Shown here: piece after piece, positions 1 through 64,000 of the stretch | How positions within the stretch are numbered: position 1 is the first letter of the stretch | How the letters are laid out: the number at the start of each line of letters is the position of its first letter | Made by a program: the position numbers and the translations under genes | Notes under the pieces: model-generated | Databases searched by the model: none | What the model was told of the DNA's origin: nothing | What the model saw: only the letters and a program-made list of their open reading frames with translations | Assembly: GCA_000156155.1 (NCBI GenBank) | Contig: DS995299.1 | Span: 1,231,400 to 1,295,399 of the forward strand | Length of the DNA: 64,000 nt | Direction: 5' to 3' | Origin: a beta proteobacterium KB13 | Lineage (GTDB): Bacteria; Pseudomonadota; Gammaproteobacteria; Burkholderiales; Methylophilaceae

Positions 1-863
1 GTGGTGGTGGTGGAAGAGGAATGAGGGTGGTCCATTCCGAAGCATCGCTTCTAAATGCAGTCTCCATGACAAAAAATGAAGCTCACAGCTTTTTTGGTAA
101 TGCCGCGGTGTATATGGAAAAATATTTGGAAAAACCAAGGCACATTGAGTACCAGGTACTTGCAGATAATCACAAAAATGCGATCCATCTTTTTGAGAGA
201 GACTGCTCAATGCAGCGAAGGCATCAAAAAGTTATTGAAGAAGCTCCTGCTCCAGGGTTACCGGATAAATTAAGAAAAAAAATGGGCGACAGATGTGCAG
301 ATGCCTGTAGAAAGATTGGTTATCGTGGTGCTGGTACTTTCGAATTTTTATACGAAAATGGTGAATTTTACTTCATTGAAATGAATACTCGTATTCAGGT
401 TGAACATCCTGTGACGGAAATGATTACTGGTGTTGACCTAATTCAAGAACAAATAAGAATTGCAGCTGGTGAGAAGTTAAGCTATCGCCAGAAAGATATT
501 GCAATTAATGGTCATGCAATAGAATGTCGGATCAATGCTGAAGATCCATTTACGTTTATTCCATCACCTGGTCTCATCAATCGTTTTCATGTACCCGGTG
601 GTCCTGGAATCAGAGTTGATACTCATGTTTATGGTGGTTATCGCGTCCCGTCGCATTATGATTCAATGATTGGTAAGCTGGTCGCACACGGGGATACGCG
701 TGAAAAGGCTGCTGCAAAACTGCAAATGGCTCTCTCAGAAATGTATTGCGAAGGAATTAAAATTAATATTGATTTACATCGTGATTTATTAATCGACCTT
801 GCTTTCCTTAAAGGTGGGCCAAGCATTCATTATTTAGAAGAAAAATTAGGAATGAAAAAATAG
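1..863 (+). CDS. accC: Biotin carboxylase subunit of acetyl-CoA carboxylase, 3' part (N-terminus outside window)
   Basis: Carboxylates biotin on BCCP with ATP and bicarbonate, the first step of fatty acid synthesis. The reading frame is open from base 3 and begins inside the ATP-grasp glycine-rich loop (GGGGRGM at bases 3-23), so the ATG at 21 is internal, not a start. Further on are the [21 protein letters not shown] segment and the metal/catalytic stretch [14 protein letters not shown], both typical of AccC. About 287 residues are visible of a usual ~450, so roughly 160 are missing upstream. The stop is directly followed by the GTG of prmA, the common accC-prmA order in beta- and gammaproteobacteria. 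Confidence 0.96.
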
Positions 864-1751
864 GTGATTTCTTTATCACTGATAGTTGATGATGATATTG
901 CACAGTCCATTGGAGACCATCTCATTGAACTCGATGCGCTATCACTGAGCTTTAGCGACTCTGATTTAGACACTCAGAACGAAGTTGCGATTTTTGGTGA
1001 GGACCCTGATGATCATGAAAGGTATTGGAAAAATACCAAGGTCATGGCCCTATTCCAGAGTGATCATACTCTCACAGAGGTTATTAATTCCATTCACAAT
1101 GAGTTTAATATTCATATCGATCAGATTCAGGTTGAGTCTGTTGCAGAAAAAGATTGGGTTAAAGAGACTCAGTCACAATTTAAGCCGATCCAAATTAATG
1201 ACAAAATTTGGATCATTCCCTCCTGGCACAAGATAAAAAATAATAATGCGACTAACATTCACCTAGACCCTGGATTGGCATTTGGGACTGGATCGCATCC
1301 CACCACCAAACTTTGTTTAGATTGGTTAACCAAAATTGATCTTATTGATAAATCTGTCTTAGATTATGGATGTGGATCAGGAATTTTAGCTATTGCGGCA
1401 GAAAAATTAGGGGCCAAATCAGTTGCTGGAACTGACATTGATCCTCAGGCAATTACCGCCAGTCATCAAAATGCAGAGAATAATCAAACGAGTGCCATTA
1501 ACTTTTATACATCAGACGTATCAACAAATGACCTTTATGATATTGTTGTCGCAAATATATTATCAAGCGCACTTAAAGTATTAGAACCACTAATACATTC
1601 TAAATGTAAACCTCTAGGGCGTATCGCACTATCTGGTATTTTGCAATCACAGGAAAATGAAATCAAAGAGATATATGCTGATAACTTTATTTTTGAAGAT
1701 TCTTTATATCAAGATGGTTGGGTATGTATGACTGCATTAAAAAAGTCATAG
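864..1751 (+). CDS. prmA: Ribosomal protein L11 methyltransferase
   Basis: SAM-dependent enzyme that methylates ribosomal protein L11. The GTG start lies immediately after the accC stop, implying translational coupling. The 295-residue length is normal. The diagnostic DPGLAFGTGSHPTT segment lies near residue 135, SAM motif I (LDYGCGSGILAIAA) near residue 167, and a post-motif VANILSS replaces the usual NILA-type sequence. Its end overlaps tail-to-tail by 6 bp with the photolyase gene on the other strand. Confidence 0.95.
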   Translation: MISLSLIVDDDIAQSIGDHLIELDALSLSFSDSDLDTQNEVAIFGEDPDDHERYWKNTKVMALFQSDHTLTEVINSIHNEFNIHIDQIQVESVAEKDWVKETQSQFKPIQINDKIWIIPSWHKIKNNNATNIHLDPGLAFGTGSHPTTKLCLDWLTKIDLIDKSVLDYGCGSGILAIAAEKLGAKSVAGTDIDPQAITASHQNAENNQTSAINFYTSDVSTNDLYDIVVANILSSALKVLEPLIHSKCKPLGRIALSGILQSQENEIKEIYADNFIFEDSLYQDGWVCMTALKKS

Positions 1752-3275
1752 CTGTTCAATATTCTTCAATATTTGTTTACTTTTTTTAATATATAAGCCC
1801 CTATCTTCTTCTTTCATTTTATTTATCTGCATCTTTACAATACCCATTCTTGGATTATTTTCTAATAATGTTGGATTGTTTAAAAAAAAGCTCCAATAGA
1901 GACTATTAAATGGACATGAGTTATCTGCAAATTTAGTCTTGACGTCATACTGACAGGATTTACAGTAATTTCCCATCTTATTAATATAAGAGCCAGATGA
2001 CACATAGGGTTTTGTGGCCAACAAACCTCCATCAGCATACTGTGACATGCCTAGTACATTTGGCATTTCAACCCATTCGATGGCATCTATGTAAATTGCC
2101 AAAAACCACTCATGAACAAGCTTTGGATCAACTTCACTGAGTAACATGAAATTACCCAGTATCATTAATCTCTGGATATGGTGGGCATATGCATGTTGTA
2201 AAGACTGTTGAATTGATTTTTGCAGGCAGTTCATGTTAGTTTTACCATGCCAAAAAAACTCAGGTAACTTATTCTTAAATTTTAAAAAGTTACTCTGTCC
2301 ATATTCAGGCATTTTTGCCCAATACACTCCTCGAATATATTCTCGCCAGCCAATAATCTGCCTTATAAATCCCTCGACGGCACTTAAATTGGATAAATCT
2401 TTTTTTAAGTTCTCCTCCACTGTTTCAGCAATCTTTAATGGAGATAGCATTTTAGTGTTAAGAGCAAAAGAAATTAATGAGTGGAATAAATAAGGATTTT
2501 CATTCGACATGGCATCTTGAAAATCACCAAATTTATCAAGGCTGAATCTTATAAAATGGTTTAGGACTTGTAATGACTCCTCCTCATTGCTTGGCCAATT
2601 AAAATTTTTTGTATCAACAGATCCGATGTACCCAATTTCTAATTTATCAATCTCATCCTTGAGATGGCCTACATCATGATTGAACTTGATACGATCTGGT
2701 ATAGATTGTTTTGGATCCCACTTTTTCCTATTGTCCTGATCATAATTCCACTTATCACCGATAGGTTTATCACCAACCATCAAGATGGAATATTTTTTCC
2801 TGATATGGCGGTAGAATTCTTCCATTCTCCATATTTTTTTCTTAGTGAAAAAATCACGCAAGTCTTGCCTATGAGTCAAAAAATGTTCTGTCGAATAAGA
2901 TTGGTGTTCTAAACCGATTTGATCGGTTATTTTTTTCATTTCTTGATCCAGTCGATATTCATCAGGCACCTGATATTCAAATTTATTTATATCTGGATTT
3001 ATTTCAATTAATTTAAGAATATTTTTATAAAAGGATTGCTGATTGTCCGGATCTTTTAATTTGATATACCTAACAACATGGCCTTCTTGCTCTAATTCTT
3101 TTGCAAAGTTGCGCATCGCATGCATGAACGCTAGCATTTTTTGAATGTGGTGCTTCGCATAATTCATTTCAGGAGTAATTTCCATCATCAAATAGATGAC
3201 ATTGTGATCAATTTGCTTGAACCAGCTGTGCTTTTTATTTAATTGATCACCCAATAATAATCTAATTGTTTTCAT
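1746..3275 (-). CDS. FeS-type bacterial (6-4) photolyase / cryptochrome (DPRP family)
   Basis: Light-driven flavoprotein of the deoxyribodipyrimidine photolyase-related family (FeS-BCP), whose studied members such as Agrobacterium PhrB repair (6-4) photoproducts with FAD and a [4Fe-4S] cluster. Starting at [13 protein letters not shown] (ATG at 3275), the four cysteines fall at residues 350, 438, 441 and 454, the same numbers I recall for the PhrB cluster ligands; this supports this start over the in-frame ATG at 3290. The gene overlaps the preceding Cry-DASH gene by 14 bp, so the two are probably co-transcribed. Whether it repairs DNA or acts as a light sensor cannot be told from sequence. 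Confidence 0.93.
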   Translation of the reverse strand: MKTIRLLLGDQLNKKHSWFKQIDHNVIYLMMEITPEMNYAKHHIQKMLAFMHAMRNFAKELEQEGHVVRYIKLKDPDNQQSFYKNILKLIEINPDINKFEYQVPDEYRLDQEMKKITDQIGLEHQSYSTEHFLTHRQDLRDFFTKKKIWRMEEFYRHIRKKYSILMVGDKPIGDKWNYDQDNRKKWDPKQSIPDRIKFNHDVGHLKDEIDKLEIGYIGSVDTKNFNWPSNEEESLQVLNHFIRFSLDKFGDFQDAMSNENPYLFHSLISFALNTKMLSPLKIAETVEENLKKDLSNLSAVEGFIRQIIGWREYIRGVYWAKMPEYGQSNFLKFKNKLPEFFWHGKTNMNCLQKSIQQSLQHAYAHHIQRLMILGNFMLLSEVDPKLVHEWFLAIYIDAIEWVEMPNVLGMSQYADGGLLATKPYVSSGSYINKMGNYCKSCQYDVKTKFADNSCPFNSLYWSFFLNNPTLLENNPRMGIVKMQINKMKEEDRGLYIKKSKQILKNIEQL

Positions 3276-4512
3276 TCCAGCACATCTCATATTGATTATC
3301 TATGTCGTAAGTATTCTTCTGCTTTTCAACATTGAATCGTCTACCGCCTCTGGGATCCGTTCCATACCCAGCGATGTATATCCAATTACCCTGGTTAGAA
3401 TAAATATCAAAATCGATCAAATATTTTTGGAAAAAATCAGCGCCAATTCGCCAATCTATTTTCATTTCAAAAATAATAAAGGAGGCTAATATTTGTCTCA
3501 TTCGGTTGGATAAGAATCCACTATTTTGTAACTCTCTAATACCTGCATTGATAAATGATGACTCTGTGTTAGCCTCTTCTAAATTACTTATGTTATCTTG
3601 ACTTGTCTCATTAATCTCTTTATTTTTTAGCCCGAATTGGAAATATAGTTTTCTGTTATATTTAAAGTGCAAAAGTCTAAAGTAATCTCTCCACAATAGT
3701 TCGAACAATATCCAATAAGTACTCTCGTTAGCCCCGTTACTCTCCTCATAATTTTTTAGGGAAGTAAAAATTTGTCTTGCTGAAATTAAACCATGTGCAA
3801 GCCACACCGAAAATTTTGTTGAAAAATCATTGCCCATTAACTCATTTCTTGTCTGTTTATATTCAAGCGCTTTTTTGTCTGAAAAGTAATCCTTCACATA
3901 TTTTTGTGCACCATTTTCACAGATAGTATAATGATTTAAAAAATCTACACTGCCTCTATATTTGATATCAAAATTGGGTAATTGATATGAATTAATATTT
4001 GAAAGATTAGCAGGTTTCGGAAGAGTTAATCCTTCATAAAGGGTCGCTGTAATTGGCTTTAATTCCACCTTCTTTCTAAATGTCGTAAAGGTGTCAGGTA
4101 AATCGATTACATCAAAATCAAGGTCATCAATATTTAACAATGTGGAGTCCCAGAAGGACAGCACATCTGTCTGAGTAATGCTTAATTCTTCATCCGTTTC
4201 ATAAGGACTAACTATTTTTTCACAATATATTTTATTAATTTGGTATTGTTTTGCCAAAGAAGAAAATATATCTGAAGGCTCACCCTCAATAATATAAAGT
4301 TCATGCCCCAAGTCAGATAAATTTATCTTAAGTTGATTCAACGCATCAATTAAAAATTTATTCTTATGATTTTCATGGCCATCAAGAACTCTTAAATGCC
4401 GATTAACTATATAAACAAAAGAAATGCTTGTTGAATCTTTGATACATTGCACCAAAGGGTAGTTGTCATGAATTCTTAGGTTGTTTCTAAACCAGAAAAT
4501 ATTATGTGACAC
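3262..4512 (-). CDS. Cryptochrome DASH / photolyase family protein
   Basis: 416 residues. The N-terminal Rossmann-like antenna domain opens with [14 protein letters not shown]. The C-terminal FAD domain carries the ending typical of Cry-DASH and CPD photolyases ([19 protein letters not shown], then KQ...YD). Cry-DASH proteins repair CPDs mainly in single-stranded DNA. The start is GTG (4512); no in-frame ATG lies just upstream, and AAAGGTG about 12 bases upstream can serve as ribosome binding site. It is the first gene of a two-gene light-repair unit. The protein is shorter than many Cry-DASH (about 430-500 residues) but complete at both ends. Confidence 0.9.
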
Positions 4513-4676
4513 GATGATTTTTACACCTTTGTGAGCAATACTTTACCTCATCCCAACATCTTTCCCATTTCTTTCGCCATGAGAAAGGTCGCTGACACGT
4601 GACGCATTTTTTTTGGGGCAAGTTTTGTTTATGCATATTTCTAAGATGATATTAAAGGGGTTTGGTTCTTCAATAT

Positions 4677-4706
4677 TTAGCTAATTTAAAAAAAATTGCT
4701 TATAAT
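4677..4706 (+). promoter_or_regulatory. Candidate promoter with almost no leader
   Basis: A perfect TATAAT at 4701-4706 lies only 5 bases before the ATG at 4712, so transcription would begin at or within the start codon (leaderless mRNA). The -35 match is weak (TTTAGC at 4677, 18 bp spacer). No Shine-Dalgarno sequence precedes the ATG, which agrees with a leaderless start. The rest of 4513-4676 shows no gene or RNA that I recognise. Confidence 0.4.
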
Positions 4707-4711
4707 TAGTT

Positions 4712-5110
4712 ATGCGTTTTATATCAACACTCATTATTTCTTTGTTCCTAGCCTCGTGTGCTACCACTAATCAGAATATTCAACGCCCTGCCCCACATAA
4801 CGACTATACTGGTAAATTTGTTGAACAACATTTTTCTGGAGAAGATGCTAATGACTACATGATGAGGGCATGTAAGGTATATGGCGGTCTCAACCAAGAC
4901 AGTATTCAAAAAAAAGATAGTGATTTATTACTCCAGGATATATTTGAATTTAAATGTAATTTTGCCAATAAGCTATCTGACGAGTTAGAAATTGACGGAA
5001 AATCATCAAAACGCTTGAACGGAACAATTGCAAAACAGAAGTGTGAAAGACTTGGGTTTAAAGTAGGCACAGAAGATTTTGCAATTTGCCTTGAAGAATT
5101 AACTCAATGA
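4712..5110 (+). CDS. Small predicted lipoprotein, function unknown
   Basis: 132 residues. The N-terminus is a lipoprotein signal: MRF, a hydrophobic stretch, then the lipobox LASC, giving Cys16 as the lipidated residue after signal peptidase II. The mature part has further cysteines (ACKVYGG, FKCNF, KQKCERLGF, AICLEEL) and no domain I recognise. It overlaps the next gene by ATGA (5107-5110), so the two are probably translated together. A perfect TATAAT lies 5 bases upstream of the start. Confidence 0.72.
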   Translation: MRFISTLIISLFLASCATTNQNIQRPAPHNDYTGKFVEQHFSGEDANDYMMRACKVYGGLNQDSIQKKDSDLLLQDIFEFKCNFANKLSDELEIDGKSSKRLNGTIAKQKCERLGFKVGTEDFAICLEELTQ

Positions 5111-5448
5111 GGTATATTTTTTTATTACTTTTCCTTGCCAGCAACTCTTTCGCAAATGAACTAACTTATATTTGTGAGGGATTAAGTCATTTTGAACTTG
5201 TTGGAGCCAGTGGAGCAAAAGAGGAACAGCAGTCACGGGAATACAAATTTGAAGATTTAACCTTAATTGACCTCAATAACATTGAATGCGAAAAGTCCAA
5301 AACTACTTTGACATGTAAATCAAATCTTTTAAATATCAGATCACTCAATCTGGATTTAAAAACATTAAAAATTACTGACTCGATATCAGGAAATAAAGGG
5401 TTTGGACATTATATTGAAAATTTTGAGGGCCAATGTCAGATCAAATAA
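5107..5448 (+). CDS. Small secreted protein, function unknown
   Basis: 113 residues with a clear Sec signal peptide (MRYIFLLLFLASNSFA, cut before NEL). The mature domain is about 97 residues and has four cysteines (YICEG, IECEK, TLTCKS, GQCQIK), probably paired in the periplasm. The pattern 'CxG ... C ... C ... GxC near the C-terminus' resembles that of the secreted protein at 8058-8522, so they may share a fold. The gene is coupled to the upstream lipoprotein by an ATGA overlap and overlaps the next gene by 16 bp. Confidence 0.68.
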   Translation: MRYIFLLLFLASNSFANELTYICEGLSHFELVGASGAKEEQQSREYKFEDLTLIDLNNIECEKSKTTLTCKSNLLNIRSLNLDLKTLKITDSISGNKGFGHYIENFEGQCQIK

Positions 5449-5696
5449 ATATTAAAGAGCTATCTCCTAATGCTTTTGATGTAACAATATATTCAAATAC
5501 TGAAACAAATCATCAAGTTACAATTTCAGATAATTTCATCACTGAATATCAAATAAAAAATCTCACAAAAAAAGAAATTATTGAACAATCATTCATATTT
5601 CTTTTACAAAGGGAGTCTAATACTTCTATTTTAAGAAAATTCGATATTGAAGTGATCGCAAATTACTTTCCAGAATATAAAAAATTATTCAAATAA
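5433..5696 (+). CDS. Conserved-looking 87-residue protein, function unknown
   Basis: Cytosolic, no signal peptide or membrane segment. The N-terminal half reads as beta-strands (DVTIYSNTETNHQVTIS), the C-terminal half as helices ending SILRKFDIEVIANYFPEYKK. It resembles small hypothetical proteins I recall from streamlined marine bacteria, but I cannot name a family. The start lies inside the end of the preceding gene (16 bp overlap), placing it third in a three-gene unit. Confidence 0.62.
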   Translation: MSDQINIKELSPNAFDVTIYSNTETNHQVTISDNFITEYQIKNLTKKEIIEQSFIFLLQRESNTSILRKFDIEVIANYFPEYKKLFK

Positions 5697-5750
5697 CAGA
5701 AACTTAACAAAATTGATCTAGTCATTTCATATTATAAATTTGGAGTGATT

Positions 5751-6194
5751 ATGTTTAAATATTTTCAAATAACAATCCTATCCTGCGCAGTATTCTCAAA
5801 TCCATTATCTGCCGAAGAGATTAAAGATGGTCTCTATCAAGAATTCTTTGAAAATAAATCTCCGAAATTTGAAATCACCTATAAAAATGGAAAGAAAAAC
5901 GGCAAAGAAAAATTTTGGTATGAGAATGGTCAAATTAAAATGGAAAGTGACTTTAAAGATGGTAAGGAACATGGTCACTGGAAGCAGTGGTATGAGAATG
6001 GGCAGATAAAACTTAAAGTTGAATATAAAGATGGAAAAGAAAATGGCCTATGGGAACAATGGTTTGACGATGGTCAACAAAAATCAAAAAGTTCATGGGT
6101 CAATGGTACCAAAGATGGTCATGAATGGATTTGGAATAAAGAAGGTCAGTTGATATCCAAAGATTTATATAAAAATGGAAAAATAATTAAATGA
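5751..6194 (+). CDS. YwqK/MORN-repeat-like secreted protein
   Basis: 147 residues from the ATG at 5751, chosen over the GTG at 5745 because GGAG (5742-5745) is then correctly spaced. A signal peptide (MFKYFQITILSCAVFSNPLSA) is followed by about five repeats of 22-24 residues with the pattern W-YENGQ-K-E-x-[FY]KDGKE-G, as in the 'toxin-antitoxin system YwqK family antitoxin' and MORN-like proteins. No toxin gene lies beside it, so an antitoxin role is not supported. It ends one base before the sigma-32-like promoter of the Hsp20 gene. Confidence 0.75.
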   Translation: MFKYFQITILSCAVFSNPLSAEEIKDGLYQEFFENKSPKFEITYKNGKKNGKEKFWYENGQIKMESDFKDGKEHGHWKQWYENGQIKLKVEYKDGKENGLWEQWFDDGQQKSKSSWVNGTKDGHEWIWNKEGQLISKDLYKNGKIIK

Positions 6195-6224
6195 CTTGAA
6201 ATTTTCTTTAAGGGCTCCCATATA
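6195..6224 (+). promoter_or_regulatory. Sigma-32-type heat-shock promoter for Hsp20
   Basis: CTTGAAA at 6195-6201, a 14-bp spacer, then TCCCATATA at 6216-6224. This matches the RpoH consensus CTTGAAA - N(11-16) - CCCCATnT with a single mismatch in the -10, and the next gene downstream is a small heat-shock protein. Transcription would start near 6231. No RpoH gene is in the window, so the match rests on the known consensus only. Confidence 0.75.
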
Positions 6225-6230
6225 TAAATT

Positions 6231-6294
6231 ATGGTTGTTATGCCTAATGGGTAACACCATGATTTTTTATTTTGCTTTATTAAAGGAGATAAAT
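6231..6294 (+). promoter_or_regulatory. Candidate ROSE-like RNA thermometer in the Hsp20 leader
   Basis: The leader can form two stacked hairpins. The first pairs ATGGTTGTT (6231-6239) with AACACCAT (6253-6260) with one bulged base. The second pairs TTTGCTTT (6271-6278) with AAAGGAG (6282-6288), hiding the Shine-Dalgarno sequence behind CUUU/AAAG pairs, a bulged G and weak U-G/U-A pairs. A U(U/C)GCU strand with a bulged G opposite the ribosome binding site is the hallmark of ROSE thermometers, which open on heating. The loop is only three bases; no folding energy was computed. Confidence 0.5.
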
Positions 6295-6762
6295 ATGAAA
6301 ATTTCATTTGGTAACTTATATCCAAGTACGCTTGGTTTCGAAACTGCTTTAAGAGATATTGAAGCACTGATGGAAAACTCGATTGAGTCCGTCCATGAAA
6401 AATTTCCCCCACACAATATTATCAAACATAATGAAACCTCATATTCAGTGGAATTAGCTGTTGCTAGTTTTAATCAATCTGATATTGATGTTACCGTTAA
6501 AGATGGACTGCTTATTATCAAAGGTGATAAGTCAAAAGATGATACAAATATACAGTATCTTCATAAGGGAATTTCTAATCGATCATTTACAAAAACAATT
6601 CGACTAGCAGATACCATTGAAGTTAAAGGTGCAGATCTGGAATCTGGTGTACTTAAAATCTCGCTTGAAAATATTATTCCAGAATCAAAAAAACCAAAAA
6701 AAATTGAGATTAATGGAATAAAGAATCTTGCATCACAACAGTTAAATTCTTTAACTGCATAA
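6295..6762 (+). CDS. ibpA: Small heat-shock protein, Hsp20/IbpA family
   Basis: ATP-independent holdase that keeps unfolding proteins soluble. 155 residues from ATG 6295, which has a strong AAAGGAG ribosome binding site; the longer frame from 6196 would run through the promoter and leader and is rejected. The alpha-crystallin domain covers about residues 38-140 (YSVELAVASFNQSDIDVTVKDGLLIIKG ... LADTIEVKGADLESGVLKISLE), and a C-terminal IEI matches the I-x-I motif for oligomer assembly. The N-terminus (MKISFGNLYPSTLGFE) resembles IbpA. Heat control is indicated by the sigma-32-like promoter and the leader hairpins. A terminator follows. Confidence 0.9.
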   Translation: MKISFGNLYPSTLGFETALRDIEALMENSIESVHEKFPPHNIIKHNETSYSVELAVASFNQSDIDVTVKDGLLIIKGDKSKDDTNIQYLHKGISNRSFTKTIRLADTIEVKGADLESGVLKISLENIIPESKKPKKIEINGIKNLASQQLNSLTA

Positions 6763-6773
6763 GTAATTTTTTG

Positions 6774-6806
6774 AAAAGGGGTAATGAACAATTACTCCTT
6801 TTTTTT
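6774..6806 (+). terminator. Intrinsic terminator after hsp20
   Basis: 12-bp stem AAAAGGGGTAAT (6774-6785) with ATTACTCCTTTT (6791-6802), one G-T wobble, loop GAACA, then a T run. The 3' arm covers the last codons and stop of the convergent gene ending at 6792, so it may work in both directions. Confidence 0.8.
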
Positions 6807-7070
6807 AAACCCATCAATTATTAAACAGCCATCGGGGTCTATGCATGGCCAATCAGATTGAGGTCCGCAACTATTTCCTGTTATTTTTTTCTGGACTGGT
6901 TCATAAAATTGAACCTGATTGTTGTTGTCATTAGAGCTTATATTTCTTTCACTTATTTTTTCAGTAGAAAAAATAAATTGAGGATTTAGGAATAAGATAT
7001 ATATTAATCCGAACCAGAGAGGTCCGTTATTGAATATACCCCGGTTGGACGATCTTTTTCTGTTTTCCAT
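6792..7070 (-). CDS. Small membrane-anchored protein, function unknown
   Basis: 92 residues from ATG 7070 (AGAAG ribosome binding site just upstream); an in-frame ATG at 7094 would add 8 residues. A basic N-terminus (MENRKRSSNRG) precedes one hydrophobic segment (LWFGLIYILFLNPQFIFS), then an Asn-rich linker and a Cys-containing tail (NSCGPQSDWPCIDPDGCLI). It overlaps the preceding gene by 67 bp in another frame, which is a lot, so either this start or the gene itself deserves caution. Nothing known resembles it. Confidence 0.5.
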   Translation of the reverse strand: MENRKRSSNRGIFNNGPLWFGLIYILFLNPQFIFSTEKISERNISSNDNNNQVQFYEPVQKKITGNSCGPQSDWPCIDPDGCLIIDGFKKKE

Positions 7071-7492
7071 GATCTTCTTTTGACAATTTGGCATCGATCT
7101 CGATTAATATCAGAAGCACCAAATTTTAGTTTAGCATTTGGAATAACACGATATATATGCCTTTCTAGGCCATCAATTGTTTCAGGAGCATCATCATGAG
7201 CACAAAATATTAATACTCTTTGCTGCCTACTGTCCTCTTGTCGAATGATAACTATTTCATCTCGCTTCAATTCTTTGAAATATTTCTTAAGTCTATCTAA
7301 TTCATCTTTTGTAATTGGTTCGGTCTTTAGTAAGCTCACTCTTTTTGTTACAGAAATCGCGTTGGCATTAAGCTTATCCTTACTCATGATTTGGGGAATA
7401 AAACGAACGATCCACTTATCTGATTGTTTCGATCGTTTTAGATTAGCAACAATTTCATCTACAGGATATTTTGATAGGATTGGTGGTCTCAT
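7004..7492 (-). CDS. Basic 162-residue protein, function unknown
   Basis: No signal peptide or membrane segment. Rich in Lys and Arg, with two similar-looking halves: VDEIVANLKRSKQSDKWIVRFIPQ early and RVLIFCAHDDAPETIDGLERHIYRVIPNAKLKF later. The start ATG overlaps the stop of the upstream membrane-protein gene (ATGA-type), so it belongs to a three-gene minus-strand unit 7767-6792. I do not recognise a family; the charge suggests nucleic-acid or membrane-surface binding, which is a guess. Confidence 0.6.
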   Translation of the reverse strand: MRPPILSKYPVDEIVANLKRSKQSDKWIVRFIPQIMSKDKLNANAISVTKRVSLLKTEPITKDELDRLKKYFKELKRDEIVIIRQEDSRQQRVLIFCAHDDAPETIDGLERHIYRVIPNAKLKFGASDINRDRCQIVKRRSWKTEKDRPTGVYSITDLSGSD

Positions 7493-7767
7493 ATATCTAA
7501 GATTATATTAAAAAATAAACCGATATAGTAAATTATCGATAAGGTTATTATTGAAGCAATGATGACAAAATATATCTTACGGAAGAACTCAATCTTGAGA
7601 TGATTCCCATTAATTATTCGATATAAATAAAATCCAAGCAAATAAGATGGAAGAATGGCAATCACCCATAGCCATTTTTGCTCTTTAAAGCCCAACCAAA
7701 AACATATACCGAGCGAAATTAGCAGAACAATCCCACCTAGTCTTGACCAAAAATTATGTTCCATCAC
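7489..7767 (-). CDS. Small integral membrane protein, function unknown
   Basis: 92 residues with three predicted membrane helices: LGGIVLLISLGICFWLGF, WLWVIAILPSYLLGFYLYRI and IYFVIIASIITLSIIYYIGLFF. No motif identifies a family. First gene of the minus-strand unit that continues with the 162- and 92-residue proteins. Its start nearly abuts the divergent gene at 7783. Confidence 0.6.
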   Translation of the reverse strand: MMEHNFWSRLGGIVLLISLGICFWLGFKEQKWLWVIAILPSYLLGFYLYRIINGNHLKIEFFRKIYFVIIASIITLSIIYYIGLFFNIILDI

Positions 7768-7782
7768 GTTATAATAATGGAT

Positions 7783-8061
7783 ATGAAGAAGGATACAAAA
7801 TTTACTAGATTTGATGCCATCATTTTAGGCTCAACATTCTTGACCGCTATTATCACCTTTTTACTTTATATTGGGTTTAGTTTGTATAAGTATATTAAAG
7901 GAGGGGTATGGGTGAAGTCTTTATCGGCATGCGAGGTGTTCAATTTATTTTGTTCAAATAACTTTATTATTAAATTGATAGGTGACTTAGAAGCCACTCT
8001 TTTTGTATCACTTGTCTTCGGATTATATTTCCTTATTCACCTCTACCTGGTTAAAAAGTGA
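7783..8061 (+). CDS. Small integral membrane protein, function unknown
   Basis: 92 residues from ATG 7783; in-frame ATGs at 7756 and 7777 are alternatives. A perfect TATAAT at 7770-7775 would start transcription at about 7782, favouring the ATG at 7783 with a leaderless message; 7756 would overlap the divergent gene. Two membrane helices are predicted (FDAIILGSTFLTAIITFLLYIGFSLY and ATLFVSLVFGLYFLIHLYL) with a Cys-containing loop between. The end overlaps the next gene by GTGA, so the two are coupled. Confidence 0.6.
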   Translation: MKKDTKFTRFDAIILGSTFLTAIITFLLYIGFSLYKYIKGGVWVKSLSACEVFNLFCSNNFIIKLIGDLEATLFVSLVFGLYFLIHLYLVKK

Positions 8062-8522
8062 AAAATCTTTTTTTTCTATCCCTGATGATGTGTCATCATT
8101 CATTTGCATTAGAGTGCATTGGTCAGGTTTCTCAACGATACGAAATTAATGATCAAATTCATGACCAACAAGACCTTTCAAATATTTTGCTAAATGTTTC
8201 ATTCGATAAAAAATATAAAACGATTAATTTTGATCTTAAAAATAAACTAAGAATTAATAATGAGATGCATTACGCATGTGAACCAAAATCATCAAGAACA
8301 GTGTGTTCAAAGAAGGCTACTTTTTTATCAGAAATGGGAGAACGTGACCCCAATACAGGCACACGGTATGAATCAACAGCCCATACACAATACTTTATGG
8401 AAATTATTTATGATTATGAAAACAGAGACCTGATTTTTGATCACCAAATAAAGTCAACAGTGAGTAAACCAAAAAAAATTCAATCTAGCGAAATTGCATT
8501 AGGGAAATTTAAATGCAAATAG
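8058..8522 (+). CDS. Secreted protein, function unknown
   Basis: 154 residues, GTG start overlapping the upstream stop (GTGA). Signal peptide MKNLFFLSLMMCHHSFA, cut before LECIG. The mature protein is beta-rich with cysteines near both ends (LECIGQ, YACEPKSSRTVCSKK, GKFKCK). The spacing 'CxG at the start, GxxxC at the end' resembles the protein at 5107-5448. No catalytic motif is visible. Confidence 0.65.
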   Translation: MKNLFFLSLMMCHHSFALECIGQVSQRYEINDQIHDQQDLSNILLNVSFDKKYKTINFDLKNKLRINNEMHYACEPKSSRTVCSKKATFLSEMGERDPNTGTRYESTAHTQYFMEIIYDYENRDLIFDHQIKSTVSKPKKIQSSEIALGKFKCK

Positions 8523-8602
8523 ATTTTTTTTGGATAGAGGTACTAATATTTATCATCCTGATTCTATTGCTGATTATTATTATTTATTTAGCCAACCGTT
8601 AA
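8513..8602 (+). CDS. Candidate 29-residue single-span membrane microprotein
   Basis: ATG 8513, overlapping the end of the secreted-protein gene by 10 bp, and stop TAA at 8600-8602. The peptide begins MQIDFFWIEV, continues as an almost unbroken run of Leu and Ile, and ends YLANR: one transmembrane helix with a positively charged end. The overlap suggests translational coupling. It fills the gap up to the convergent gene exactly. Too short for composition tests, so it could be a chance frame in AT-rich DNA. Confidence 0.35.
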   Translation: MQIDFFWIEVLIFIILILLLIIIIYLANR

Positions 8603-9286
8603 CTAATAAGCAATTTCCTGAAAAGCATAATCATAAATCTTTCCCGAGTGCTTCAAATTTAATTCATCAATCACTTTTTTTAACATTGCTGCAGACTGAG
8701 ATGGAGTAAATATTTCATGCTTAACAAATCCTGAATAGGGTTTAGATAATTTACTATCCACAGTGCCAGGATGCATACCGCAAACTATAATTTTTTTGTA
8801 TTTTCTTTTTAACTCAATTGATAAATTTTTAATCATCATATTTAGTGCAGCTTTACTCATTCTGTAGGCATACCAACCACCCAATTCATTTGCAGAAATA
8901 CTACCTACTCGAGCTGACAAAAAAACTATCTTTGTATGATCCGTGAGATTATTACTCAGCTGGCTAAGTAATACGAGGGGTGCAATACAATTAATATGGT
9001 ACGAAAATTGCAAAGCATTTTTATCGATATCCTTTAAGCTTTTTTCAGGTTTAAAGTGCTCGTTATGCAAATGTCCTGTAGCAAAAATAATTAGATCAAA
9101 CTTAATCTCTGTACTTAATTTAATCTCATTATGCTGCTCATAGTCATAGATAATTTGGTTAATGTGTGGGTCTAAATTTTGTTTTTTTCTAGACGCAATA
9201 GTAATGTTGATTTCATTATTATCATATTCGCTGATCAAGGCAGACCCTATCGCTCCAGACCCTCCTATTATTAGTATTTGTTTCAT
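8603..9286 (-). CDS. Short-chain dehydrogenase/reductase
   Basis: 227 residues. The N-terminus has the nucleotide-binding GGSGAIGS motif; the catalytic region has Ser at FLSARVGS and a YxxxK-type site (WYAYRMSKAAL). The overall look is that of the C-factor/CsgA-like SDRs often found near photolyase or carotenoid genes in aquatic bacteria. Substrate unknown. It stands alone, divergent from the membrane protein at 9324. Confidence 0.85.
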   Translation of the reverse strand: MKQILIIGGSGAIGSALISEYDNNEINITIASRKKQNLDPHINQIIYDYEQHNEIKLSTEIKFDLIIFATGHLHNEHFKPEKSLKDIDKNALQFSYHINCIAPLVLLSQLSNNLTDHTKIVFLSARVGSISANELGGWYAYRMSKAALNMMIKNLSIELKRKYKKIIVCGMHPGTVDSKLSKPYSGFVKHEIFTPSQSAAMLKKVIDELNLKHSGKIYDYAFQEIAY

Positions 9287-9323
9287 TTATTGAATCTTTC
9301 TTATATTTATTTATCTATAGCAC

Positions 9324-9662
9324 ATGATATTTTTTATTAAAACAACTATCGCTGTAGCAATCATTTTAATTGCATCCGAGCTCAGTAAGAAAAGTACTAC
9401 CCTTGCTGCTATGCTTTTAGCTATGCCAATCGTCCTATTTGTGTCTTTTGCACTGATTTATCAACAAAATAAAGACAATTTACACATTGCAAAATTAACG
9501 CACGAGACCGTACTTTATATCCTACCAGTATTGCCCTTTCTGTATCTTTTATCAGTATTGCTGAAGTTAGGTATGAATTTTTATCTGTCCTTATTTTTAG
9601 TGACGATTGGTATATGTTTAGTCACATACACCCTCAACTATTTTTTAACGAACATGAGCTAA
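9324..9662 (+). CDS. Small membrane protein, DUF3147-like
   Basis: 112 residues with about four membrane helices covering nearly the whole length (MIFFIKTTIAVAIILIASEL, LAAMLLAMPIVLFVSFALIY, ETVLYILPVLPFLYLLSVLL, FYLSLFLVTIGICLVTYTL). Length and the helix-1/helix-2 pattern match what I recall of DUF3147 proteins. Function unknown. Its 3' end overlaps that of blh by 18 bp, tail to tail. Confidence 0.65.
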   Translation: MIFFIKTTIAVAIILIASELSKKSTTLAAMLLAMPIVLFVSFALIYQQNKDNLHIAKLTHETVLYILPVLPFLYLLSVLLKLGMNFYLSLFLVTIGICLVTYTLNYFLTNMS

Positions 9663-10502
9663 CTTAATAATGTTATCCAACTGCATGTGGGCAACAGTTA
9701 ATGCAAATAATGATGGAAATAATAATTCGATAAATGAAACCTTAATCAATTCATTACATATCAGCCATACAATCAAAACAGGAATTGTAAAAATTACCAT
9801 CCAAATCGTATCTTTTTTTAGCTGAAATTGATGATTCATTAATGCTCTCATTCCATGATAAAAACAAAAATAATAACCAAACCAAAATAGTGGATCTAAA
9901 AAGTAACCAGAGATCAGCATCACAAATAATACTGACGTCTCACTCCACAGTATCTTTTTAAAAGCCATTCTCAACCATCCTATAAGACAAACAATAAATG
10001 ATATTTGTATACATATAATTAATATTTTATTCATTTGGTAATCCGCTAAATTAAAAAAAATTAAATTGACGGTTTCTGCATGGAAAAATATTGGGATCAT
10101 TGTGACTAGGAAACCCCATGTTATTTTCTGTAATTTATTTAATGAATAATTTTTAAGATCACTATCACCGAAGTGATATATGGACATCAAAAATAAGATG
10201 AATAATCCTATAGTTGGAAAAGCTATCCATATTAAAATTGAAACTAAAACAATGAGTAAATAAATGAAGTAAATTTTAAAACGTGAATTATTTTTAATAC
10301 TTAGTTCCCAAATTATTTTTCCATCGAGCGCACCATGACCCAAGCCAATCGTTGTTATAGCAATAAAAATTATCAGAATTACGGGGTGGATTCCTAAAGA
10401 ATAAACTGCATCAAGACTTTGATAAGGATAAAAGCTAATCAAAAGTATTCCTAAGATTGAAAAAAGTAGGTGATGAATATTTATTTTATTTAATAAGTGC
10501 AT
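9645..10502 (-). CDS. blh: Beta-carotene 15,15'-dioxygenase, Brp/Blh family
   Basis: Integral membrane enzyme that splits beta-carotene into two retinals, the chromophore of the rhodopsin encoded 4.4 kb upstream in the same direction. 285 residues, strongly hydrophobic, with the family's histidine-bearing motifs: GLGHGALDGK (about residue 54), YHFGDSD, CFYHGMRAL and VAHMQLD, which are expected to bind the iron. Last gene of the crtE-I-B-Y-blh run; its start overlaps the crtY end by 17 bp. Confidence 0.95.
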   Translation of the reverse strand: MHLLNKINIHHLLFSILGILLISFYPYQSLDAVYSLGIHPVILIIFIAITTIGLGHGALDGKIIWELSIKNNSRFKIYFIYLLIVLVSILIWIAFPTIGLFILFLMSIYHFGDSDLKNYSLNKLQKITWGFLVTMIPIFFHAETVNLIFFNLADYQMNKILIICIQISFIVCLIGWLRMAFKKILWSETSVLFVMLISGYFLDPLFWFGYYFCFYHGMRALMNHQFQLKKDTIWMVIFTIPVLIVWLICNELIKVSFIELLFPSLFALTVAHMQLDNIIKLAHVR

Positions 10503-11577
10503 TAATCATTATTTTTTTGGGGGTGTTAATTAATATTTTGACAATGTCATATAATTTTGGAATATCTGCTAAAAACCTTATCACTGAAGCAATATCATTT
10601 GAATTAAACAACTTTATAAATATAGAGTTAGCAAGGCCTGGATAATAATAACAAGCTTTCAGAAATATTTTATCTAAAAAATTAATAAGTTTTTTTTCTT
10701 TAAAAACTAGGTCTTTAAGATTTATATTTTTGTTAATTTTTGACCACTGTGCTGCTCTTAAAAGCATATACCCAGAAGATGGTCGTGCAAAGCCGCCATC
10801 AATACCTATATTAATGATACGAGCAGTTCTATGAAATTTATGATTCACCGACATTGGTATTATGCCTTTTTCTCTTTTAATAATTTTTGCAATATTAAAT
10901 ACTGCTAATGATTTCTTATGAATCTTATCAAGGTTCTCAAAATGTACTTTTTTTCCAAATGCAGTAGTTTCAATTAGTATTGATTTCTGATCAAAAGGTA
11001 AATTATAGTTAAACAAAACTTCATTATTTGATTGTAAAAAATGCATTAATTGGCATGTGTCGTGTTTGTGGTTTTCTTTTATTTGAATTTCAGTACCAAC
11101 AAAATATTGATATAACATTTTTTTATTATTGACTGATTGTTGGCCTATAGAAGTACTAGAGATTAAATACTGACTTTGAAAATTATGTTTTTTAGTCTTA
11201 ACGTTGACTTCGTTATACATTTCTTTAATTGAGATGACCTGATCATAAATAATTTCAACCCTATCTTTTAAACTACTAAAAATAGTTTCAATTACATGCT
11301 TATAGTCATAAGTGTTATAGCTGTAGGGTAAAAGATTTTTTTTAATCGAAATAGTTTTATCACTTATTGATATTTTTTTATATGCTTTATACGCATGAAT
11401 GCCATACTCTTTTTTTAGATCAAGTAGTCCTGGCCCCTGCCAACTGCTAATATATCTGCTTTCAATTTTTTTATTTTTTTCAATTATTAATACTTTTAAA
11501 TCAGAATGCGTGTCTAAATACTGTTTTAAAAATAACAAGCTTGATAAACCACGTCCAATAACGATTAAGTCATACAT
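10486..11577 (-). CDS. crtY: Lycopene beta-cyclase
   Basis: Flavoprotein that closes both ends of lycopene to give beta-carotene. 363 residues. The N-terminal dinucleotide fold is MYDLIVIGRGLSSLLF; a C-terminal GIDGGFARPSSGYMLLRAAQ is the lycopene cyclase signature for the FAD/substrate region. Located between crtB and blh with 1 bp or negative spacing, so it is part of one transcript. Coding sequence is strikingly AT-rich (one 60-base line, 10681-10740, has 8 G or C). Confidence 0.93.
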   Translation of the reverse strand: MYDLIVIGRGLSSLLFLKQYLDTHSDLKVLIIEKNKKIESRYISSWQGPGLLDLKKEYGIHAYKAYKKISISDKTISIKKNLLPYSYNTYDYKHVIETIFSSLKDRVEIIYDQVISIKEMYNEVNVKTKKHNFQSQYLISSTSIGQQSVNNKKMLYQYFVGTEIQIKENHKHDTCQLMHFLQSNNEVLFNYNLPFDQKSILIETTAFGKKVHFENLDKIHKKSLAVFNIAKIIKREKGIIPMSVNHKFHRTARIINIGIDGGFARPSSGYMLLRAAQWSKINKNINLKDLVFKEKKLINFLDKIFLKACYYYPGLANSIFIKLFNSNDIASVIRFLADIPKLYDIVKILINTPKKIMINALIK

Positions 11578-11578
11578 T

Positions 11579-12463
11579 TTAATTGTTGGTGCTCGGTGAA
11601 TTCTTAATTGGAAGATGAAGCATATTATTATGGATAGGCTGGTAACTTTTATTTTTTTTACTCTTAAGTAAGAATTTTAGTGTATGAAATAACTTTTCAG
11701 CACCATTCAAATATACCCTCCCATTCGTAAAGGGTTGTTCCTTTTTGATGATTTTTTTACCGATACCTTGATATAGATTTGATGCTAATCCGAATGCCAT
11801 TGAAACTTCTTTTGGCAAAAATTTTATAGCATAATTAGCACTATTAAAATATTTGTCAGCAATGTCCAAGATTCTTAATTTCTCTTGCTCTACCTTTGAA
11901 ATAAGATCAGGTTTTGTTAAAACATCACTGGCTGATACCGCTCCAATTAAATTTTCAGGAATATATACCCTTCCTCTGAGTGCATCCTCTTGAATATCAC
12001 GAACGATGTTTACAAGCTGCATTGCTATTCCTAAGTCAATTGCAAAAAATTTAAGATTTTCATCTTTTATATTAACTGCATCACATACCATCAGGCCAAC
12101 TACACCGGCGACGCGGTAACAATACCTTAATAGCTCATTGATTGATTTAGGTTGTCTAAAATTTATATCTCTCTCTTGTCCTAAGATAAATTCTTCAAAG
12201 TATTTAATTTGTGGAAATTGATCATCATTTAATCTTTTTAAAGACTCAAACTTTTTCTGTAAACTTTCTTTAGTAAGATCTTTTTTTATTAAGCCTATCT
12301 CTTTTATCGCTGCTTCTTCACTTTGCTCATCCACAATATCATCTAATTTTCTACACATCTCATAGATTGAATATATGGGATCAATATAATCTTTACCAAG
12401 AAATTTTGAAGCCCAGTAAAATGATTTGCCATTCTGTTTAATTATTTGTCTGCTATCGCTCAT
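11579..12463 (-). CDS. crtB: Phytoene synthase
   Basis: Joins two GGPP into phytoene. 294 residues. The two aspartate-rich magnesium/diphosphate sites are present: RKLDDIVDE near residue 38 and QLVNIVRDIQEDALRGRVYIP in the second half, along with YRVAGVVGLMVCD. It overlaps the crtI end by 11 bp and its stop lies just before crtY. Confidence 0.95.
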   Translation of the reverse strand: MSDSRQIIKQNGKSFYWASKFLGKDYIDPIYSIYEMCRKLDDIVDEQSEEAAIKEIGLIKKDLTKESLQKKFESLKRLNDDQFPQIKYFEEFILGQERDINFRQPKSINELLRYCYRVAGVVGLMVCDAVNIKDENLKFFAIDLGIAMQLVNIVRDIQEDALRGRVYIPENLIGAVSASDVLTKPDLISKVEQEKLRILDIADKYFNSANYAIKFLPKEVSMAFGLASNLYQGIGKKIIKKEQPFTNGRVYLNGAEKLFHTLKFLLKSKKNKSYQPIHNNMLHLPIKNSPSTNN

Positions 12464-13919
12464 TTAATATTCTTTCTATAACTTTTGCCGAATTTAATAC
12501 ACCAGGAACACCTGCACCTGGATGAGTACCGGCCCCAACATAGAATAAATTTTTATAATAATCATCTTTATTGTGTGTTCTAAACCATGCTGATTGTGTG
12601 AGTATTGGAGCAATTGAAAAGCCTGAACCATGTGGTGTCATATAAGACTCTTTAAAGTCATTTGGCGTCATTACGAATAGATCATCAATATGTTTTTCTA
12701 AGTCAGGCATAATTGTTTTAGCTAATGCTTTGACCACCTTGCTTGCATATTCATTTTTTATTTCATCCCATGATATATCTGCTTGTAAATTTGGAACTGG
12801 GACTAAAGCATAGAAACTATCATGATTTTTTGGCGCAAAGCTTTGATCTGTAGCTGTTGGTCTATGCAGATAAATTGAGAAGTCTTCTGCCAAAACTTTC
12901 TTATTAAAAATATCATCTAGTAATTCTTTATATCGTGGTCCCATCCATATAGTATGATGTGCAATCTCTGGATAAGTTGTTTTTGTTCCAAAGAATAATA
13001 CAAATAAGCCCATGGAATGTTTTGCATATTTTTTCAAGAATCTATTTTGGATTGATTTTTTTTCTTCTCCTAAAAAGATAGAATTTACAGTGATTGGATC
13101 AGAGTTAGAAACCACTAAATCAGTATTAATAGACGCTTGGTTCTTAATGTGAACTCTGGATATATTTTTTCCATTTACTTCTAATTTCTCTACTTCATGA
13201 TTTGTTTTTATGGTGACGCCCTGTCTAATCATTAAATTCTTTAATTCTTCCACAACTTTTGCCATCCCTCCCATGGCAAAATAAATACCCCATTTTTGTT
13301 CCAACGCATGGATCAATGCATATATCGATGATGTTTGAAATGGGTTACCACCGACCAGTAATGGTTGAATTGAAAATACATTTCGCAAATTTTGATCATC
13401 TAGGTATGTCGAGACAAACTTATAGACTGACTGGTATCCCTTTAATCTCAGAATATCTGGCGCATGTTTAATCATTGTCGATAATTTGTGAAATGGTTTA
13501 TCCGCAAGCTCTTGGTAGCCTATTTTAAATATTTCTTGTGCTTTTTTTAGCATGCGGCTATATCCATCCACATCTTTTGGGTTGATCCGTTGTATTTGTT
13601 CCAGCATTTGTTCTCGATCAGGTACATAATCAAATTCAAATCCGTTTACAAAATAGAATCGATACCAAGGATCTAATGGCTTAAATTCAAGATGATCCTC
13701 AAGATTTTCATTGAACAATTCAAACAGTTCGTAAAATAGGTTTGGTGCTGTGATAACCGTTGGTCCTGCATCATGGATATACTTTTCTCTTTTGAATTGC
13801 TGTGCTCTTCCTCCAACTTCATTTAGTTTTTCCAATAAAGTCACTTCATGGCCCATCGCTCGCAATCTTAATGCGGCTGCTATTCCTCCAAAACCTGAGC
13901 CAATAACGGTTGTTTTCAT
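12453..13919 (-). CDS. crtI: Phytoene desaturase (phytoene to lycopene)
   Basis: FAD enzyme of the CrtI family that desaturates phytoene to lycopene. 488 residues. N-terminal FAD motif IGSGFGGIAAALRLRAMGHEVTLLEK and the C-terminal CrtI signature VGAGTHPGAGVPGVLNSAKV are both intact. The ATG overlaps the crtE stop (ATGA). With crtE, crtB, crtY and blh it completes a route from prenyl diphosphates to retinal; no hydroxylase or ketolase is in the cluster. Confidence 0.96.
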   Translation of the reverse strand: MKTTVIGSGFGGIAAALRLRAMGHEVTLLEKLNEVGGRAQQFKREKYIHDAGPTVITAPNLFYELFELFNENLEDHLEFKPLDPWYRFYFVNGFEFDYVPDREQMLEQIQRINPKDVDGYSRMLKKAQEIFKIGYQELADKPFHKLSTMIKHAPDILRLKGYQSVYKFVSTYLDDQNLRNVFSIQPLLVGGNPFQTSSIYALIHALEQKWGIYFAMGGMAKVVEELKNLMIRQGVTIKTNHEVEKLEVNGKNISRVHIKNQASINTDLVVSNSDPITVNSIFLGEEKKSIQNRFLKKYAKHSMGLFVLFFGTKTTYPEIAHHTIWMGPRYKELLDDIFNKKVLAEDFSIYLHRPTATDQSFAPKNHDSFYALVPVPNLQADISWDEIKNEYASKVVKALAKTIMPDLEKHIDDLFVMTPNDFKESYMTPHGSGFSIAPILTQSAWFRTHNKDDYYKNLFYVGAGTHPGAGVPGVLNSAKVIERILNER

Positions 13920-14827
13920 AATGTTTCTTTCAGTTGATTTGCAATACTTATAAATATTGGTTGAAGAATAATGGGGACCTGATGTATATATTTATCAATC
14001 TCGTTTAATTTTTTTATGATTCGATCATGCGCATCTGTTAATGACAATTTAATGGAATGCTTATCATTATTTTTTATGTTGTTTTCTTTCATTAGAATGC
14101 TTATAAAATTTAAATGGTTTAACGATATATCAGTTTTTTTACTTTTAATATTTTTATAATCGTTAATCATTTGGTAGGCGAGACCTATGCTGTTCATTAA
14201 TTTATTGAGCCCGTTTAATTCTGATTCAGGCAGTTCTTTGCATCGAAACATTCCATCTAATGGTGTCATCAATAGAGGTCCAGTTTTTTCATAAGCGATT
14301 TGTTCATAATCTTTCATACTTATTTTTTTTATGTCCACTCCAACATCTGACACTTGTCCAACGATAATTTTTTTCATGCTCAATGATAATGAATTTAATA
14401 AAATAGTTTGATGCCAACCTGTTTCTATTTCCGATAATTTTTGAAAAGCTTGAGCAATAATAAAGTCACCAAGACATATGGCAGCAGGTACGCCATACTT
14501 TTTCCATATAGTCGTCAAACCTCTTCTTTTTTCATCTTGATCACATATATCATCATGAATCAGAGAAGCTGTATGAATTAATTCACATGCAACAGACCAT
14601 TTAATAACAGTATCTTTTGGTAAATTTAACAACTCTCCTGAAGCTAGAGCAAGTTGTGCGCGAATGAATTTACCTTTAGATCGATTTTGAAATTTAAGCC
14701 ATTCATTTAGGATCGTCTTCTTGTCTTGCAGTGCTTTTTGAATTTCTTTTTTTACGAGATGTAAATCAGCTGTCGCCTCCGGTGGCATAAAAAATTCATC
14801 AAAATGACTGCTGATAATTATTTTCAT
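13916..14827 (-). CDS. crtE: Geranylgeranyl diphosphate synthase (polyprenyl synthetase)
   Basis: Makes GGPP, the C20 precursor of phytoene. 303 residues. The first Asp-rich motif is intact (LIHDDICDQDEKRRG). The second is atypical: where most family members have DDxxD, this reads NDYKN (YQMINDYKNIKSKKTD), though position and context fit. The ATG lies 2 bp after the T-run of the rhodopsin terminator, so expression must come from read-through or from a promoter inside the rhodopsin gene's end. Product length is inferred from context. Confidence 0.9.
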   Translation of the reverse strand: MKIIISSHFDEFFMPPEATADLHLVKKEIQKALQDKKTILNEWLKFQNRSKGKFIRAQLALASGELLNLPKDTVIKWSVACELIHTASLIHDDICDQDEKRRGLTTIWKKYGVPAAICLGDFIIAQAFQKLSEIETGWHQTILLNSLSLSMKKIIVGQVSDVGVDIKKISMKDYEQIAYEKTGPLLMTPLDGMFRCKELPESELNGLNKLMNSIGLAYQMINDYKNIKSKKTDISLNHLNFISILMKENNIKNNDKHSIKLSLTDAHDRIIKKLNEIDKYIHQVPIILQPIFISIANQLKETL

Positions 14828-14828
14828 A

Positions 14829-14861
14829 TTAAAAAAAACGCGCCTACAAAGAGGCGCGTTT
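14829..14861 (-). terminator. Intrinsic terminator between rhodopsin and crtE
   Basis: On the minus strand: 9-bp GC-rich stem AAACGCGCC / GGCGCGTTT (plus-strand arms 14836-14844 and 14853-14861), 8-base loop, then eight T before the crtE start. A textbook Rho-independent terminator directly downstream of rhodopsin and directly upstream of the crtE ATG. Confidence 0.9.
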
Positions 14862-14895
14862 ATTATCTCAAGATTTTAAATGTAATATTGATCTA

Positions 14896-15645
14896 TTATG
14901 CACCTGCATCAGACTTACGCTGAGCAATCATATAAATCATTACACCAAACAGTGCTTTTGCAACCACGTCAGCAACTGTATAACCTACTTGAATAGCAGG
15001 ATTAACAGCACCTGGGTCTGCTTGTAAACCAATCATTGGGAAAACGAAAACGATTGGATAGAAGCACCATGACAAAATAGTTAAAGTTCTTGCTTTACTT
15101 ACAAGACCTTGAACTGCTTTTGGCTGTTTGCTGATTGATGCGCCAAGACCACTAACCAGATCCCATACAATGTATACAAATGGAATCATAGCTAGTACCC
15201 ACCACATCCAACGATCACCGTACATAGATGGATCAGTAATTACTTCACCTGGGTAACCTAAGATAACCATAACTGCAGCAGCTAAAGCTAATTTTGTACC
15301 TTTGGAATATGTTTCCTCTTTTGAGAGTCTCATTACTAAGACTAACTCAAGAAGTAACAGAGGCACAGTTAGCAACCAATCCACATAACGATATGCGTCA
15401 TTGAATTGAGCACCTGTTGCTTCAACAGTACCATTAACTAATGTATATGCGTCATTGAAACTTTCAAACATTCTTAGATAATGATAAAAAGCGATTAAAC
15501 AAACTAGCCCTGATAGGGATAGCGCAGTTTTATATGCTGGAGCGACTTGAGAACGCTGAGCAAAAAAGAATACTGTAGCCGCACCAAATGTTGCAATTGC
15601 GAATGACAGTGAGTTATAGACTAAATTATATCCGCCTACTTCCAT
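14896..15645 (-). CDS. Proton-pumping rhodopsin, xanthorhodopsin-like, green-absorbing type
   Basis: Seven-helix retinal protein that exports protons in light. 249 residues. Helix C has RYVDWLLTVPLLLLE: Asp89 (acceptor), Thr93 and Glu100 (donor) form the DTE set of proton pumps. Leu97 at the tuning site (PR position 105) predicts green absorption. His55 can pair with Asp89, and Lys230 (ADVVAK) binds retinal. Helix E/F sequence (PFVYI, QPKAVQGLV, LSWCFYPI) resembles xanthorhodopsin, but Trp149 sits where xanthorhodopsin has the Gly that opens the carotenoid window, so no antenna is expected. GGAGA precedes the ATG; a strong terminator follows. Confidence 0.97.
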   Translation of the reverse strand: MEVGGYNLVYNSLSFAIATFGAATVFFFAQRSQVAPAYKTALSLSGLVCLIAFYHYLRMFESFNDAYTLVNGTVEATGAQFNDAYRYVDWLLTVPLLLLELVLVMRLSKEETYSKGTKLALAAAVMVILGYPGEVITDPSMYGDRWMWWVLAMIPFVYIVWDLVSGLGASISKQPKAVQGLVSKARTLTILSWCFYPIVFVFPMIGLQADPGAVNPAIQVGYTVADVVAKALFGVMIYMIAQRKSDAGA

Positions 15646-15671
15646 AGAGATTCTCCATTTAAATGAATTGG

Positions 15672-15701
15672 CTTTTTGAGACTTTCTTCATCTCACAAAA
15701 A
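15672..15701 (-). promoter_or_regulatory. Imperfect hairpin in the rhodopsin leader region
   Basis: TTTTTGAGA (15673-15681) can pair with TCTCACAAAAA (15691-15701) with a two-base bulge, about 30 bases upstream of the rhodopsin ribosome binding site. It could stabilise the mRNA 5' end. I see no convincing -35/-10 pair elsewhere in 15646-15824. Confidence 0.25.
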
Positions 15702-15820
15702 ACACAAAAACCCATAAACTTAAACGAATACCTCTCCTCATGTATTTACTTAAATTTATAGACCTAATTATCAGAATAACCTGATTGCTACTATGGACTT
15801 TAAGTATTTTTAAAGGTTCA

Positions 15821-15849
15821 AAAAAAAACCCTTGTTTCCAAGGGTTTTT
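15821..15849 (-). terminator. Terminator after the 78-residue membrane protein
   Basis: Stem AAAACCCTTG (15825-15834) with CAAGGGTTTT (15839-15848), loop TTTC, flanked by A and T runs. On the minus strand it follows the gene ending at 15873 and separates it from the rhodopsin promoter region. Confidence 0.85.
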
Positions 15850-15872
15850 AAATGGTGATTTAAACGCTACTT

Positions 15873-16109
15873 CTATTTACGAGCTTTCCAAATAGAATAA
15901 AGCACCCAGATGGCTACAAGACCCACTATACCTTCGCCACCAAGCGAATTAATATGGCCAGTTACAGTTTCAATGATTCTTGGTTCGCCAAAGAATGGGA
16001 TAGCTGCGCCACCCATAAGGATTTGTAGAACGATACCAAGTGCTAATAGACTAATTACAGTCTCTGCAAGGGCTGCTGCCCAATTTCTTACTGTTTTTAA
16101 AATATCCAT
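15873..16109 (-). CDS. Small two-helix membrane protein, function unknown
   Basis: 78 residues with a strong ribosome binding site (AAGGAGAAG). A short amphipathic N-terminus (MDILKTVRNWAAALAE) leads into helix 1 (TVISLLALGIVLQILMGGAAI), a polar loop with FFGEPRIIETVTGHINSLGGEG, and helix 2 (IVGLVAIWVLYSIWKARK). Similar short proteins occur in other streamlined aquatic bacteria as far as I recall, without a known role. It has its own terminator and a ~200 bp upstream region, so it is a single-gene unit just ahead of rhodopsin. Confidence 0.75.
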   Translation of the reverse strand: MDILKTVRNWAAALAETVISLLALGIVLQILMGGAAIPFFGEPRIIETVTGHINSLGGEGIVGLVAIWVLYSIWKARK

Positions 16110-16313
16110 CTATTACTTCTCCTTATGTAGTAATAACTATAGAATTTACGTTTAAACTCTCTTCGCTTTAAACATAATAAAACCTTACTCCTTTTAGGGA
16201 AAAATACAACATTTGGTGAAAATTTATAAGTTGACAACTATATATGGATTATTTATATTGATAAATCAGCTCAGTAATCTGCTTACCCAAATATTAATTA
16301 TTATTTGATTATT

Positions 16314-16796
16314 TTACGAATTATTTTTTGAATTAACTCTTTTTCTTGCTGAATTATTTTTGGTGATCACCTTTTCTAATTTACCAACCTTACCTAATAA
16401 AAAAGGTGGCATATTTGCATAAATATTCTCATATTGCCCTTTATTGATAATATAAGTTTCATGCCATATACCCACATCGCCATTTGTGCCTACTTTTTTT
16501 AGAAATTTTTGCCATTCTGGTAAATGACTCAAATCTTTTGATCGAGCAAAATGCTCCAATTTATCAAATGACTCCCAATATTGTATTGAGATAATATTTC
16601 GGCCAAACCACGTTTCACCGGCCAAATAACCTAAAGATTGATTTTTGATTAATTCTTTTACCATCTTAGGAAAACTTATAAAAATAGGGAACCAGCGATG
16701 TATTTTCCAGAAATAATTGATCCTCATTCCGATTAGAAAAACAACAAAGCCGCTATCTTTCTTTGCAGTAATTCGATCTTTTATAATTTTATTCAT
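16314..16796 (-). CDS. DUF4188-family protein (dimeric alpha-beta barrel type)
   Basis: 160 residues. The features match DUF4188: an N-terminal MRINYFWKIHRWFPIF region, a central SIQYWESFDKLEHFARS, then VGIWHETYIINKGQYENIYANMPPFLLGK. Members look like the antibiotic-biosynthesis monooxygenase/heme-degrading fold, but no activity is established. A basic Asn/Lys-rich tail follows. It lies 3 bp after the DUF2141-like gene and is probably co-transcribed with it. Confidence 0.82.
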   Translation of the reverse strand: MNKIIKDRITAKKDSGFVVFLIGMRINYFWKIHRWFPIFISFPKMVKELIKNQSLGYLAGETWFGRNIISIQYWESFDKLEHFARSKDLSHLPEWQKFLKKVGTNGDVGIWHETYIINKGQYENIYANMPPFLLGKVGKLEKVITKNNSARKRVNSKNNS

Positions 16797-16799
16797 ATT

Positions 16800-17222
16800 T
16801 CAATTACCTAAATCAATTCTAATTTTTAAATCATCATTATCAATAGTAACTTTCGCTTCCTCAAATGTTGGGGAGCTCATTGGATGTCGAATATTGTTTG
16901 AAACACCCCAATCCTCCTTGGGTATACCAAACAAATTTGTATCAAGCTCGCCATTATTATTTTCATCATTAAATACACTGACTGCATAATCTCCACTAGG
17001 AAGGTTTTCAAATCTACATACTATATTTTCTGTGTTTCCAGGAATATTCAACAATACTGCTTTTTCATAATCTGTTGGGAATGAATCTTTGATTGGTTTA
17101 TCAAATAAAGCACATCCAATCATGCTATTTTCATTTTTTATGTTACTGATCTCAACAAATAACTCAAAAGCAAAAAGTTGTTTGGAAAATATTAATATAC
17201 AACCAATTAAAAATTTATACAT
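16800..17222 (-). CDS. DUF2141-family secreted protein
   Basis: 140 residues from ATG 17222; the longer frame from 17258 would run back into glmS, so the shorter start is chosen. Signal peptide MYKFLIGCILIFSKQLFAF. The mature part has the DUF2141 hallmark VFNDENNNGELDTNLFGIPKEDWGVSNN, which resembles a calcium-type Asp/Asn loop. DUF2141 proteins often sit beside carotenoid or membrane-lipid genes; function unknown. Confidence 0.85.
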   Translation of the reverse strand: MYKFLIGCILIFSKQLFAFELFVEISNIKNENSMIGCALFDKPIKDSFPTDYEKAVLLNIPGNTENIVCRFENLPSGDYAVSVFNDENNNGELDTNLFGIPKEDWGVSNNIRHPMSSPTFEEAKVTIDNDDLKIRIDLGN

Positions 17223-17232
17223 AGATTTAGAT

Positions 17233-19062
17233 CTACTCGACAGTAACAGATTTTGCAAGATTCCTTGGCTTATCTACATCAGTCTTTTTAACCAAGGCTA
17301 CATGATACGCCAACAATTGAACTGGAATGGTATGGACAATAGGTGACAATATTCCAATGTGCCGGTGAGATCTAATCACTGATAACCGATCTTCAGCATC
17401 AAAGGTGCTATCAGCATCAGCAAAAACAAACAATTCACCACCTCTCGCTTTTACTTCTTGCATATTAGATTTTACTTTTTCAAGCAGCTTATCATTTGGT
17501 GCAATAACAACCACAGGTAAATTTTTATCAACTAACGCTAGTGGGCCATGCTTTAATTCACCAGCAGGGTAAGCTTCTGCATGAATATAAGAAATTTCTT
17601 TTAACTTTAAAGCCCCTTCAAGTGCAATCGGATAATGAACGCCTCTTCCCAAAAACAGAGCATTATCTTTTCTAGCAAATTTTTTAGCCCATGTTTTGAT
17701 TTGTGGCTCCAGGTTGAGTGCTGTTTGAACATGGCCGGATAATTTTCTTAATTCATTGATTAGTTCTAATTCTTTAGATTTAGAGATTTTCTTATTCTGT
17801 CTTCCAAAAAGAACCGCGAGTACAAAAAGACTGACCAATTGAGTAGTAAAAGCCTTTGTTGAGGCAACGCCAATCTCAACCCCAGCTCGAGTATAAAGTA
17901 CATGATCAGACTGCCTTGCAATAGCACTTTCTTGAACATTACAAATAGCTAAAGATTTACTATTACCATTTTTTTTAGCTTGTTTTAATGCCTCAAGTGT
18001 ATCTAAAGTTTCACCAGACTGTGAAATCGTAATAACAAGTTGTTTTTTTGGCGTTACAACTTCTCGGTATCGATATTCACTCGCTATTTCTACATTGACA
18101 GGAATTTCTGCAATATTTTCAAACCAATATTTTGCTGTTAGTCCAGCATAGTAACTCGTTCCTGCAGCTAATATAAGAACAGAATCAAATCTGCTTGCAT
18201 CAAACTTTTTCCCGCCAATTAATTTTGGACTAATAATTCCATCATCAATAATTGATTCAATCGTATCAGCCACTGCAACTGGTTGTTCATATATTTCCTT
18301 TTGCATAAAATGACTATATGGACCCAGTTCCATTTGATTGTTTTTTAGTGCACTAGTATGAATCCTACGATTAGTTTTCTTTTTATTTTGATTAAATATT
18401 TGGTATCCATTTTTGTTTAGTATTCCAAAGTCACCATCTTCTAGAAAAATAACTTTATTTGTAACAGCTAAGAGAGCTGATATGTCGGATGCAATATAAT
18501 TTTCTCGATCGGATATACCGATAATTAATGGACAACCATTTCTTGCCACTATTATTTCTTCTGAAATTTTATCCGTAATAGCAATTGCATATGCTCCTTC
18601 TAATTTGGCACACGTTTTTAACACAGCATCAAATAATGCTACTTTTCCCTTTTTAAAATAATGAATGAGGTGTGCAATAACCTCTGTATCTGTTTCAGAA
18701 TTAAATTTATAGCCTTTGTCTTTTAAAAATTTGCATAACTTGGCATGATTTTCGATGATGCCATTGTGAACTACGACGATTTCATCGTTTGAGATATGAG
18801 GGTGTGCATTTTTTTCATTCACACCGCCATGAGTTGCCCAGCGAGTATGGCCTATACCAATTGAACCACTTAATTTTTGCTTATTAACTTTCTGTTGAAT
18901 GGTGTCCACTCGCCCTACTGACCGAATTCTTTTGATACGGCTATTATTGATTACAGCAATACCAGCAGAATCATACCCTCGGTATTCCAATTTTTTTAGG
19001 CCATCTACTAATATTGGAACAATATTTTTATTTACAGCAACGCCGCCAACAATTCCACACAT
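17233..19062 (-). CDS. glmS: Glutamine-fructose-6-phosphate aminotransferase
   Basis: Makes glucosamine-6-phosphate for peptidoglycan and LPS. 609 residues, full length. N-terminal glutaminase domain begins MCGIVGG with the catalytic Cys after Met removal; then [19 protein letters not shown]. Two SIS sugar-isomerase domains follow ([39 protein letters not shown]) and the C-terminal [12 protein letters not shown] is typical. Starts 2 bp after glmU ends, the usual pairing. No glmS ribozyme is expected or seen. Confidence 0.98.
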
Positions 19063-19064
19063 AA

Positions 19065-20426
19065 TTATTTTTTCTTAGGCCTTACCCAGTTATCGATATT
19101 CTTCTGCTCAACTCTTGAAAGTGTAAGTTTATTCTCTGGCGCATCTTCTGTAATTGTAGAACCAGCGCCAATAGTTGCACCTTTTTTAATTAAGACGGGA
19201 GCGATTAACTGGGTATCTGACCCAATAAAAACATTATCTTCAATAATAGTTTGATGCTTATTAGCTCCATCATAATTACATGTAATTGTTCCGGCCCCAA
19301 TATTAACTTCTTTTCCTATTTTTGTATCGCCAACATACGAAAGGTGATTTATTTTTGAATGATCATCAATGCTAGATTTTTTAATCTCAACAAAGTTACC
19401 AATATTTATATTATTTTTTAAAGTGGTTGCGGGACGGATTCTTGCATAAGGTCCGATATTACAATTATCACCTATCAACGCATCATCGATATGATTAAAG
19501 GCATTTAGGTTTGTGTTTTCTCCTATTTGTGATGCATTTATAATATTATAAGGTCCGATTTTTGAATTTTTCTTTACTAATACATTACCTTCAAAAATAC
19601 AACCCACATCAATGGTGACATTTTCCTCGCATGTTAATGTACCTCTGATATCTATCCGATTTGGGTCAATAATTTTGACGCCTTGATTTATTAACTGCTC
19701 AGCTTTTTCTTGCATATACATTCTCTCAAGTAGAATAAGTTCTTCCATTGAATTGATGCCCTGGATACTGGTTTCGATTTCAGCTTTAATGCCAGCAACT
19801 TCAACTTTATCCTTATTCGCAAACTCTATGATATCAGTTAAATAATATTCTTTTTGAGCGTTATTATTATCCAGTTGTGCTAACCATTTTTTTAAATGAT
19901 CTGACTGAACACACATTATCCCAGTATTAATTTCATTGATTTTCTTTTGTTCGTGGTCGCAGTCTTTTTCCTCAACAATTTTTATTATTTTTTGCTTGTT
20001 ATCATCTCTGACTATTCTTCCAAAGCCGGTTGGGTTAGTTTTATCAAAAGTTACTAGTCCTATTCCTGTCTTTTTTGAGGCATCAATAAGCCTTAGTAAA
20101 ATTTCATGATTAATTAATGGTACGTCGCCATATAAAATTAAGGTAAGTTGACTGGTAATTTCATTAATCGCTTGCATTACAGCATGGCCTGTCCCAAGCT
20201 GTTCTTTTTGAATAACAAAATCAAGCTGTTGATTAGAAAAATAATTTTTTATTTCATCTGCTTTATAACCAATTATTGGTATGATCTTGTTTGGGTCTAA
20301 TTCTATTGCTGTGTTGATGACCCTTTGTAAAAAAGGCTGTCCAACAAATTCCTGCATTACTTTTGGTTTTGAGGACTTCATCCGAGTCCCTTTGCCAGCT
20401 GCTAGTATTACAATATCTAAATTCAT
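19065..20426 (-). CDS. glmU: Bifunctional GlcNAc-1-P uridyltransferase / GlcN-1-P acetyltransferase
   Basis: Last two steps to UDP-GlcNAc. 453 residues from ATG 20426 ([18 protein letters not shown]); an upstream TTG at 20447 is part of the preceding terminator and is not used. The N-terminal pyrophosphorylase has the LAAGKGTRM nucleotide loop; the C-terminal half is a left-handed beta-helix of hexapeptide repeats (about residues 250-430) with the acetyltransferase site region [10 protein letters not shown]. Confidence 0.97.
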
Positions 20427-20445
20427 AATTATGTTGAGTATAAAC

Positions 20446-20474
20446 AAAAAAAGCAGCCAAAAGCTGCTTTTTAT
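20446..20474 (-). terminator. Terminator of the ATP synthase operon
   Basis: GCAGC (20453-20457) pairs with GCTGC (20463-20467) around CAAAA, extended by A/T pairs, with T-rich sequence on the minus strand after the stem. It lies between the atpC stop (20488) and the glmU start. Confidence 0.8.
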
Positions 20475-20487
20475 TTTTTAAGATTTT

Positions 20488-20907
20488 TTATTTCTTTTTT
20501 CGTAAACGCTGAATAGCTTGTATTTGAGCAACAGCCTCAGCTAGCTCAGCTTGTGCTTTTGCATAATCAATATCGCCTTTTTGTTTTGTTAATGCATCTT
20601 CGGCTTGTTTCTTAGCTTGGTTCGCTTTGGCTTCATCAAGATCCGAGCCCCTTACGGCGGTATCAGACAATACAGTCACTGAACCTGGTTGCACTTCCAA
20701 GATGCCGCCAGAAACGTACACTAACTCTTCATCATTTTTACCTGATAATTTTATTCGAACAGAACCAGGCTTTAAGGTCGTAATCATTGGGGCATGGTTT
20801 GGGTATATACCCACCTCACCCATAGCTGATGGAGCAACTACAAATTCAGCCTCACCTGAAAAAAGAGACTCTTCAGCACTTACAACATCTACTAAAACTT
20901 TACTCAT
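20488..20907 (-). CDS. atpC: ATP synthase F1 subunit epsilon
   Basis: 139 residues. N-terminal beta-sandwich ([38 protein letters not shown]) that contacts the gamma subunit, and a C-terminal two-helix hairpin of Ala/Gln/Lys-rich sequence that can inhibit ATP hydrolysis. Last gene of the operon, followed by a terminator. Confidence 0.97.
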
Positions 20908-20928
20908 AAGTTATAACCTAAAAATTAA

Positions 20929-22371
<1,443 letters not shown>

Positions 22372-22395
22372 TTACTCATCTCAAAAAATTAAAAA

Positions 22396-23262
22396 TTATG
22401 AAACCGCGGCTGCTCCACCCACAATTTCTGATATCTCTTTAGTAATTGCTGCCTGACGTGCTTTGTTATAAACCAATGTCAATTCATCAATCACATTTAC
22501 TGCATTATCTGATGCAGCTTTCATTGCAACCATACGTGCTGATTGTTCTGATGCCATATTTTCCGCTACTGCATGATAAATTATTGATTCGATATATCTC
22601 TTTAATAAATCTTCTATCACTGCATCCGCATTTGGCTCATAAATATAATCCCATGGCCCTTCAGGTGCACCAATTTTTTCACCATTTAATGGGAGTACTT
22701 GGTCCATGATTGGCTCTTGTTTCATGGTATTAATGAATTTTGTAAAGCATATATAAAGCTGATCAATTTCGCCATTAATATATGAATCTAGCATCACCTT
22801 AATACTTCCAATTAAATCATTTAAATGAGGTGTGTCGCCAAGCCCTGTGATATTCGACTTCACGTCTGCGCCAACGCGATTCATGAAACTGAAACCTTTA
22901 GTCCCAATAGCTGCAATTTGGACTTTTTTTCCTTCTTTTTCCCAGCTCTTAATTTGATTTAATGATGTTCTTAAGACGTTTGTATTTAATCCGCCACACA
23001 ATCCTTTATCTGATGTAACAACAATAAGGCCAACATTCTTCACTTTGTTTCTTGAAACTAAAAAAGGATGTTTAGATTCAGACTGTGCATAAGAAAGATG
23101 TGCTGCAACATTCCTGATTTTTTCAGCATAAGGTCTTGCAGCAGCCATACGATCCTGAGCTTTACGCATTTTTGATGCAGCTACCATTTCCATCGCTTTA
23201 GTGATCTTTTTGGTATTTTCTACACTCTTGATCTTTGTTCGTATTTCTTTACTACCAGCCAT
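22396..23262 (-). CDS. atpG: ATP synthase F1 subunit gamma
   Basis: 288 residues, the central rotor shaft. N-terminal coiled-coil helix [20 protein letters not shown] ... [14 protein letters not shown], the [11 protein letters not shown] segment, and C-terminal [17 protein letters not shown] ... [14 protein letters not shown] all match the family. Confidence 0.97.
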
Positions 23263-23276
23263 AAATATTCCAAATA

Positions 23277-24818
23277 TTAATATTTGCTAGAAGATTTAAA
23301 ATCTTCAATTGCTTTAACTAAATCTTTTTCATCTTTTTCAGATAGGTCAAGATTTTTCTCAATACTTTCCATTACCTTTTTATGTTTAGAAGCAATAAAT
23401 CCATGTAGGTCTGATTCACATGTAAGAATCTTCTCAACTGGAACGTCGTCAAAGTAACCATTGTTAGCAGCGTATAAAGTTACTGCCATTTTAGAAACAC
23501 TTAACGGACTATACTGAGCCTGTTTCATTAGTTCGGTAAACATTCTTCCTCGATCTAACTGTTTTCTTGTAGCTTCATCAAGATCAGATGCAAACTGAGC
23601 GAATGCTGCAAGCTCTCGGTACTGAGCTAGTGCTAATCGCACACCACCACCAAGCTTTTTAATTACCTTAGTCTGGGCAGCGCCACCAACTCGAGACACA
23701 GAAATACCAGCGTTAATAGCTGGTCGAATACCCGCATTAAATAAATCTGACTCTAAGAAGATCTGACCGTCTGTAATAGAAATAACATTTGTTGGAACGA
23801 ACGCTGACACGTCGCCAGCCGCAGTTTCAATAACAGGAAGCGCAGTTAATGAACCCGTTTTGCCTTTTACTTTACCCTTAGTAAAGTTTTCAACATACTC
23901 TTCATTTACACGAGCAGCTCTTTCTAATAAACGTGAATGGATATAGAACACATCACCAGGATATGCCTCACGGCCTGGAGGTCTTCTTAAAAGTAATGAA
24001 ATCTGACGATAAGCAACAGCTTGTTTACTTAAATCATCATAAATAATTAATGAATCCTCACCACGATCTCTGAAGTATTCACCCATAGTACAACCAGCGT
24101 ATGGAGCCAAAAATTGCAATGCAGCTGAATCAGATGCTGAGGCAACTACAACAGTCGTATATTCCATCGCACCAGTTTCTTCAAGTTTTCTGACCACGTT
24201 AGCAATGGTTGACGCTTTCTGACCAATCGCAACATAAATACAGGTCATGTCTTGACCTTTTTGGTTAATGATTGCATCCACAGCAACAGCTGTTTTACCG
24301 GTTTGTCTATCACCAATAATTAATTCTCGCTGACCTCGACCAATCGGTACCATGGAGTCAACGGATTTAAGTCCAGTTTGTACTGGTTGTGAAACTGATT
24401 TTCGAGCAATAACGCCAGGAGCAACTTTTTCAATTTTGTCTGTTAATTTTGACTTAATTGGTCCTTTGCCATCTAATGGATTACCTAACGCATCAACAAC
24501 TCGACCAACCAATTCAGGACCTACAGGAACTTCCAAAATCTTACCTGTACATTTACAAGTATCGCCTTCAGAAATGTGTTCGTAATCACCAAGAACAACA
24601 GCACCCACAGAGTCTCTTTCCAGGTTAAGAGCCATTCCGTAAGTATTGCCAGGGAACTCAATCATTTCTCCAGACATAACATTTGATAGACCATGTATAC
24701 GCACAATACCGTCTGTAACTGATACAACGGTACCCTGTGTACGGGCTTCTGATGAAGATTTGAAATCTTTGATCCGACTTTTAATCAGTTCACTAATTTC
24801 TGAAGTTGATAATTGCAT
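23277..24818 (-). CDS. atpA: ATP synthase F1 subunit alpha
   Basis: 513 residues, the standard length. Walker [14 protein letters not shown] near residue 170, the [20 protein letters not shown] stretch, and the C-terminal domain with [19 protein letters not shown]. Upstream atpH, downstream atpG, as usual. Confidence 0.98.
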
Positions 24819-24835
24819 TATTTTCTCCTGGGTAA

Positions 24836-25372
24836 TTACGCTTTCATTGAGAAAGCTAAACTTTCAAGTTGTCCTTTAACTGAAGCATCTATAACTGTGT
24901 CACCCACAGTAATAAGACTGCCTCCCAAAATAGATTGATCTATTTCAACGGTTGCTTCAATTTTTTTATTTAATTTCTTTTCTAAGTTTTTAATTATTTC
25001 GTCTGTTTCTTTTTTTGTAATCTTGGTTGCAACTACAATATTAGCTGTTACAGATCCTTCTTCATTCGCCTTTAAATTTTCAAACGCCTCACTGATGAAG
25101 GGTAAAATCAATAAGCGTTTATTTTCGATGAGAAGTTTTATAAAATTTTCACCTTCTTTACTGATATTCTTTTTGCAAATATCAAGGATTAATTTTTCTC
25201 TATCTGTATCCAGCACTTTTGAATCATTGATCACAGACTTAACGGCATCATCTTCAACAACCTGAGATAACAAACTCAGAGTTTCTGACCATGCTTTCAG
25301 TTTTTTTTGTTCTTTTGCAAGATCAAAAACTGCCTGTGCGTAAGGTCTAGCTATTGTTGAAATTTCAGCCAT
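24836..25372 (-). CDS. atpH: ATP synthase F1 subunit delta (stator)
   Basis: 178 residues. N-terminal helical domain begins [21 protein letters not shown]; the C-terminal part includes [30 protein letters not shown], typical of the OSCP/delta family. Ties the top of F1 to the b-subunit stalk. Confidence 0.96.
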
Positions 25373-25378
25373 ATCTTC

Positions 25379-25849
25379 TTATAGTTCCTTAGAAAGTTTT
25401 GCTAACATTGCGCTGTGAGCTTTTGCATCAATTTCTTTTTCAAGAATTTTTTGTGCTCCCTCAACTGCTAGAGACGCTACTTGTGCTCTGAGCTCTTCTT
25501 TTGCCTTGTTAACTTCTTGATCAATTTCAGATTTCGCGTTTGCAATAATACGGTCTGCATCAATTTTCGCATTTTGCTTGGCCTCTTCAACGATCTCACT
25601 TGCTCTTTTTTCAGCTTGTGAAACGATCTCAGATGACTTCTCTTTTGCTCCATCCAAAACTTCTGTGGTTTTTTTCTCAGCCATTTCAAGAGACGCCTTG
25701 CCTTCTCTAGCTGCAGCTAAACCATCAGCGATTTCTTTTTGTCTATTTTCAATTGCATTTAAAAGCGGTGGCCATACAAATTTAACCGTAAACCAGATTA
25801 AAATTGCAAAGGTCATTGCTTGCGCAATTAAAGTAAAATGGATGTTCAT
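25379..25849 (-). CDS. atpF: ATP synthase Fo subunit b
   Basis: 156 residues. One N-terminal membrane helix ([24 protein letters not shown]) followed by a long charged coiled-coil stalk rich in Ala, Lys and Glu. Typical FWPP/VWPP turn after the helix. Six bp gap to atpH. Confidence 0.97.
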
Positions 25850-25873
25850 TTGATCTCCAGATTAAATCTTAAA

Positions 25874-26155
<282 letters not shown>

Positions 26156-26174
26156 TTAAATTCCCTTCAAAAAA

Positions 26175-26984
<810 letters not shown>

Positions 26985-27004
26985 TTATTTTTTATACCTA
27001 TAAA

Positions 27005-27406
27005 TTAACGGTTATCTAACTTCGAAATTGCCAGGCCCGACATTAGCGCTGAGATAATCAGACCTAACATCAATCCAAAGGGTATCAAATTCGAGTAGAA
27101 TTTAAAGGAGAGCCACAACAGCAATATGATCACTCCCAATTTGACCAACTCTGCTTTCAATATATTGACTAAAACAGAGGAGGCACTTAAACCTTTTGTT
27201 TTTAATTTAGCTAAAGGGATAGAGATCACAATACCTACGATCACTGCGACAAAACCTAAAACAATTGAGAGTGCCAGTTCAATACTATATATATAGTAAC
27301 TTAGAACAAACAAAATGCTCAGCACAATAAACTGCCTGAGCAACATTTTTTTCAACTGTTTTGGGACGCCTTCAAGTTTTTCTATGAGGTTGTCTACTAA
27401 GCTCAT
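27005..27406 (-). CDS. atpI: ATP synthase assembly protein I
   Basis: 133 residues, four membrane helices (LRQFIVLSILFVLSYYIYSI; LALSIVLGFVAVIVGIVISI; LVKLGVIILLLWLSFKF; LIPFGLMLGLIISALMSGLAI). Position at the head of the atp operon plus topology identify AtpI, which helps c-ring assembly; primary sequence conservation in this family is low. Confidence 0.88.
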   Translation of the reverse strand: MSLVDNLIEKLEGVPKQLKKMLLRQFIVLSILFVLSYYIYSIELALSIVLGFVAVIVGIVISIPLAKLKTKGLSASSVLVNILKAELVKLGVIILLLWLSFKFYSNLIPFGLMLGLIISALMSGLAISKLDNR

Positions 27407-27439
27407 TTAAAAGAAAAACGTTCCTTTAGAAAAAACAAA

Positions 27440-27468
27440 ATTCTCTATGGATTTTGATGATTCGTCAA
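27440..27468 (-). promoter_or_regulatory. Probable promoter of the atp operon
   Basis: On the minus strand TTGACG (27468-27463), a 17-bp spacer, then GAGAAT (27445-27440). The first hexamer is 5/6 and the second 4/6 of the sigma-70 consensus; start would be about 27433, 27 bases before atpI. Confidence 0.5.
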
Positions 27469-27534
27469 GTCTTACGAGCAATTATCTCTGGAAGTACTAA
27501 ATATGCAATTATTTACTATTCATAGGCCTACATA

Positions 27535-27562
27535 TTGTATAAAATGTAAAGATGCATATACT
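27535..27562 (+). promoter_or_regulatory. Probable promoter of the anchored beta-barrel gene
   Basis: TTGTAT (27535-27540), 16-bp spacer, TATACT (27557-27562), 12 bases before the ATG at 27575, again giving a very short leader. Confidence 0.45.
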
Positions 27563-27574
27563 TTTCTTTAACTA

Positions 27575-28630
27575 ATGAATAAATTCGCCGCTTTTGTTCG
27601 TTCGTTACCTAAAAATCCTCAATTTATTCGTTGGGCCGTGCGAATTATCTTATTAGGCATGCTGTTTTCGGTGTTAGCCTATTTTTATGCGACCCAAATA
27701 AAGACTGATGAAGTAGTAGTTGAAGAGGAAGCCTCTTTGTTGCAAGACATAGCACCAACCGAGCCTGTGAGCTTTGACTTGCTGCCTGAAAACACCTTTA
27801 CCGAGATCCCTGACCCCAGCCCAGTCAAACCAGTGAAGAAAAAACCACGACAGATCACTGAGGATGAGCGCATTGCATTATCCACTGAGGAAGAAAAAAG
27901 ACAACTGCTTAATAAACAGCTAGATGATATCGTTGAACACTCTGAACAAAAATATTCCGAACCGAAAACTAAAAAAGATCCCGTACAAAAAATTGCTGAG
28001 AAGATTAAAAAATTTGATGACCAGGGTGAGCTCTTTATCGAGGATGAAAAAAAACCATACAACGCCTTTCAAAAAGATGGATTTATTATCATGCTAGGTC
28101 TGACTGCAGAATTTAATGATTTTCAGAATAATAATGTGGTGGCCGGTGGCATAAATGTGAACAGCGATAGTGAAAATGAAGTCGAGGCAGGAATAAATTT
28201 CAACGCTGCCTATCAAAAAAATATAAGTGATAATTTCAGTGTGTTGATCGGCCTAGAATTATCTCCACACATTGGACAAAAAACATCTCTCCAGAACTCA
28301 TCAGCCACCACCGACATCGAGCGAGATTACACAGTGAGTGCTTACTTACAACCTCAGCTACAAATTTCTGAAAACTCTGCTATTTCCTTTAAAACTGGGC
28401 TATCTAGGGCCAAGGTGGACGTCAATAATCAATCCGTTGATTATGACGGATACGTGTTTGGCTTAGGTTATCGCCACCAACTCAAGAAGAATCTATTCTG
28501 GTTTGGTGAATTCAATCAATACATCTTTTCTGATGAAAATACATCGGCCATGGTAGGCGGTGGACTTCTCCAACAAGATCTGGATTTAGATTCTAGGAGC
28601 CTAAATTTAGGCCTGGGTTATCAATTTTAA
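27575..28630 (+). CDS. Membrane-anchored protein with charged linker and C-terminal beta-barrel
   Basis: 351 residues in three parts. Residues 1-22 are basic, followed by one hydrophobic helix (about 23-40, VRIILLGMLFSVLAYFYA) that could be an uncleaved anchor or a long signal peptide cut near YFYA-TQ. Residues 45-165 form an acidic then Pro/Lys-rich linker. Residues 165-351 read as alternating beta-strands of an eight-strand OmpA/OprF-like barrel with turn-rich loops, ending GLGYQF with terminal Phe, the outer-membrane assembly signal. It converges on the giant adhesin gene with 2 bp between stops and shares its higher G+C, suggesting a third partner of the secretion locus (inference). Confidence 0.72.
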   Translation: MNKFAAFVRSLPKNPQFIRWAVRIILLGMLFSVLAYFYATQIKTDEVVVEEEASLLQDIAPTEPVSFDLLPENTFTEIPDPSPVKPVKKKPRQITEDERIALSTEEEKRQLLNKQLDDIVEHSEQKYSEPKTKKDPVQKIAEKIKKFDDQGELFIEDEKKPYNAFQKDGFIIMLGLTAEFNDFQNNNVVAGGINVNSDSENEVEAGINFNAAYQKNISDNFSVLIGLELSPHIGQKTSLQNSSATTDIERDYTVSAYLQPQLQISENSAISFKTGLSRAKVDVNNQSVDYDGYVFGLGYRHQLKKNLFWFGEFNQYIFSDENTSAMVGGGLLQQDLDLDSRSLNLGLGYQF

Positions 28631-28632
28631 AG

Positions 28633-31600
28633 TTAAGCAAATCGAATCCATAGCTTCCTGATTAATTGATCGAGCATGCCTCGAATGGTGATGGTCGATT
28701 TACAATCATTGGCACCGGAAGCATCACAATCTCGTTTGTCATCTAAGATTTTGACGCCGATACCGATCATAGTTTTTTGTCTGATCTCTCTAAATTTTTC
28801 AGTCGTGTTAGACACAATATTTCGATAGGCCTGTTTGAATCGCCCAGCGATGGATCCTGCATTTTGTGCCGTACTATCTGTGGTTGTATTAGTTGGTGCC
28901 ACATAGCCGGACTGTTCAGAGGCAGCTAGCGTCTGCGCGCCGCCACTAATCGCATCACCCTGATATGTTAGGGTGCCCGACGTTCCAGTAGTGATGTTAC
29001 CCCACTCTTCAGCTGTATTTTGGCGACCTGTTTCTGCAATCCAATTCACCAGTGGATTAGTGGCTCCAACTTCGCCCGTGACATTCACCACTGGGGTGTC
29101 CGTATTAAGAGAGACTGCCTTGGTCACCAAGGTGTGTGAGGTGTTCGGATCCAAGTCATCGACCGTGCCGTTAATGATCACCTCTGGGTCCACCGATAAT
29201 AAGGTTCGGGTTAACCCGTTGGTGCCATTGTCACCAACAAACATGGCGCCATTGTAGTTCTGTCGCTCAAAGGTCATCACATCAGCCCTGAGGTTGATGG
29301 CTGCAGCGGTCACGTTAAGCTGCCACAGGTTGGTCGAGGTCAGGTTGCTGTAGGTCACGCCATTAAATGCATAACCAAATCGATCATTAATGTTGACCTC
29401 ACCCGTGCCCGCATTAATAGTCAGTGATCTAAAGTTGGCTTTGGATGCTGATCCAGCAGTGACCGTGCCGTTGAAGGTTATGTCATTATTATTTGAATTG
29501 ATCTCTAGCGGGTCTAGGTTATTGGCATCTGTTCCATTACCGCCGGCAATCACTAGATTGCCGCCAAAGACAACGTCGCCGTTCGTGTTCAGGTCAGACG
29601 TCAGATTAATTTGTCCAGCGGTGGTCAACTGATTTAATGTGACACCACTGCTCACCGAGAAGTAGCCGTCATTCGCCCTTAATGTGGCCGTTCCAAGTGC
29701 ATTACTAGCCGCAATGATCGCGGTATGCTCTTGGATATTGACGGTACCCGTCATGGTTGAAGTACCGGACAAGGTCAGGGTATCGCCCACCTGGTCCGCA
29801 TCAAAAATGATGGTACCGTCACCCGCCACGTCATTACTGAAAGTAAAATCGGTTGTTCCTGACAAGGTGAGATCCCCGTTATTTGTGATCGCACTACCGA
29901 TTTGACCGAGGACGTCGTACTGATAATTCACCGTCGATCCGTCCGGGATGATCACCGTCGCCACATTATTCTGGTCTGGGATCGCCCCATTGGCCCAGTT
30001 ACTTGCGGTGGCCCACAGCCCATCCCCAGCAGATCCCAACCAGGTCACTGAATTTAGTTGGGTAATCGTCCCGGTATTGGATGATATTGAATTATTTGAC
30101 AGGCTGTAGTTATTGGCGTCGTCTCCTGAAATTGCCATGCTGATCGATACGGTTTTTGATGTACCCACATGGCGTGAGTCAAAAGTTCCGGTTGCCGCAA
30201 AGGTGACATCATCACCGGTTTTTACTGGAGATGAGCTAATCGTTGTGGTCAACCCAGAAATATTTGCGTTTCCGTCGTATGTCTTGGTCAGGCCACCTAC
30301 CGTCACTGTGGCATTGACATCAATCTCTAAAGGTGTGATGTTGTATTCACCGCTATCCACAATGATCGAATATCCATCCGCAAGCGAGTAATTGGCATCT
30401 GCTGTGTCCACGGAATAGTTATATCCACCCACTTCATAATATCCGGCAGTAGATGTGGTCGCAGCATTAGGCACTAGAGGAGCCACCGCCACGTTTACAC
30501 CTGATTTCGTGATCGTAGCCTCTTGACCAGACATCGTCACGGTGAGGGCTCCATCGATGTCCCTGGCTGAAACCGTATGAGACTGACCGGAACCATAAGT
30601 CGGGTCTGATCCATAATATAGGGTATTAATTTGCACCAGATCAACCAAAATTGCCGTTGTCGCAGCAATCGTAAATGTTCCCGTGCCGTAATTGATAGTG
30701 TAATTATCAGAGGTCAATGCTTGGGTCAGGGATAACGTATAATCGCCCGCCGTTTCGCCCGCATTTCTTGAGATGGTGGTACTGCCCCCTAAGTCTGAAC
30801 TGGACTCACCGGAGATAAACCCATTATAGATCACACCGTTATATCCTGCCGGATCTGCCTCACCCACAAACTTGGCATCGTCCAAAGGCGCTACATTCAG
30901 TGTCGCTTTATTGATGGTTGCTGTCGTTGTTTCACCCGAAGAGATACTATAATTTGCTGCTAATCCTCCGTTAGTGCCGTCAGCTAAATTTACTGAGGTC
31001 ACCGTCACCGTCTTATCATCCCCGGCGGTGGCATTGGCAAAGGTAGCTGTGTTGGTGACGTCTAAGGTTTCACTGCCGACCAAACCCGATAAAGACAGAG
31101 TCGCGGTCGCCGATCTTGTTCCGTCATACGTTTTATCATTTGCATCGACCGTGTAGGTCAGAGCTTTTTGAGTAATGCTCGCGCTGTCCGTACCCCCCGT
31201 GGAGATTGAATAGTTGTCCGCATCGCCGGTGCCATCAGCCAGCGTAATCGAATTTACGGTCGCGGTTCGGGTTCCGACATTGGCACTATCAAAGGTAGCA
31301 ATAGCGGTTGCGGTTAATGTTTCGCCCGTCACTAGCCTATTCAAAGTTAACGTCACCGTCGCTGCATCTGTCCCGTCATAGGTTTTATTGGACGCATCTA
31401 CGGTATAACCCAAAGCCTTCTGAGTAATATCTGCCGTATCGGTTTGACCAGAACTAATTGTATAGTTACCCGCATCATCCCCGGTTAGGGTGATTGAGTT
31501 GACTGTCGCTGTCAGACCCGTGCCGACATCAGATTGACTGAAGGTCGCTCCATTAGTCGAGGATACGGAGTCACTACCGACCACACCACTCAAGGTTAAG

Positions 31601-34600
31601 GTCACCGTTGCTGTGGTGGTACCATCATAAGTTTTATCAGCAGCATCGGCTGTGGCGGTTAATGTTTTGGCGGTGATCGCAGCCGTATCGGTTTGACCCG
31701 ATGAGATCGAGTAGTTGTCTGCATCACCAGTACCATCCACAAGTGAGATGGAATCAACCGTCACTGTAATGCCAGTACCTACTGTGGTTTGTGCAAAGGT
31801 AGATGTTTCTGATGTAGTTAATGTTTCCGCACCCACTAGACCAGATAGCGTGATTGTTACCGTCGCCGCATCGGTTCCGTCATAGGTTTTATCGGAGGCG
31901 TCTACGGTGTAGGTCAGAGCTTTGGCTGTGATCGCAGCCGTATCCGTTTGGCCGGAACTAATAGTATAGTTGCCTGCATCATCCCCAGTTAGGGTAATCG
32001 AATTGACTGTCGCTGTCAGACCCGTGCCGACATCAGATTGACTGAAGGTCGCTCCATTAGTCGAGGATACGGAGTCACTACCGACCACACCACTCAAGGT
32101 TAAAGTGACCGTCGCCGTGGTGGTGCCATCATAAGTTTTATCAGCAGCATCGGCTGTGGCGGTGAGGGTTTTAGCAGTGATCGCAGCCGTATCGGTTTGA
32201 CCAGAACTAATTGTATAGTTACCTGCATCATCCCCAGTTAGGGTAATCGAATTCACTGTCGCAGTGAGACCTGTGCCGACATCAGATTGACTAAAGGTAG
32301 CCCCATTGGTGGAAGAGACCGAGTCACTACCAACCACACCACTTAAGGTTAAGGTCACCGTTGCCGTGGCTGTGCCATCGTATGTTTTATCAGCAGCATC
32401 AGCAGTTGCCGTTAATGTTTTGGCAGTGATGTCGGCGGTGGTTCCGGAAGGTAACGTCGAAGAATAATTACTTGCGTCATCACCAGTCAATGATAATCCA
32501 GATAATGTTACGCTAATATTTGTTCCCACATCAGATTGTGCAAATGTTGCCGTTACACCCGATGTATCTATACTCACAGAGTCTCCATCCACTAACCCTG
32601 TGAAGCTTGCACTGTCCGTATTTACAGTAGCTGTTGTCGTACCATCGTATGTTTTATCATCTGCAGTGATCCCGGATACTGTTAAGCTTTTTGCTGTGAT
32701 ATTCGCTGTGGTTGTGCCTTGGGTGGTGATGGAGTAATTACCTTCATCAGCACCGCCTGTGGTTTCAGATAAGGTCACTGTTTTTCCAGTGCCCACATTT
32801 TCATCTGAGAAGGTACCGGTGGCTGTCACGGTGACGGTGTCACCTGAGACTAAACCAGTAAAGACGGCACTGCTGTAATCAATGGTGGCCGTGTTATCAC
32901 CATCGTAAGTTTTGTTACTGGCCGTAATGCCTGAGATGGTTAGAGCCTTCTGAGTAATATCTGCCGTATCGGTTTGACCAGAACTAATTGTATAGTTACC
33001 CGCATCATCCCCGGTTAGGGTGATTGAGTTGACTGTCGCTGTCAGACCCGTGCCGACATCAGATTGACTGAAGGTCGCTCCATTAGTCGAGGATACGGAG
33101 TCACTACCGACCACACCACTCAAGGTTAAGGTCACCGTTGCTGTGGTGGTACCATCATAAGTTTTATCAGCAGCATCGGCTGTGGCGGTTAATGTTTTGG
33201 CGGTGATCGCAGCCGTATCGGTTTGACCCGATGAGATCGAGTAGTTGTCTGCATCACCAGTACCATCCACAAGTGAGATGGAATCAACCGTCACTGTAAT
33301 GCCAGTACCTACTGTGGTTTGTGCAAAGGTAGATGTTTCTGATGTAGTTAATGTTTCCGCACCCACTAGACCAGATAGCGTGATTGTTACCGTCGCCGCA
33401 TCGGTTCCGTCATAGGTTTTATCGGAGGCGTCTACGGTGTAGGTCAGAGCTTTGGCTGTGATCGCAGCCGTATCCGTTTGGCCGGAACTAATAGTATAGT
33501 TGCCTGCATCATCCCCAGTTAGGGTAATCGAATTGACTGTCGCTGTCAGACCCGTGCCGACATCAGATTGACTGAAGGTCGCTCCATTAGTCGAGGATAC
33601 GGAGTCACTACCGACCACACCACTCAAGGTTAAAGTGACCGTCGCCGTGGTGGTGCCATCATAAGTTTTATCAGCAGCATCGGCTGTGGCGGTGAGGGTT
33701 TTAGCAGTGATCGCAGCCGTATCGGTTTGACCAGAACTAATTGTATAGTTACCTGCATCATCCCCAGTTAGGGTAATCGAATTCACTGTCGCAGTGAGAC
33801 CTGTGCCGACATCAGATTGACTAAAGGTAGCCCCATTGGTGGAAGAGACCGAGTCACTACCAACCACACCACTTAAGGTTAAGGTCACCGTTGCCGTGGC
33901 TGTGCCATCGTATGTTTTATCAGCAGCATCAGCAGTTGCCGTTAATGTTTTGGCAGTGATGTCGGCGGTGGTGGAACCTTGAGCTGTTACCGAATAATTG
34001 TTGATATCAGTCCCACCCATAGTTTCAGATAGTGTCACTGTTTTTCCTGTCCCGACATTGGCATCCGAGAAGGTACCGGTTGCTGTAACCGATACTACAT
34101 CACTCGCCACTAAGCCAGCAAAAGCTGCACTAGAAGTATCGATGGTCGCTGTATTATCACCATCATAAGTTTTATTTGCTGCTGTGATACCAGAGACAGT
34201 TAAAGCTTTCTGATTCACTGTAATCGATCCTGTCTCACTTGTAGCTAAGGTATAACCTGATCTTATTGTCCCACCGGCGACTGAGATTCCCAAGGTATAT
34301 GACCCGGCCTCTAAATTTCCGGATGTACTGTTTGACGCACTATTCGCAGAAACGGTTAACGTTGGATTGCTTGAGTATGCTGTCTCAAGCGTTATCTGAG
34401 AGCCACTCGATGTCGTGTCATACACATTTGCCAGACCAGCGACACCTGATGTTGTAATTTCATAGTTGTCAGATAGGTCGTAACTGCCAGCATAGGTTAT
34501 GGTTTCACTGGTTGTGGTAAAGGTTACTGTCTGACTAGATGTTTCTGCAAACACATAACGATTGCCGCTCGGGACTGATGAAGGCGCTAATGTGCTATAG

Positions 34601-37600
34601 GTTGCTCCCCACAAAGGTGTATTATTACTATTCAAATAACCATTTGTTGAATCTCCAAAATTTGAATTTTCATCGTCGGCGGCATAGACAATCCATCGGC
34701 CAGTTCCTGATGTAACCAACGCATTTGATGCTGAAGAATATGCAATCGTATAATCTCCTGTCGCAGATATTATGATGTCTTCATTACTCCCGGCTGTAAT
34801 ACTTGATCCATAGGTTTGACTTACATCAATACCAAATATATTAATTGATCCGTTCGCTGTAATTGAATTAGTAGAAACATTTCCTGATGAGGCAGTTAAT
34901 GAATAATCAGCCAGGGCGGATGACCCTCCAATGGCAGCGGACTGTGTCCAGTTCCCAGCGGCGGTGATTGTTAAATCATAGGCACCGTTCATTGTTCCGC
35001 TAACAGTTTGATTTCCTGCAGCCGATGTCATTGTTGTGTTGGATAAAAGCACTATCGCGCCCGAGTAAGTGTTATTTCCAGATAAGAAATACACGGCGCC
35101 GTTACTTGATACACCTGATCCATTGACGTACATATTTTCAGCTACGGTGATTCCCCCTGAAATTTGCAATGTCGCTCCATCTGATACTGTGGTTTTTCCA
35201 GAAGTTGTTCCCAACGCGCTGGCGTTTGATATAGCTAAGATACCGGTGCTGATAGTGACTGTTCCGTTAAAGGTGTTCGTTCCTGACAGGGTTAATGTAC
35301 CCGAACCAGATTTTGTAAGAGAACCTGAGCCTGATATTACCCCGGATAATGTCTGGTTTGAATCAGTCGCAATACTCAGAGTGCCTGCATTGGTTATGAG
35401 GCCGTCATAGGTGCCTGATTCTAGCTGGCCTGTGACAGATAATGTTCCGCCAGTGATATGAATATCATTGGTGAATGTATTTACGGCCGATAAGGTGAGT
35501 GTGCCTGATCCGCTCTTACGAACGGTACCGATGCCTGAAATAATTCCGCCAATTTCAAAACTCGCATCAGAGGCCACCGCCAGATTACCTGCATTTGAGA
35601 CGGCCCCGATATCTCCGGTGTTAGTAAATTCGACCGTGTCTTTATAAAAGGTTCTCCAGTATGCACTGCCTGAACCAGATTGGTCTACATCATTTTCATG
35701 CAGATTTGTTGCTCCGGTATAGGTCAGATTGCCGCTAAAAGAAATTTTCACGTTTAGGTCAATTGAACGCACGCCATAACCTGCAGTGCTATTGCTGGTC
35801 GAAATTTGTGTGCTTGTTCCAGAAGGAGAAGTTAATACGTCACCTTCATCCAAGCGATGATAATTTGAAGAGGGTGTATTAAACCACTGCCTTGTAGTGG
35901 AGGAAGCTTCAACATTAGTACCATTTTGACGTAAAAGGATATTTACCTGTTTTGTGTAATTACTGCCACTGTTCCATCGAAACCACATGCTTGCTGTTTC
36001 GTTGTCCGCATCATAAGTTTTTTCATAGACACCGGCACCCGATGTAGTTTGTACGCCATCTAAAATACTGGTTCCATGCACCTGACCACCAGAGATACGG
36101 TTGAGGATATCGAGCACAGTGGCATTGGTTGCGATTACCTCATAAGTACTCAATAGTGAATCAGATGAGCCCCAGTCAATTAGTTCTTCGAGTCGATAAA
36201 TAATATTGACTGTACCCGTTCCTGAAATATCCGAGGCAATAGTTGCAGATGTTGTTCGATCAATAGATAAGTTTGCATTATTTATAATGCTTGAATTATC
36301 AATGGAGCCAGTCGTCGTATAGTTTCCTAATTTTAATGTTCCACTTGATATTGTTGTATTGCCACTGTAAGTGTTCGTTGCATACAACATTACAATGTTG
36401 TCCCCTTGTTGAGTTAACGTGCCCGTTCCTGAAATGACCCCCGTTAATCTTTGGTTCACGGTATCTTGGGATAGGACTAGTGCGCCGCTATTTGTAATTG
36501 CTTGTGAGAAAGTGACATAAGAATCTGTTGAAGACTCACCCAGGGTGTGGATGGTGCCGGATATCTCTAACGTTCCTGCATTGATTGCAATAGTTGAACT
36601 AATCTCATTGGTGCCGGACAGCAAGAGTGTGCCTAAACCAGTTTTAGAAAAACCAGTCGCGAGACCAGTGCCACTCCAAGTGCTATCATCACCATCAATT
36701 AAGGGAGCTGACACCGTGAGTGTCGCCCCGTCTGATACTGAAAAACTCACCCCATTGCCGCCCTGGCCGTTAAAGATTTCTGCAGAGCCGCTGATGGTTG
36801 AATCAGCTGTGGCTGTGACAGTATCAGACAGGGTCCAAGCAACGGAAGGTGAAAGTGCGTTGGTCGTAATACCTCCTGTAGAGGTCAGAGTACCGCCGCT
36901 CAGTGTCAGATTTCCTAATCTATTAAAGTAGTTACCCCCGTTGGTCATGGTCCCGCCCGACTGTATCTCAACCGTGGATAAAATTTGTGTCTGGTTGTTG
37001 GCAAAGATGTCATGACCTCCCGCACTGAAAGTCGCCCCATTGGCGATGACCAGAGCAAAGTTCGAGTTATTGACTAACCCGAATTGAGTCGCCGTCACCG
37101 ACACCGTCCCGGCATCGACATTTAATCCGTGGGTGAAGGTGTTATTGGCGGACATGACCAGGGTTCCTGCCCCAGATTTTGTAACACTGTAACCACCTGA
37201 AACTATTCCGCTTAAAGTCAAAGTCGTGCCAGATGCGACATCAATGGTCGTGTTAGCACCAAGCGCTATGTTTTGGTTGAAGCTGGAGTCACCTCCGGTG
37301 TTTGAATAATTACCACTGGAGTTGAGTGTTAATGATCTGTTGTGTGTGACCCCCGCAAAATTAATGGTCGCACCAGACGATACGTTCACTGTCGAGCCTG
37401 AACCTAATCCACCGTTGGTCCCGACACTCCAGGTTCCGGCCTCAATGTTGAGCGTACCATCAAAATAAGCACCAGCGCCCGCAACTAATTGACTGACTGT
37501 ACCGGTACCTCTCTTGTAGATAGTTCCTGCATTGTTTGATCCATTCGGGGCAATTCTTGATATTTCAAAGTCATTCGATGAATCGAAAATGAGGGTGACC

Positions 37601-40600
37601 CCTGTGTCTACCTCCATCCAGTCATTACATTCCGACCCGCAATTAATGGCACCAGTGAATGTTGCCGAAAAATTTCCAAATAGGTCATCGAATGACAATC
37701 GACTGAATGTATGGCTGCTGCTTGTAAACGTGACATTATTCGATCCGTAGACATAAATTGTTTCATTTCCCTGGATACTCATGGCGGTGGTCTGGTCTGA
37801 TCCAGTTCTGAATACAAAATATGTTGTATCGTTGGCTGTGTAGACCCCTGAGTAATTGGTCCAGTTTGCGTCAAAAGAAAATGAGTATGATGTCGCGTTT
37901 GCGGTAATACTGCCCGCACCGCTAATTGATATAAAATTTGGATCTGAACCGAACCAGATTCCGGCATAGGGGTCACCATCTTGGCTGGTCTTGTTCTGAT
38001 CTAAGTTAATGTTTAACGTTGCGCCAGAAGCGACCGTGATGTCACCCGTGTAGGTGTGTCTGATGCCTGCGCCAGAGTTATAACTTGTTCCTGAGTGCCC
38101 AATCGCCTCCGTCATTTGAAATTCGCCGGCATTGATGACCAGGTCGCCGTTAAATCGATTGGCCGTTGATGTCGGTGGCGAGAAAATGAACGTCCCTGCA
38201 CCATTTTTGGTGATGCCATAATTATTACCAGCGTCACCAAAATTTGCATTATTCGTAAAGGTTGTGCCCGAGGCGACGTCGAGAATACTATTGGCCTGAA
38301 GCACCACTTCGCCGTCGTTGGTAATCGACGCCGTCGTGCTTGTTCCCGATAATGTTCCGCCATTGAGGATAATGGTCCCCTTGCCGCTGTAAGCAAACCC
38401 CTGAATCTCGAATGTTCCGCCCGTGTTCACCACCACATCTTCATCGCCAAAGGCGTTGGCTGTGGCAATTAAGGTTCCTGCGTTAATAGTGCTTGAACTT
38501 GTCATCGTGCTTGTACTGTTGATGGTGAAGCTACCGACACCATTTTTTACAATAGATCCGGCAGAAATTGTAGAGCCGCTATCGATATCTCCGCTCGAGC
38601 TATTGTTGATGGTTAACGTTCCACCTAACAAGCTAATTGAATTATCGATATCGATGGTCGCGCCATTAAGTATAAGGTTTAAGCTAACACCATCACCAGA
38701 AATACTTTCATTAATATCAATTGTTCCGCCGGTTAACGTTAATGTAGCTCCACCTGCTCCTTTATACTGAATCGCATAGTCTACAGTTAAGGTATTTGCG
38801 GTGGCGCTGCCTGTCGTGATTGATACATCCGTACCTGAATTAAGTGAGCCTTCGATGGAACTAGCATTTAGAACGGTGGTCTGGGTGGGATCAAAGGTAG
38901 CAGAGTATGAGTCTCCACTGGCGGTGTTTGATATTGTCACATCGAACGGGTCGATCAGCCACATACCTCCACGTCCTACGTTAATTGTCGCTAAAATGTT
39001 GACAACGTGCCCAGAAGTTTCAACAAAACCACCGTTTGTGTTGTTAAAGTTCCTAGCGTCGACTATGGTATTTTTAGATATGTAGAGGTATTTACTGAAT
39101 GGGATGCGTTGGTTGTCTTGATCGTAGCCTAGATATATTTCACCGCCCTGTGACGTGCCTTTGGTTTCAATGTGTGAAGATATGATTCGAGTGTGTTCAC
39201 GGCCAGAGATGAGTATTGTGCCGCCACGGCCGTTCGAGGCGTTGGTTTGAATTCGCGTGGAGTCCATATTTAGTGGGCCGTCACGTACCTGAATTTTTAT
39301 AGTGCCGCCAGCATCAAAGCCATTGGACTCGATCCAAGCCTGATTCATGTCGACGGTTTTTTCTATATCGAGCGTGATCGTTCCGCCACGGCCTGTTCCG
39401 CCATTGGACTGAATAAATCCATCCACATCTAAATGCCTTGCATTGATCAGGATCCTTCCACCTTCATCACCATTCGCTAAGACTCTTGACTCAGGTCTCA
39501 AATTAATCTGATTCAGGGCAGTCATCACAATCCGTCCCAGTCTCGTCTGATTGGAAGTCTGGATAAGACCCGCCATTGCCATATTTGCGCCAATGAAGTT
39601 GGCTAGCGGATTGGTATTCTCATTACCCGTGGCAGTTATACTCCCTAATACATCGAGCTGATCTCCTGAACGGAAACTCACCTGATTGGCTGTAATGTCT
39701 GCAACTGTACCCAATGACAATCCGTTAAAACCGGTAGCTTCTAGTATGAGGTTCTGATGTTCATCACTGATTGTGCCTTGTAACGATAAATAGTCAGAGG
39801 CCGTCAACTCAAGTTGCGTTAATGTTGTGCTGCGACTGTTTAAGGTAATGTCATCGCCTATCATTAAATCACCAACCTGATCGCTGGAGCAGTTGGTCAC
39901 GCACAAGTCAGCGTTGACTGTCTCCGATACGTTTGCATTTAGTAACGCGAGCTCAATGACGGAGGCATGCGTCTGAGTCCAGACAGATGCTGCTGAGACG
40001 ATACGCCAGTTGCCTTGGTTGCTATTTTGAGCGACGATCTCAGCATTTTCGAGTATTTTAATGTTATTTTCCTGAATAATCGGTGCATTTTCACCGGATT
40101 TAGCAGAAATTTGTGCATTATCTTCTAAAATTACCTGCTCGCCCTGGGTTAATATCTCACCACCCACTCCTTCGTCAGCGCCGTCAGCTTTGATCACTCC
40201 GTCTATTGTGACTTCGTTTTCTGCGACCAGCTCAATACCGCCACCATCACCGTTCAATGTGGCCGATGCCTCTATGCGAGCATCTTCTTCAATCGTGATG
40301 TCGTTGGCCGCGACTTCAATTTCACCGCCTTGTGTGTCGGCATTGGCCAGCGTCTGTGATCCACCGTCAAACACCACCTCGTTACTGGTGAGATAAATTC
40401 TACCGCCCTCATTCACGGCTACCGTTTCTGTTGAACCGACATTAATGCTGCCCGCTTGATTGATCAGGCCACCATTGATTTGATTCATTGCCGTAGCTGA
40501 TAAGATCACTTTTCCGCCAGCCGCCTCAATGGCTAACTTATTCTCGATGAGGCTATTCAGTAAACTAGGTGTGGTGATCACATCTGTGATCTGGCCGTCA

Positions 40601-41253
40601 TTAAAGCTTAAAATAATTTCTCTTCCTGAAGCCAGGACCACCTCGCCCATGTTTGCCGTGATCAGTCCTTCATTCCGAACCTCCGGAGCCAGCATCGCCA
40701 CATAGGCCTCATTCGCTATGACCGTTCCATGGTTCTCTATGGATCCTGATTGATCCGTTTCACGTAAGATGATGCGGTCAGGATTGTCTAAGTATTCCTG
40801 ATTGTTAATTTCTTGAGTTGTCGCGACGATACCGCCGGTCTCAACCCGACCGTTCTCTGAAATGTAGACGCCTGACGAATTGACCAGGAGCACCTGACCA
40901 TTGGCATTGATGTTGCCGTAAATTTGCGAGGCATTATCTGTCACCACACGGTTCAATGTTGACGCACTCGAGTCTGGCTGGTTGAAATTCACAGTGGCAT
41001 CACTGCCCACGTTAAAGGTCTGCCAATCGATGATGCCCTGTTGGCTATCCTGGTCAATGTTCATGACATTGTCATTGGAATTGATCGTGATGTCCCCGGA
41101 AACAATATCTGCACCTTGCGGTAACTCATTCGAACTGATGTCTGCGAGTGTGTTAAGGGAAAATAGTGATAAAGCTAATAGGCGTGTGAGGTTCTTACCA
41201 AAGATTTGGTGTATAGAATGCTGTACAGATTGTTTGTTCTCTTTTCTTAGCAT
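28633..41253 (-). CDS. Giant two-partner-secretion adhesin (TpsA; haemagglutinin N-domain, YDG repeats)
   Basis: 4206 residues. An extended signal peptide (about 1-37, ending LNTLA) leads into the TPS domain (38-300) with DWQTFNVGSDATVNFNQ and VNSSGVYIS, the secretion signal read by TpsB. Residues about 800-2250 are glycine/serine-rich beta-strand repeats of the autotransporter-associated type (SGSGTLTLSGTNTF). From about 2360 to 3380 come thirteen YDG-type units with KTYDG, and one more near 3660. The tail (about 4150-4206) is basic, with Cys4176 and Cys4184 eight apart. Likely a surface fibre for attachment. The transporter gene lies 16 bp upstream. An identical 1029-bp repeat lies inside. 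Confidence 0.93.
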   Translation of the reverse strand: MLRKENKQSVQHSIHQIFGKNLTRLLALSLFSLNTLADISSNELPQGADIVSGDITINSNDNVMNIDQDSQQGIIDWQTFNVGSDATVNFNQPDSSASTLNRVVTDNASQIYGNINANGQVLLVNSSGVYISENGRVETGGIVATTQEINNQEYLDNPDRIILRETDQSGSIENHGTVIANEAYVAMLAPEVRNEGLITANMGEVVLASGREIILSFNDGQITDVITTPSLLNSLIENKLAIEAAGGKVILSATAMNQINGGLINQAGSINVGSTETVAVNEGGRIYLTSNEVVFDGGSQTLANADTQGGEIEVAANDITIEEDARIEASATLNGDGGGIELVAENEVTIDGVIKADGADEGVGGEILTQGEQVILEDNAQISAKSGENAPIIQENNIKILENAEIVAQNSNQGNWRIVSAASVWTQTHASVIELALLNANVSETVNADLCVTNCSSDQVGDLMIGDDITLNSRSTTLTQLELTASDYLSLQGTISDEHQNLILEATGFNGLSLGTVADITANQVSFRSGDQLDVLGSITATGNENTNPLANFIGANMAMAGLIQTSNQTRLGRIVMTALNQINLRPESRVLANGDEGGRILINARHLDVDGFIQSNGGTGRGGTITLDIEKTVDMNQAWIESNGFDAGGTIKIQVRDGPLNMDSTRIQTNASNGRGGTILISGREHTRIISSHIETKGTSQGGEIYLGYDQDNQRIPFSKYLYISKNTIVDARNFNNTNGGFVETSGHVVNILATINVGRGGMWLIDPFDVTISNTASGDSYSATFDPTQTTVLNASSIEGSLNSGTDVSITTGSATANTLTVDYAIQYKGAGGATLTLTGGTIDINESISGDGVSLNLILNGATIDIDNSISLLGGTLTINNSSSGDIDSGSTISAGSIVKNGVGSFTINSTSTMTSSSTINAGTLIATANAFGDEDVVVNTGGTFEIQGFAYSGKGTIILNGGTLSGTSTTASITNDGEVVLQANSILDVASGTTFTNNANFGDAGNNYGITKNGAGTFIFSPPTSTANRFNGDLVINAGEFQMTEAIGHSGTSYNSGAGIRHTYTGDITVASGATLNINLDQNKTSQDGDPYAGIWFGSDPNFISISGAGSITANATSYSFSFDANWTNYSGVYTANDTTYFVFRTGSDQTTAMSIQGNETIYVYGSNNVTFTSSSHTFSRLSFDDLFGNFSATFTGAINCGSECNDWMEVDTGVTLIFDSSNDFEISRIAPNGSNNAGTIYKRGTGTVSQLVAGAGAYFDGTLNIEAGTWSVGTNGGLGSGSTVNVSSGATINFAGVTHNRSLTLNSSGNYSNTGGDSSFNQNIALGANTTIDVASGTTLTLSGIVSGGYSVTKSGAGTLVMSANNTFTHGLNVDAGTVSVTATQFGLVNNSNFALVIANGATFSAGGHDIFANNQTQILSTVEIQSGGTMTNGGNYFNRLGNLTLSGGTLTSTGGITTNALSPSVAWTLSDTVTATADSTISGSAEIFNGQGGNGVSFSVSDGATLTVSAPLIDGDDSTWSGTGLATGFSKTGLGTLLLSGTNEISSTIAINAGTLEISGTIHTLGESSTDSYVTFSQAITNSGALVLSQDTVNQRLTGVISGTGTLTQQGDNIVMLYATNTYSGNTTISSGTLKLGNYTTTGSIDNSSIINNANLSIDRTTSATIASDISGTGTVNIIYRLEELIDWGSSDSLLSTYEVIATNATVLDILNRISGGQVHGTSILDGVQTTSGAGVYEKTYDADNETASMWFRWNSGSNYTKQVNILLRQNGTNVEASSTTRQWFNTPSSNYHRLDEGDVLTSPSGTSTQISTSNSTAGYGVRSIDLNVKISFSGNLTYTGATNLHENDVDQSGSGSAYWRTFYKDTVEFTNTGDIGAVSNAGNLAVASDASFEIGGIISGIGTVRKSGSGTLTLSAVNTFTNDIHITGGTLSVTGQLESGTYDGLITNAGTLSIATDSNQTLSGVISGSGSLTKSGSGTLTLSGTNTFNGTVTISTGILAISNASALGTTSGKTTVSDGATLQISGGITVAENMYVNGSGVSSNGAVYFLSGNNTYSGAIVLLSNTTMTSAAGNQTVSGTMNGAYDLTITAAGNWTQSAAIGGSSALADYSLTASSGNVSTNSITANGSINIFGIDVSQTYGSSITAGSNEDIIISATGDYTIAYSSASNALVTSGTGRWIVYAADDENSNFGDSTNGYLNSNNTPLWGATYSTLAPSSVPSGNRYVFAETSSQTVTFTTTSETITYAGSYDLSDNYEITTSGVAGLANVYDTTSSGSQITLETAYSSNPTLTVSANSASNSTSGNLEAGSYTLGISVAGGTIRSGYTLATSETGSITVNQKALTVSGITAANKTYDGDNTATIDTSSAAFAGLVASDVVSVTATGTFSDANVGTGKTVTLSETMGGTDINNYSVTAQGSTTADITAKTLTATADAADKTYDGTATATVTLTLSGVVGSDSVSSTNGATFSQSDVGTGLTATVNSITLTGDDAGNYTISSGQTDTAAITAKTLTATADAADKTYDGTTTATVTLTLSGVVGSDSVSSTNGATFSQSDVGTGLTATVNSITLTGDDAGNYTISSGQTDTAAITAKALTYTVDASDKTYDGTDAATVTITLSGLVGAETLTTSETSTFAQTTVGTGITVTVDSISLVDGTGDADNYSISSGQTDTAAITAKTLTATADAADKTYDGTTTATVTLTLSGVVGSDSVSSTNGATFSQSDVGTGLTATVNSITLTGDDAGNYTISSGQTDTADITQKALTISGITASNKTYDGDNTATIDYSSAVFTGLVSGDTVTVTATGTFSDENVGTGKTVTLSETTGGADEGNYSITTQGTTTANITAKSLTVSGITADDKTYDGTTTATVNTDSASFTGLVDGDSVSIDTSGVTATFAQSDVGTNISVTLSGLSLTGDDASNYSSTLPSGTTADITAKTLTATADAADKTYDGTATATVTLTLSGVVGSDSVSSTNGATFSQSDVGTGLTATVNSITLTGDDAGNYTISSGQTDTAAITAKTLTATADAADKTYDGTTTATVTLTLSGVVGSDSVSSTNGATFSQSDVGTGLTATVNSITLTGDDAGNYTISSGQTDTAAITAKALTYTVDASDKTYDGTDAATVTITLSGLVGAETLTTSETSTFAQTTVGTGITVTVDSISLVDGTGDADNYSISSGQTDTAAITAKTLTATADAADKTYDGTTTATVTLTLSGVVGSDSVSSTNGATFSQSDVGTGLTATVNSITLTGDDAGNYTISSGQTDTADITQKALGYTVDASNKTYDGTDAATVTLTLNRLVTGETLTATAIATFDSANVGTRTATVNSITLADGTGDADNYSISTGGTDSASITQKALTYTVDANDKTYDGTRSATATLSLSGLVGSETLDVTNTATFANATAGDDKTVTVTSVNLADGTNGGLAANYSISSGETTTATINKATLNVAPLDDAKFVGEADPAGYNGVIYNGFISGESSSDLGGSTTISRNAGETAGDYTLSLTQALTSDNYTINYGTGTFTIAATTAILVDLVQINTLYYGSDPTYGSGQSHTVSARDIDGALTVTMSGQEATITKSGVNVAVAPLVPNAATTSTAGYYEVGGYNYSVDTADANYSLADGYSIIVDSGEYNITPLEIDVNATVTVGGLTKTYDGNANISGLTTTISSSPVKTGDDVTFAATGTFDSRHVGTSKTVSISMAISGDDANNYSLSNNSISSNTGTITQLNSVTWLGSAGDGLWATASNWANGAIPDQNNVATVIIPDGSTVNYQYDVLGQIGSAITNNGDLTLSGTTDFTFSNDVAGDGTIIFDADQVGDTLTLSGTSTMTGTVNIQEHTAIIAASNALGTATLRANDGYFSVSSGVTLNQLTTAGQINLTSDLNTNGDVVFGGNLVIAGGNGTDANNLDPLEINSNNNDITFNGTVTAGSASKANFRSLTINAGTGEVNINDRFGYAFNGVTYSNLTSTNLWQLNVTAAAINLRADVMTFERQNYNGAMFVGDNGTNGLTRTLLSVDPEVIINGTVDDLDPNTSHTLVTKAVSLNTDTPVVNVTGEVGATNPLVNWIAETGRQNTAEEWGNITTGTSGTLTYQGDAISGGAQTLAASEQSGYVAPTNTTTDSTAQNAGSIAGRFKQAYRNIVSNTTEKFREIRQKTMIGIGVKILDDKRDCDASGANDCKSTITIRGMLDQLIRKLWIRFA
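31414..32442 (-). repeat. Direct repeat in adhesin gene, copy nearer the C-terminus
   Basis: About 1029 bp (343 codons, four YDG units) matching 32944-33972 at a constant offset of 1530 bp. I compared it line by line and saw no difference. Both ends break sharply into different sequence. Confidence 0.92.
32944..33972 (-). repeat. Direct repeat in adhesin gene, copy nearer the N-terminus
   Basis: Second copy of the 31414-32442 block. The two are separated by 501 bp (167 codons) that encode two other YDG units. Offset and lengths are multiples of three, so recombination between copies would keep the frame. Confidence 0.92.
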
Positions 41254-41269
41254 TTCTAACGGTGTTCAT

Positions 41270-42943
41270 TTAAAACAACACGGCCCCCCTGAGCCATACA
41301 AAGTTATCCTTATTGCTGCCGTCCTGGTCTTTGCCAGTGACTGTGGGGTTTGGATTTTTACCCACACGACGAGCTAGGTTTAGTGATATTACACTATTTT
41401 TTGGTCCTGTCCAGTCTATTCCAACACCAAAACCCTTTAAAGTCAATGAGTTAGGATCGGTATTGACACTCGAATTATCAATATATTGTTTTATTGAGCC
41501 CATGTCATAGAACATCTTGCCCTGTAGGTTATTTTGAAAATTTCTGGTGAGTTCGAGATTTGCTAAAAATCCTTGGGCCCCGGCACCCTCATTGACCGGA
41601 TAGGCCCGTACCCCATTTGGTCCGCCGAGGTACAATTTTTCCGATGAATCTAGGTTTTGATCGGCCCACTGGTAGGCGTATTTTATTCTTAATGCATAAT
41701 CACTATTCAGGTATTGTGTCCGGTTAAGATTAAATCGTATCTTGTTAAAATCACCTTGCGTATTTGCCCCGATTTTATCACTCGCTTCATTGGGTGACCC
41801 GCTAAGATTAACTTCGCCTTTTGTATAGGTGGCGCTCAGCTCGGTGATGGCGCCATAAAAGAGCAGGGTATCCACAAAATTTGATTCTACTCCTAGGTCA
41901 ATGGCATCGGTGTCATAGTCTGAGGTCGTGCCTGCGGTGGTCTCATTGAAGAATGATTTATTCTCATACTCTGCTTTGAGGTATGTTTTCGCATTCTGAG
42001 ATAAGTATACCGGGTACCTTGTATTGATGGCATAGGCGGTCGACCTTCCCTCTGGCTTGGTTGTATCAAATTCATCTAGGATCACTTCATAATCGAGCGA
42101 ACTAAATTTAAAACCTACCCGTAAACCATCAAAACCGATTGGCATCTCATAGTTGACCATGCCAAAATTAACGCCTTCTGACTTGAGGGCCGTCAGGCTC
42201 AATTGATCTCCTCTTGATAATGGGTTATTCATGACAAAGGTGGCCAAGCCCCTGTGGGCTCCTGTGGATCGTGACCCATAGTTGTCATAGCTCACGCTGG
42301 AGACAAATCTCTTTTCATATTTTGTTTGGATGATGACCCCAGTTTTTTTTGGCACACTGCCTGGCCTGAGTGATGCCTTAGCAGATATGCCTGGTAATTC
42401 GTTGATCAAGAAAATTTGGTCATCGATCTCTTTCAGGCTGAGCGTCTTGCTCTTAGTTTTGAAGAATTTTTTCAACGTCTCGGCATTGATGTAATTTTTT
42501 TCCTGCAACGCAATTTCAATGTCCTCCAACTCGGCCTCAACCACCTGCATCGTGACAACCCCTTCAGTTATGTCTTGGTCTGGCAAGATGACCTGTGCCA
42601 CATAGCCCTGCTGACGATAGTAATTCGCTAACTCCGCATTGAGAGAACGGATGGTGCTAATGGGTAATTGTTTTTTACGGTAGTCTTTTAAGAACTGGTC
42701 TAGAGTAAATCGGTCCAGTGATTCATTGCCTATGATACGAAACCCTTGAATATAGACTTTGGGCTCGTCAGGGTCTATAACTTCCTCCTCGGTCTCAGGC
42801 TCTACCTCGAATTCCATCATGTCAATTTCCGGGAGGGTCTGTTCTATCTCATTGAGAATTTGTCCAGCGTCAGGGGAAACACCGCCGGCCCTTGCGATTA
42901 TGCAAGTGAAAAAGAGGATTATGAAGGTAAAGCTATATCTCAT
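41270..42943 (-). CDS. Two-partner-secretion outer-membrane transporter (TpsB, ShlB/FhaC/HecB family)
   Basis: 557 residues. Signal peptide MRYSFTFIILFFTCIIARA, an acidic linker, then two POTRA domains (about 64-140 with VYIQGFRIIGNESL, and 140-205), then a 16-strand barrel to the terminal Phe (GAVLF). The strand-6 loop motif VRGY/F appears as LGGPNGVRAYP, with Ala for Gly, which is common. It exports the giant adhesin, encoded directly downstream. It starts 35 bp after parB on the same strand, with little room for its own promoter. Confidence 0.95.
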   Translation of the reverse strand: MRYSFTFIILFFTCIIARAGGVSPDAGQILNEIEQTLPEIDMMEFEVEPETEEEVIDPDEPKVYIQGFRIIGNESLDRFTLDQFLKDYRKKQLPISTIRSLNAELANYYRQQGYVAQVILPDQDITEGVVTMQVVEAELEDIEIALQEKNYINAETLKKFFKTKSKTLSLKEIDDQIFLINELPGISAKASLRPGSVPKKTGVIIQTKYEKRFVSSVSYDNYGSRSTGAHRGLATFVMNNPLSRGDQLSLTALKSEGVNFGMVNYEMPIGFDGLRVGFKFSSLDYEVILDEFDTTKPEGRSTAYAINTRYPVYLSQNAKTYLKAEYENKSFFNETTAGTTSDYDTDAIDLGVESNFVDTLLFYGAITELSATYTKGEVNLSGSPNEASDKIGANTQGDFNKIRFNLNRTQYLNSDYALRIKYAYQWADQNLDSSEKLYLGGPNGVRAYPVNEGAGAQGFLANLELTRNFQNNLQGKMFYDMGSIKQYIDNSSVNTDPNSLTLKGFGVGIDWTGPKNSVISLNLARRVGKNPNPTVTGKDQDGSNKDNFVWLRGAVLF

Positions 42944-42978
42944 GCAGATCTTTCTTTACTTGTCAGTTCTATGATAGT

Positions 42979-43854
42979 TTATTTTTTTAATTTTTCAATC
43001 AAAACATCCAGCTGGTCTAGGTTGCGATAGCTGATCCGAATCTCTCCCGAATTATTTTTTTTGTTATTGATCTTCACCGAAAAACCGAGCTGGTCTGATA
43101 ATTCATTTTCTATGGCCTGAACATCGGCATCTTTGGTCTGCTCTTTTTTTCTGCTACTCGGTTTTGCAAATGCCGATCGATCCTCACCATTGACCAAGAC
43201 CTCTACTTCTCTTACCGATAAAGATTCCCTGGCAATCTTTTCACACAACATGATCTGTCGATCAGGATTTAAAGGGAGCAAGGCTCTGGCATGGCCCATC
43301 TCAATCTTTTTCTCAGCCAAAGCTTTTCTCACGTGCGGGGTCAGGTTTAATAATCTCAACAGATTTGATACCGTTACCCGCGATTTTCCAAGAGCATCGG
43401 CCGCCTGCTCGTGTGTCATTTCAAATTCATCAATCATGCGACGAATTCCGTTCGCCTCTTCTAGGGCAGATAAATCCTCACGCTGAATGTTTTCAATCAA
43501 CGCCATAGCTAATGCACTTCGATCCGATATCTCCCTGACAATAACTGGAACTTCTTTAATTTTAGCTATTTGTGCCGCACGCCACCTTCTCTCGCCTGCA
43601 ATGATTTCATAGCCGTCATCCAACTGTCGGGCAATGATCGGCTGCATCAGACCTTGCTCGGCAATCGATTCAGCCAATTCATTAAGGGCATCCTCATTCA
43701 TAACAGAACGTGGCTGGTAGCGTCCCGGTATTAATTGGTCAATGTCTACCTGTTGTATACTTTCACCAACCACAGGTTCTAGTGATGATTTTTCCTCCAC
43801 CTCAGATCCGAACAGGGCGCTTAACCCTCGACCCAAACCTTTTTCTTTAGCCAT
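42979..43854 (-). CDS. parB: Chromosome partitioning protein ParB
   Basis: 291 residues from ATG 43854, with a GAGGAG ribosome binding site; the TTG at 43869 is rejected. Starts MAKEKGLGRGLSALFG as usual. CTP/parS clamp motif GERRWRAAQIAKI, then a helix-turn-helix (THEQAADALGKSRVTVSNLLRLL) and a C-terminal dimer domain. Overlaps the parA end by 8 bp. Two parS sites lie about 3.3 kb away at 47194-47250. Confidence 0.97.
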   Translation of the reverse strand: MAKEKGLGRGLSALFGSEVEEKSSLEPVVGESIQQVDIDQLIPGRYQPRSVMNEDALNELAESIAEQGLMQPIIARQLDDGYEIIAGERRWRAAQIAKIKEVPVIVREISDRSALAMALIENIQREDLSALEEANGIRRMIDEFEMTHEQAADALGKSRVTVSNLLRLLNLTPHVRKALAEKKIEMGHARALLPLNPDRQIMLCEKIARESLSVREVEVLVNGEDRSAFAKPSSRKKEQTKDADVQAIENELSDQLGFSVKINNKKNNSGEIRISYRNLDQLDVLIEKLKK

Positions 43855-44617
43855 TTCTTCGCTCCTCAATATGAATTATTTCTCTGGCTAGGTCGATGTA
43901 TGCCTTAGCCCCTTTAGATGATTTATCGTGTTCAATTGCAGACTTCCCAAAACTAGGTGCTTCTGCTACACGGATATTTCTTGGAATGATGGTCTTGTAG
44001 ACCTTGTTGGGAAAGTAAGAAGATAGCTGGTCAGAGACTTCTTTACTTAAGGTGTTTCGTGAGTCATATATTGTTCTTAACAGCCCTTCTATCTCAATGT
44101 CCGGATTCATTTTTTGTTTGACGCGCTTTATGGTATTCACAAGATCAGTGAGTCCCTCGAGTGCAAAGTATTCACATTGCATTGGGATGATCACGGATTT
44201 GGCTGCGGTCAATGCATTCAAGGTTAAAAGACCCAAGGAGGGTGGGCAGTCCAACAGAATAAAGTCATAGCTTTTTTGTAATTGTTGTAACTGGTTTTTG
44301 AGGGCATTAACTCGCTGCTCCTTGCTCACCAGTTCTAACTCTGCTGCGGCTAGATGTTGATTGGCTGGGATGATGTCATGATGTTTGCTCGCATGGATCA
44401 CGGTGTTGATGTCTGCCTCTCCCATGATGACTTCATAGATCGTCGCCTCGACTTCATTCTTCTCCACTCCAGATCCGGTGGTGGCATTGCCCTGCGGGTC
44501 AAGGTCGACAAGCAATACCTTCTTGCCCTCCATGCCTAGTCCCGTGGCTAGATTCAGCGTGGTGGTGGTTTTACCGACTCCGCCTTTTTGATTTGATACT
44601 GCAATAATTTTCGTCAT
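43847..44617 (-). CDS. parA: Chromosome partitioning ATPase ParA
   Basis: 256 residues, Soj-type. Deviant Walker A (QKGGVGKTTTTLNLA) at the N-terminus, LVDLDPQGNATTG and LLDCPPSLGLLTLNAL as the switch and Walker B motifs. Drives origin segregation with ParB. Lies 18 bp after rsmG in the usual order. Confidence 0.97.
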   Translation of the reverse strand: MTKIIAVSNQKGGVGKTTTTLNLATGLGMEGKKVLLVDLDPQGNATTGSGVEKNEVEATIYEVIMGEADINTVIHASKHHDIIPANQHLAAAELELVSKEQRVNALKNQLQQLQKSYDFILLDCPPSLGLLTLNALTAAKSVIIPMQCEYFALEGLTDLVNTIKRVKQKMNPDIEIEGLLRTIYDSRNTLSKEVSDQLSSYFPNKVYKTIIPRNIRVAEAPSFGKSAIEHDKSSKGAKAYIDLAREIIHIEERRNG

Positions 44618-44635
44618 AATTTAAATAGTGAGTGG

Positions 44636-45253
44636 TTACTTATATATTTTTACTAAACTTCTATTGCCATCATAAAATGGAATTTTTAATGGCGCCACGG
44701 CCAATTTGTTTTGATCTAAACTTTCCAATTCCATTTCATACCCGGGACCCTTCATGGCAAAAAATTGACCCGTTGTTTTTAATAAATGCTGGGTTAGATC
44801 CATCATCTTTTTTATATCAGCAAATGCTCGGCTGATGACAATATCAACCGGGGTATCTAAACGTAGATTTTCTACCTTTTCATGATAGGTATTTACGTTT
44901 GTCAGGCCTAACTTTCCCTTCAAATCATCTAAAAAAGAAATCTTTTTAGCCACCCCGTCCACTAAATGAAAAGTGATACCAGGATTGAAGATTGCCAGTA
45001 CCATTCCTGGAAAACCGGCCCCTGTTCCGACATCAAGGACTTGCTGTGTACCCTGAATCTCATGATTCACACTCAAAGAATCCATAAAATGTTTCGTTAT
45101 TACATCCTTCTCATCCGTTATCGATGTTAAATTAAACACCTTATTCCACTTAAGTAACTGATTTTTATAGGTTTCTAATAAATTGACCTGCTCATCTATA
45201 AAATCAATCTTTAGCTCGTTTAGCCCACTCTGTATCTGTAACTTCAAGTCCAA
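44636..45253 (-). CDS. rsmG: 16S rRNA (guanine-527-N7) methyltransferase
   Basis: 205 residues (GidB). SAM-binding LDVGTGAGFPGMVLAIF and the downstream ISRAFADIKKMMDL typical of RsmG. The start directly follows the mnmG stop, the standard mnmG-rsmG pairing. Confidence 0.97.
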   Translation of the reverse strand: MDLKLQIQSGLNELKIDFIDEQVNLLETYKNQLLKWNKVFNLTSITDEKDVITKHFMDSLSVNHEIQGTQQVLDVGTGAGFPGMVLAIFNPGITFHLVDGVAKKISFLDDLKGKLGLTNVNTYHEKVENLRLDTPVDIVISRAFADIKKMMDLTQHLLKTTGQFFAMKGPGYEMELESLDQNKLAVAPLKIPFYDGNRSLVKIYK

Positions 45254-47158
45254 CTAAGACGCCTTCTGCTTGGTTTTGTCTTGCTTTACAGCCGATTTTT
45301 TTAGATACACCACCAATAAAGCAATATTAGCCGGGGTAATTCCCGAAATTTTACTCGCCTGTTGAATATTCTCTGGCATCACATCTTTAAATTTTTGTAC
45401 CGCCTCATTACTTAAGCCACTAATATCTTCAAAATTCATATTTTTGGGTATCTTCATCGCATATTGTGACTGAATTTTTAAAATTTCATCGGACTGGCGG
45501 CTAATATAGCCCGAATATTTAGCACTAATTTCGGCTTGTTCGATGATTTGGTCATCGTAGTCTTGGTCCAGCCTCATAAAGTCTTGTAATTGCTTCCAAT
45601 TGACATTGGGGCGCTTGATTAGGTCGTAAATACTGTACTCACGCTCTAATTTTTTCCCAAAAATACGTTGTTGATCATCCGCTGGAATCGCTTCTGGTTT
45701 GGTCACCGTTTTTTTCATGATGTTCAAACAGGAATGGATCCCCTGATCTTTCTTCATAAATCGATCATATTGTGTTTGATTCACAACACCTAGGTCATAA
45801 CCAGCTGATGTCAGTCTCTGATCGGCGTTATCTTCCCTCAAAAGAAGGCGGTATTCTGCTCGACTGGTGAACATTCGGTAGGGCTCAGTTACACCTCTCG
45901 TAATAAGATCGTCAATCATTACCCCGATGTAGGATTCTTCTCTTTTTGGACACCAAGAAGGTTTGTTTTGGGCTTTTAGTGCCGCATTAATTCCCGCAAC
46001 CAGCCCCTGGGCCGCCGCCTCTTCATAGCCTGTGGTGCCATTAATTTGTCCAGCAAAGAAAAGGCCCTCAATGGTTTTCGTCTGCAGGCTCGACTGTAGG
46101 TTCCTCGGGTCAAAATAGTTGTATTCAATCGCGTAACCCGGCCTGGTGATGTACGCCTGCTCAAGCCCTTTGATGGAGCGGACCAGTTCATACTGAACAT
46201 CGAAGGGGAGACTCGTGGATATGCCATTGGGATAAATTTCATGCGTCGTCAGCCCCTCAGGCTCTAGAAAGATTTGGTGGGAGTCCTTATCGGCAAAACG
46301 ATGAATTTTATCTTCAATCGACGGGCAATATCGTGGACCGACGCCCTCAATTACTCCGGTATACATGGGTGATCGATCCAAACCTGATCGAATAATGTTA
46401 TGAGTTGCTGAATTGGTGTGGGTAATCCAACAAGAAATCTGTTCTGGGTGCTCTAATAAAGGCGATTGCAAAGAAAAATAGGGTGTAGGAGCATCCCCTG
46501 GCTGTTCTTCCATGACGCTATAATCAATCGACCGCCCATCAATGCGTGGCGGCGTTCCCGTTTTTAATCGTCCCACCGGAAGATTTAACTGGTTTAATCG
46601 GTGAGCCAACGTTTTTGATGACGGGTCACCCGCTCGACCTGCCTGATAATTCTTTAACCCAACATGCACAACACCATCTAAAAACGTTCCAGCGGTCAAG
46701 ATCACGGATTTTGCATAAAAATGAATGCCTGACTCTGTCACAACGCCTTGGACTTGATCCTCTTTTATGATCAGATCATCCACCGGTTGTTGAAAAATAC
46801 TTAAATTGTCTTGATTCTCCAAGTGGTGTTTAATCGCCTTACGATACAAGACCCGGTCAGCCTGAGCTCTGGTTGCTCTCACGGCTGGGCCTTTACTCGC
46901 ATTTAACATCCTAAAGTGAATGCCGGCTTGGTCAGCTGCCTTCGCCATCACACCCCCCAGCGCATCAATTTCTTTAACCAAGTGCCCCTTACCGATGCCA
47001 CCAATGGATGGGTTGCATGACATTTGACCCAAGGTATCAATATTGTGTGTAATCAGGAGGGTTTTCTGGCCCATGCGCGCAGCAGCCAGACTGGCTTCTG
47101 TACCGGCATGGCCGCCGCCAATGACAATGACATCATAATTTGAATCAAAATTATTCAT
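45254..47158 (-). CDS. mnmG: tRNA uridine-34 5-carboxymethylaminomethyl modification enzyme
   Basis: 634 residues (GidA). FAD motif [21 protein letters not shown], signature [13 protein letters not shown] with its catalytic-region cysteines nearby, and [19 protein letters not shown]. Works with MnmE on wobble uridines. Upstream are the two parS sites and mnmE. Confidence 0.98.
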
Positions 47159-47193
47159 AAAGGTTATTTTATAATGTTTTTAAGGTTTTGTTT

Positions 47194-47209
47194 TGTTTCA
47201 CGTGAAACT
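47194..47209. other. parS: parS site (15 of 16)
   Basis: TGTTTCACGTGAAACT matches the parS consensus TGTTTCACGTGAAACA at all but the last base. ParB-binding centromere site in the mnmE-mnmG gap. Confidence 0.9.
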
Positions 47210-47234
47210 ATTTAGTGCTGAGGTTAAAAGTGAG

Positions 47235-47250
47235 TGTTTCACGTGAAACA
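47235..47250. other. parS: parS site (perfect)
   Basis: TGTTTCACGTGAAACA, exact; symmetric to 18 bp (GTGTTTCACGTGAAACAC at 47234-47251). Its last base abuts the mnmE stop codon, so the two sites stand 41 bp apart centre to centre. Confidence 0.95.
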
Positions 47251-48612
47251 CTATTTCCCAATACAAAAACGACTAAAAATTTCACCGAGAAGATCTTCTG
47301 TAGAAAACTCACCAGTAATGCCAGACATTTCTTTCTGGGCTAGGGTTAGTTCTTCAGCCACCAACTCCGGTTGATTAAGTTGATCAAGGGCAGTATTTAA
47401 ATGATGATCAATCTGCTTTAAGGCTTCAAGGTGTCGCTGCCTGGAGGAAAATAACTGCTCATTCGCTTCTAAATGGTTTAAACCAAAGGATTGTAAAATA
47501 TGTTCCTCTAAGAGATCCAAACCGGTCCCACATTTAGCAGATATTGCTACCAGTGGTTGTCCAGCATAATCAGTGACATGGGGTGGTTCATTGTTGAGAT
47601 CAATTTTATTTAGCAGCCAGATAACATTACATTCGTCCTGTAAGATGTTTTGCTTAAGATAATCATCTGCTTCATCTAAAGACTCTAGAAGCACTAATAC
47701 CAGCGCCGAACGACTGATAATCTCCCTGGTCTTTTTAATACCGGCTTGTTCGACAATATCCTCAGTTTCTCTAATCCCTGCCGTGTCCACAAAGTTTAAG
47801 GGAACCCCCTTTAAAGCAATCGAGGCTCTCACTGGGTCGCGAGTCGTTCCTGGGACATTGGTCACAATAGCCACTTCTTCTTGGGAAAATAAATTCATCA
47901 GCGTCGATTTACCAACATTAGGTTTGCCTACTAAGCAGACCTGAAACCCATCCTGAATCATTTGGCCCTTGGCAGCCGTCTCTTGTAAAACAATAATCGC
48001 CTGCTGAATGGATTGAATTTTTGACTTAATCTGTCCTTTTTCAATAAAATCAATCTCTTCTTCTGGAAAATCTAAACAGGCTTCTATGTACATGCGAATG
48101 TCGATGAGTTTTTTCAATAAGTTATTGATTTGTAATGAGAAATTTCCCTTTAAAGAATTCGCTGCATTAATCACCGCCGACTTGGTAGACGCATTAATGA
48201 TATCCGCTACCGCTTCAGCCTGAGTTAAGTCTAGTTTGTTATTCAGGAACGCACGGTAAGTAAATTCACCAGGTTTGGCCATGCGGGCTCCCATAGATAG
48301 CGCTTCCTCCAACAAGGACTGCAGCAATGCTGGGCCGCCGTGTAATTGGAACTCGGCCACATCTTCCCCGGTAAATGACTTGGGGCCTTTAAACCCGATC
48401 AATAAACCCTTATCGAGTAATTGACCTTCATTGGAATAAAAAGAAGTAAATTGAGCCCGATGAGAATCAATAGAATCTAGATGAGTAATTTGATGGGCGA
48501 TAGTGAACGCAGCAGGACCAGATATTCTAATAACACCCACGCCCCCCATGCCAGCCGCTGTCGCAATAGCGGCAATGGTTGAATCATCATTTACAAATGA
48601 TGAATTAACCAT
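47251..48612 (-). CDS. mnmE: tRNA modification GTPase MnmE
   Basis: 453 residues. N-terminal formyl-THF-binding domain, then a GTPase domain with GKPNVGKSTLMN, DTAGIRETEDIVE and NKIDL, and the family's C-terminal catalytic tail FCIGK. Overlaps the yidC stop by 8 bp. Confidence 0.98.
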   Translation of the reverse strand: MVNSSFVNDDSTIAAIATAAGMGGVGVIRISGPAAFTIAHQITHLDSIDSHRAQFTSFYSNEGQLLDKGLLIGFKGPKSFTGEDVAEFQLHGGPALLQSLLEEALSMGARMAKPGEFTYRAFLNNKLDLTQAEAVADIINASTKSAVINAANSLKGNFSLQINNLLKKLIDIRMYIEACLDFPEEEIDFIEKGQIKSKIQSIQQAIIVLQETAAKGQMIQDGFQVCLVGKPNVGKSTLMNLFSQEEVAIVTNVPGTTRDPVRASIALKGVPLNFVDTAGIRETEDIVEQAGIKKTREIISRSALVLVLLESLDEADDYLKQNILQDECNVIWLLNKIDLNNEPPHVTDYAGQPLVAISAKCGTGLDLLEEHILQSFGLNHLEANEQLFSSRQRHLEALKQIDHHLNTALDQLNQPELVAEELTLAQKEMSGITGEFSTEDLLGEIFSRFCIGK

Positions 48613-50212
48613 TTCCTTTCTTCTTCATAGCCGTCGCATGAATCTGTTTATTCACATACCACTGTTGCATCATCGACAACACGTTATTGATGAACCAATA
48701 CAACACCAACCCAGCGGGGAAAAAGAAGAAGAAGATACTGAAGATAATCGGCATCATCATCATTAATCGGGCCTGAGTCGGATCCGTAGGTTTCGGATTC
48801 AATTTTTGTTGTAAAAACATTGATGCCGCCATTAATATTGGCAAAATATACAATGGATCCTTCACTGACAGATCTGTAATCCAACCAAAGAATGGAGCCT
48901 GCCTTAATTCAACCGCTCCTAACAACACCCAGTAGAGCGCAATAAATACAGGGATTTGGATCAGGATGGGTAGACAGCCGCCTAAAGGATTAATTTTCTC
49001 TGTTTTATAGAGCTCCATCATGGCCTGTTGCATTTTTTGTTTATCGTCACCGAATTTTTCCTTCATGCTCTGAAGTCTAGGTGCGACTTCTTTTAATTGT
49101 GCCATTGACCGGTAGCTTGAAGCAGATAACGGATAAAAGAAAATCTTAATGACTAAGGTCAATAGAATAATAGAAACGCCCCAGTTATGCACTAACTTCT
49201 GTATGCCTGATAGTAATGAAAACAAGGGTGAGGCAATAAAGGTTAGCCAACCATAATCCACCGTGTACTCCATCCCAGGAGCGGCTTTAATTAATTGTTT
49301 TTTCAATTGGGGACCAGAATACAGAACCGAACTGACTTCCGCACTGGAACCCGCTTCTACCATTGCAAGCTTAGCTCGAACACCAGCAGAGGAGATGCCG
49401 TCTGTAAGGCGTTTGGTATAAAATTGTCTGGGAGAGTTGCCCGGGATGATCCATGCGCTAGCAAAATACCTTTGGATGATTCCAATCCATCCATCGTTAG
49501 CATTCTGAGTAAAAGGTTTTTGATTGTCGATGTCATCGAAATCCATTTTTTTAAACTTACTTGCCTCTGTAAAATAAGATACGCCTGTAAAGGTCGGCAT
49601 CATGCCTGATTTTTCTGCGGATTTGTGATCGTGTAACAACTGATAATAAATTTGAGGCTGTAAAGCAGCATCGCTTTTATTAGTAATCGAGGTGACTAAT
49701 TTAATCTGATAATTATCGTTTGAAAAGATGTATGTCTTGACGACCTTAACTTCCTCATTTTCAAAGATGATAGGAACGCTGACTTCTTGATCGTTTGATT
49801 CGTATTGTAACTGGTCTGATTTAAACACATCCTTATGGGTGGGGAGATTTTTACCAATTAAGCCGCTTTGTGCAATATATAAAAGAGGGTTCATTTCATC
49901 ATTCAAGATTTCATACAAACCGTCTTTGTTGTCGTTTTGAAAATTCGCCAATTTTAGTTTTCTAATATCTCCACCAACCGTGTTAATTTCAGCCTCGTAC
50001 AAAGATGTTTTCACCACTATTTTTTGATCATCCGCGAGCTGGTATGCAGGATTTTCGATATTGCTTGAGTCGTAATCACCTGGCTGAAGATCACTAAGTT
50101 CGGCATTATTAACAGCCAACTCTGTTTGCAATTGTTTTTGTTGCCAAGAGTCCCACAATAACAACAATGAAAATGAGAAGACTACAAATAATATTAGACG
50201 TTTGGTTTCCAT
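48605..50212 (-). CDS. yidC: Membrane protein insertase YidC
   Basis: 535 residues. First membrane helix METKRLILFVVFSFSLLLLW, a large periplasmic domain (about 50-330), then five C-terminal helices with LASSYRSMAQLKEVAPRLQSMKEKF-type cytoplasmic loop (here SASSYRSMAQL) and GCLPILIQIPVFIALYWVL. Inserts ATP synthase c, rhodopsin and other membrane proteins. Confidence 0.97.
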   Translation of the reverse strand: METKRLILFVVFSFSLLLLWDSWQQKQLQTELAVNNAELSDLQPGDYDSSNIENPAYQLADDQKIVVKTSLYEAEINTVGGDIRKLKLANFQNDNKDGLYEILNDEMNPLLYIAQSGLIGKNLPTHKDVFKSDQLQYESNDQEVSVPIIFENEEVKVVKTYIFSNDNYQIKLVTSITNKSDAALQPQIYYQLLHDHKSAEKSGMMPTFTGVSYFTEASKFKKMDFDDIDNQKPFTQNANDGWIGIIQRYFASAWIIPGNSPRQFYTKRLTDGISSAGVRAKLAMVEAGSSAEVSSVLYSGPQLKKQLIKAAPGMEYTVDYGWLTFIASPLFSLLSGIQKLVHNWGVSIILLTLVIKIFFYPLSASSYRSMAQLKEVAPRLQSMKEKFGDDKQKMQQAMMELYKTEKINPLGGCLPILIQIPVFIALYWVLLGAVELRQAPFFGWITDLSVKDPLYILPILMAASMFLQQKLNPKPTDPTQARLMMMMPIIFSIFFFFFPAGLVLYWFINNVLSMMQQWYVNKQIHATAMKKKGNG

Positions 50213-50228
50213 ATTTTCCTAACTATAT

Positions 50229-50441
50229 CTATGGTAATGGATCGGGGCCACCTCTATTCCATGGGTGACACTTTAAAATTCTTTTTGCAGCTAAAAACAA
50301 AGCTTTAAAAACATTGTATTTTTTTAAAGCCTCAATTGTATATTCAGAACATGACGGCGTAAACCTACATGAAGAAATAAAAAATGGGCTAATCGCTCTT
50401 TGATAAATTTTAACCAAAAGGATAAAGAGATTATTTAGCAT
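50229..50441 (-). CDS. yidD: Membrane protein insertion efficiency factor
   Basis: 70 residues. CRFTPSCSEYTIEALKKYNVFKALFLAAKRILKCHPWNRGGPDPLP is the YidD signature (quoted pieces: CRFTPSCSEY, CHPWNRGGPDP). Overlaps the rnpA end by 11 bp. Confidence 0.96.
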   Translation of the reverse strand: MLNNLFILLVKIYQRAISPFFISSCRFTPSCSEYTIEALKKYNVFKALFLAAKRILKCHPWNRGGPDPLP

Positions 50442-50763
50442 GCGTCTTAATAAAGGAATGAATATCTTTTTTGACTAACGGATAGTCTTTTTTATGAAAG
50501 TTTTTCTTAACTTGAATAATTATGTCCAGCTTACTTGAATTATCAAACTGTCGAAGGACATCCCGAATCACTCTCTTCATGTAATTTCGGGCAACAGCTT
50601 TTTTATTGATTTTTTTGCCAACAATGAGACCAAAGCGGTTGTATTCTAATTGGTTCGGTTTACGGAAAATGTTAATGAACTCACCACTAAAACGCTTTCT
50701 TAAAATAAAAACGGATGAAAAATCATCCGCATTTGTTAATCGAGTAAGCGAGCTTACAATCAA
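50431..50763 (-). CDS. rnpA: Ribonuclease P protein component
   Basis: 110 residues from a TTG start (50763) three bases after the rpmH stop; no ATG is available in frame. RNR-type motif appears as KKAVARNYMKRVIRD. Lys/Arg-rich, binds RNase P RNA for tRNA 5' processing. Confidence 0.94.
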   Translation of the reverse strand: MIVSSLTRLTNADDFSSVFILRKRFSGEFINIFRKPNQLEYNRFGLIVGKKINKKAVARNYMKRVIRDVLRQFDNSSKLDIIIQVKKNFHKKDYPLVKKDIHSFIKTHAK

Positions 50764-50766
50764 AGA

Positions 50767-50901
50767 TTAAAGACCTAACCTTGCTCTTCCTTTAGCTCTT
50801 CTTGAAGCGATAACAGATCTTCCGCCTTTAGTTTTCATTCTAACTAAAAAGCCATGTGTTCTTGCTCTTTTTACCTTAGAAGGCTGATATGTACGTTTCA
50901 T
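50767..50901 (-). CDS. rpmH: 50S ribosomal protein L34
   Basis: 44 residues from ATG 50901 to stop TAA 50769-50767. Begins [20 protein letters not shown] and ends [11 protein letters not shown]; one of the most conserved small proteins. First gene of the rpmH-rnpA-yidD-yidC-mnmE-mnmG unit. Confidence 0.98.
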
Positions 50902-50935
50902 GCTGGTATTCCATAAAAATTTAAATTGATCGCGA

Positions 50936-50964
50936 AATATACATAAATTTGATCAAAAAGTCAA
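50936..50964 (-). promoter_or_regulatory. Strong sigma-70 promoter of rpmH
   Basis: Minus strand TTGACT (50964-50959), 17-bp spacer, TATATT (50941-50936). Both hexamers are 5/6; start would be near 50929, about 28 bases before the rpmH ATG. Confidence 0.85.
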
Positions 50965-50994
50965 TTTATATAATTGTTATATTTGCATTTTGCC

Positions 50995-51003
50995 TGTGGA
51001 TAA
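50995..51003 (-). promoter_or_regulatory. DnaA box upstream of dnaA
   Basis: TGTGGATAA, the exact complement of TTATCCACA. It lies 49 bases before the dnaA ATG, so it probably sits in the dnaA control region and could mediate autorepression or belong to a two-part origin. Confidence 0.85.
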
Positions 51004-51051
51004 CTTTTTACAAATCCGTTATCATTTCAATCCGAAGATAAAAAATTAAAT

Positions 51052-52404
51052 ATGAAAACAGAAGAGTTCTGGGAGATAATTTCAACCCAACTAAAGAAAA
51101 AGTTAACCGCCCAACAATTCAAAACCTGGGTAAAACCCTTATCAATTCGAGAAAAAGAAGATTCCCTTGAGATTGTTGCGCCTAACCAGTTCATTCAACA
51201 GTGGGTTACTGATCGGTTCTCCAAAGAAATTATTGAAATTGGCAAAGAACATAAAATTAAAAATAAAATTTTATTTGTTACCGAAAAAGGTAAAAAAAAT
51301 TCTAAACCAACAAATACAAGTGAAGAAAAAAATGACGTTAAACCAAAAGTTGAGGATAGAGCGCCAAAAGCTGTAATTAATAAATCAACCGGGCTTAATA
51401 AAAATCTTAATTTTGAGAATTTTGTCACAGGTCGAGCAAACCAACTTGCCACGGCTGCAGCTAAACAAGTCTCAGAGCGACCAGGAGAATCGTATAATCC
51501 CCTATTCATATACGGAGGGGTGGGGCTCGGGAAGACACACTTGCTGCAATCCATTGGTAATAAAGTTAAAGAAGAAAATAAAGATTTTAAAATTAAGTAT
51601 TTACATGCAGAAAGATACGTCACAGATGTCGTAAAAGCTTATGAAGGTAAGACGTTTGATCAGTTTAAAAAAAATTACCACTCATTAGATTTATTGTTAA
51701 TTGATGATATCCAATTTATTGGTAAAAAAAATAGAACACAAGAAGAATTCTTTTATGCATTTAACACACTGATCGAAAATAAAAAACAAATCATCATTAC
51801 TTGTGATAGTTACCCAAAAGAGATTCAGGGGGTAGATGAAAGATTAAGGACTCGTTTTAGTTGGGGTTTAACAGTAGCCATAGAGCCACCAGAATTAGAA
51901 ATGAGAGTGGCAATATTATTGAAAAAAGCAGAAATTTCAAAAATAACCCTACCTGAGGATGTTGCTTTTTTTATTGCAAAACAAATTCGATCAAATGTTA
52001 GAGAGCTAGAAGGGGCGCTTAATCGAATTGTCGCACTATCTAACTTCACCAACCTACCAATTGATTTAAACCTTGCAAAAGAAGCATTAAAGGATCTCAT
52101 CGCGGTTCGTGGAAGACAGGTAACGATAGAGAATATACAAAAGACGGTTGCTGACTATTATAAGATTAAAATTTCTGACATGGTGGGTAAAAAGAGATCA
52201 AGAAATTTTTCAAAACCAAGACAGGTTGCAATGGCTTTGACTAGAGAATTAACAAATTTAAGCTATCCAGAAATTGGAAATTATTTTGGCGGGCGGCATC
52301 ACACTACCGTTATGCATGCGTGTGAAGAAATTGAGGAACAAAGATTAAATAATCAATCTTTAGGACAAGATTTAGGTTTTTTAACGCAAGTATTAAGAGG
52401 ATAA
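51052..52404 (+). CDS. dnaA: Chromosomal replication initiator DnaA
   Basis: 450 residues. N-terminal DnaB-contact domain (EEFWEIISTQLKKKLTAQQFKTWVKPL), a Lys/Asn-rich linker, AAA+ domain with Walker A GGVGLGKTHLLQSIG and Walker B LLLIDDIQF, and the C-terminal DNA-binding domain with GGRHHTTVMHACEEIE. Very AT-rich (line 51241-51300 has 11 G or C of 60). Confidence 0.98.
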   Translation: MKTEEFWEIISTQLKKKLTAQQFKTWVKPLSIREKEDSLEIVAPNQFIQQWVTDRFSKEIIEIGKEHKIKNKILFVTEKGKKNSKPTNTSEEKNDVKPKVEDRAPKAVINKSTGLNKNLNFENFVTGRANQLATAAAKQVSERPGESYNPLFIYGGVGLGKTHLLQSIGNKVKEENKDFKIKYLHAERYVTDVVKAYEGKTFDQFKKNYHSLDLLLIDDIQFIGKKNRTQEEFFYAFNTLIENKKQIIITCDSYPKEIQGVDERLRTRFSWGLTVAIEPPELEMRVAILLKKAEISKITLPEDVAFFIAKQIRSNVRELEGALNRIVALSNFTNLPIDLNLAKEALKDLIAVRGRQVTIENIQKTVADYYKIKISDMVGKKRSRNFSKPRQVAMALTRELTNLSYPEIGNYFGGRHHTTVMHACEEIEEQRLNNQSLGQDLGFLTQVLRG

Positions 52405-52612
52405 GGTTGTGGGTTAATTGTTGATTAAATGTGCACAGTTACCTGGTTTAAAAATTTATATTTTTTGTCCACAATTTAACCACAATTAATCCATATTAAA
52501 TCCACTGATTTATAACCGATATAAGCCATTAGGAATCAGATAACTGAATGTTCTTAACAGTTTTTTGATGTATTATTATTACTATTAAATATATATATAA
52601 ATAATTTAAAAA
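52405..52612. other. oriC: Probable replication origin (oriC) between dnaA and dnaN
   Basis: 208 bp without a gene. DnaA-box-like sites: TTGTCCACA (52465-52473) and TTAACCACA (52476-52484), one mismatch each from TTATCCACA, and a weaker ATGTGCACA near 52429. Further on, five in-register triplets TTA-TTA-TTA-CTA-TTA (52573-52587) fit the DnaA-trio pattern, followed by a nearly pure A/T tract up to dnaN that could unwind. Leading-strand gene orientation flips across dnaA. The dnaN promoter must also lie here. Confidence 0.8.
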
Positions 52613-56107
<3,495 letters not shown>

Positions 56108-56108
<1 letters not shown>

Positions 56109-57007
56109 TGACTTTAAGTGAACTTAAATTCATTGTCGCAGTAGCAAAAGAAAAAAATTTTCGTAGAGCAGCTGACAAATGTTTTGTCAGCCAACCTGCA
56201 CTAAGTTTAGCAATAAAAAAACTTGAAGAAGAACTCAAAGTATTATTGTTCGAAAGAAATCGAACTGAAGTAAAAATTACTCCCATTGGCGAAAAAATAA
56301 TTAATCAAGCCATAGTTGTTCTAGATGAAGCAAGCAAATTAAAAGACATATCTAACAAAGGTCAGGAACAATTAAATACACCATTAAAGGTAGGTTTGAT
56401 TTATTCGGTGGCTCCATACTTATTACCCTTAATCATTCCAGTATTAAGAAAAAAAACACCTGAAATGCCTTTGGATGTAGAAGAGAATATAACCAAAAAC
56501 TTAGAGGTTGCATTAAAGAATGGATCTATTGAGGCTGCAGTGATAGCTCTTCCATTCGAGATACCTGGTACTGAGTGTATTCCTTTGTATGATGAGGAAT
56601 TTAATGTTGTTGTTCCAACAAATCATGCGTGGGCCAAGAAAAAAGAGATAGTGGCTAAAGATCTCTCAACAGAAAAAGTATTACTTTTAAATAATGAGCA
56701 CTGTTTTAGTGAACAAGTAGTAGAGGCCTGTCCAGAGCTGTCAAAAAAAAGTGAAGTGTTACAAGGAAACTCATTAGAAACGATTCGTAATATGGTGGCT
56801 TCAAATTTAGGCATTTCTGTTCTACCAAAAACAGCTACAGCAATTAATTATAATAATCCCTTGGTAAAAGTTATCCCTTTCAAAAAACCAGTGCCATTTA
56901 GAAGAATAGCAATTGCTTACAGAAAGAGTACAGTAAGAATGGAAGCAATTGAAAAGTTTGTAATGGCATTAAAAGATATCAAATCAAACAATATCAAGAT
57001 ATTTTGA
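56108..57007 (+). CDS. oxyR: LysR-family peroxide sensor, OxyR-type
   Basis: 299 residues. N-terminal winged helix (FRRAADKCFVSQPALSLAIKKLEEELKVLLFERN). The redox pair of E. coli OxyR is conserved in place: Cys199 (NNEHCFSEQ) and Cys208 (VEACPE), both at identical numbers. Peroxide would join them and activate transcription of defence genes. Tightly follows gyrB (1-bp overlap); no OxyR target such as ahpC or katG is in the window. Confidence 0.93.
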
Positions 57008-57018
57008 GGTAAGAACAA

Positions 57019-58080
57019 ATGATTATTGGTGTTTTAAATGAATTTGAGAAAAAAGAAAATAGGGTTGCGATCAGTCCGGAAATTGTTAAAAAACTAAGTA
57101 CGAATCAAATTAAAATATTTCTTGAACATGATTGTTTTACTCAAGCTGAATTTACGGAAAAAGACTTTATTGAGGCAGGCGCCTTAATTAAAACAAGAAA
57201 AGACATTTCAAATGAAGCCGATATTTTACTAACGGTATCATTACCGACCAATGAAATATTAAAAGAACTAAAAAAAGGAATAGTGATTGGAAATTTAGGC
57301 TCTACAAAAGATTTATCTTTTAAACACAATGTCTTCGATCTTTCTAAATTACCGAGAAATACACGCGCACAATCAATGGATGTTCTATCATCACAAGCAA
57401 ATATTGCGGGCTACAAATCTGTTTTATTAGCATTAGAATTTTATAAAAAATTTATGCCGATGCTCATGACAGCTGCGGGAACTGTAAAACCAGCAAGGGT
57501 ATTAATTTTGGGTGTTGGGGTTGCTGGACTACAAGCCATAGCGACAGCGAAAAGGTTGGGTGCAGTTGTAGAGGCATCGGATGTTCGACCTTCGGTTAAA
57601 GATCAAGTGGAATCTTTGGGGGCTAAATTTGTAAATGTTCCTTATGAAACGGATGAAGAAAAAGAAATCGCTGAAGGTAAGGGTGGTTATGCGCAGATGA
57701 TGCCAAAATCTTGGTTAGCTAGACAACGACATATAATTTCAGAAACTATTAAAAAATCTGACATTGTTATAACAACGGCATTAGTTCAAGGAAAAAAACC
57801 ACCTGTATTAGTTAATGAGGCTGATGTACGATCAATGAAACCAGGATCTGTGATTGTTGATATTGCTGGAGGTAACTGCGAACTGACTGAGACTGATCAA
57901 GTAATCAATGTTGATGGAAAAACCATTGTGGGCTATCAGAACCTCCCATCAATGTTGGCGCATGACGCTTCAATTTTATATGCAAAAAATCTATTTAATT
58001 TTCTTGAATTAATCATTCAAGACAATCAAATAAAAATTAACACAGAGGATGAGCTTGTTAAAGCTTGTTTACAGAATTAG
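57019..58080 (+). CDS. pntAA: NAD(P) transhydrogenase, alpha-1 subunit (NAD(H)-binding)
   Basis: 353 residues, domain I only. NAD-binding LILGVGVAGLQAIATAKRLGAVVEASDVR, and RVAISPEIVKKL near the N-terminus. The membrane part is on a separate gene, the split three-subunit form. Uses the proton gradient to make NADPH from NADH. GAGGTAAG ribosome binding site upstream. Confidence 0.95.
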   Translation: MIIGVLNEFEKKENRVAISPEIVKKLSTNQIKIFLEHDCFTQAEFTEKDFIEAGALIKTRKDISNEADILLTVSLPTNEILKELKKGIVIGNLGSTKDLSFKHNVFDLSKLPRNTRAQSMDVLSSQANIAGYKSVLLALEFYKKFMPMLMTAAGTVKPARVLILGVGVAGLQAIATAKRLGAVVEASDVRPSVKDQVESLGAKFVNVPYETDEEKEIAEGKGGYAQMMPKSWLARQRHIISETIKKSDIVITTALVQGKKPPVLVNEADVRSMKPGSVIVDIAGGNCELTETDQVINVDGKTIVGYQNLPSMLAHDASILYAKNLFNFLELIIQDNQIKINTEDELVKACLQN

Positions 58081-58089
58081 GAATTATTT

Positions 58090-58398
58090 ATGGATGAAAT
58101 CTTAACAATACAAAATATCACCATATTCGTTTTAGCTATTTTTGTTGGATTTCACGTGGTCTGGAATGTGACCCCAGCACTTCATACTCCTCTAATGTCT
58201 GTTACAAATGCCATTTCTGGAATTGTTATTGTAGGCGCGATATTACAGGTGGTTGAAATTGATGGAGATATTTTTTCTTTCAGCAGCATCGTGGGCGCGA
58301 TTGCAATTTTTTTTGCATCGATAAATATTTTTGGAGGGTTCATGGTCACGCAGAGAATGCTCGATATGTTTAAAAAGAAAGATAAAAATAAACAATGA
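58090..58398 (+). CDS. pntAB: NAD(P) transhydrogenase, alpha-2 membrane subunit
   Basis: 102 residues, three membrane helices ([55 protein letters not shown]). [14 protein letters not shown] is the family signature. Its end overlaps the pntB start by 4 bp. Confidence 0.95.
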
Positions 58399-59762
58399 CC
58401 ACCTTGAATTTATCTTTGTATTTAATCTCAGCAATTTTAATTATCTTAGCATTGCGAGGCCTCTCTTCACCTCAATCGTCAAGAAGAGGAAATTATTACG
58501 GGATGCTTGGAATGACTATTGCTGTCATTACGACCCTTAGCATGAATTTAAATTATATTTTTTCACTTATAGCAATTTCTATCCTGGCAGGAGGAACAAT
58601 AGGATTGGTTATTGCAAAAAAAGTCCATATGACCAAGATGCCAGAACTAGTTGCCCTAATGCATTCTTTTGTCGGGTTAGCAGCCATGCTCATCGCGTTT
58701 GCCTCAATCTATAACTATACGAATACCTACTCAACGACCCAAAGGGTTGAGTTATTTTTAGGGTCGTTTATTGGTGCAATTACCTTTACTGCATCCTTGG
58801 TAGCATTTGGAAAACTATCTGGAAAGTTCATTGCGAAGACAATAATATTCAAAGGACAACACTTATTAAATTTAACAATCTTTATACTAATGATCCTTTT
58901 TGGAATGATCTTCTTTATTTATGAAAGCAATCTTGCCTTCATTTTAATGAATTGTTGTGCATTGATTTTAGGCATCACACTTATAATTCCGATTGGTGGG
59001 GCTGATATGCCAGTGGTGGTGTCTATGTTAAACAGTTATTCTGGATGGGCGGCGGCTGGAATTGGATTTACGTTAAATAATTCTGTTCTTATTATTGCTG
59101 GAGCATGTGTAGGATCCTCAGGTGCAATATTGTCATACATTATGTGTAAATCAATGAACAGGTCGATCGTGTCAGTTTTACTGGGCGGTTTTGGATCAGA
59201 TGTCGCGGAGGCATCAGCTACTGAAAATCAAAAACAACACAAATCTGGTTCTGCTGCGGACGTCGCATATCTTATGAGCTCATCCGAAAATATAATAATT
59301 ATTCCTGGTTATGGGTTAGCTGTTGCTCGTGCCCAGCATGCACTGCAAGAGCTCACTAACAAATTATTAGAAAAAGAAATAAATGTTCGATATGCAATTC
59401 ACCCAGTTGCTGGGAGGATGCCTGGACATATGAACGTCCTCTTAGCTGAAGCTGACGTACCTTATGATCAAGTCTTTGAGATGGAAGAAATAAACAATGA
59501 TTTTTCTGATACAGATCTTGTATTTGTAATTGGTGCTAACGACGTAGTAAATCCAGCTGCAAAAAAACCTGGATCGGCTATTTATGGAATGCCAATATTA
59601 GAAGCACAGAAAGCAAAAACTATTATCGTTAATAAAAGAACTATGGGAGTCGGATATGCTGGCCTCGATAATGAGTTATTTTATGATGATAAAACAATGA
59701 TGTTTTTAGGTGATGCTAAAGATTGTGTAGAAGATTTAATTAAAGCAGTCGAAGAATTATAA
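58395..59762 (+). CDS. pntB: NAD(P) transhydrogenase, beta subunit
   Basis: 455 residues: about nine membrane helices (domain II), then the NADP(H)-binding domain III with [36 protein letters not shown] and [11 protein letters not shown]. Completes the proton-translocating transhydrogenase. Confidence 0.97.
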
Positions 59763-59769
59763 TTACTCT

Positions 59770-59970
59770 ATGGAATTACTTTTATTGTCATTATTTCTGA
59801 TCTTTTCTTTTGTGGTCGCACTCTATTCAATTATTTATGCTTTCAAGCAGATGGATCTAGAATCGAATACAACATCTCAAAATAAAGATTTAAAACCAAA
59901 AGCTAAGCCAAAAACAAAATATAAGTCACAGTTTTTAAAGTCAGCAAAAAATATTGATTTGGATTTATAA
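59770..59970 (+). CDS. Small single-span membrane protein, function unknown
   Basis: 66 residues: an N-terminal helix (LLLLSLFLIFSFVVALYSIIYAF) and a Lys-rich cytoplasmic-type tail (KDLKPKAKPKTKYKSQ). 7 bp after pntB, so probably on the same transcript. No family recognised. Confidence 0.6.
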   Translation: MELLLLSLFLIFSFVVALYSIIYAFKQMDLESNTTSQNKDLKPKAKPKTKYKSQFLKSAKNIDLDL

Positions 59971-60000
59971 GTTACTTAATCATTAATTTAATTAAGTAAC
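59971..60000. repeat. Perfect inverted repeat between convergent genes
   Basis: GTTACTTAAT (59971-59980) and ATTAAGTAAC (59991-60000), a 10-bp perfect stem with 10-base loop, covering the stop of the DUF2474-like gene. It lacks a following T-run, so it may be a processing or Rho-related 3' end rather than an intrinsic terminator. Confidence 0.7.
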
Positions 60001-60064
60001 CAATGATAGAAATAAAGCCAACAGAGAGCAACCAGATTAATATGAAATAAAAAACTTTCTTCAA
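59972..60064 (-). CDS. DUF2474-like 30-residue third subunit of bd oxidase (cyanide-insensitive type)
   Basis: TTG start at 60064 directly after the cydB stop (TAA-TTG), stop 59974-59972. The 30-residue peptide begins MKKVFYFILIWLLSVGF and ends YLIKLMIK: one membrane helix with positive ends and the W-x(2)-SV ... L-I-K/R-x-M pattern I recall for DUF2474 proteins, which follow cioAB genes. Position, size and topology also parallel CydX. The start codon is inferred; no stronger start exists in frame. Confidence 0.65.
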   Translation of the reverse strand: MKKVFYFILIWLLSVGFISIIGYLIKLMIK

Positions 60065-61063
60065 TTAATGATAGCTTTCGTCAGGTTTGGTTTTGCCTCG
60101 AAATACCCAATATGTGAATGACGTATAGACTAAAATTATGGGCATAAAGATCAATACGCCGACTAATAAAAATTGCAAACTTTTTTTCGGTGCGGCAGCT
60201 TGCCATATATCCAGTGAAGGCGGGACGATATTGGGATAGATGCTGATCATCAACCCAATAAACGATAACAAAAATAAAATAATACTCCAAACAAATGGCT
60301 GTAAATCATTATTTTTGATTAACGCACGAAAGCAACATACAGTTGAGATTGCAACCAAAAGAGGCACTGGTAGAACATATAATATACGCGGATAGCTAAA
60401 CCATTTTTCAAAGTATTCTGGATGTAAGTAAGGTGTCCACAGACTCACGATAAGAATCATTAACAAAGTCAAAATAAAAAAACGTTTACCTAACATTTGC
60501 ATATGTCGTTTGGTTTTATTTTCAGTTTTATAAATCAACCAAGTTGACCCCAAAAGCCCATAACCAAAAACTAAGGCGATGCCCGTGAAAATAGAAAAGG
60601 GTGATAACCAATGCCACCAGTCACCATTAAATGCACGACCCTCTATAGGAATACCTTGAATAAATGCTCCTAGTGCCACACCTTGAAAAAAAGTAGCACC
60701 GATTGAACCAATGATAAAAGCTTTATCCCATATTTGAGTTTTACTTTTATCCTTCCATCTAAATTCAAAAGCAACCCCTCTTAAAATTAAACCAATGAGC
60801 ATAGCGGTTAGAGGAACATATAGTGCTGGTAGAACGACGCTGTATGCTAACGGAAATGCTGCAAATAAACCACCTCCTCCTAAAATTAGCCAGGTTTCAT
60901 TACCATCCCATACCGGAGCAACGGTGTTCATTGCGATATCTCTTTCCCATTTGGATCGGATAAAGGGGTAATTAATTCCAATACCTAAATCAAAACCATC
61001 GAGGACGACATATGCAAAGATAGCAAAGCTTAAAATAATGGCCCAAATCAGTTCGATACTCAT
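60065..61063 (-). CDS. cydB: Cytochrome bd-type ubiquinol oxidase subunit II (CIO type)
   Basis: 332 residues, eight or nine membrane helices. Begins MSIELIWAIILSFAIFAYVVLDGFDLGIG; WDGNETWLILGGGGLFAAFPLAYS is the family signature. Overlaps the cydA end by 4 bp and is followed directly by the DUF2474-like gene. Confidence 0.95.
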   Translation of the reverse strand: MSIELIWAIILSFAIFAYVVLDGFDLGIGINYPFIRSKWERDIAMNTVAPVWDGNETWLILGGGGLFAAFPLAYSVVLPALYVPLTAMLIGLILRGVAFEFRWKDKSKTQIWDKAFIIGSIGATFFQGVALGAFIQGIPIEGRAFNGDWWHWLSPFSIFTGIALVFGYGLLGSTWLIYKTENKTKRHMQMLGKRFFILTLLMILIVSLWTPYLHPEYFEKWFSYPRILYVLPVPLLVAISTVCCFRALIKNNDLQPFVWSIILFLLSFIGLMISIYPNIVPPSLDIWQAAAPKKSLQFLLVGVLIFMPIILVYTSFTYWVFRGKTKPDESYH

Positions 61064-62433
61064 GCTTTATCAAATAACTTTAATGAAACGCCTAAAGAGC
61101 CAACTTTTTTGGTTGCATCTTTATCTTGTTCGGGGTTAATCGAAAACTGCTTAAAAATATAATAAGTACCAGCGCCAAAGACAAGAAAATAAGTCACAAT
61201 AAATACCAAAAGGGAAGTTGCTACTGCAGGTGCATCAATCGGTGACACTGAATCCACGGTTCTTAATACACCATACACTGTGAATGGTTGTCTTCCCACT
61301 TCAGTGGTTACCCATCCAGCTATGACGGCAATAAATCCAGCTGGGCCCATAAGCAGACATATTTGGTGAAACAACCTAGTTGAATAAAACAGGTTTTTAA
61401 ATCTTAAGAAAAGGCTCCATAAACCCAAAGCTATCATAGCCATGCCAATACCAACCATAATACGAAATGACCAGAAGATGATCTCAGCAGGTGGAATCTC
61501 ATCGGCAGGAAAATCTCTAAGGCCTTTGATTTCTGCATCAAAATCATGCTTTAAAATCATACTTCCTAATTTTGGAATCTCAACAATGGAATTAATCTCC
61601 ATGGCATCATCATCAGGTATGCCGAATAAAATTAATGGAGCCCCCTTCTTGGTTTCATAATGGCCCTCCATCGCAGCAATTTTTGCGGGCTGATATTCCA
61701 ATGTATTGAGTCCATGCATATCTCCTGCAACTAATTGCAATGGGGCAACGATAGCAGCCATCCACATAGCCATGGAGAGCATGGTGCGTGCGCATAAATT
61801 TTTATTGTTCTTTAAAAGGTGCCATGCACCCACGGCTCCTACAACAAACGCGGTGGTTAAGTACGCAGCCATCAACATGTGCACAAGTCGATATGGAAAA
61901 GAAGGATTAAAAATAATTTGAATCCAATCCTCAGGCACAAACTGCCCGACCTCATTGATGCTAAAACCTGCTGGGGTATGCATCCAACTATTCACAGATA
62001 AGATCCAGAACGCTGAAAAAAATGTTCCAAAGGCCACCATGAGAGTGGCAAAGAAGTGAAGTTGTTTGCCGACCTTGTTCATGCCAAATAACATAATGCC
62101 TAGGAAACCTGCTTCTAAGAAGAATGCGGACAAGACCTCATAACCCATTAATGGCCCAAGGACTGGTCCGGTCTTATCTGAAAATACTGACCAATTGGTT
62201 CCAAATTGATAACTCATGACGATGCCAGAAACAACGCCCATACCAAATGCGATGGCAAATATCTTTAACCAATAATTAAATAGATTTAAATAACGATCTT
62301 CTTTTTTCCATAACCACAGTCCTTCGAGAACGGCAAGGTAGGATGCGAGACCAATGGTAAAAGCAGGAAAAATAATGTGGAAACTGACCACAAAGGCAAA
62401 CTGGAAACGGGCTAAATCAATGGCTTCAAACAT
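61060..62433 (-). CDS. cydA: Cytochrome bd-type ubiquinol oxidase subunit I (CIO type)
   Basis: 457 residues from ATG 62433 (the TTG at 62439 is in the same frame but lies in the promoter repeats). SFHIIFPAFTIGLASYLAVLEGLWL and the short Q-loop mark the cyanide-insensitive (CioA) subgroup; VTTEVGRQPFTVYGVLRT carries the GRQP motif (Phe where E. coli has Trp). Heme ligand His residues are in FHIIFP and the RLVHMLMAAY helix. Quinol oxidase without proton pumping, useful under low oxygen or oxidative stress. Confidence 0.95.
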   Translation of the reverse strand: MFEAIDLARFQFAFVVSFHIIFPAFTIGLASYLAVLEGLWLWKKEDRYLNLFNYWLKIFAIAFGMGVVSGIVMSYQFGTNWSVFSDKTGPVLGPLMGYEVLSAFFLEAGFLGIMLFGMNKVGKQLHFFATLMVAFGTFFSAFWILSVNSWMHTPAGFSINEVGQFVPEDWIQIIFNPSFPYRLVHMLMAAYLTTAFVVGAVGAWHLLKNNKNLCARTMLSMAMWMAAIVAPLQLVAGDMHGLNTLEYQPAKIAAMEGHYETKKGAPLILFGIPDDDAMEINSIVEIPKLGSMILKHDFDAEIKGLRDFPADEIPPAEIIFWSFRIMVGIGMAMIALGLWSLFLRFKNLFYSTRLFHQICLLMGPAGFIAVIAGWVTTEVGRQPFTVYGVLRTVDSVSPIDAPAVATSLLVFIVTYFLVFGAGTYYIFKQFSINPEQDKDATKKVGSLGVSLKLFDKA

Positions 62434-62440
62434 AAGCAAG

Positions 62441-62470
62441 ATTATATAACATTATATAAAATTATATAAT
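62441..62470 (-). promoter_or_regulatory. Tandem decamers with stacked TATAAT boxes upstream of cydA
   Basis: Three 10-bp repeats ATTATATAAC / ATTATATAAA / ATTATATAAT. Each gives a minus-strand TATAAT 10 bp apart, the nearest 8 bases from the cydA ATG. They may be multiple -10 elements on one face of the helix. Confidence 0.55.
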
Positions 62471-62476
62471 ATATTT

Positions 62477-63241
62477 TTATAAATTAATTTTCTTTTTCCC
62501 TGGAGAATTCTTTGCCAAGAGATCCCAGAGCCAGTTGGGAAGGATATGCATTATTTTAGCAATGATTGACATTTGCCATGGCAGGATCGCGTGAGACTTT
62601 TTTTTATTAATTATTTTAATTATTTTTTTTGCTGCACTTTCAGCATTAATTAAAAAGGGCATCGGATAATTATTGATATCAGTCATTGGCGTTTTTATAT
62701 AGCCAGGAGAAATGGTGGTCACAAATATATTAAATTTTTTTAATTCGACACGAATGCTTTCCATGTAGTTTATGAGTGCTGATTTTGATGAGCTATAAGC
62801 ACCAGCCCCGGGAAGCCCCCTGATTCCTGCAACTGAGGCAACAGCAACTAATTGCCCTTGTTTGTTTTGGATAAAATCCCCAACAAAAGGATTAAAAGTG
62901 TTTAAAACACCATGAAAATTAATTTGAAAAATCTTTTGAATAATTTCTAAATCTTTTGAATCAGCGGCGAGTGTTCCAGAACTGACTCCGGCATTAGCAA
63001 TAACAATATCAGGACAACCACACAGCTGCTTAAACTTATCTGCTGCCTTTTGCATTGAGACAACATTTTCAACATGGGCTGGCAAAACGAAGGATGTGCA
63101 TTGCAATTGTTTTTGTAATGCGAGTAATCTTTTTTTATTACGACCCACAAGGCCCAGGCTAACATTCTGAGCATCCAGTTGTTTAGCTATGGCCCAGCCT
63201 ATTCCTGAAGATGCTCCGGTAATAAATATTTTTTTGGACAA
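62477..63241 (-). CDS. Short-chain dehydrogenase/reductase
   Basis: 254 residues. TGASSGIGWAIAKQL cofactor loop, NAGVSSG, catalytic Ser in VASVAGIRG and YSSSKSALINY (YxxxK). After ~230 residues a tail with MHILPNWLWDLLAK may associate with the membrane. Substrate unknown. 4 bp after dsbA on the same strand. Confidence 0.88.
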   Translation of the reverse strand: MSKKIFITGASSGIGWAIAKQLDAQNVSLGLVGRNKKRLLALQKQLQCTSFVLPAHVENVVSMQKAADKFKQLCGCPDIVIANAGVSSGTLAADSKDLEIIQKIFQINFHGVLNTFNPFVGDFIQNKQGQLVAVASVAGIRGLPGAGAYSSSKSALINYMESIRVELKKFNIFVTTISPGYIKTPMTDINNYPMPFLINAESAAKKIIKIINKKKSHAILPWQMSIIAKIMHILPNWLWDLLAKNSPGKKKINL

Positions 63242-63245
63242 TATT

Positions 63246-63869
63246 TTATTTTTGGGAACGGATAGACTCTAAAATTCCATTGGTGACATCAATGGCATTT
63301 TTTGGACCACCAGCCATTGTTGATGAGGTAATGTAAGAGCCATTAATGATAAGAGTAGGCACCCCTGTGGCTCCTGCACTTCGAAACATTTGGTTAGCCT
63401 TTTTTAGTTTAGATTCCATAGAAAATGATTTAAATGCAGCCTTTACTTTATCTGTATCCAGTTTTGCATTGGTCGCAATCCACTTAATCGCACCCGCTTC
63501 ATCAACAGGACTGAGTGTTTTATCTTTATGAATCGCTTCAAACATTTTGCTGTGCAGATCATCTAACACCTCGAGTGACTCCATTGCATAAAAGGCTCTA
63601 GCCATTGGAATCCAGTCACGTCTTGGAACAGCAGGCACTTTTTTGAAGACCACATCTTTGGGTAAGGATGCTTGCCATTTTTTAAGTTCAGGCTCAAACG
63701 AATAGCAGTGACCACAACCGTACCAAAACATCTCAACCACTTCTATTTTATCTTTTGACTCTGTGGCAATTTTTTCTTTAGTTGGCTTGAAATTGACATT
63801 CAGTTGGGGATCAACCGCGTGTGCAAATTGAAAGATAAAAAAACAAAATAGAAAAAATATTTTTTTCAT
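63246..63869 (-). CDS. dsbA: Thiol:disulfide interchange protein DsbA
   Basis: 207 residues. Signal peptide MKKIFFLFCFFIFQFAHA. Thioredoxin-fold active site FWYGCGHCYSFEPEL: the CxxC is CGHC rather than the usual DsbA CPHC. The cis-proline loop GATGVPTLIING is present and the inserted helical domain lies between. Forms disulfides in the periplasm, for example in the Cys-rich secreted proteins of this window. Confidence 0.93.
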   Translation of the reverse strand: MKKIFFLFCFFIFQFAHAVDPQLNVNFKPTKEKIATESKDKIEVVEMFWYGCGHCYSFEPELKKWQASLPKDVVFKKVPAVPRRDWIPMARAFYAMESLEVLDDLHSKMFEAIHKDKTLSPVDEAGAIKWIATNAKLDTDKVKAAFKSFSMESKLKKANQMFRSAGATGVPTLIINGSYITSSTMAGGPKNAIDVTNGILESIRSQK

Positions 63870-63893
63870 TACTAATCCTTAAAATAATATTAT

Positions 63894-64000
63894 TTAATCT
63901 TTGGGCTTTGTGAGCTTAATTAAGTTCGCTTTAAATCCTTCTTTAATTAGATTTTCACGAATTTTTTTTGCTTGATCGATATCTTCATATGGTCCAACAC
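63894..64000 (-). CDS. SPOR-domain protein, C-terminal end only
   Basis: 34 residues up to the stop at 63896-63894; the rest lies beyond the window edge. VGPYEDIDQAKKIRENLIKEG and the following KANLIKL match the last strand-helix-strand of SPOR domains, which bind denuded peptidoglycan at the division site. Confidence 0.75.
   Translation of the reverse strand, partial: VGPYEDIDQAKKIRENLIKEGFKANLIKLTKPKD

Follow-up and report, generated by a model that had tools for sequence, protein, structure and literature searches.

In KB13 (G000) a gene for an outer-membrane-type barrel protein, tpsA and tpsB are enclosed between atpI and parB. Judged by composition, identity and phylogeny this block is derived and foreign at the parB–atpI junction, and it appears to lie within a replacement tract of 20–23 kb that runs from atpI through mnmG, perhaps to yidC. 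The account as a whole, of an adhesion module imported by replacement of the tract, with a cysteine-held fibre and a barrel tether loosely associated with it, is one to which we give an even chance of being correct.

Coordinates are those of the window, the whole stretch of DNA analysed (64,000 nucleotides). The three open reading frames named in an earlier sequence-only reading were confirmed where it had placed them. The barrel gene (27575..28630, + strand) encodes 351 aa and tpsA (28633..41253, − strand) 4206 aa, both by ORF call, and tpsB (41270..42943, − strand) encodes 557 aa comprising POTRA and a ShlB-type barrel. The barrel gene and tpsA are convergent, with the stop of the former at 28630 and the end of the latter at 28633, leaving the 2 bp noted previously; tpsA and tpsB are separated by 16 bp. 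The flanking genes were identified by matches of AtpI to PF03899 (E 4.3e-6), AtpB to NF004477 and ParB to TIGR00180.

The parB–atpB gap is 491–548 bp in 22/22 assessable congeners, with atpI as the only gene at the site, in keeping with the expectation that parB and atpI are usually neighbours. This count and the trees cover 24 of the 27 ParB-bearing genomes, G010, G011 and G029 being set aside for cut or partial matches; 4/31 genomes of the genus have no ParB match, and seven congeners lie outside the gap assessment. The gap of the sister genome G001 is not in the count as its locus is too short, and was read separately from that locus. Insertion of the block at a core junction had been proposed. 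The block is indeed foreign at a normally closed site, but in place of a lone insertion there appears to have been replacement of atpI, parB, parA, rsmG and mnmG as well (by composition perhaps also trmE and yidC). We draw this conclusion from the foreign GC3 of the tract, from its low identity where the flanks on either side are conserved, and from a tree that conflicts. Replacement genomic islands take this form, diverging between homologous flanks that are conserved and conflicting in phylogeny.

Eight tract genes have GC3 of 0.37–0.49, against a mean of 0.271 (sd 0.04) for 28 flanking genes (Mann–Whitney p 1.3e-7, four edge genes excluded), with the caveats that GC3 is also high for AtpI of G003 (0.40) and is 0.34–0.39 for atpB in G000, G001, G003 and G006. 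The parB, parA, rsmG and mnmG orthologues in G003, G006 and G008 have GC3 of 0.20–0.28. AtpI of G000 is 55–66% identical to those of G003, G006 and G008, compared with 93–99% for the neighbouring atpB. For atpI, parB, parA, rsmG and mnmG the G000–G003 identities are 55, 60, 70, 50 and 74%, and the corresponding G003–G008 values are 77, 67, 85, 56 and 80%; outside the tract the relation is the reverse, G000–G003 identity exceeding that of G003–G008 for the 12 other genes compared, which lie on either side. The AtpB tree of 24 genomes places G000 and G001 with G003 (87/90, not starred). The parA+parB+atpI tree of the same number places them outside G003, G006, G012, G008 and G007 (100/99), and forcing them together with G003, G006 and G012 costs 56.6 lnL (AU p 6.3e-6). 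G019 also shifts in this block tree, to G026 on a long branch, so the region recombines or misbehaves elsewhere too.

The putative imported alleles, all on the − strand, are atpI (27005..27406; PF03899 and divergence), parB (42979..43869; TIGR00180, identity and GC3), and parA (43847..44617), rsmG (44636..45253) and mnmG (45254..47158), these three by identity and GC3. The foreign tract thus reaches at least 47.2 kb, beyond the block itself (27575..42943). Its right end is fuzzy; trmE/mnmE and yidC (47251..50212, − strand) have raised GC3 and ordinary protein identities. The tract is common to G001, at 92–98% protein identity. Two sites (47194..47250, + strand; 47194–47209 with one mismatch and 47235–47250 exact) are parS-like by their consensus, and a like pair adjoins mnmG in the loci of G001, G003, G006, G007 and G012. 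Homologous recombination in the common ancestor of G000 and G001 would have swapped the origin-proximal atpI-parB-parA-rsmG-mnmG segment, perhaps as far as yidC with the parS sites in between, from an unsampled relative, and the barrel gene would have arrived in the same tract as tpsBA.

Replacement flexible genomic islands of the Methylophilaceae have been ascribed to homologous recombination (PMC10872708), and the present tract shares the family and the proposed mode. Their fGI-1, with its polysaccharide genes, is placed between tRNA genes, whereas the G000 tract occupies the par/oriC region and carries an adhesin. The available portion of that paper refers, for some strains, to a 'thermostable hemolysin cluster', and contains no mention of parB, adhesin, hemagglutinin or two-partner. 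No tRNA gene was found in the 64-kb window, so the tract has no tRNA gene at its edge as an integrase/tRNA-borne island would have.

The identities of the pair follow from domain matches that bear out the first assignment. TpsB has the PF03865 (E 8.6e-27) and POTRA_2 (PF08479, E 3.2e-14) domains of a type Vb TpsB, and TpsA has the TIGR01901 TPS N-domain (E 3.5e-18) and is encoded beside tpsB, as is a type Vb TpsA. TpsA contains 14 YDG, 9 MBG_2 and 7 PATR stretches, and a 249-bp unit is repeated in 10 tandem copies within the YDG-repeat part (31433..33960, − strand). Its 4206 aa include six cysteines, as three close pairs. The last of these (residues 4176 and 4184; 28702..28728, − strand) is a candidate hook in TpsB. 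By sequence, then, the two form a two-partner secretion (TPS) pair, whose TpsA has MBG repeats and a cysteine pair near its C-terminus. TpsB is predicted to export the giant TpsA, and the cysteine pair probably keeps TpsA lodged in TpsB, so that it would form a long fibre on the surface in the manner of CdrA and HMW1. Such a pair is found in 6/10 TpsA ends looked at (G000, G006, G015 and, by eye, G127, G128 and G108) and is absent from those of G008, G013, G123 and G183. A scan of genome contigs with the TpsA C-terminus found two loci, one of them that of G006.

The closest known systems are TPS adhesins. CdrA/CdrB of Pseudomonas aeruginosa has MBG2 repeats and a C-terminal cysteine hook (PMC7616799); the G000 locus resembles it in the TPS pair, the MBG_2 repeats and the cysteine pair near the TpsA C-terminus, and differs in its far longer TpsA (CdrA is given as 220 kDa in the part of that source available) and its convergent third gene. 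HMW1 and HxuA have a disulfide-looped C-terminal anchor (PMC5422565, as available in part), and the cysteine pair of G000 would be expected to lock TpsA in TpsB likewise. Unlike HxuA, no hxuC-like receptor gene adjoins the G000 pair. Our literature search found nothing on hemagglutinin in OM43 or on two-partner secretion in Methylophilaceae, and the available portions of PMC8262872, PMC6794327 and PMC12421898 contain no mention of adhesin or hemagglutinin.

The third protein had been described as a hydrophobic N-terminus, a linker of about 120 residues and an outer-membrane-type barrel, and this architecture stands. The C-terminal domain (residues 190–351) matches PF13505 OMP_b-brl (E 1.7e-8) and ends in GxxYxF. 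Outer-membrane barrels carry a C-terminal aromatic signal pattern, and the protein thus has both features of a small outer-membrane barrel. The barrel fold is predicted from PF13505 and a strand count by eye, with which a hydrophobicity scan agrees roughly. A PDB sequence search gave just two matches (E 0.62 and 0.78), taken as chance. The best 19-aa hydrophobic window starts at residue 21 (KD 1.96), and the linker comprises about 126 residues (40–165) with a net charge of −10 and 11 prolines. Most probably the protein sits in the outer membrane as a barrel and has a long stalk in the periplasm, and if the N-terminal segment stays in the inner membrane it would form a covalent tether between the two membranes. 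Veillonella parvula has an elongated MlaD with an inner-membrane helix and an outer-membrane barrel in one chain (PMC10665443, as available in part), a similar layout of TM, helical or linker region, and barrel; the G000 protein differs in having no match to an MCE domain and in having atpI and tpsA rather than mla genes as neighbours. On its length and the MlaD precedent it is possible that the protein spans the periplasm.

The barrel protein could be a dedicated third TPS partner, holding, gating or clearing TpsB/TpsA from the periplasm in the place of a TonB- or OmpA-type protein. We consider this possible but doubtful. The 2-bp convergent arrangement with tpsA and the apparent arrival in the same tract argue for it; against it, the gene lies on the opposite strand with no shared operon, and scanning of the 38 other TpsB places gave no match to the barrel. 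A TpsB match occurs in 56/187 family genomes, and neighbours were scanned at 39/67 TpsB places, many cut by contig ends, with chosen queries only. In favour of the proposal, in two streamlined genera six of the seven TPS loci visible on both sides adjoin a membrane-anchored protein reaching into the periplasm, although both this grouping and the pair of genera were picked after the data were seen. The proteins are TonB-ExbB-ExbD in G015, TonB in G108, G109 (by phmmer only) and G123, TM-OmpA in G006 and the barrel in G000, with none in G008. G108, G109 and G123 belong to one genus and are not independent, and the set leaves out G013 (whose tpsA is cut by the end of a 9.5-kb contig) and G114. 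In the remaining scanned pieces no directly adjoining periplasm-reaching protein was found, which counts against the proposal. P. aeruginosa offers a precedent in its favour, the PUMA3-linked TPS PA0690/PA0692 that adjoins exbB2, exbD2 and a tonB homologue (PMC2729926, as available in part); this TPS lies next to a trans-periplasmic protein as in G000 and resembles the G015 locus, whereas the third protein of G000 is a barrel.

TonB also lies about 3 kb from tpsA in seven loci of genus g42 (G086, G088, G089, G093, G095, G102 and G103). We did not count it as a TPS partner, because in the only one of these loci opened, that of G095, core genes intervene (for a Mur ligase, a thiamine synthase and a pyrimidine kinase). 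TonB matches at distances of 13 kb (G091) and 5 kb (G128) from tpsB were likewise left uncounted. More generally, the giant TPS adhesins of streamlined Methylophilaceae might rely on an additional partner that spans the periplasm and was taken on several times over from families unrelated to one another (TonB with or without ExbBD, TM-OmpA, TM-linker-barrel). Their type Vb secretion would then be tripartite and connected to the inner membrane or cell wall, with the G000 barrel as a single-chain bridge from inner to outer membrane. We put this forward as a rather doubtful conjecture; our literature search found no report of such a bridge for TPS.

An energising role for the barrel protein, suggested previously, is disfavoured. 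The protein has no TonB family match at E up to 1. The TM helix of TonB carries a [ST]...H motif; we found it in the TonB proteins of G015, G108 and G123 and in the TolA-like protein from G075, but not in the membrane segment of the barrel protein. The test is imperfect, having missed the TolA-like control of G186.

The protein might instead be a passenger of the tract that is unrelated to TPS: an ordinary outer-membrane protein whose signal peptide has a long n-region and whose periplasmic tail is free. This is unlikely. The barrel domain matches signal-peptide-plus-barrel proteins in relatives, and a possible −3/−1 VLA cleavage site ends at residue 35. However, the hydrophobic run extends beyond VLA, no good site is apparent by eye and the run meets the acidic linker with no polar c-region in between; moreover the relatives' barrels that were opened (two in G015, one in G126) have by eye ordinary-looking signal peptides and no such linker. 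The full architecture occurs in 2/187 family genomes, G000 and G001 only, rather than in many relatives lacking TPS. A contig scan with two barrel peptide patterns gave 264 pattern matches of which none was confirmed, a weak negative.

G001 retains the barrel ORF intact without the TPS pair, so the barrel does not always accompany TpsA/TpsB; this speaks for an ordinary protein and against a dedicated partner. A deletion of 14,126 bp, with its ends at an 8-bp direct repeat (28679..28686 and 42805..42812 in the window), removed tpsBA from G001. The tpsB remnant there has lost the start codon and gained a 2-bp insertion, and has 5 substitutions in 126 sites after the start codon, compared with 8.5% for the barrel gene. 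Since the barrel gene has diverged more than the remnant, the deletion looks recent, and the intact barrel of G001 therefore says little about independent function; a TPS role is weakened, not refuted. Ka/Ks between the two barrel genes is 0.125 overall and 0.067 in the barrel part, though for the same reason we do not claim that selection kept the gene in G001. The barrel gene is linked to the TPS pair but not strictly tied to it, and a functional partnership is hypothetical.

Two further explanations concern the tract. Its genes might be faster-evolving and have gained GC in place with no import, which is very unlikely. No donor was seen among the sampled genomes and, G001 apart, the MnmG proteins closest to that of G000 come from the same clade, as could be said for change in place; but the GC3 of parA and parB is about twice that of their orthologues, against differences of ≤0.08 for dnaA, dnaN and gyrB, and the divergence is limited to one run of genes, with conserved flanks on either side. 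That the locus is ancestral at parB–atpI and was lost elsewhere is strongly disfavoured and barely credible, for although the patchiness of TPS in the family shows that losses do occur, the 22 assessed congeners lack it, the other TPS loci of the genus with core flanks visible (G006, G008, G015) lie near birA/glnS (names read from sequence), and the composition and tree of the tract are foreign.

Under the preferred reading of tract replacement, a 12.6-kb adhesin and a swapped partition region in a 1.33-Mb genome would show homologous exchange of core origin-proximal genes in streamlined plankton, with costly surface genes riding as cargo. G000 and G001 form a natural pair with and without the adhesin. 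Type Vb secretion would in some cases involve more than two partners if TPS is served by the barrel or by its TonB/OmpA counterparts.

Promoter-like sites near the barrel gene number 4, with 4.2 expected. Near parB–tpsB there are also 4, with 0.7 expected.

The genome of strain KB13 (G000) comprises a single contig of 1.33 Mb, in which the window occupies G000:C1:1231400-1295399. Three genes are located between atpI and parB: the barrel gene (27575-28630, + strand, 351 aa), tpsA (28633-41253, − strand, 4206 aa) and tpsB (41270-42943, − strand). The sequence-only reading had correctly seen a three-gene adhesin block at this junction, where the open reading frames are present. TpsB comprises POTRA_2 and ShlB domains, while TpsA has a TPS N-domain and stretches of PATR (7), YDG (14) and MBG_2 (9); its gene carries a 249-bp unit repeated in tandem 10 times. 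The six cysteines of TpsA form three close pairs, the final one at 4176/4184. A C-terminal cysteine pair is found in six of the 10 TpsA ends inspected (G000, G006, G015, G127, G128 and G108, the last three by eye) and is absent from the other four (G008, G013, G123 and G183). The TPS pair is an already known kind of system.

The larger event is the replacement of the partition region, with the adhesin as cargo. The genus comparison set comprises 31 genomes, including G006 (Methylophilaceae bacterium LSUCC0665, CP103437.1). The gap between parB and atpB, with atpI inside it, is 491-548 bp in all 22 congeners having parB and atpB visible in one locus. Compared gene by gene with the congeners G003 and G006, whose fetched stretches begin after the first genes of the window, the flanking genes mostly have 84-100% protein identity, with exceptions at 50431 and 62477 (69-78%). 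Two genes at 16314-17258 (Monooxy_af470-like and DUF2141) have no counterpart in these stretches, and are found in the sister genome G001. For atpI, parB, parA, rsmG and mnmG the identity drops to 50-74%. Across 12 genes outside the tract G000 is closer to G003 than is the congener G008, and for these five genes the order is inverted. In a tree of AtpB from 24 genomes G000 and G001 join G003 (support 87/90, unstarred), whereas with parA+parB+atpI from 24 genomes they fall outside five members of that clade (support 100/99); an AU test on the latter alignment rejects the flank grouping (p 6.3e-6). The eight tract genes have GC3 values of 0.37-0.49, whereas 28 flanking genes average 0.271; three relatives have 0.20-0.28 in their parB, parA, rsmG and mnmG orthologues. 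The closed junction, identity drop, tree conflict and GC3 bear out the earlier proposal that the block is foreign, and the comparison indicates that foreign origin extends beyond the TPS genes to the tract as a whole. After G001, the nearest MnmG sequences are from six members of the same clade at 71-75%, with the remaining matches listed at ≤68%, which places the donor in a lineage not sampled here. The comparison places the left edge of the tract in or near atpB/atpI. By composition the right end may be at yidC; the protein identities of trmE and yidC are in line with those of other genes. Replacement islands attributed to homologous recombination are on record in Methylophilaceae (PMC10872708).

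At the tract edge, the mnmG-trmE interval contains two parS-like sites (47194-47250), so that the partition system, genes and sites together, is inside the tract or at its edge. Like sites are present in relatives, and the imported ParB thus probably reads the same site as theirs.

The barrel protein has a single hydrophobic segment (best 19-residue window starting at 21), a linker of 126 residues with 11 prolines and a net charge of −10, and a C-terminal PF13505 barrel with a GxxYxF end. Eight candidate strands were read by eye, with which a hydrophobicity scan agrees only roughly. Among 187 family genomes two have a full-length match, and a search of 399 genomes of the order gives these two again (the sets overlap). 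The family search gave eight partial matches, five of which were opened, and the order search added five others. Judged by eye and by neighbours, the opened ones comprise three barrels whose signal peptides look ordinary and two proteins, matching in the N-terminal half only, that are TolA-like in appearance. As far as sampled, therefore, the joining of a stalk of inner-membrane type to an outer-membrane barrel is lineage-specific, and is a variant deserving test.

TpsB would export TpsA, which would be displayed via a cysteine hook, as drawn from known TPS families (PMC5422565 and PMC7616799). More tentatively, the barrel protein could tether membrane to membrane as a candidate one-chain bridge, for which elongated MlaD is a precedent (PMC10665443). 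Its contact with the TPS proteins is hypothetical. That the TPS uses a third partner is suggested mainly by periplasm-reaching genes adjacent to TPS loci of two streamlined genera, and the main result against it comes from G001.

At E 1e-20, 67 TpsB places were detected in the family, spread over 56 of the 187 genomes. For neighbouring genes 43 stretches were scanned: 39 of those places, the G001 scar and three pieces from TpsA ends, many of the stretches being truncated at contig ends. The phmmer queries represented TonB, ExbB, ExbD, OmpA-type, barrel and other proteins, and the scan detects only these types. In two streamlined genera, chosen after the data had been seen, a membrane-anchored, periplasm-reaching gene adjoins the TPS in six of seven loci with both sides visible; since G108, G109 and G123 are congeneric, the independent cases number about four. 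The neighbour is TonB in these three (L075:12398-13078, L129/L130 and L076:6585-7334, respectively) and TonB-ExbB-ExbD in G015, where ExbB and ExbD follow the TonB gene (L054:13262-15082); all these TonB genes directly adjoin tpsA. It is the barrel protein in G000, whose genome also encodes two TonB_C and two MotA/ExbB proteins at other sites, and an Arm-DNA-bind_3, TM and OmpA protein in G006. The seventh locus, that of G008, has no such neighbour among the queries used.

The same tract is present in G001, where a deletion of 14,126 bp, marked by an 8-bp repeat (28679-28686 and 42805-42812), fuses tpsB, at approximately codon 44, with the 3′ end of tpsA. The tpsB remnant also lacks its start codon and has a 2-bp insertion; it is the sole TpsB match in G001, and searches with the N- and C-termini of TpsA give none. 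The barrel reading frame is intact there at 92% identity, with Ka/Ks between G000 and G001 of 0.125 overall and 0.067 for the barrel part. After the start codon the remnant has five substitutions in 126 sites, a lower rate per site than the barrel gene; the deletion is therefore recent, and little weight is placed on the intact barrel gene. By comparison the tract is foreign, and the deletion of tpsBA in G001 came later.

Other TPS loci have further features. In G006 the gene for the 616-aa protein (L050:1953-3803) immediately precedes tpsB, in the same orientation. The protein combines an integrase-type Arm-DNA-bind_3 domain (E 1.5e-21) with an OmpA domain (E 1.2e-7) and has a hydrophobic segment near 462; it is possibly a link from DNA to cell wall. 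In G127 (L071:4086-4568) and G128 (L073:3753-4226) convergent, secreted-looking proteins of 157-160 aa adjoin the TpsA C-termini; they have no Pfam match, and contain residues that we take to be HNH-like. The loci of G006, G008 and G015 (L049-L054) share a core neighbourhood, presumably birA and glnS, and this is a possible TPS hot spot distinct from parB-atpI. The tpsA of G006 (L049:5120-19853) is split into two overlapping frames, and by eye the end of that of G008 (L051:16092-19886) resembles out-of-frame repeat; adhesin decay may be common.

Between G000 and G001, Ks is 0.05-0.09 for atpI and atpB, much lower than the 0.23-0.31 for parB and the barrel gene. Parts of the atp region (22000-27400) share 94-98% DNA identity between G000 and G003, and additional recent exchange within the atp operon is possible. 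By AtpB the congener G019 (L029) belongs with the G000-G003 clade; by parA+parB+atpI it joins G026 on a long branch. The region may have been replaced a second time in G019, or the shift may be an effect of the long branch.
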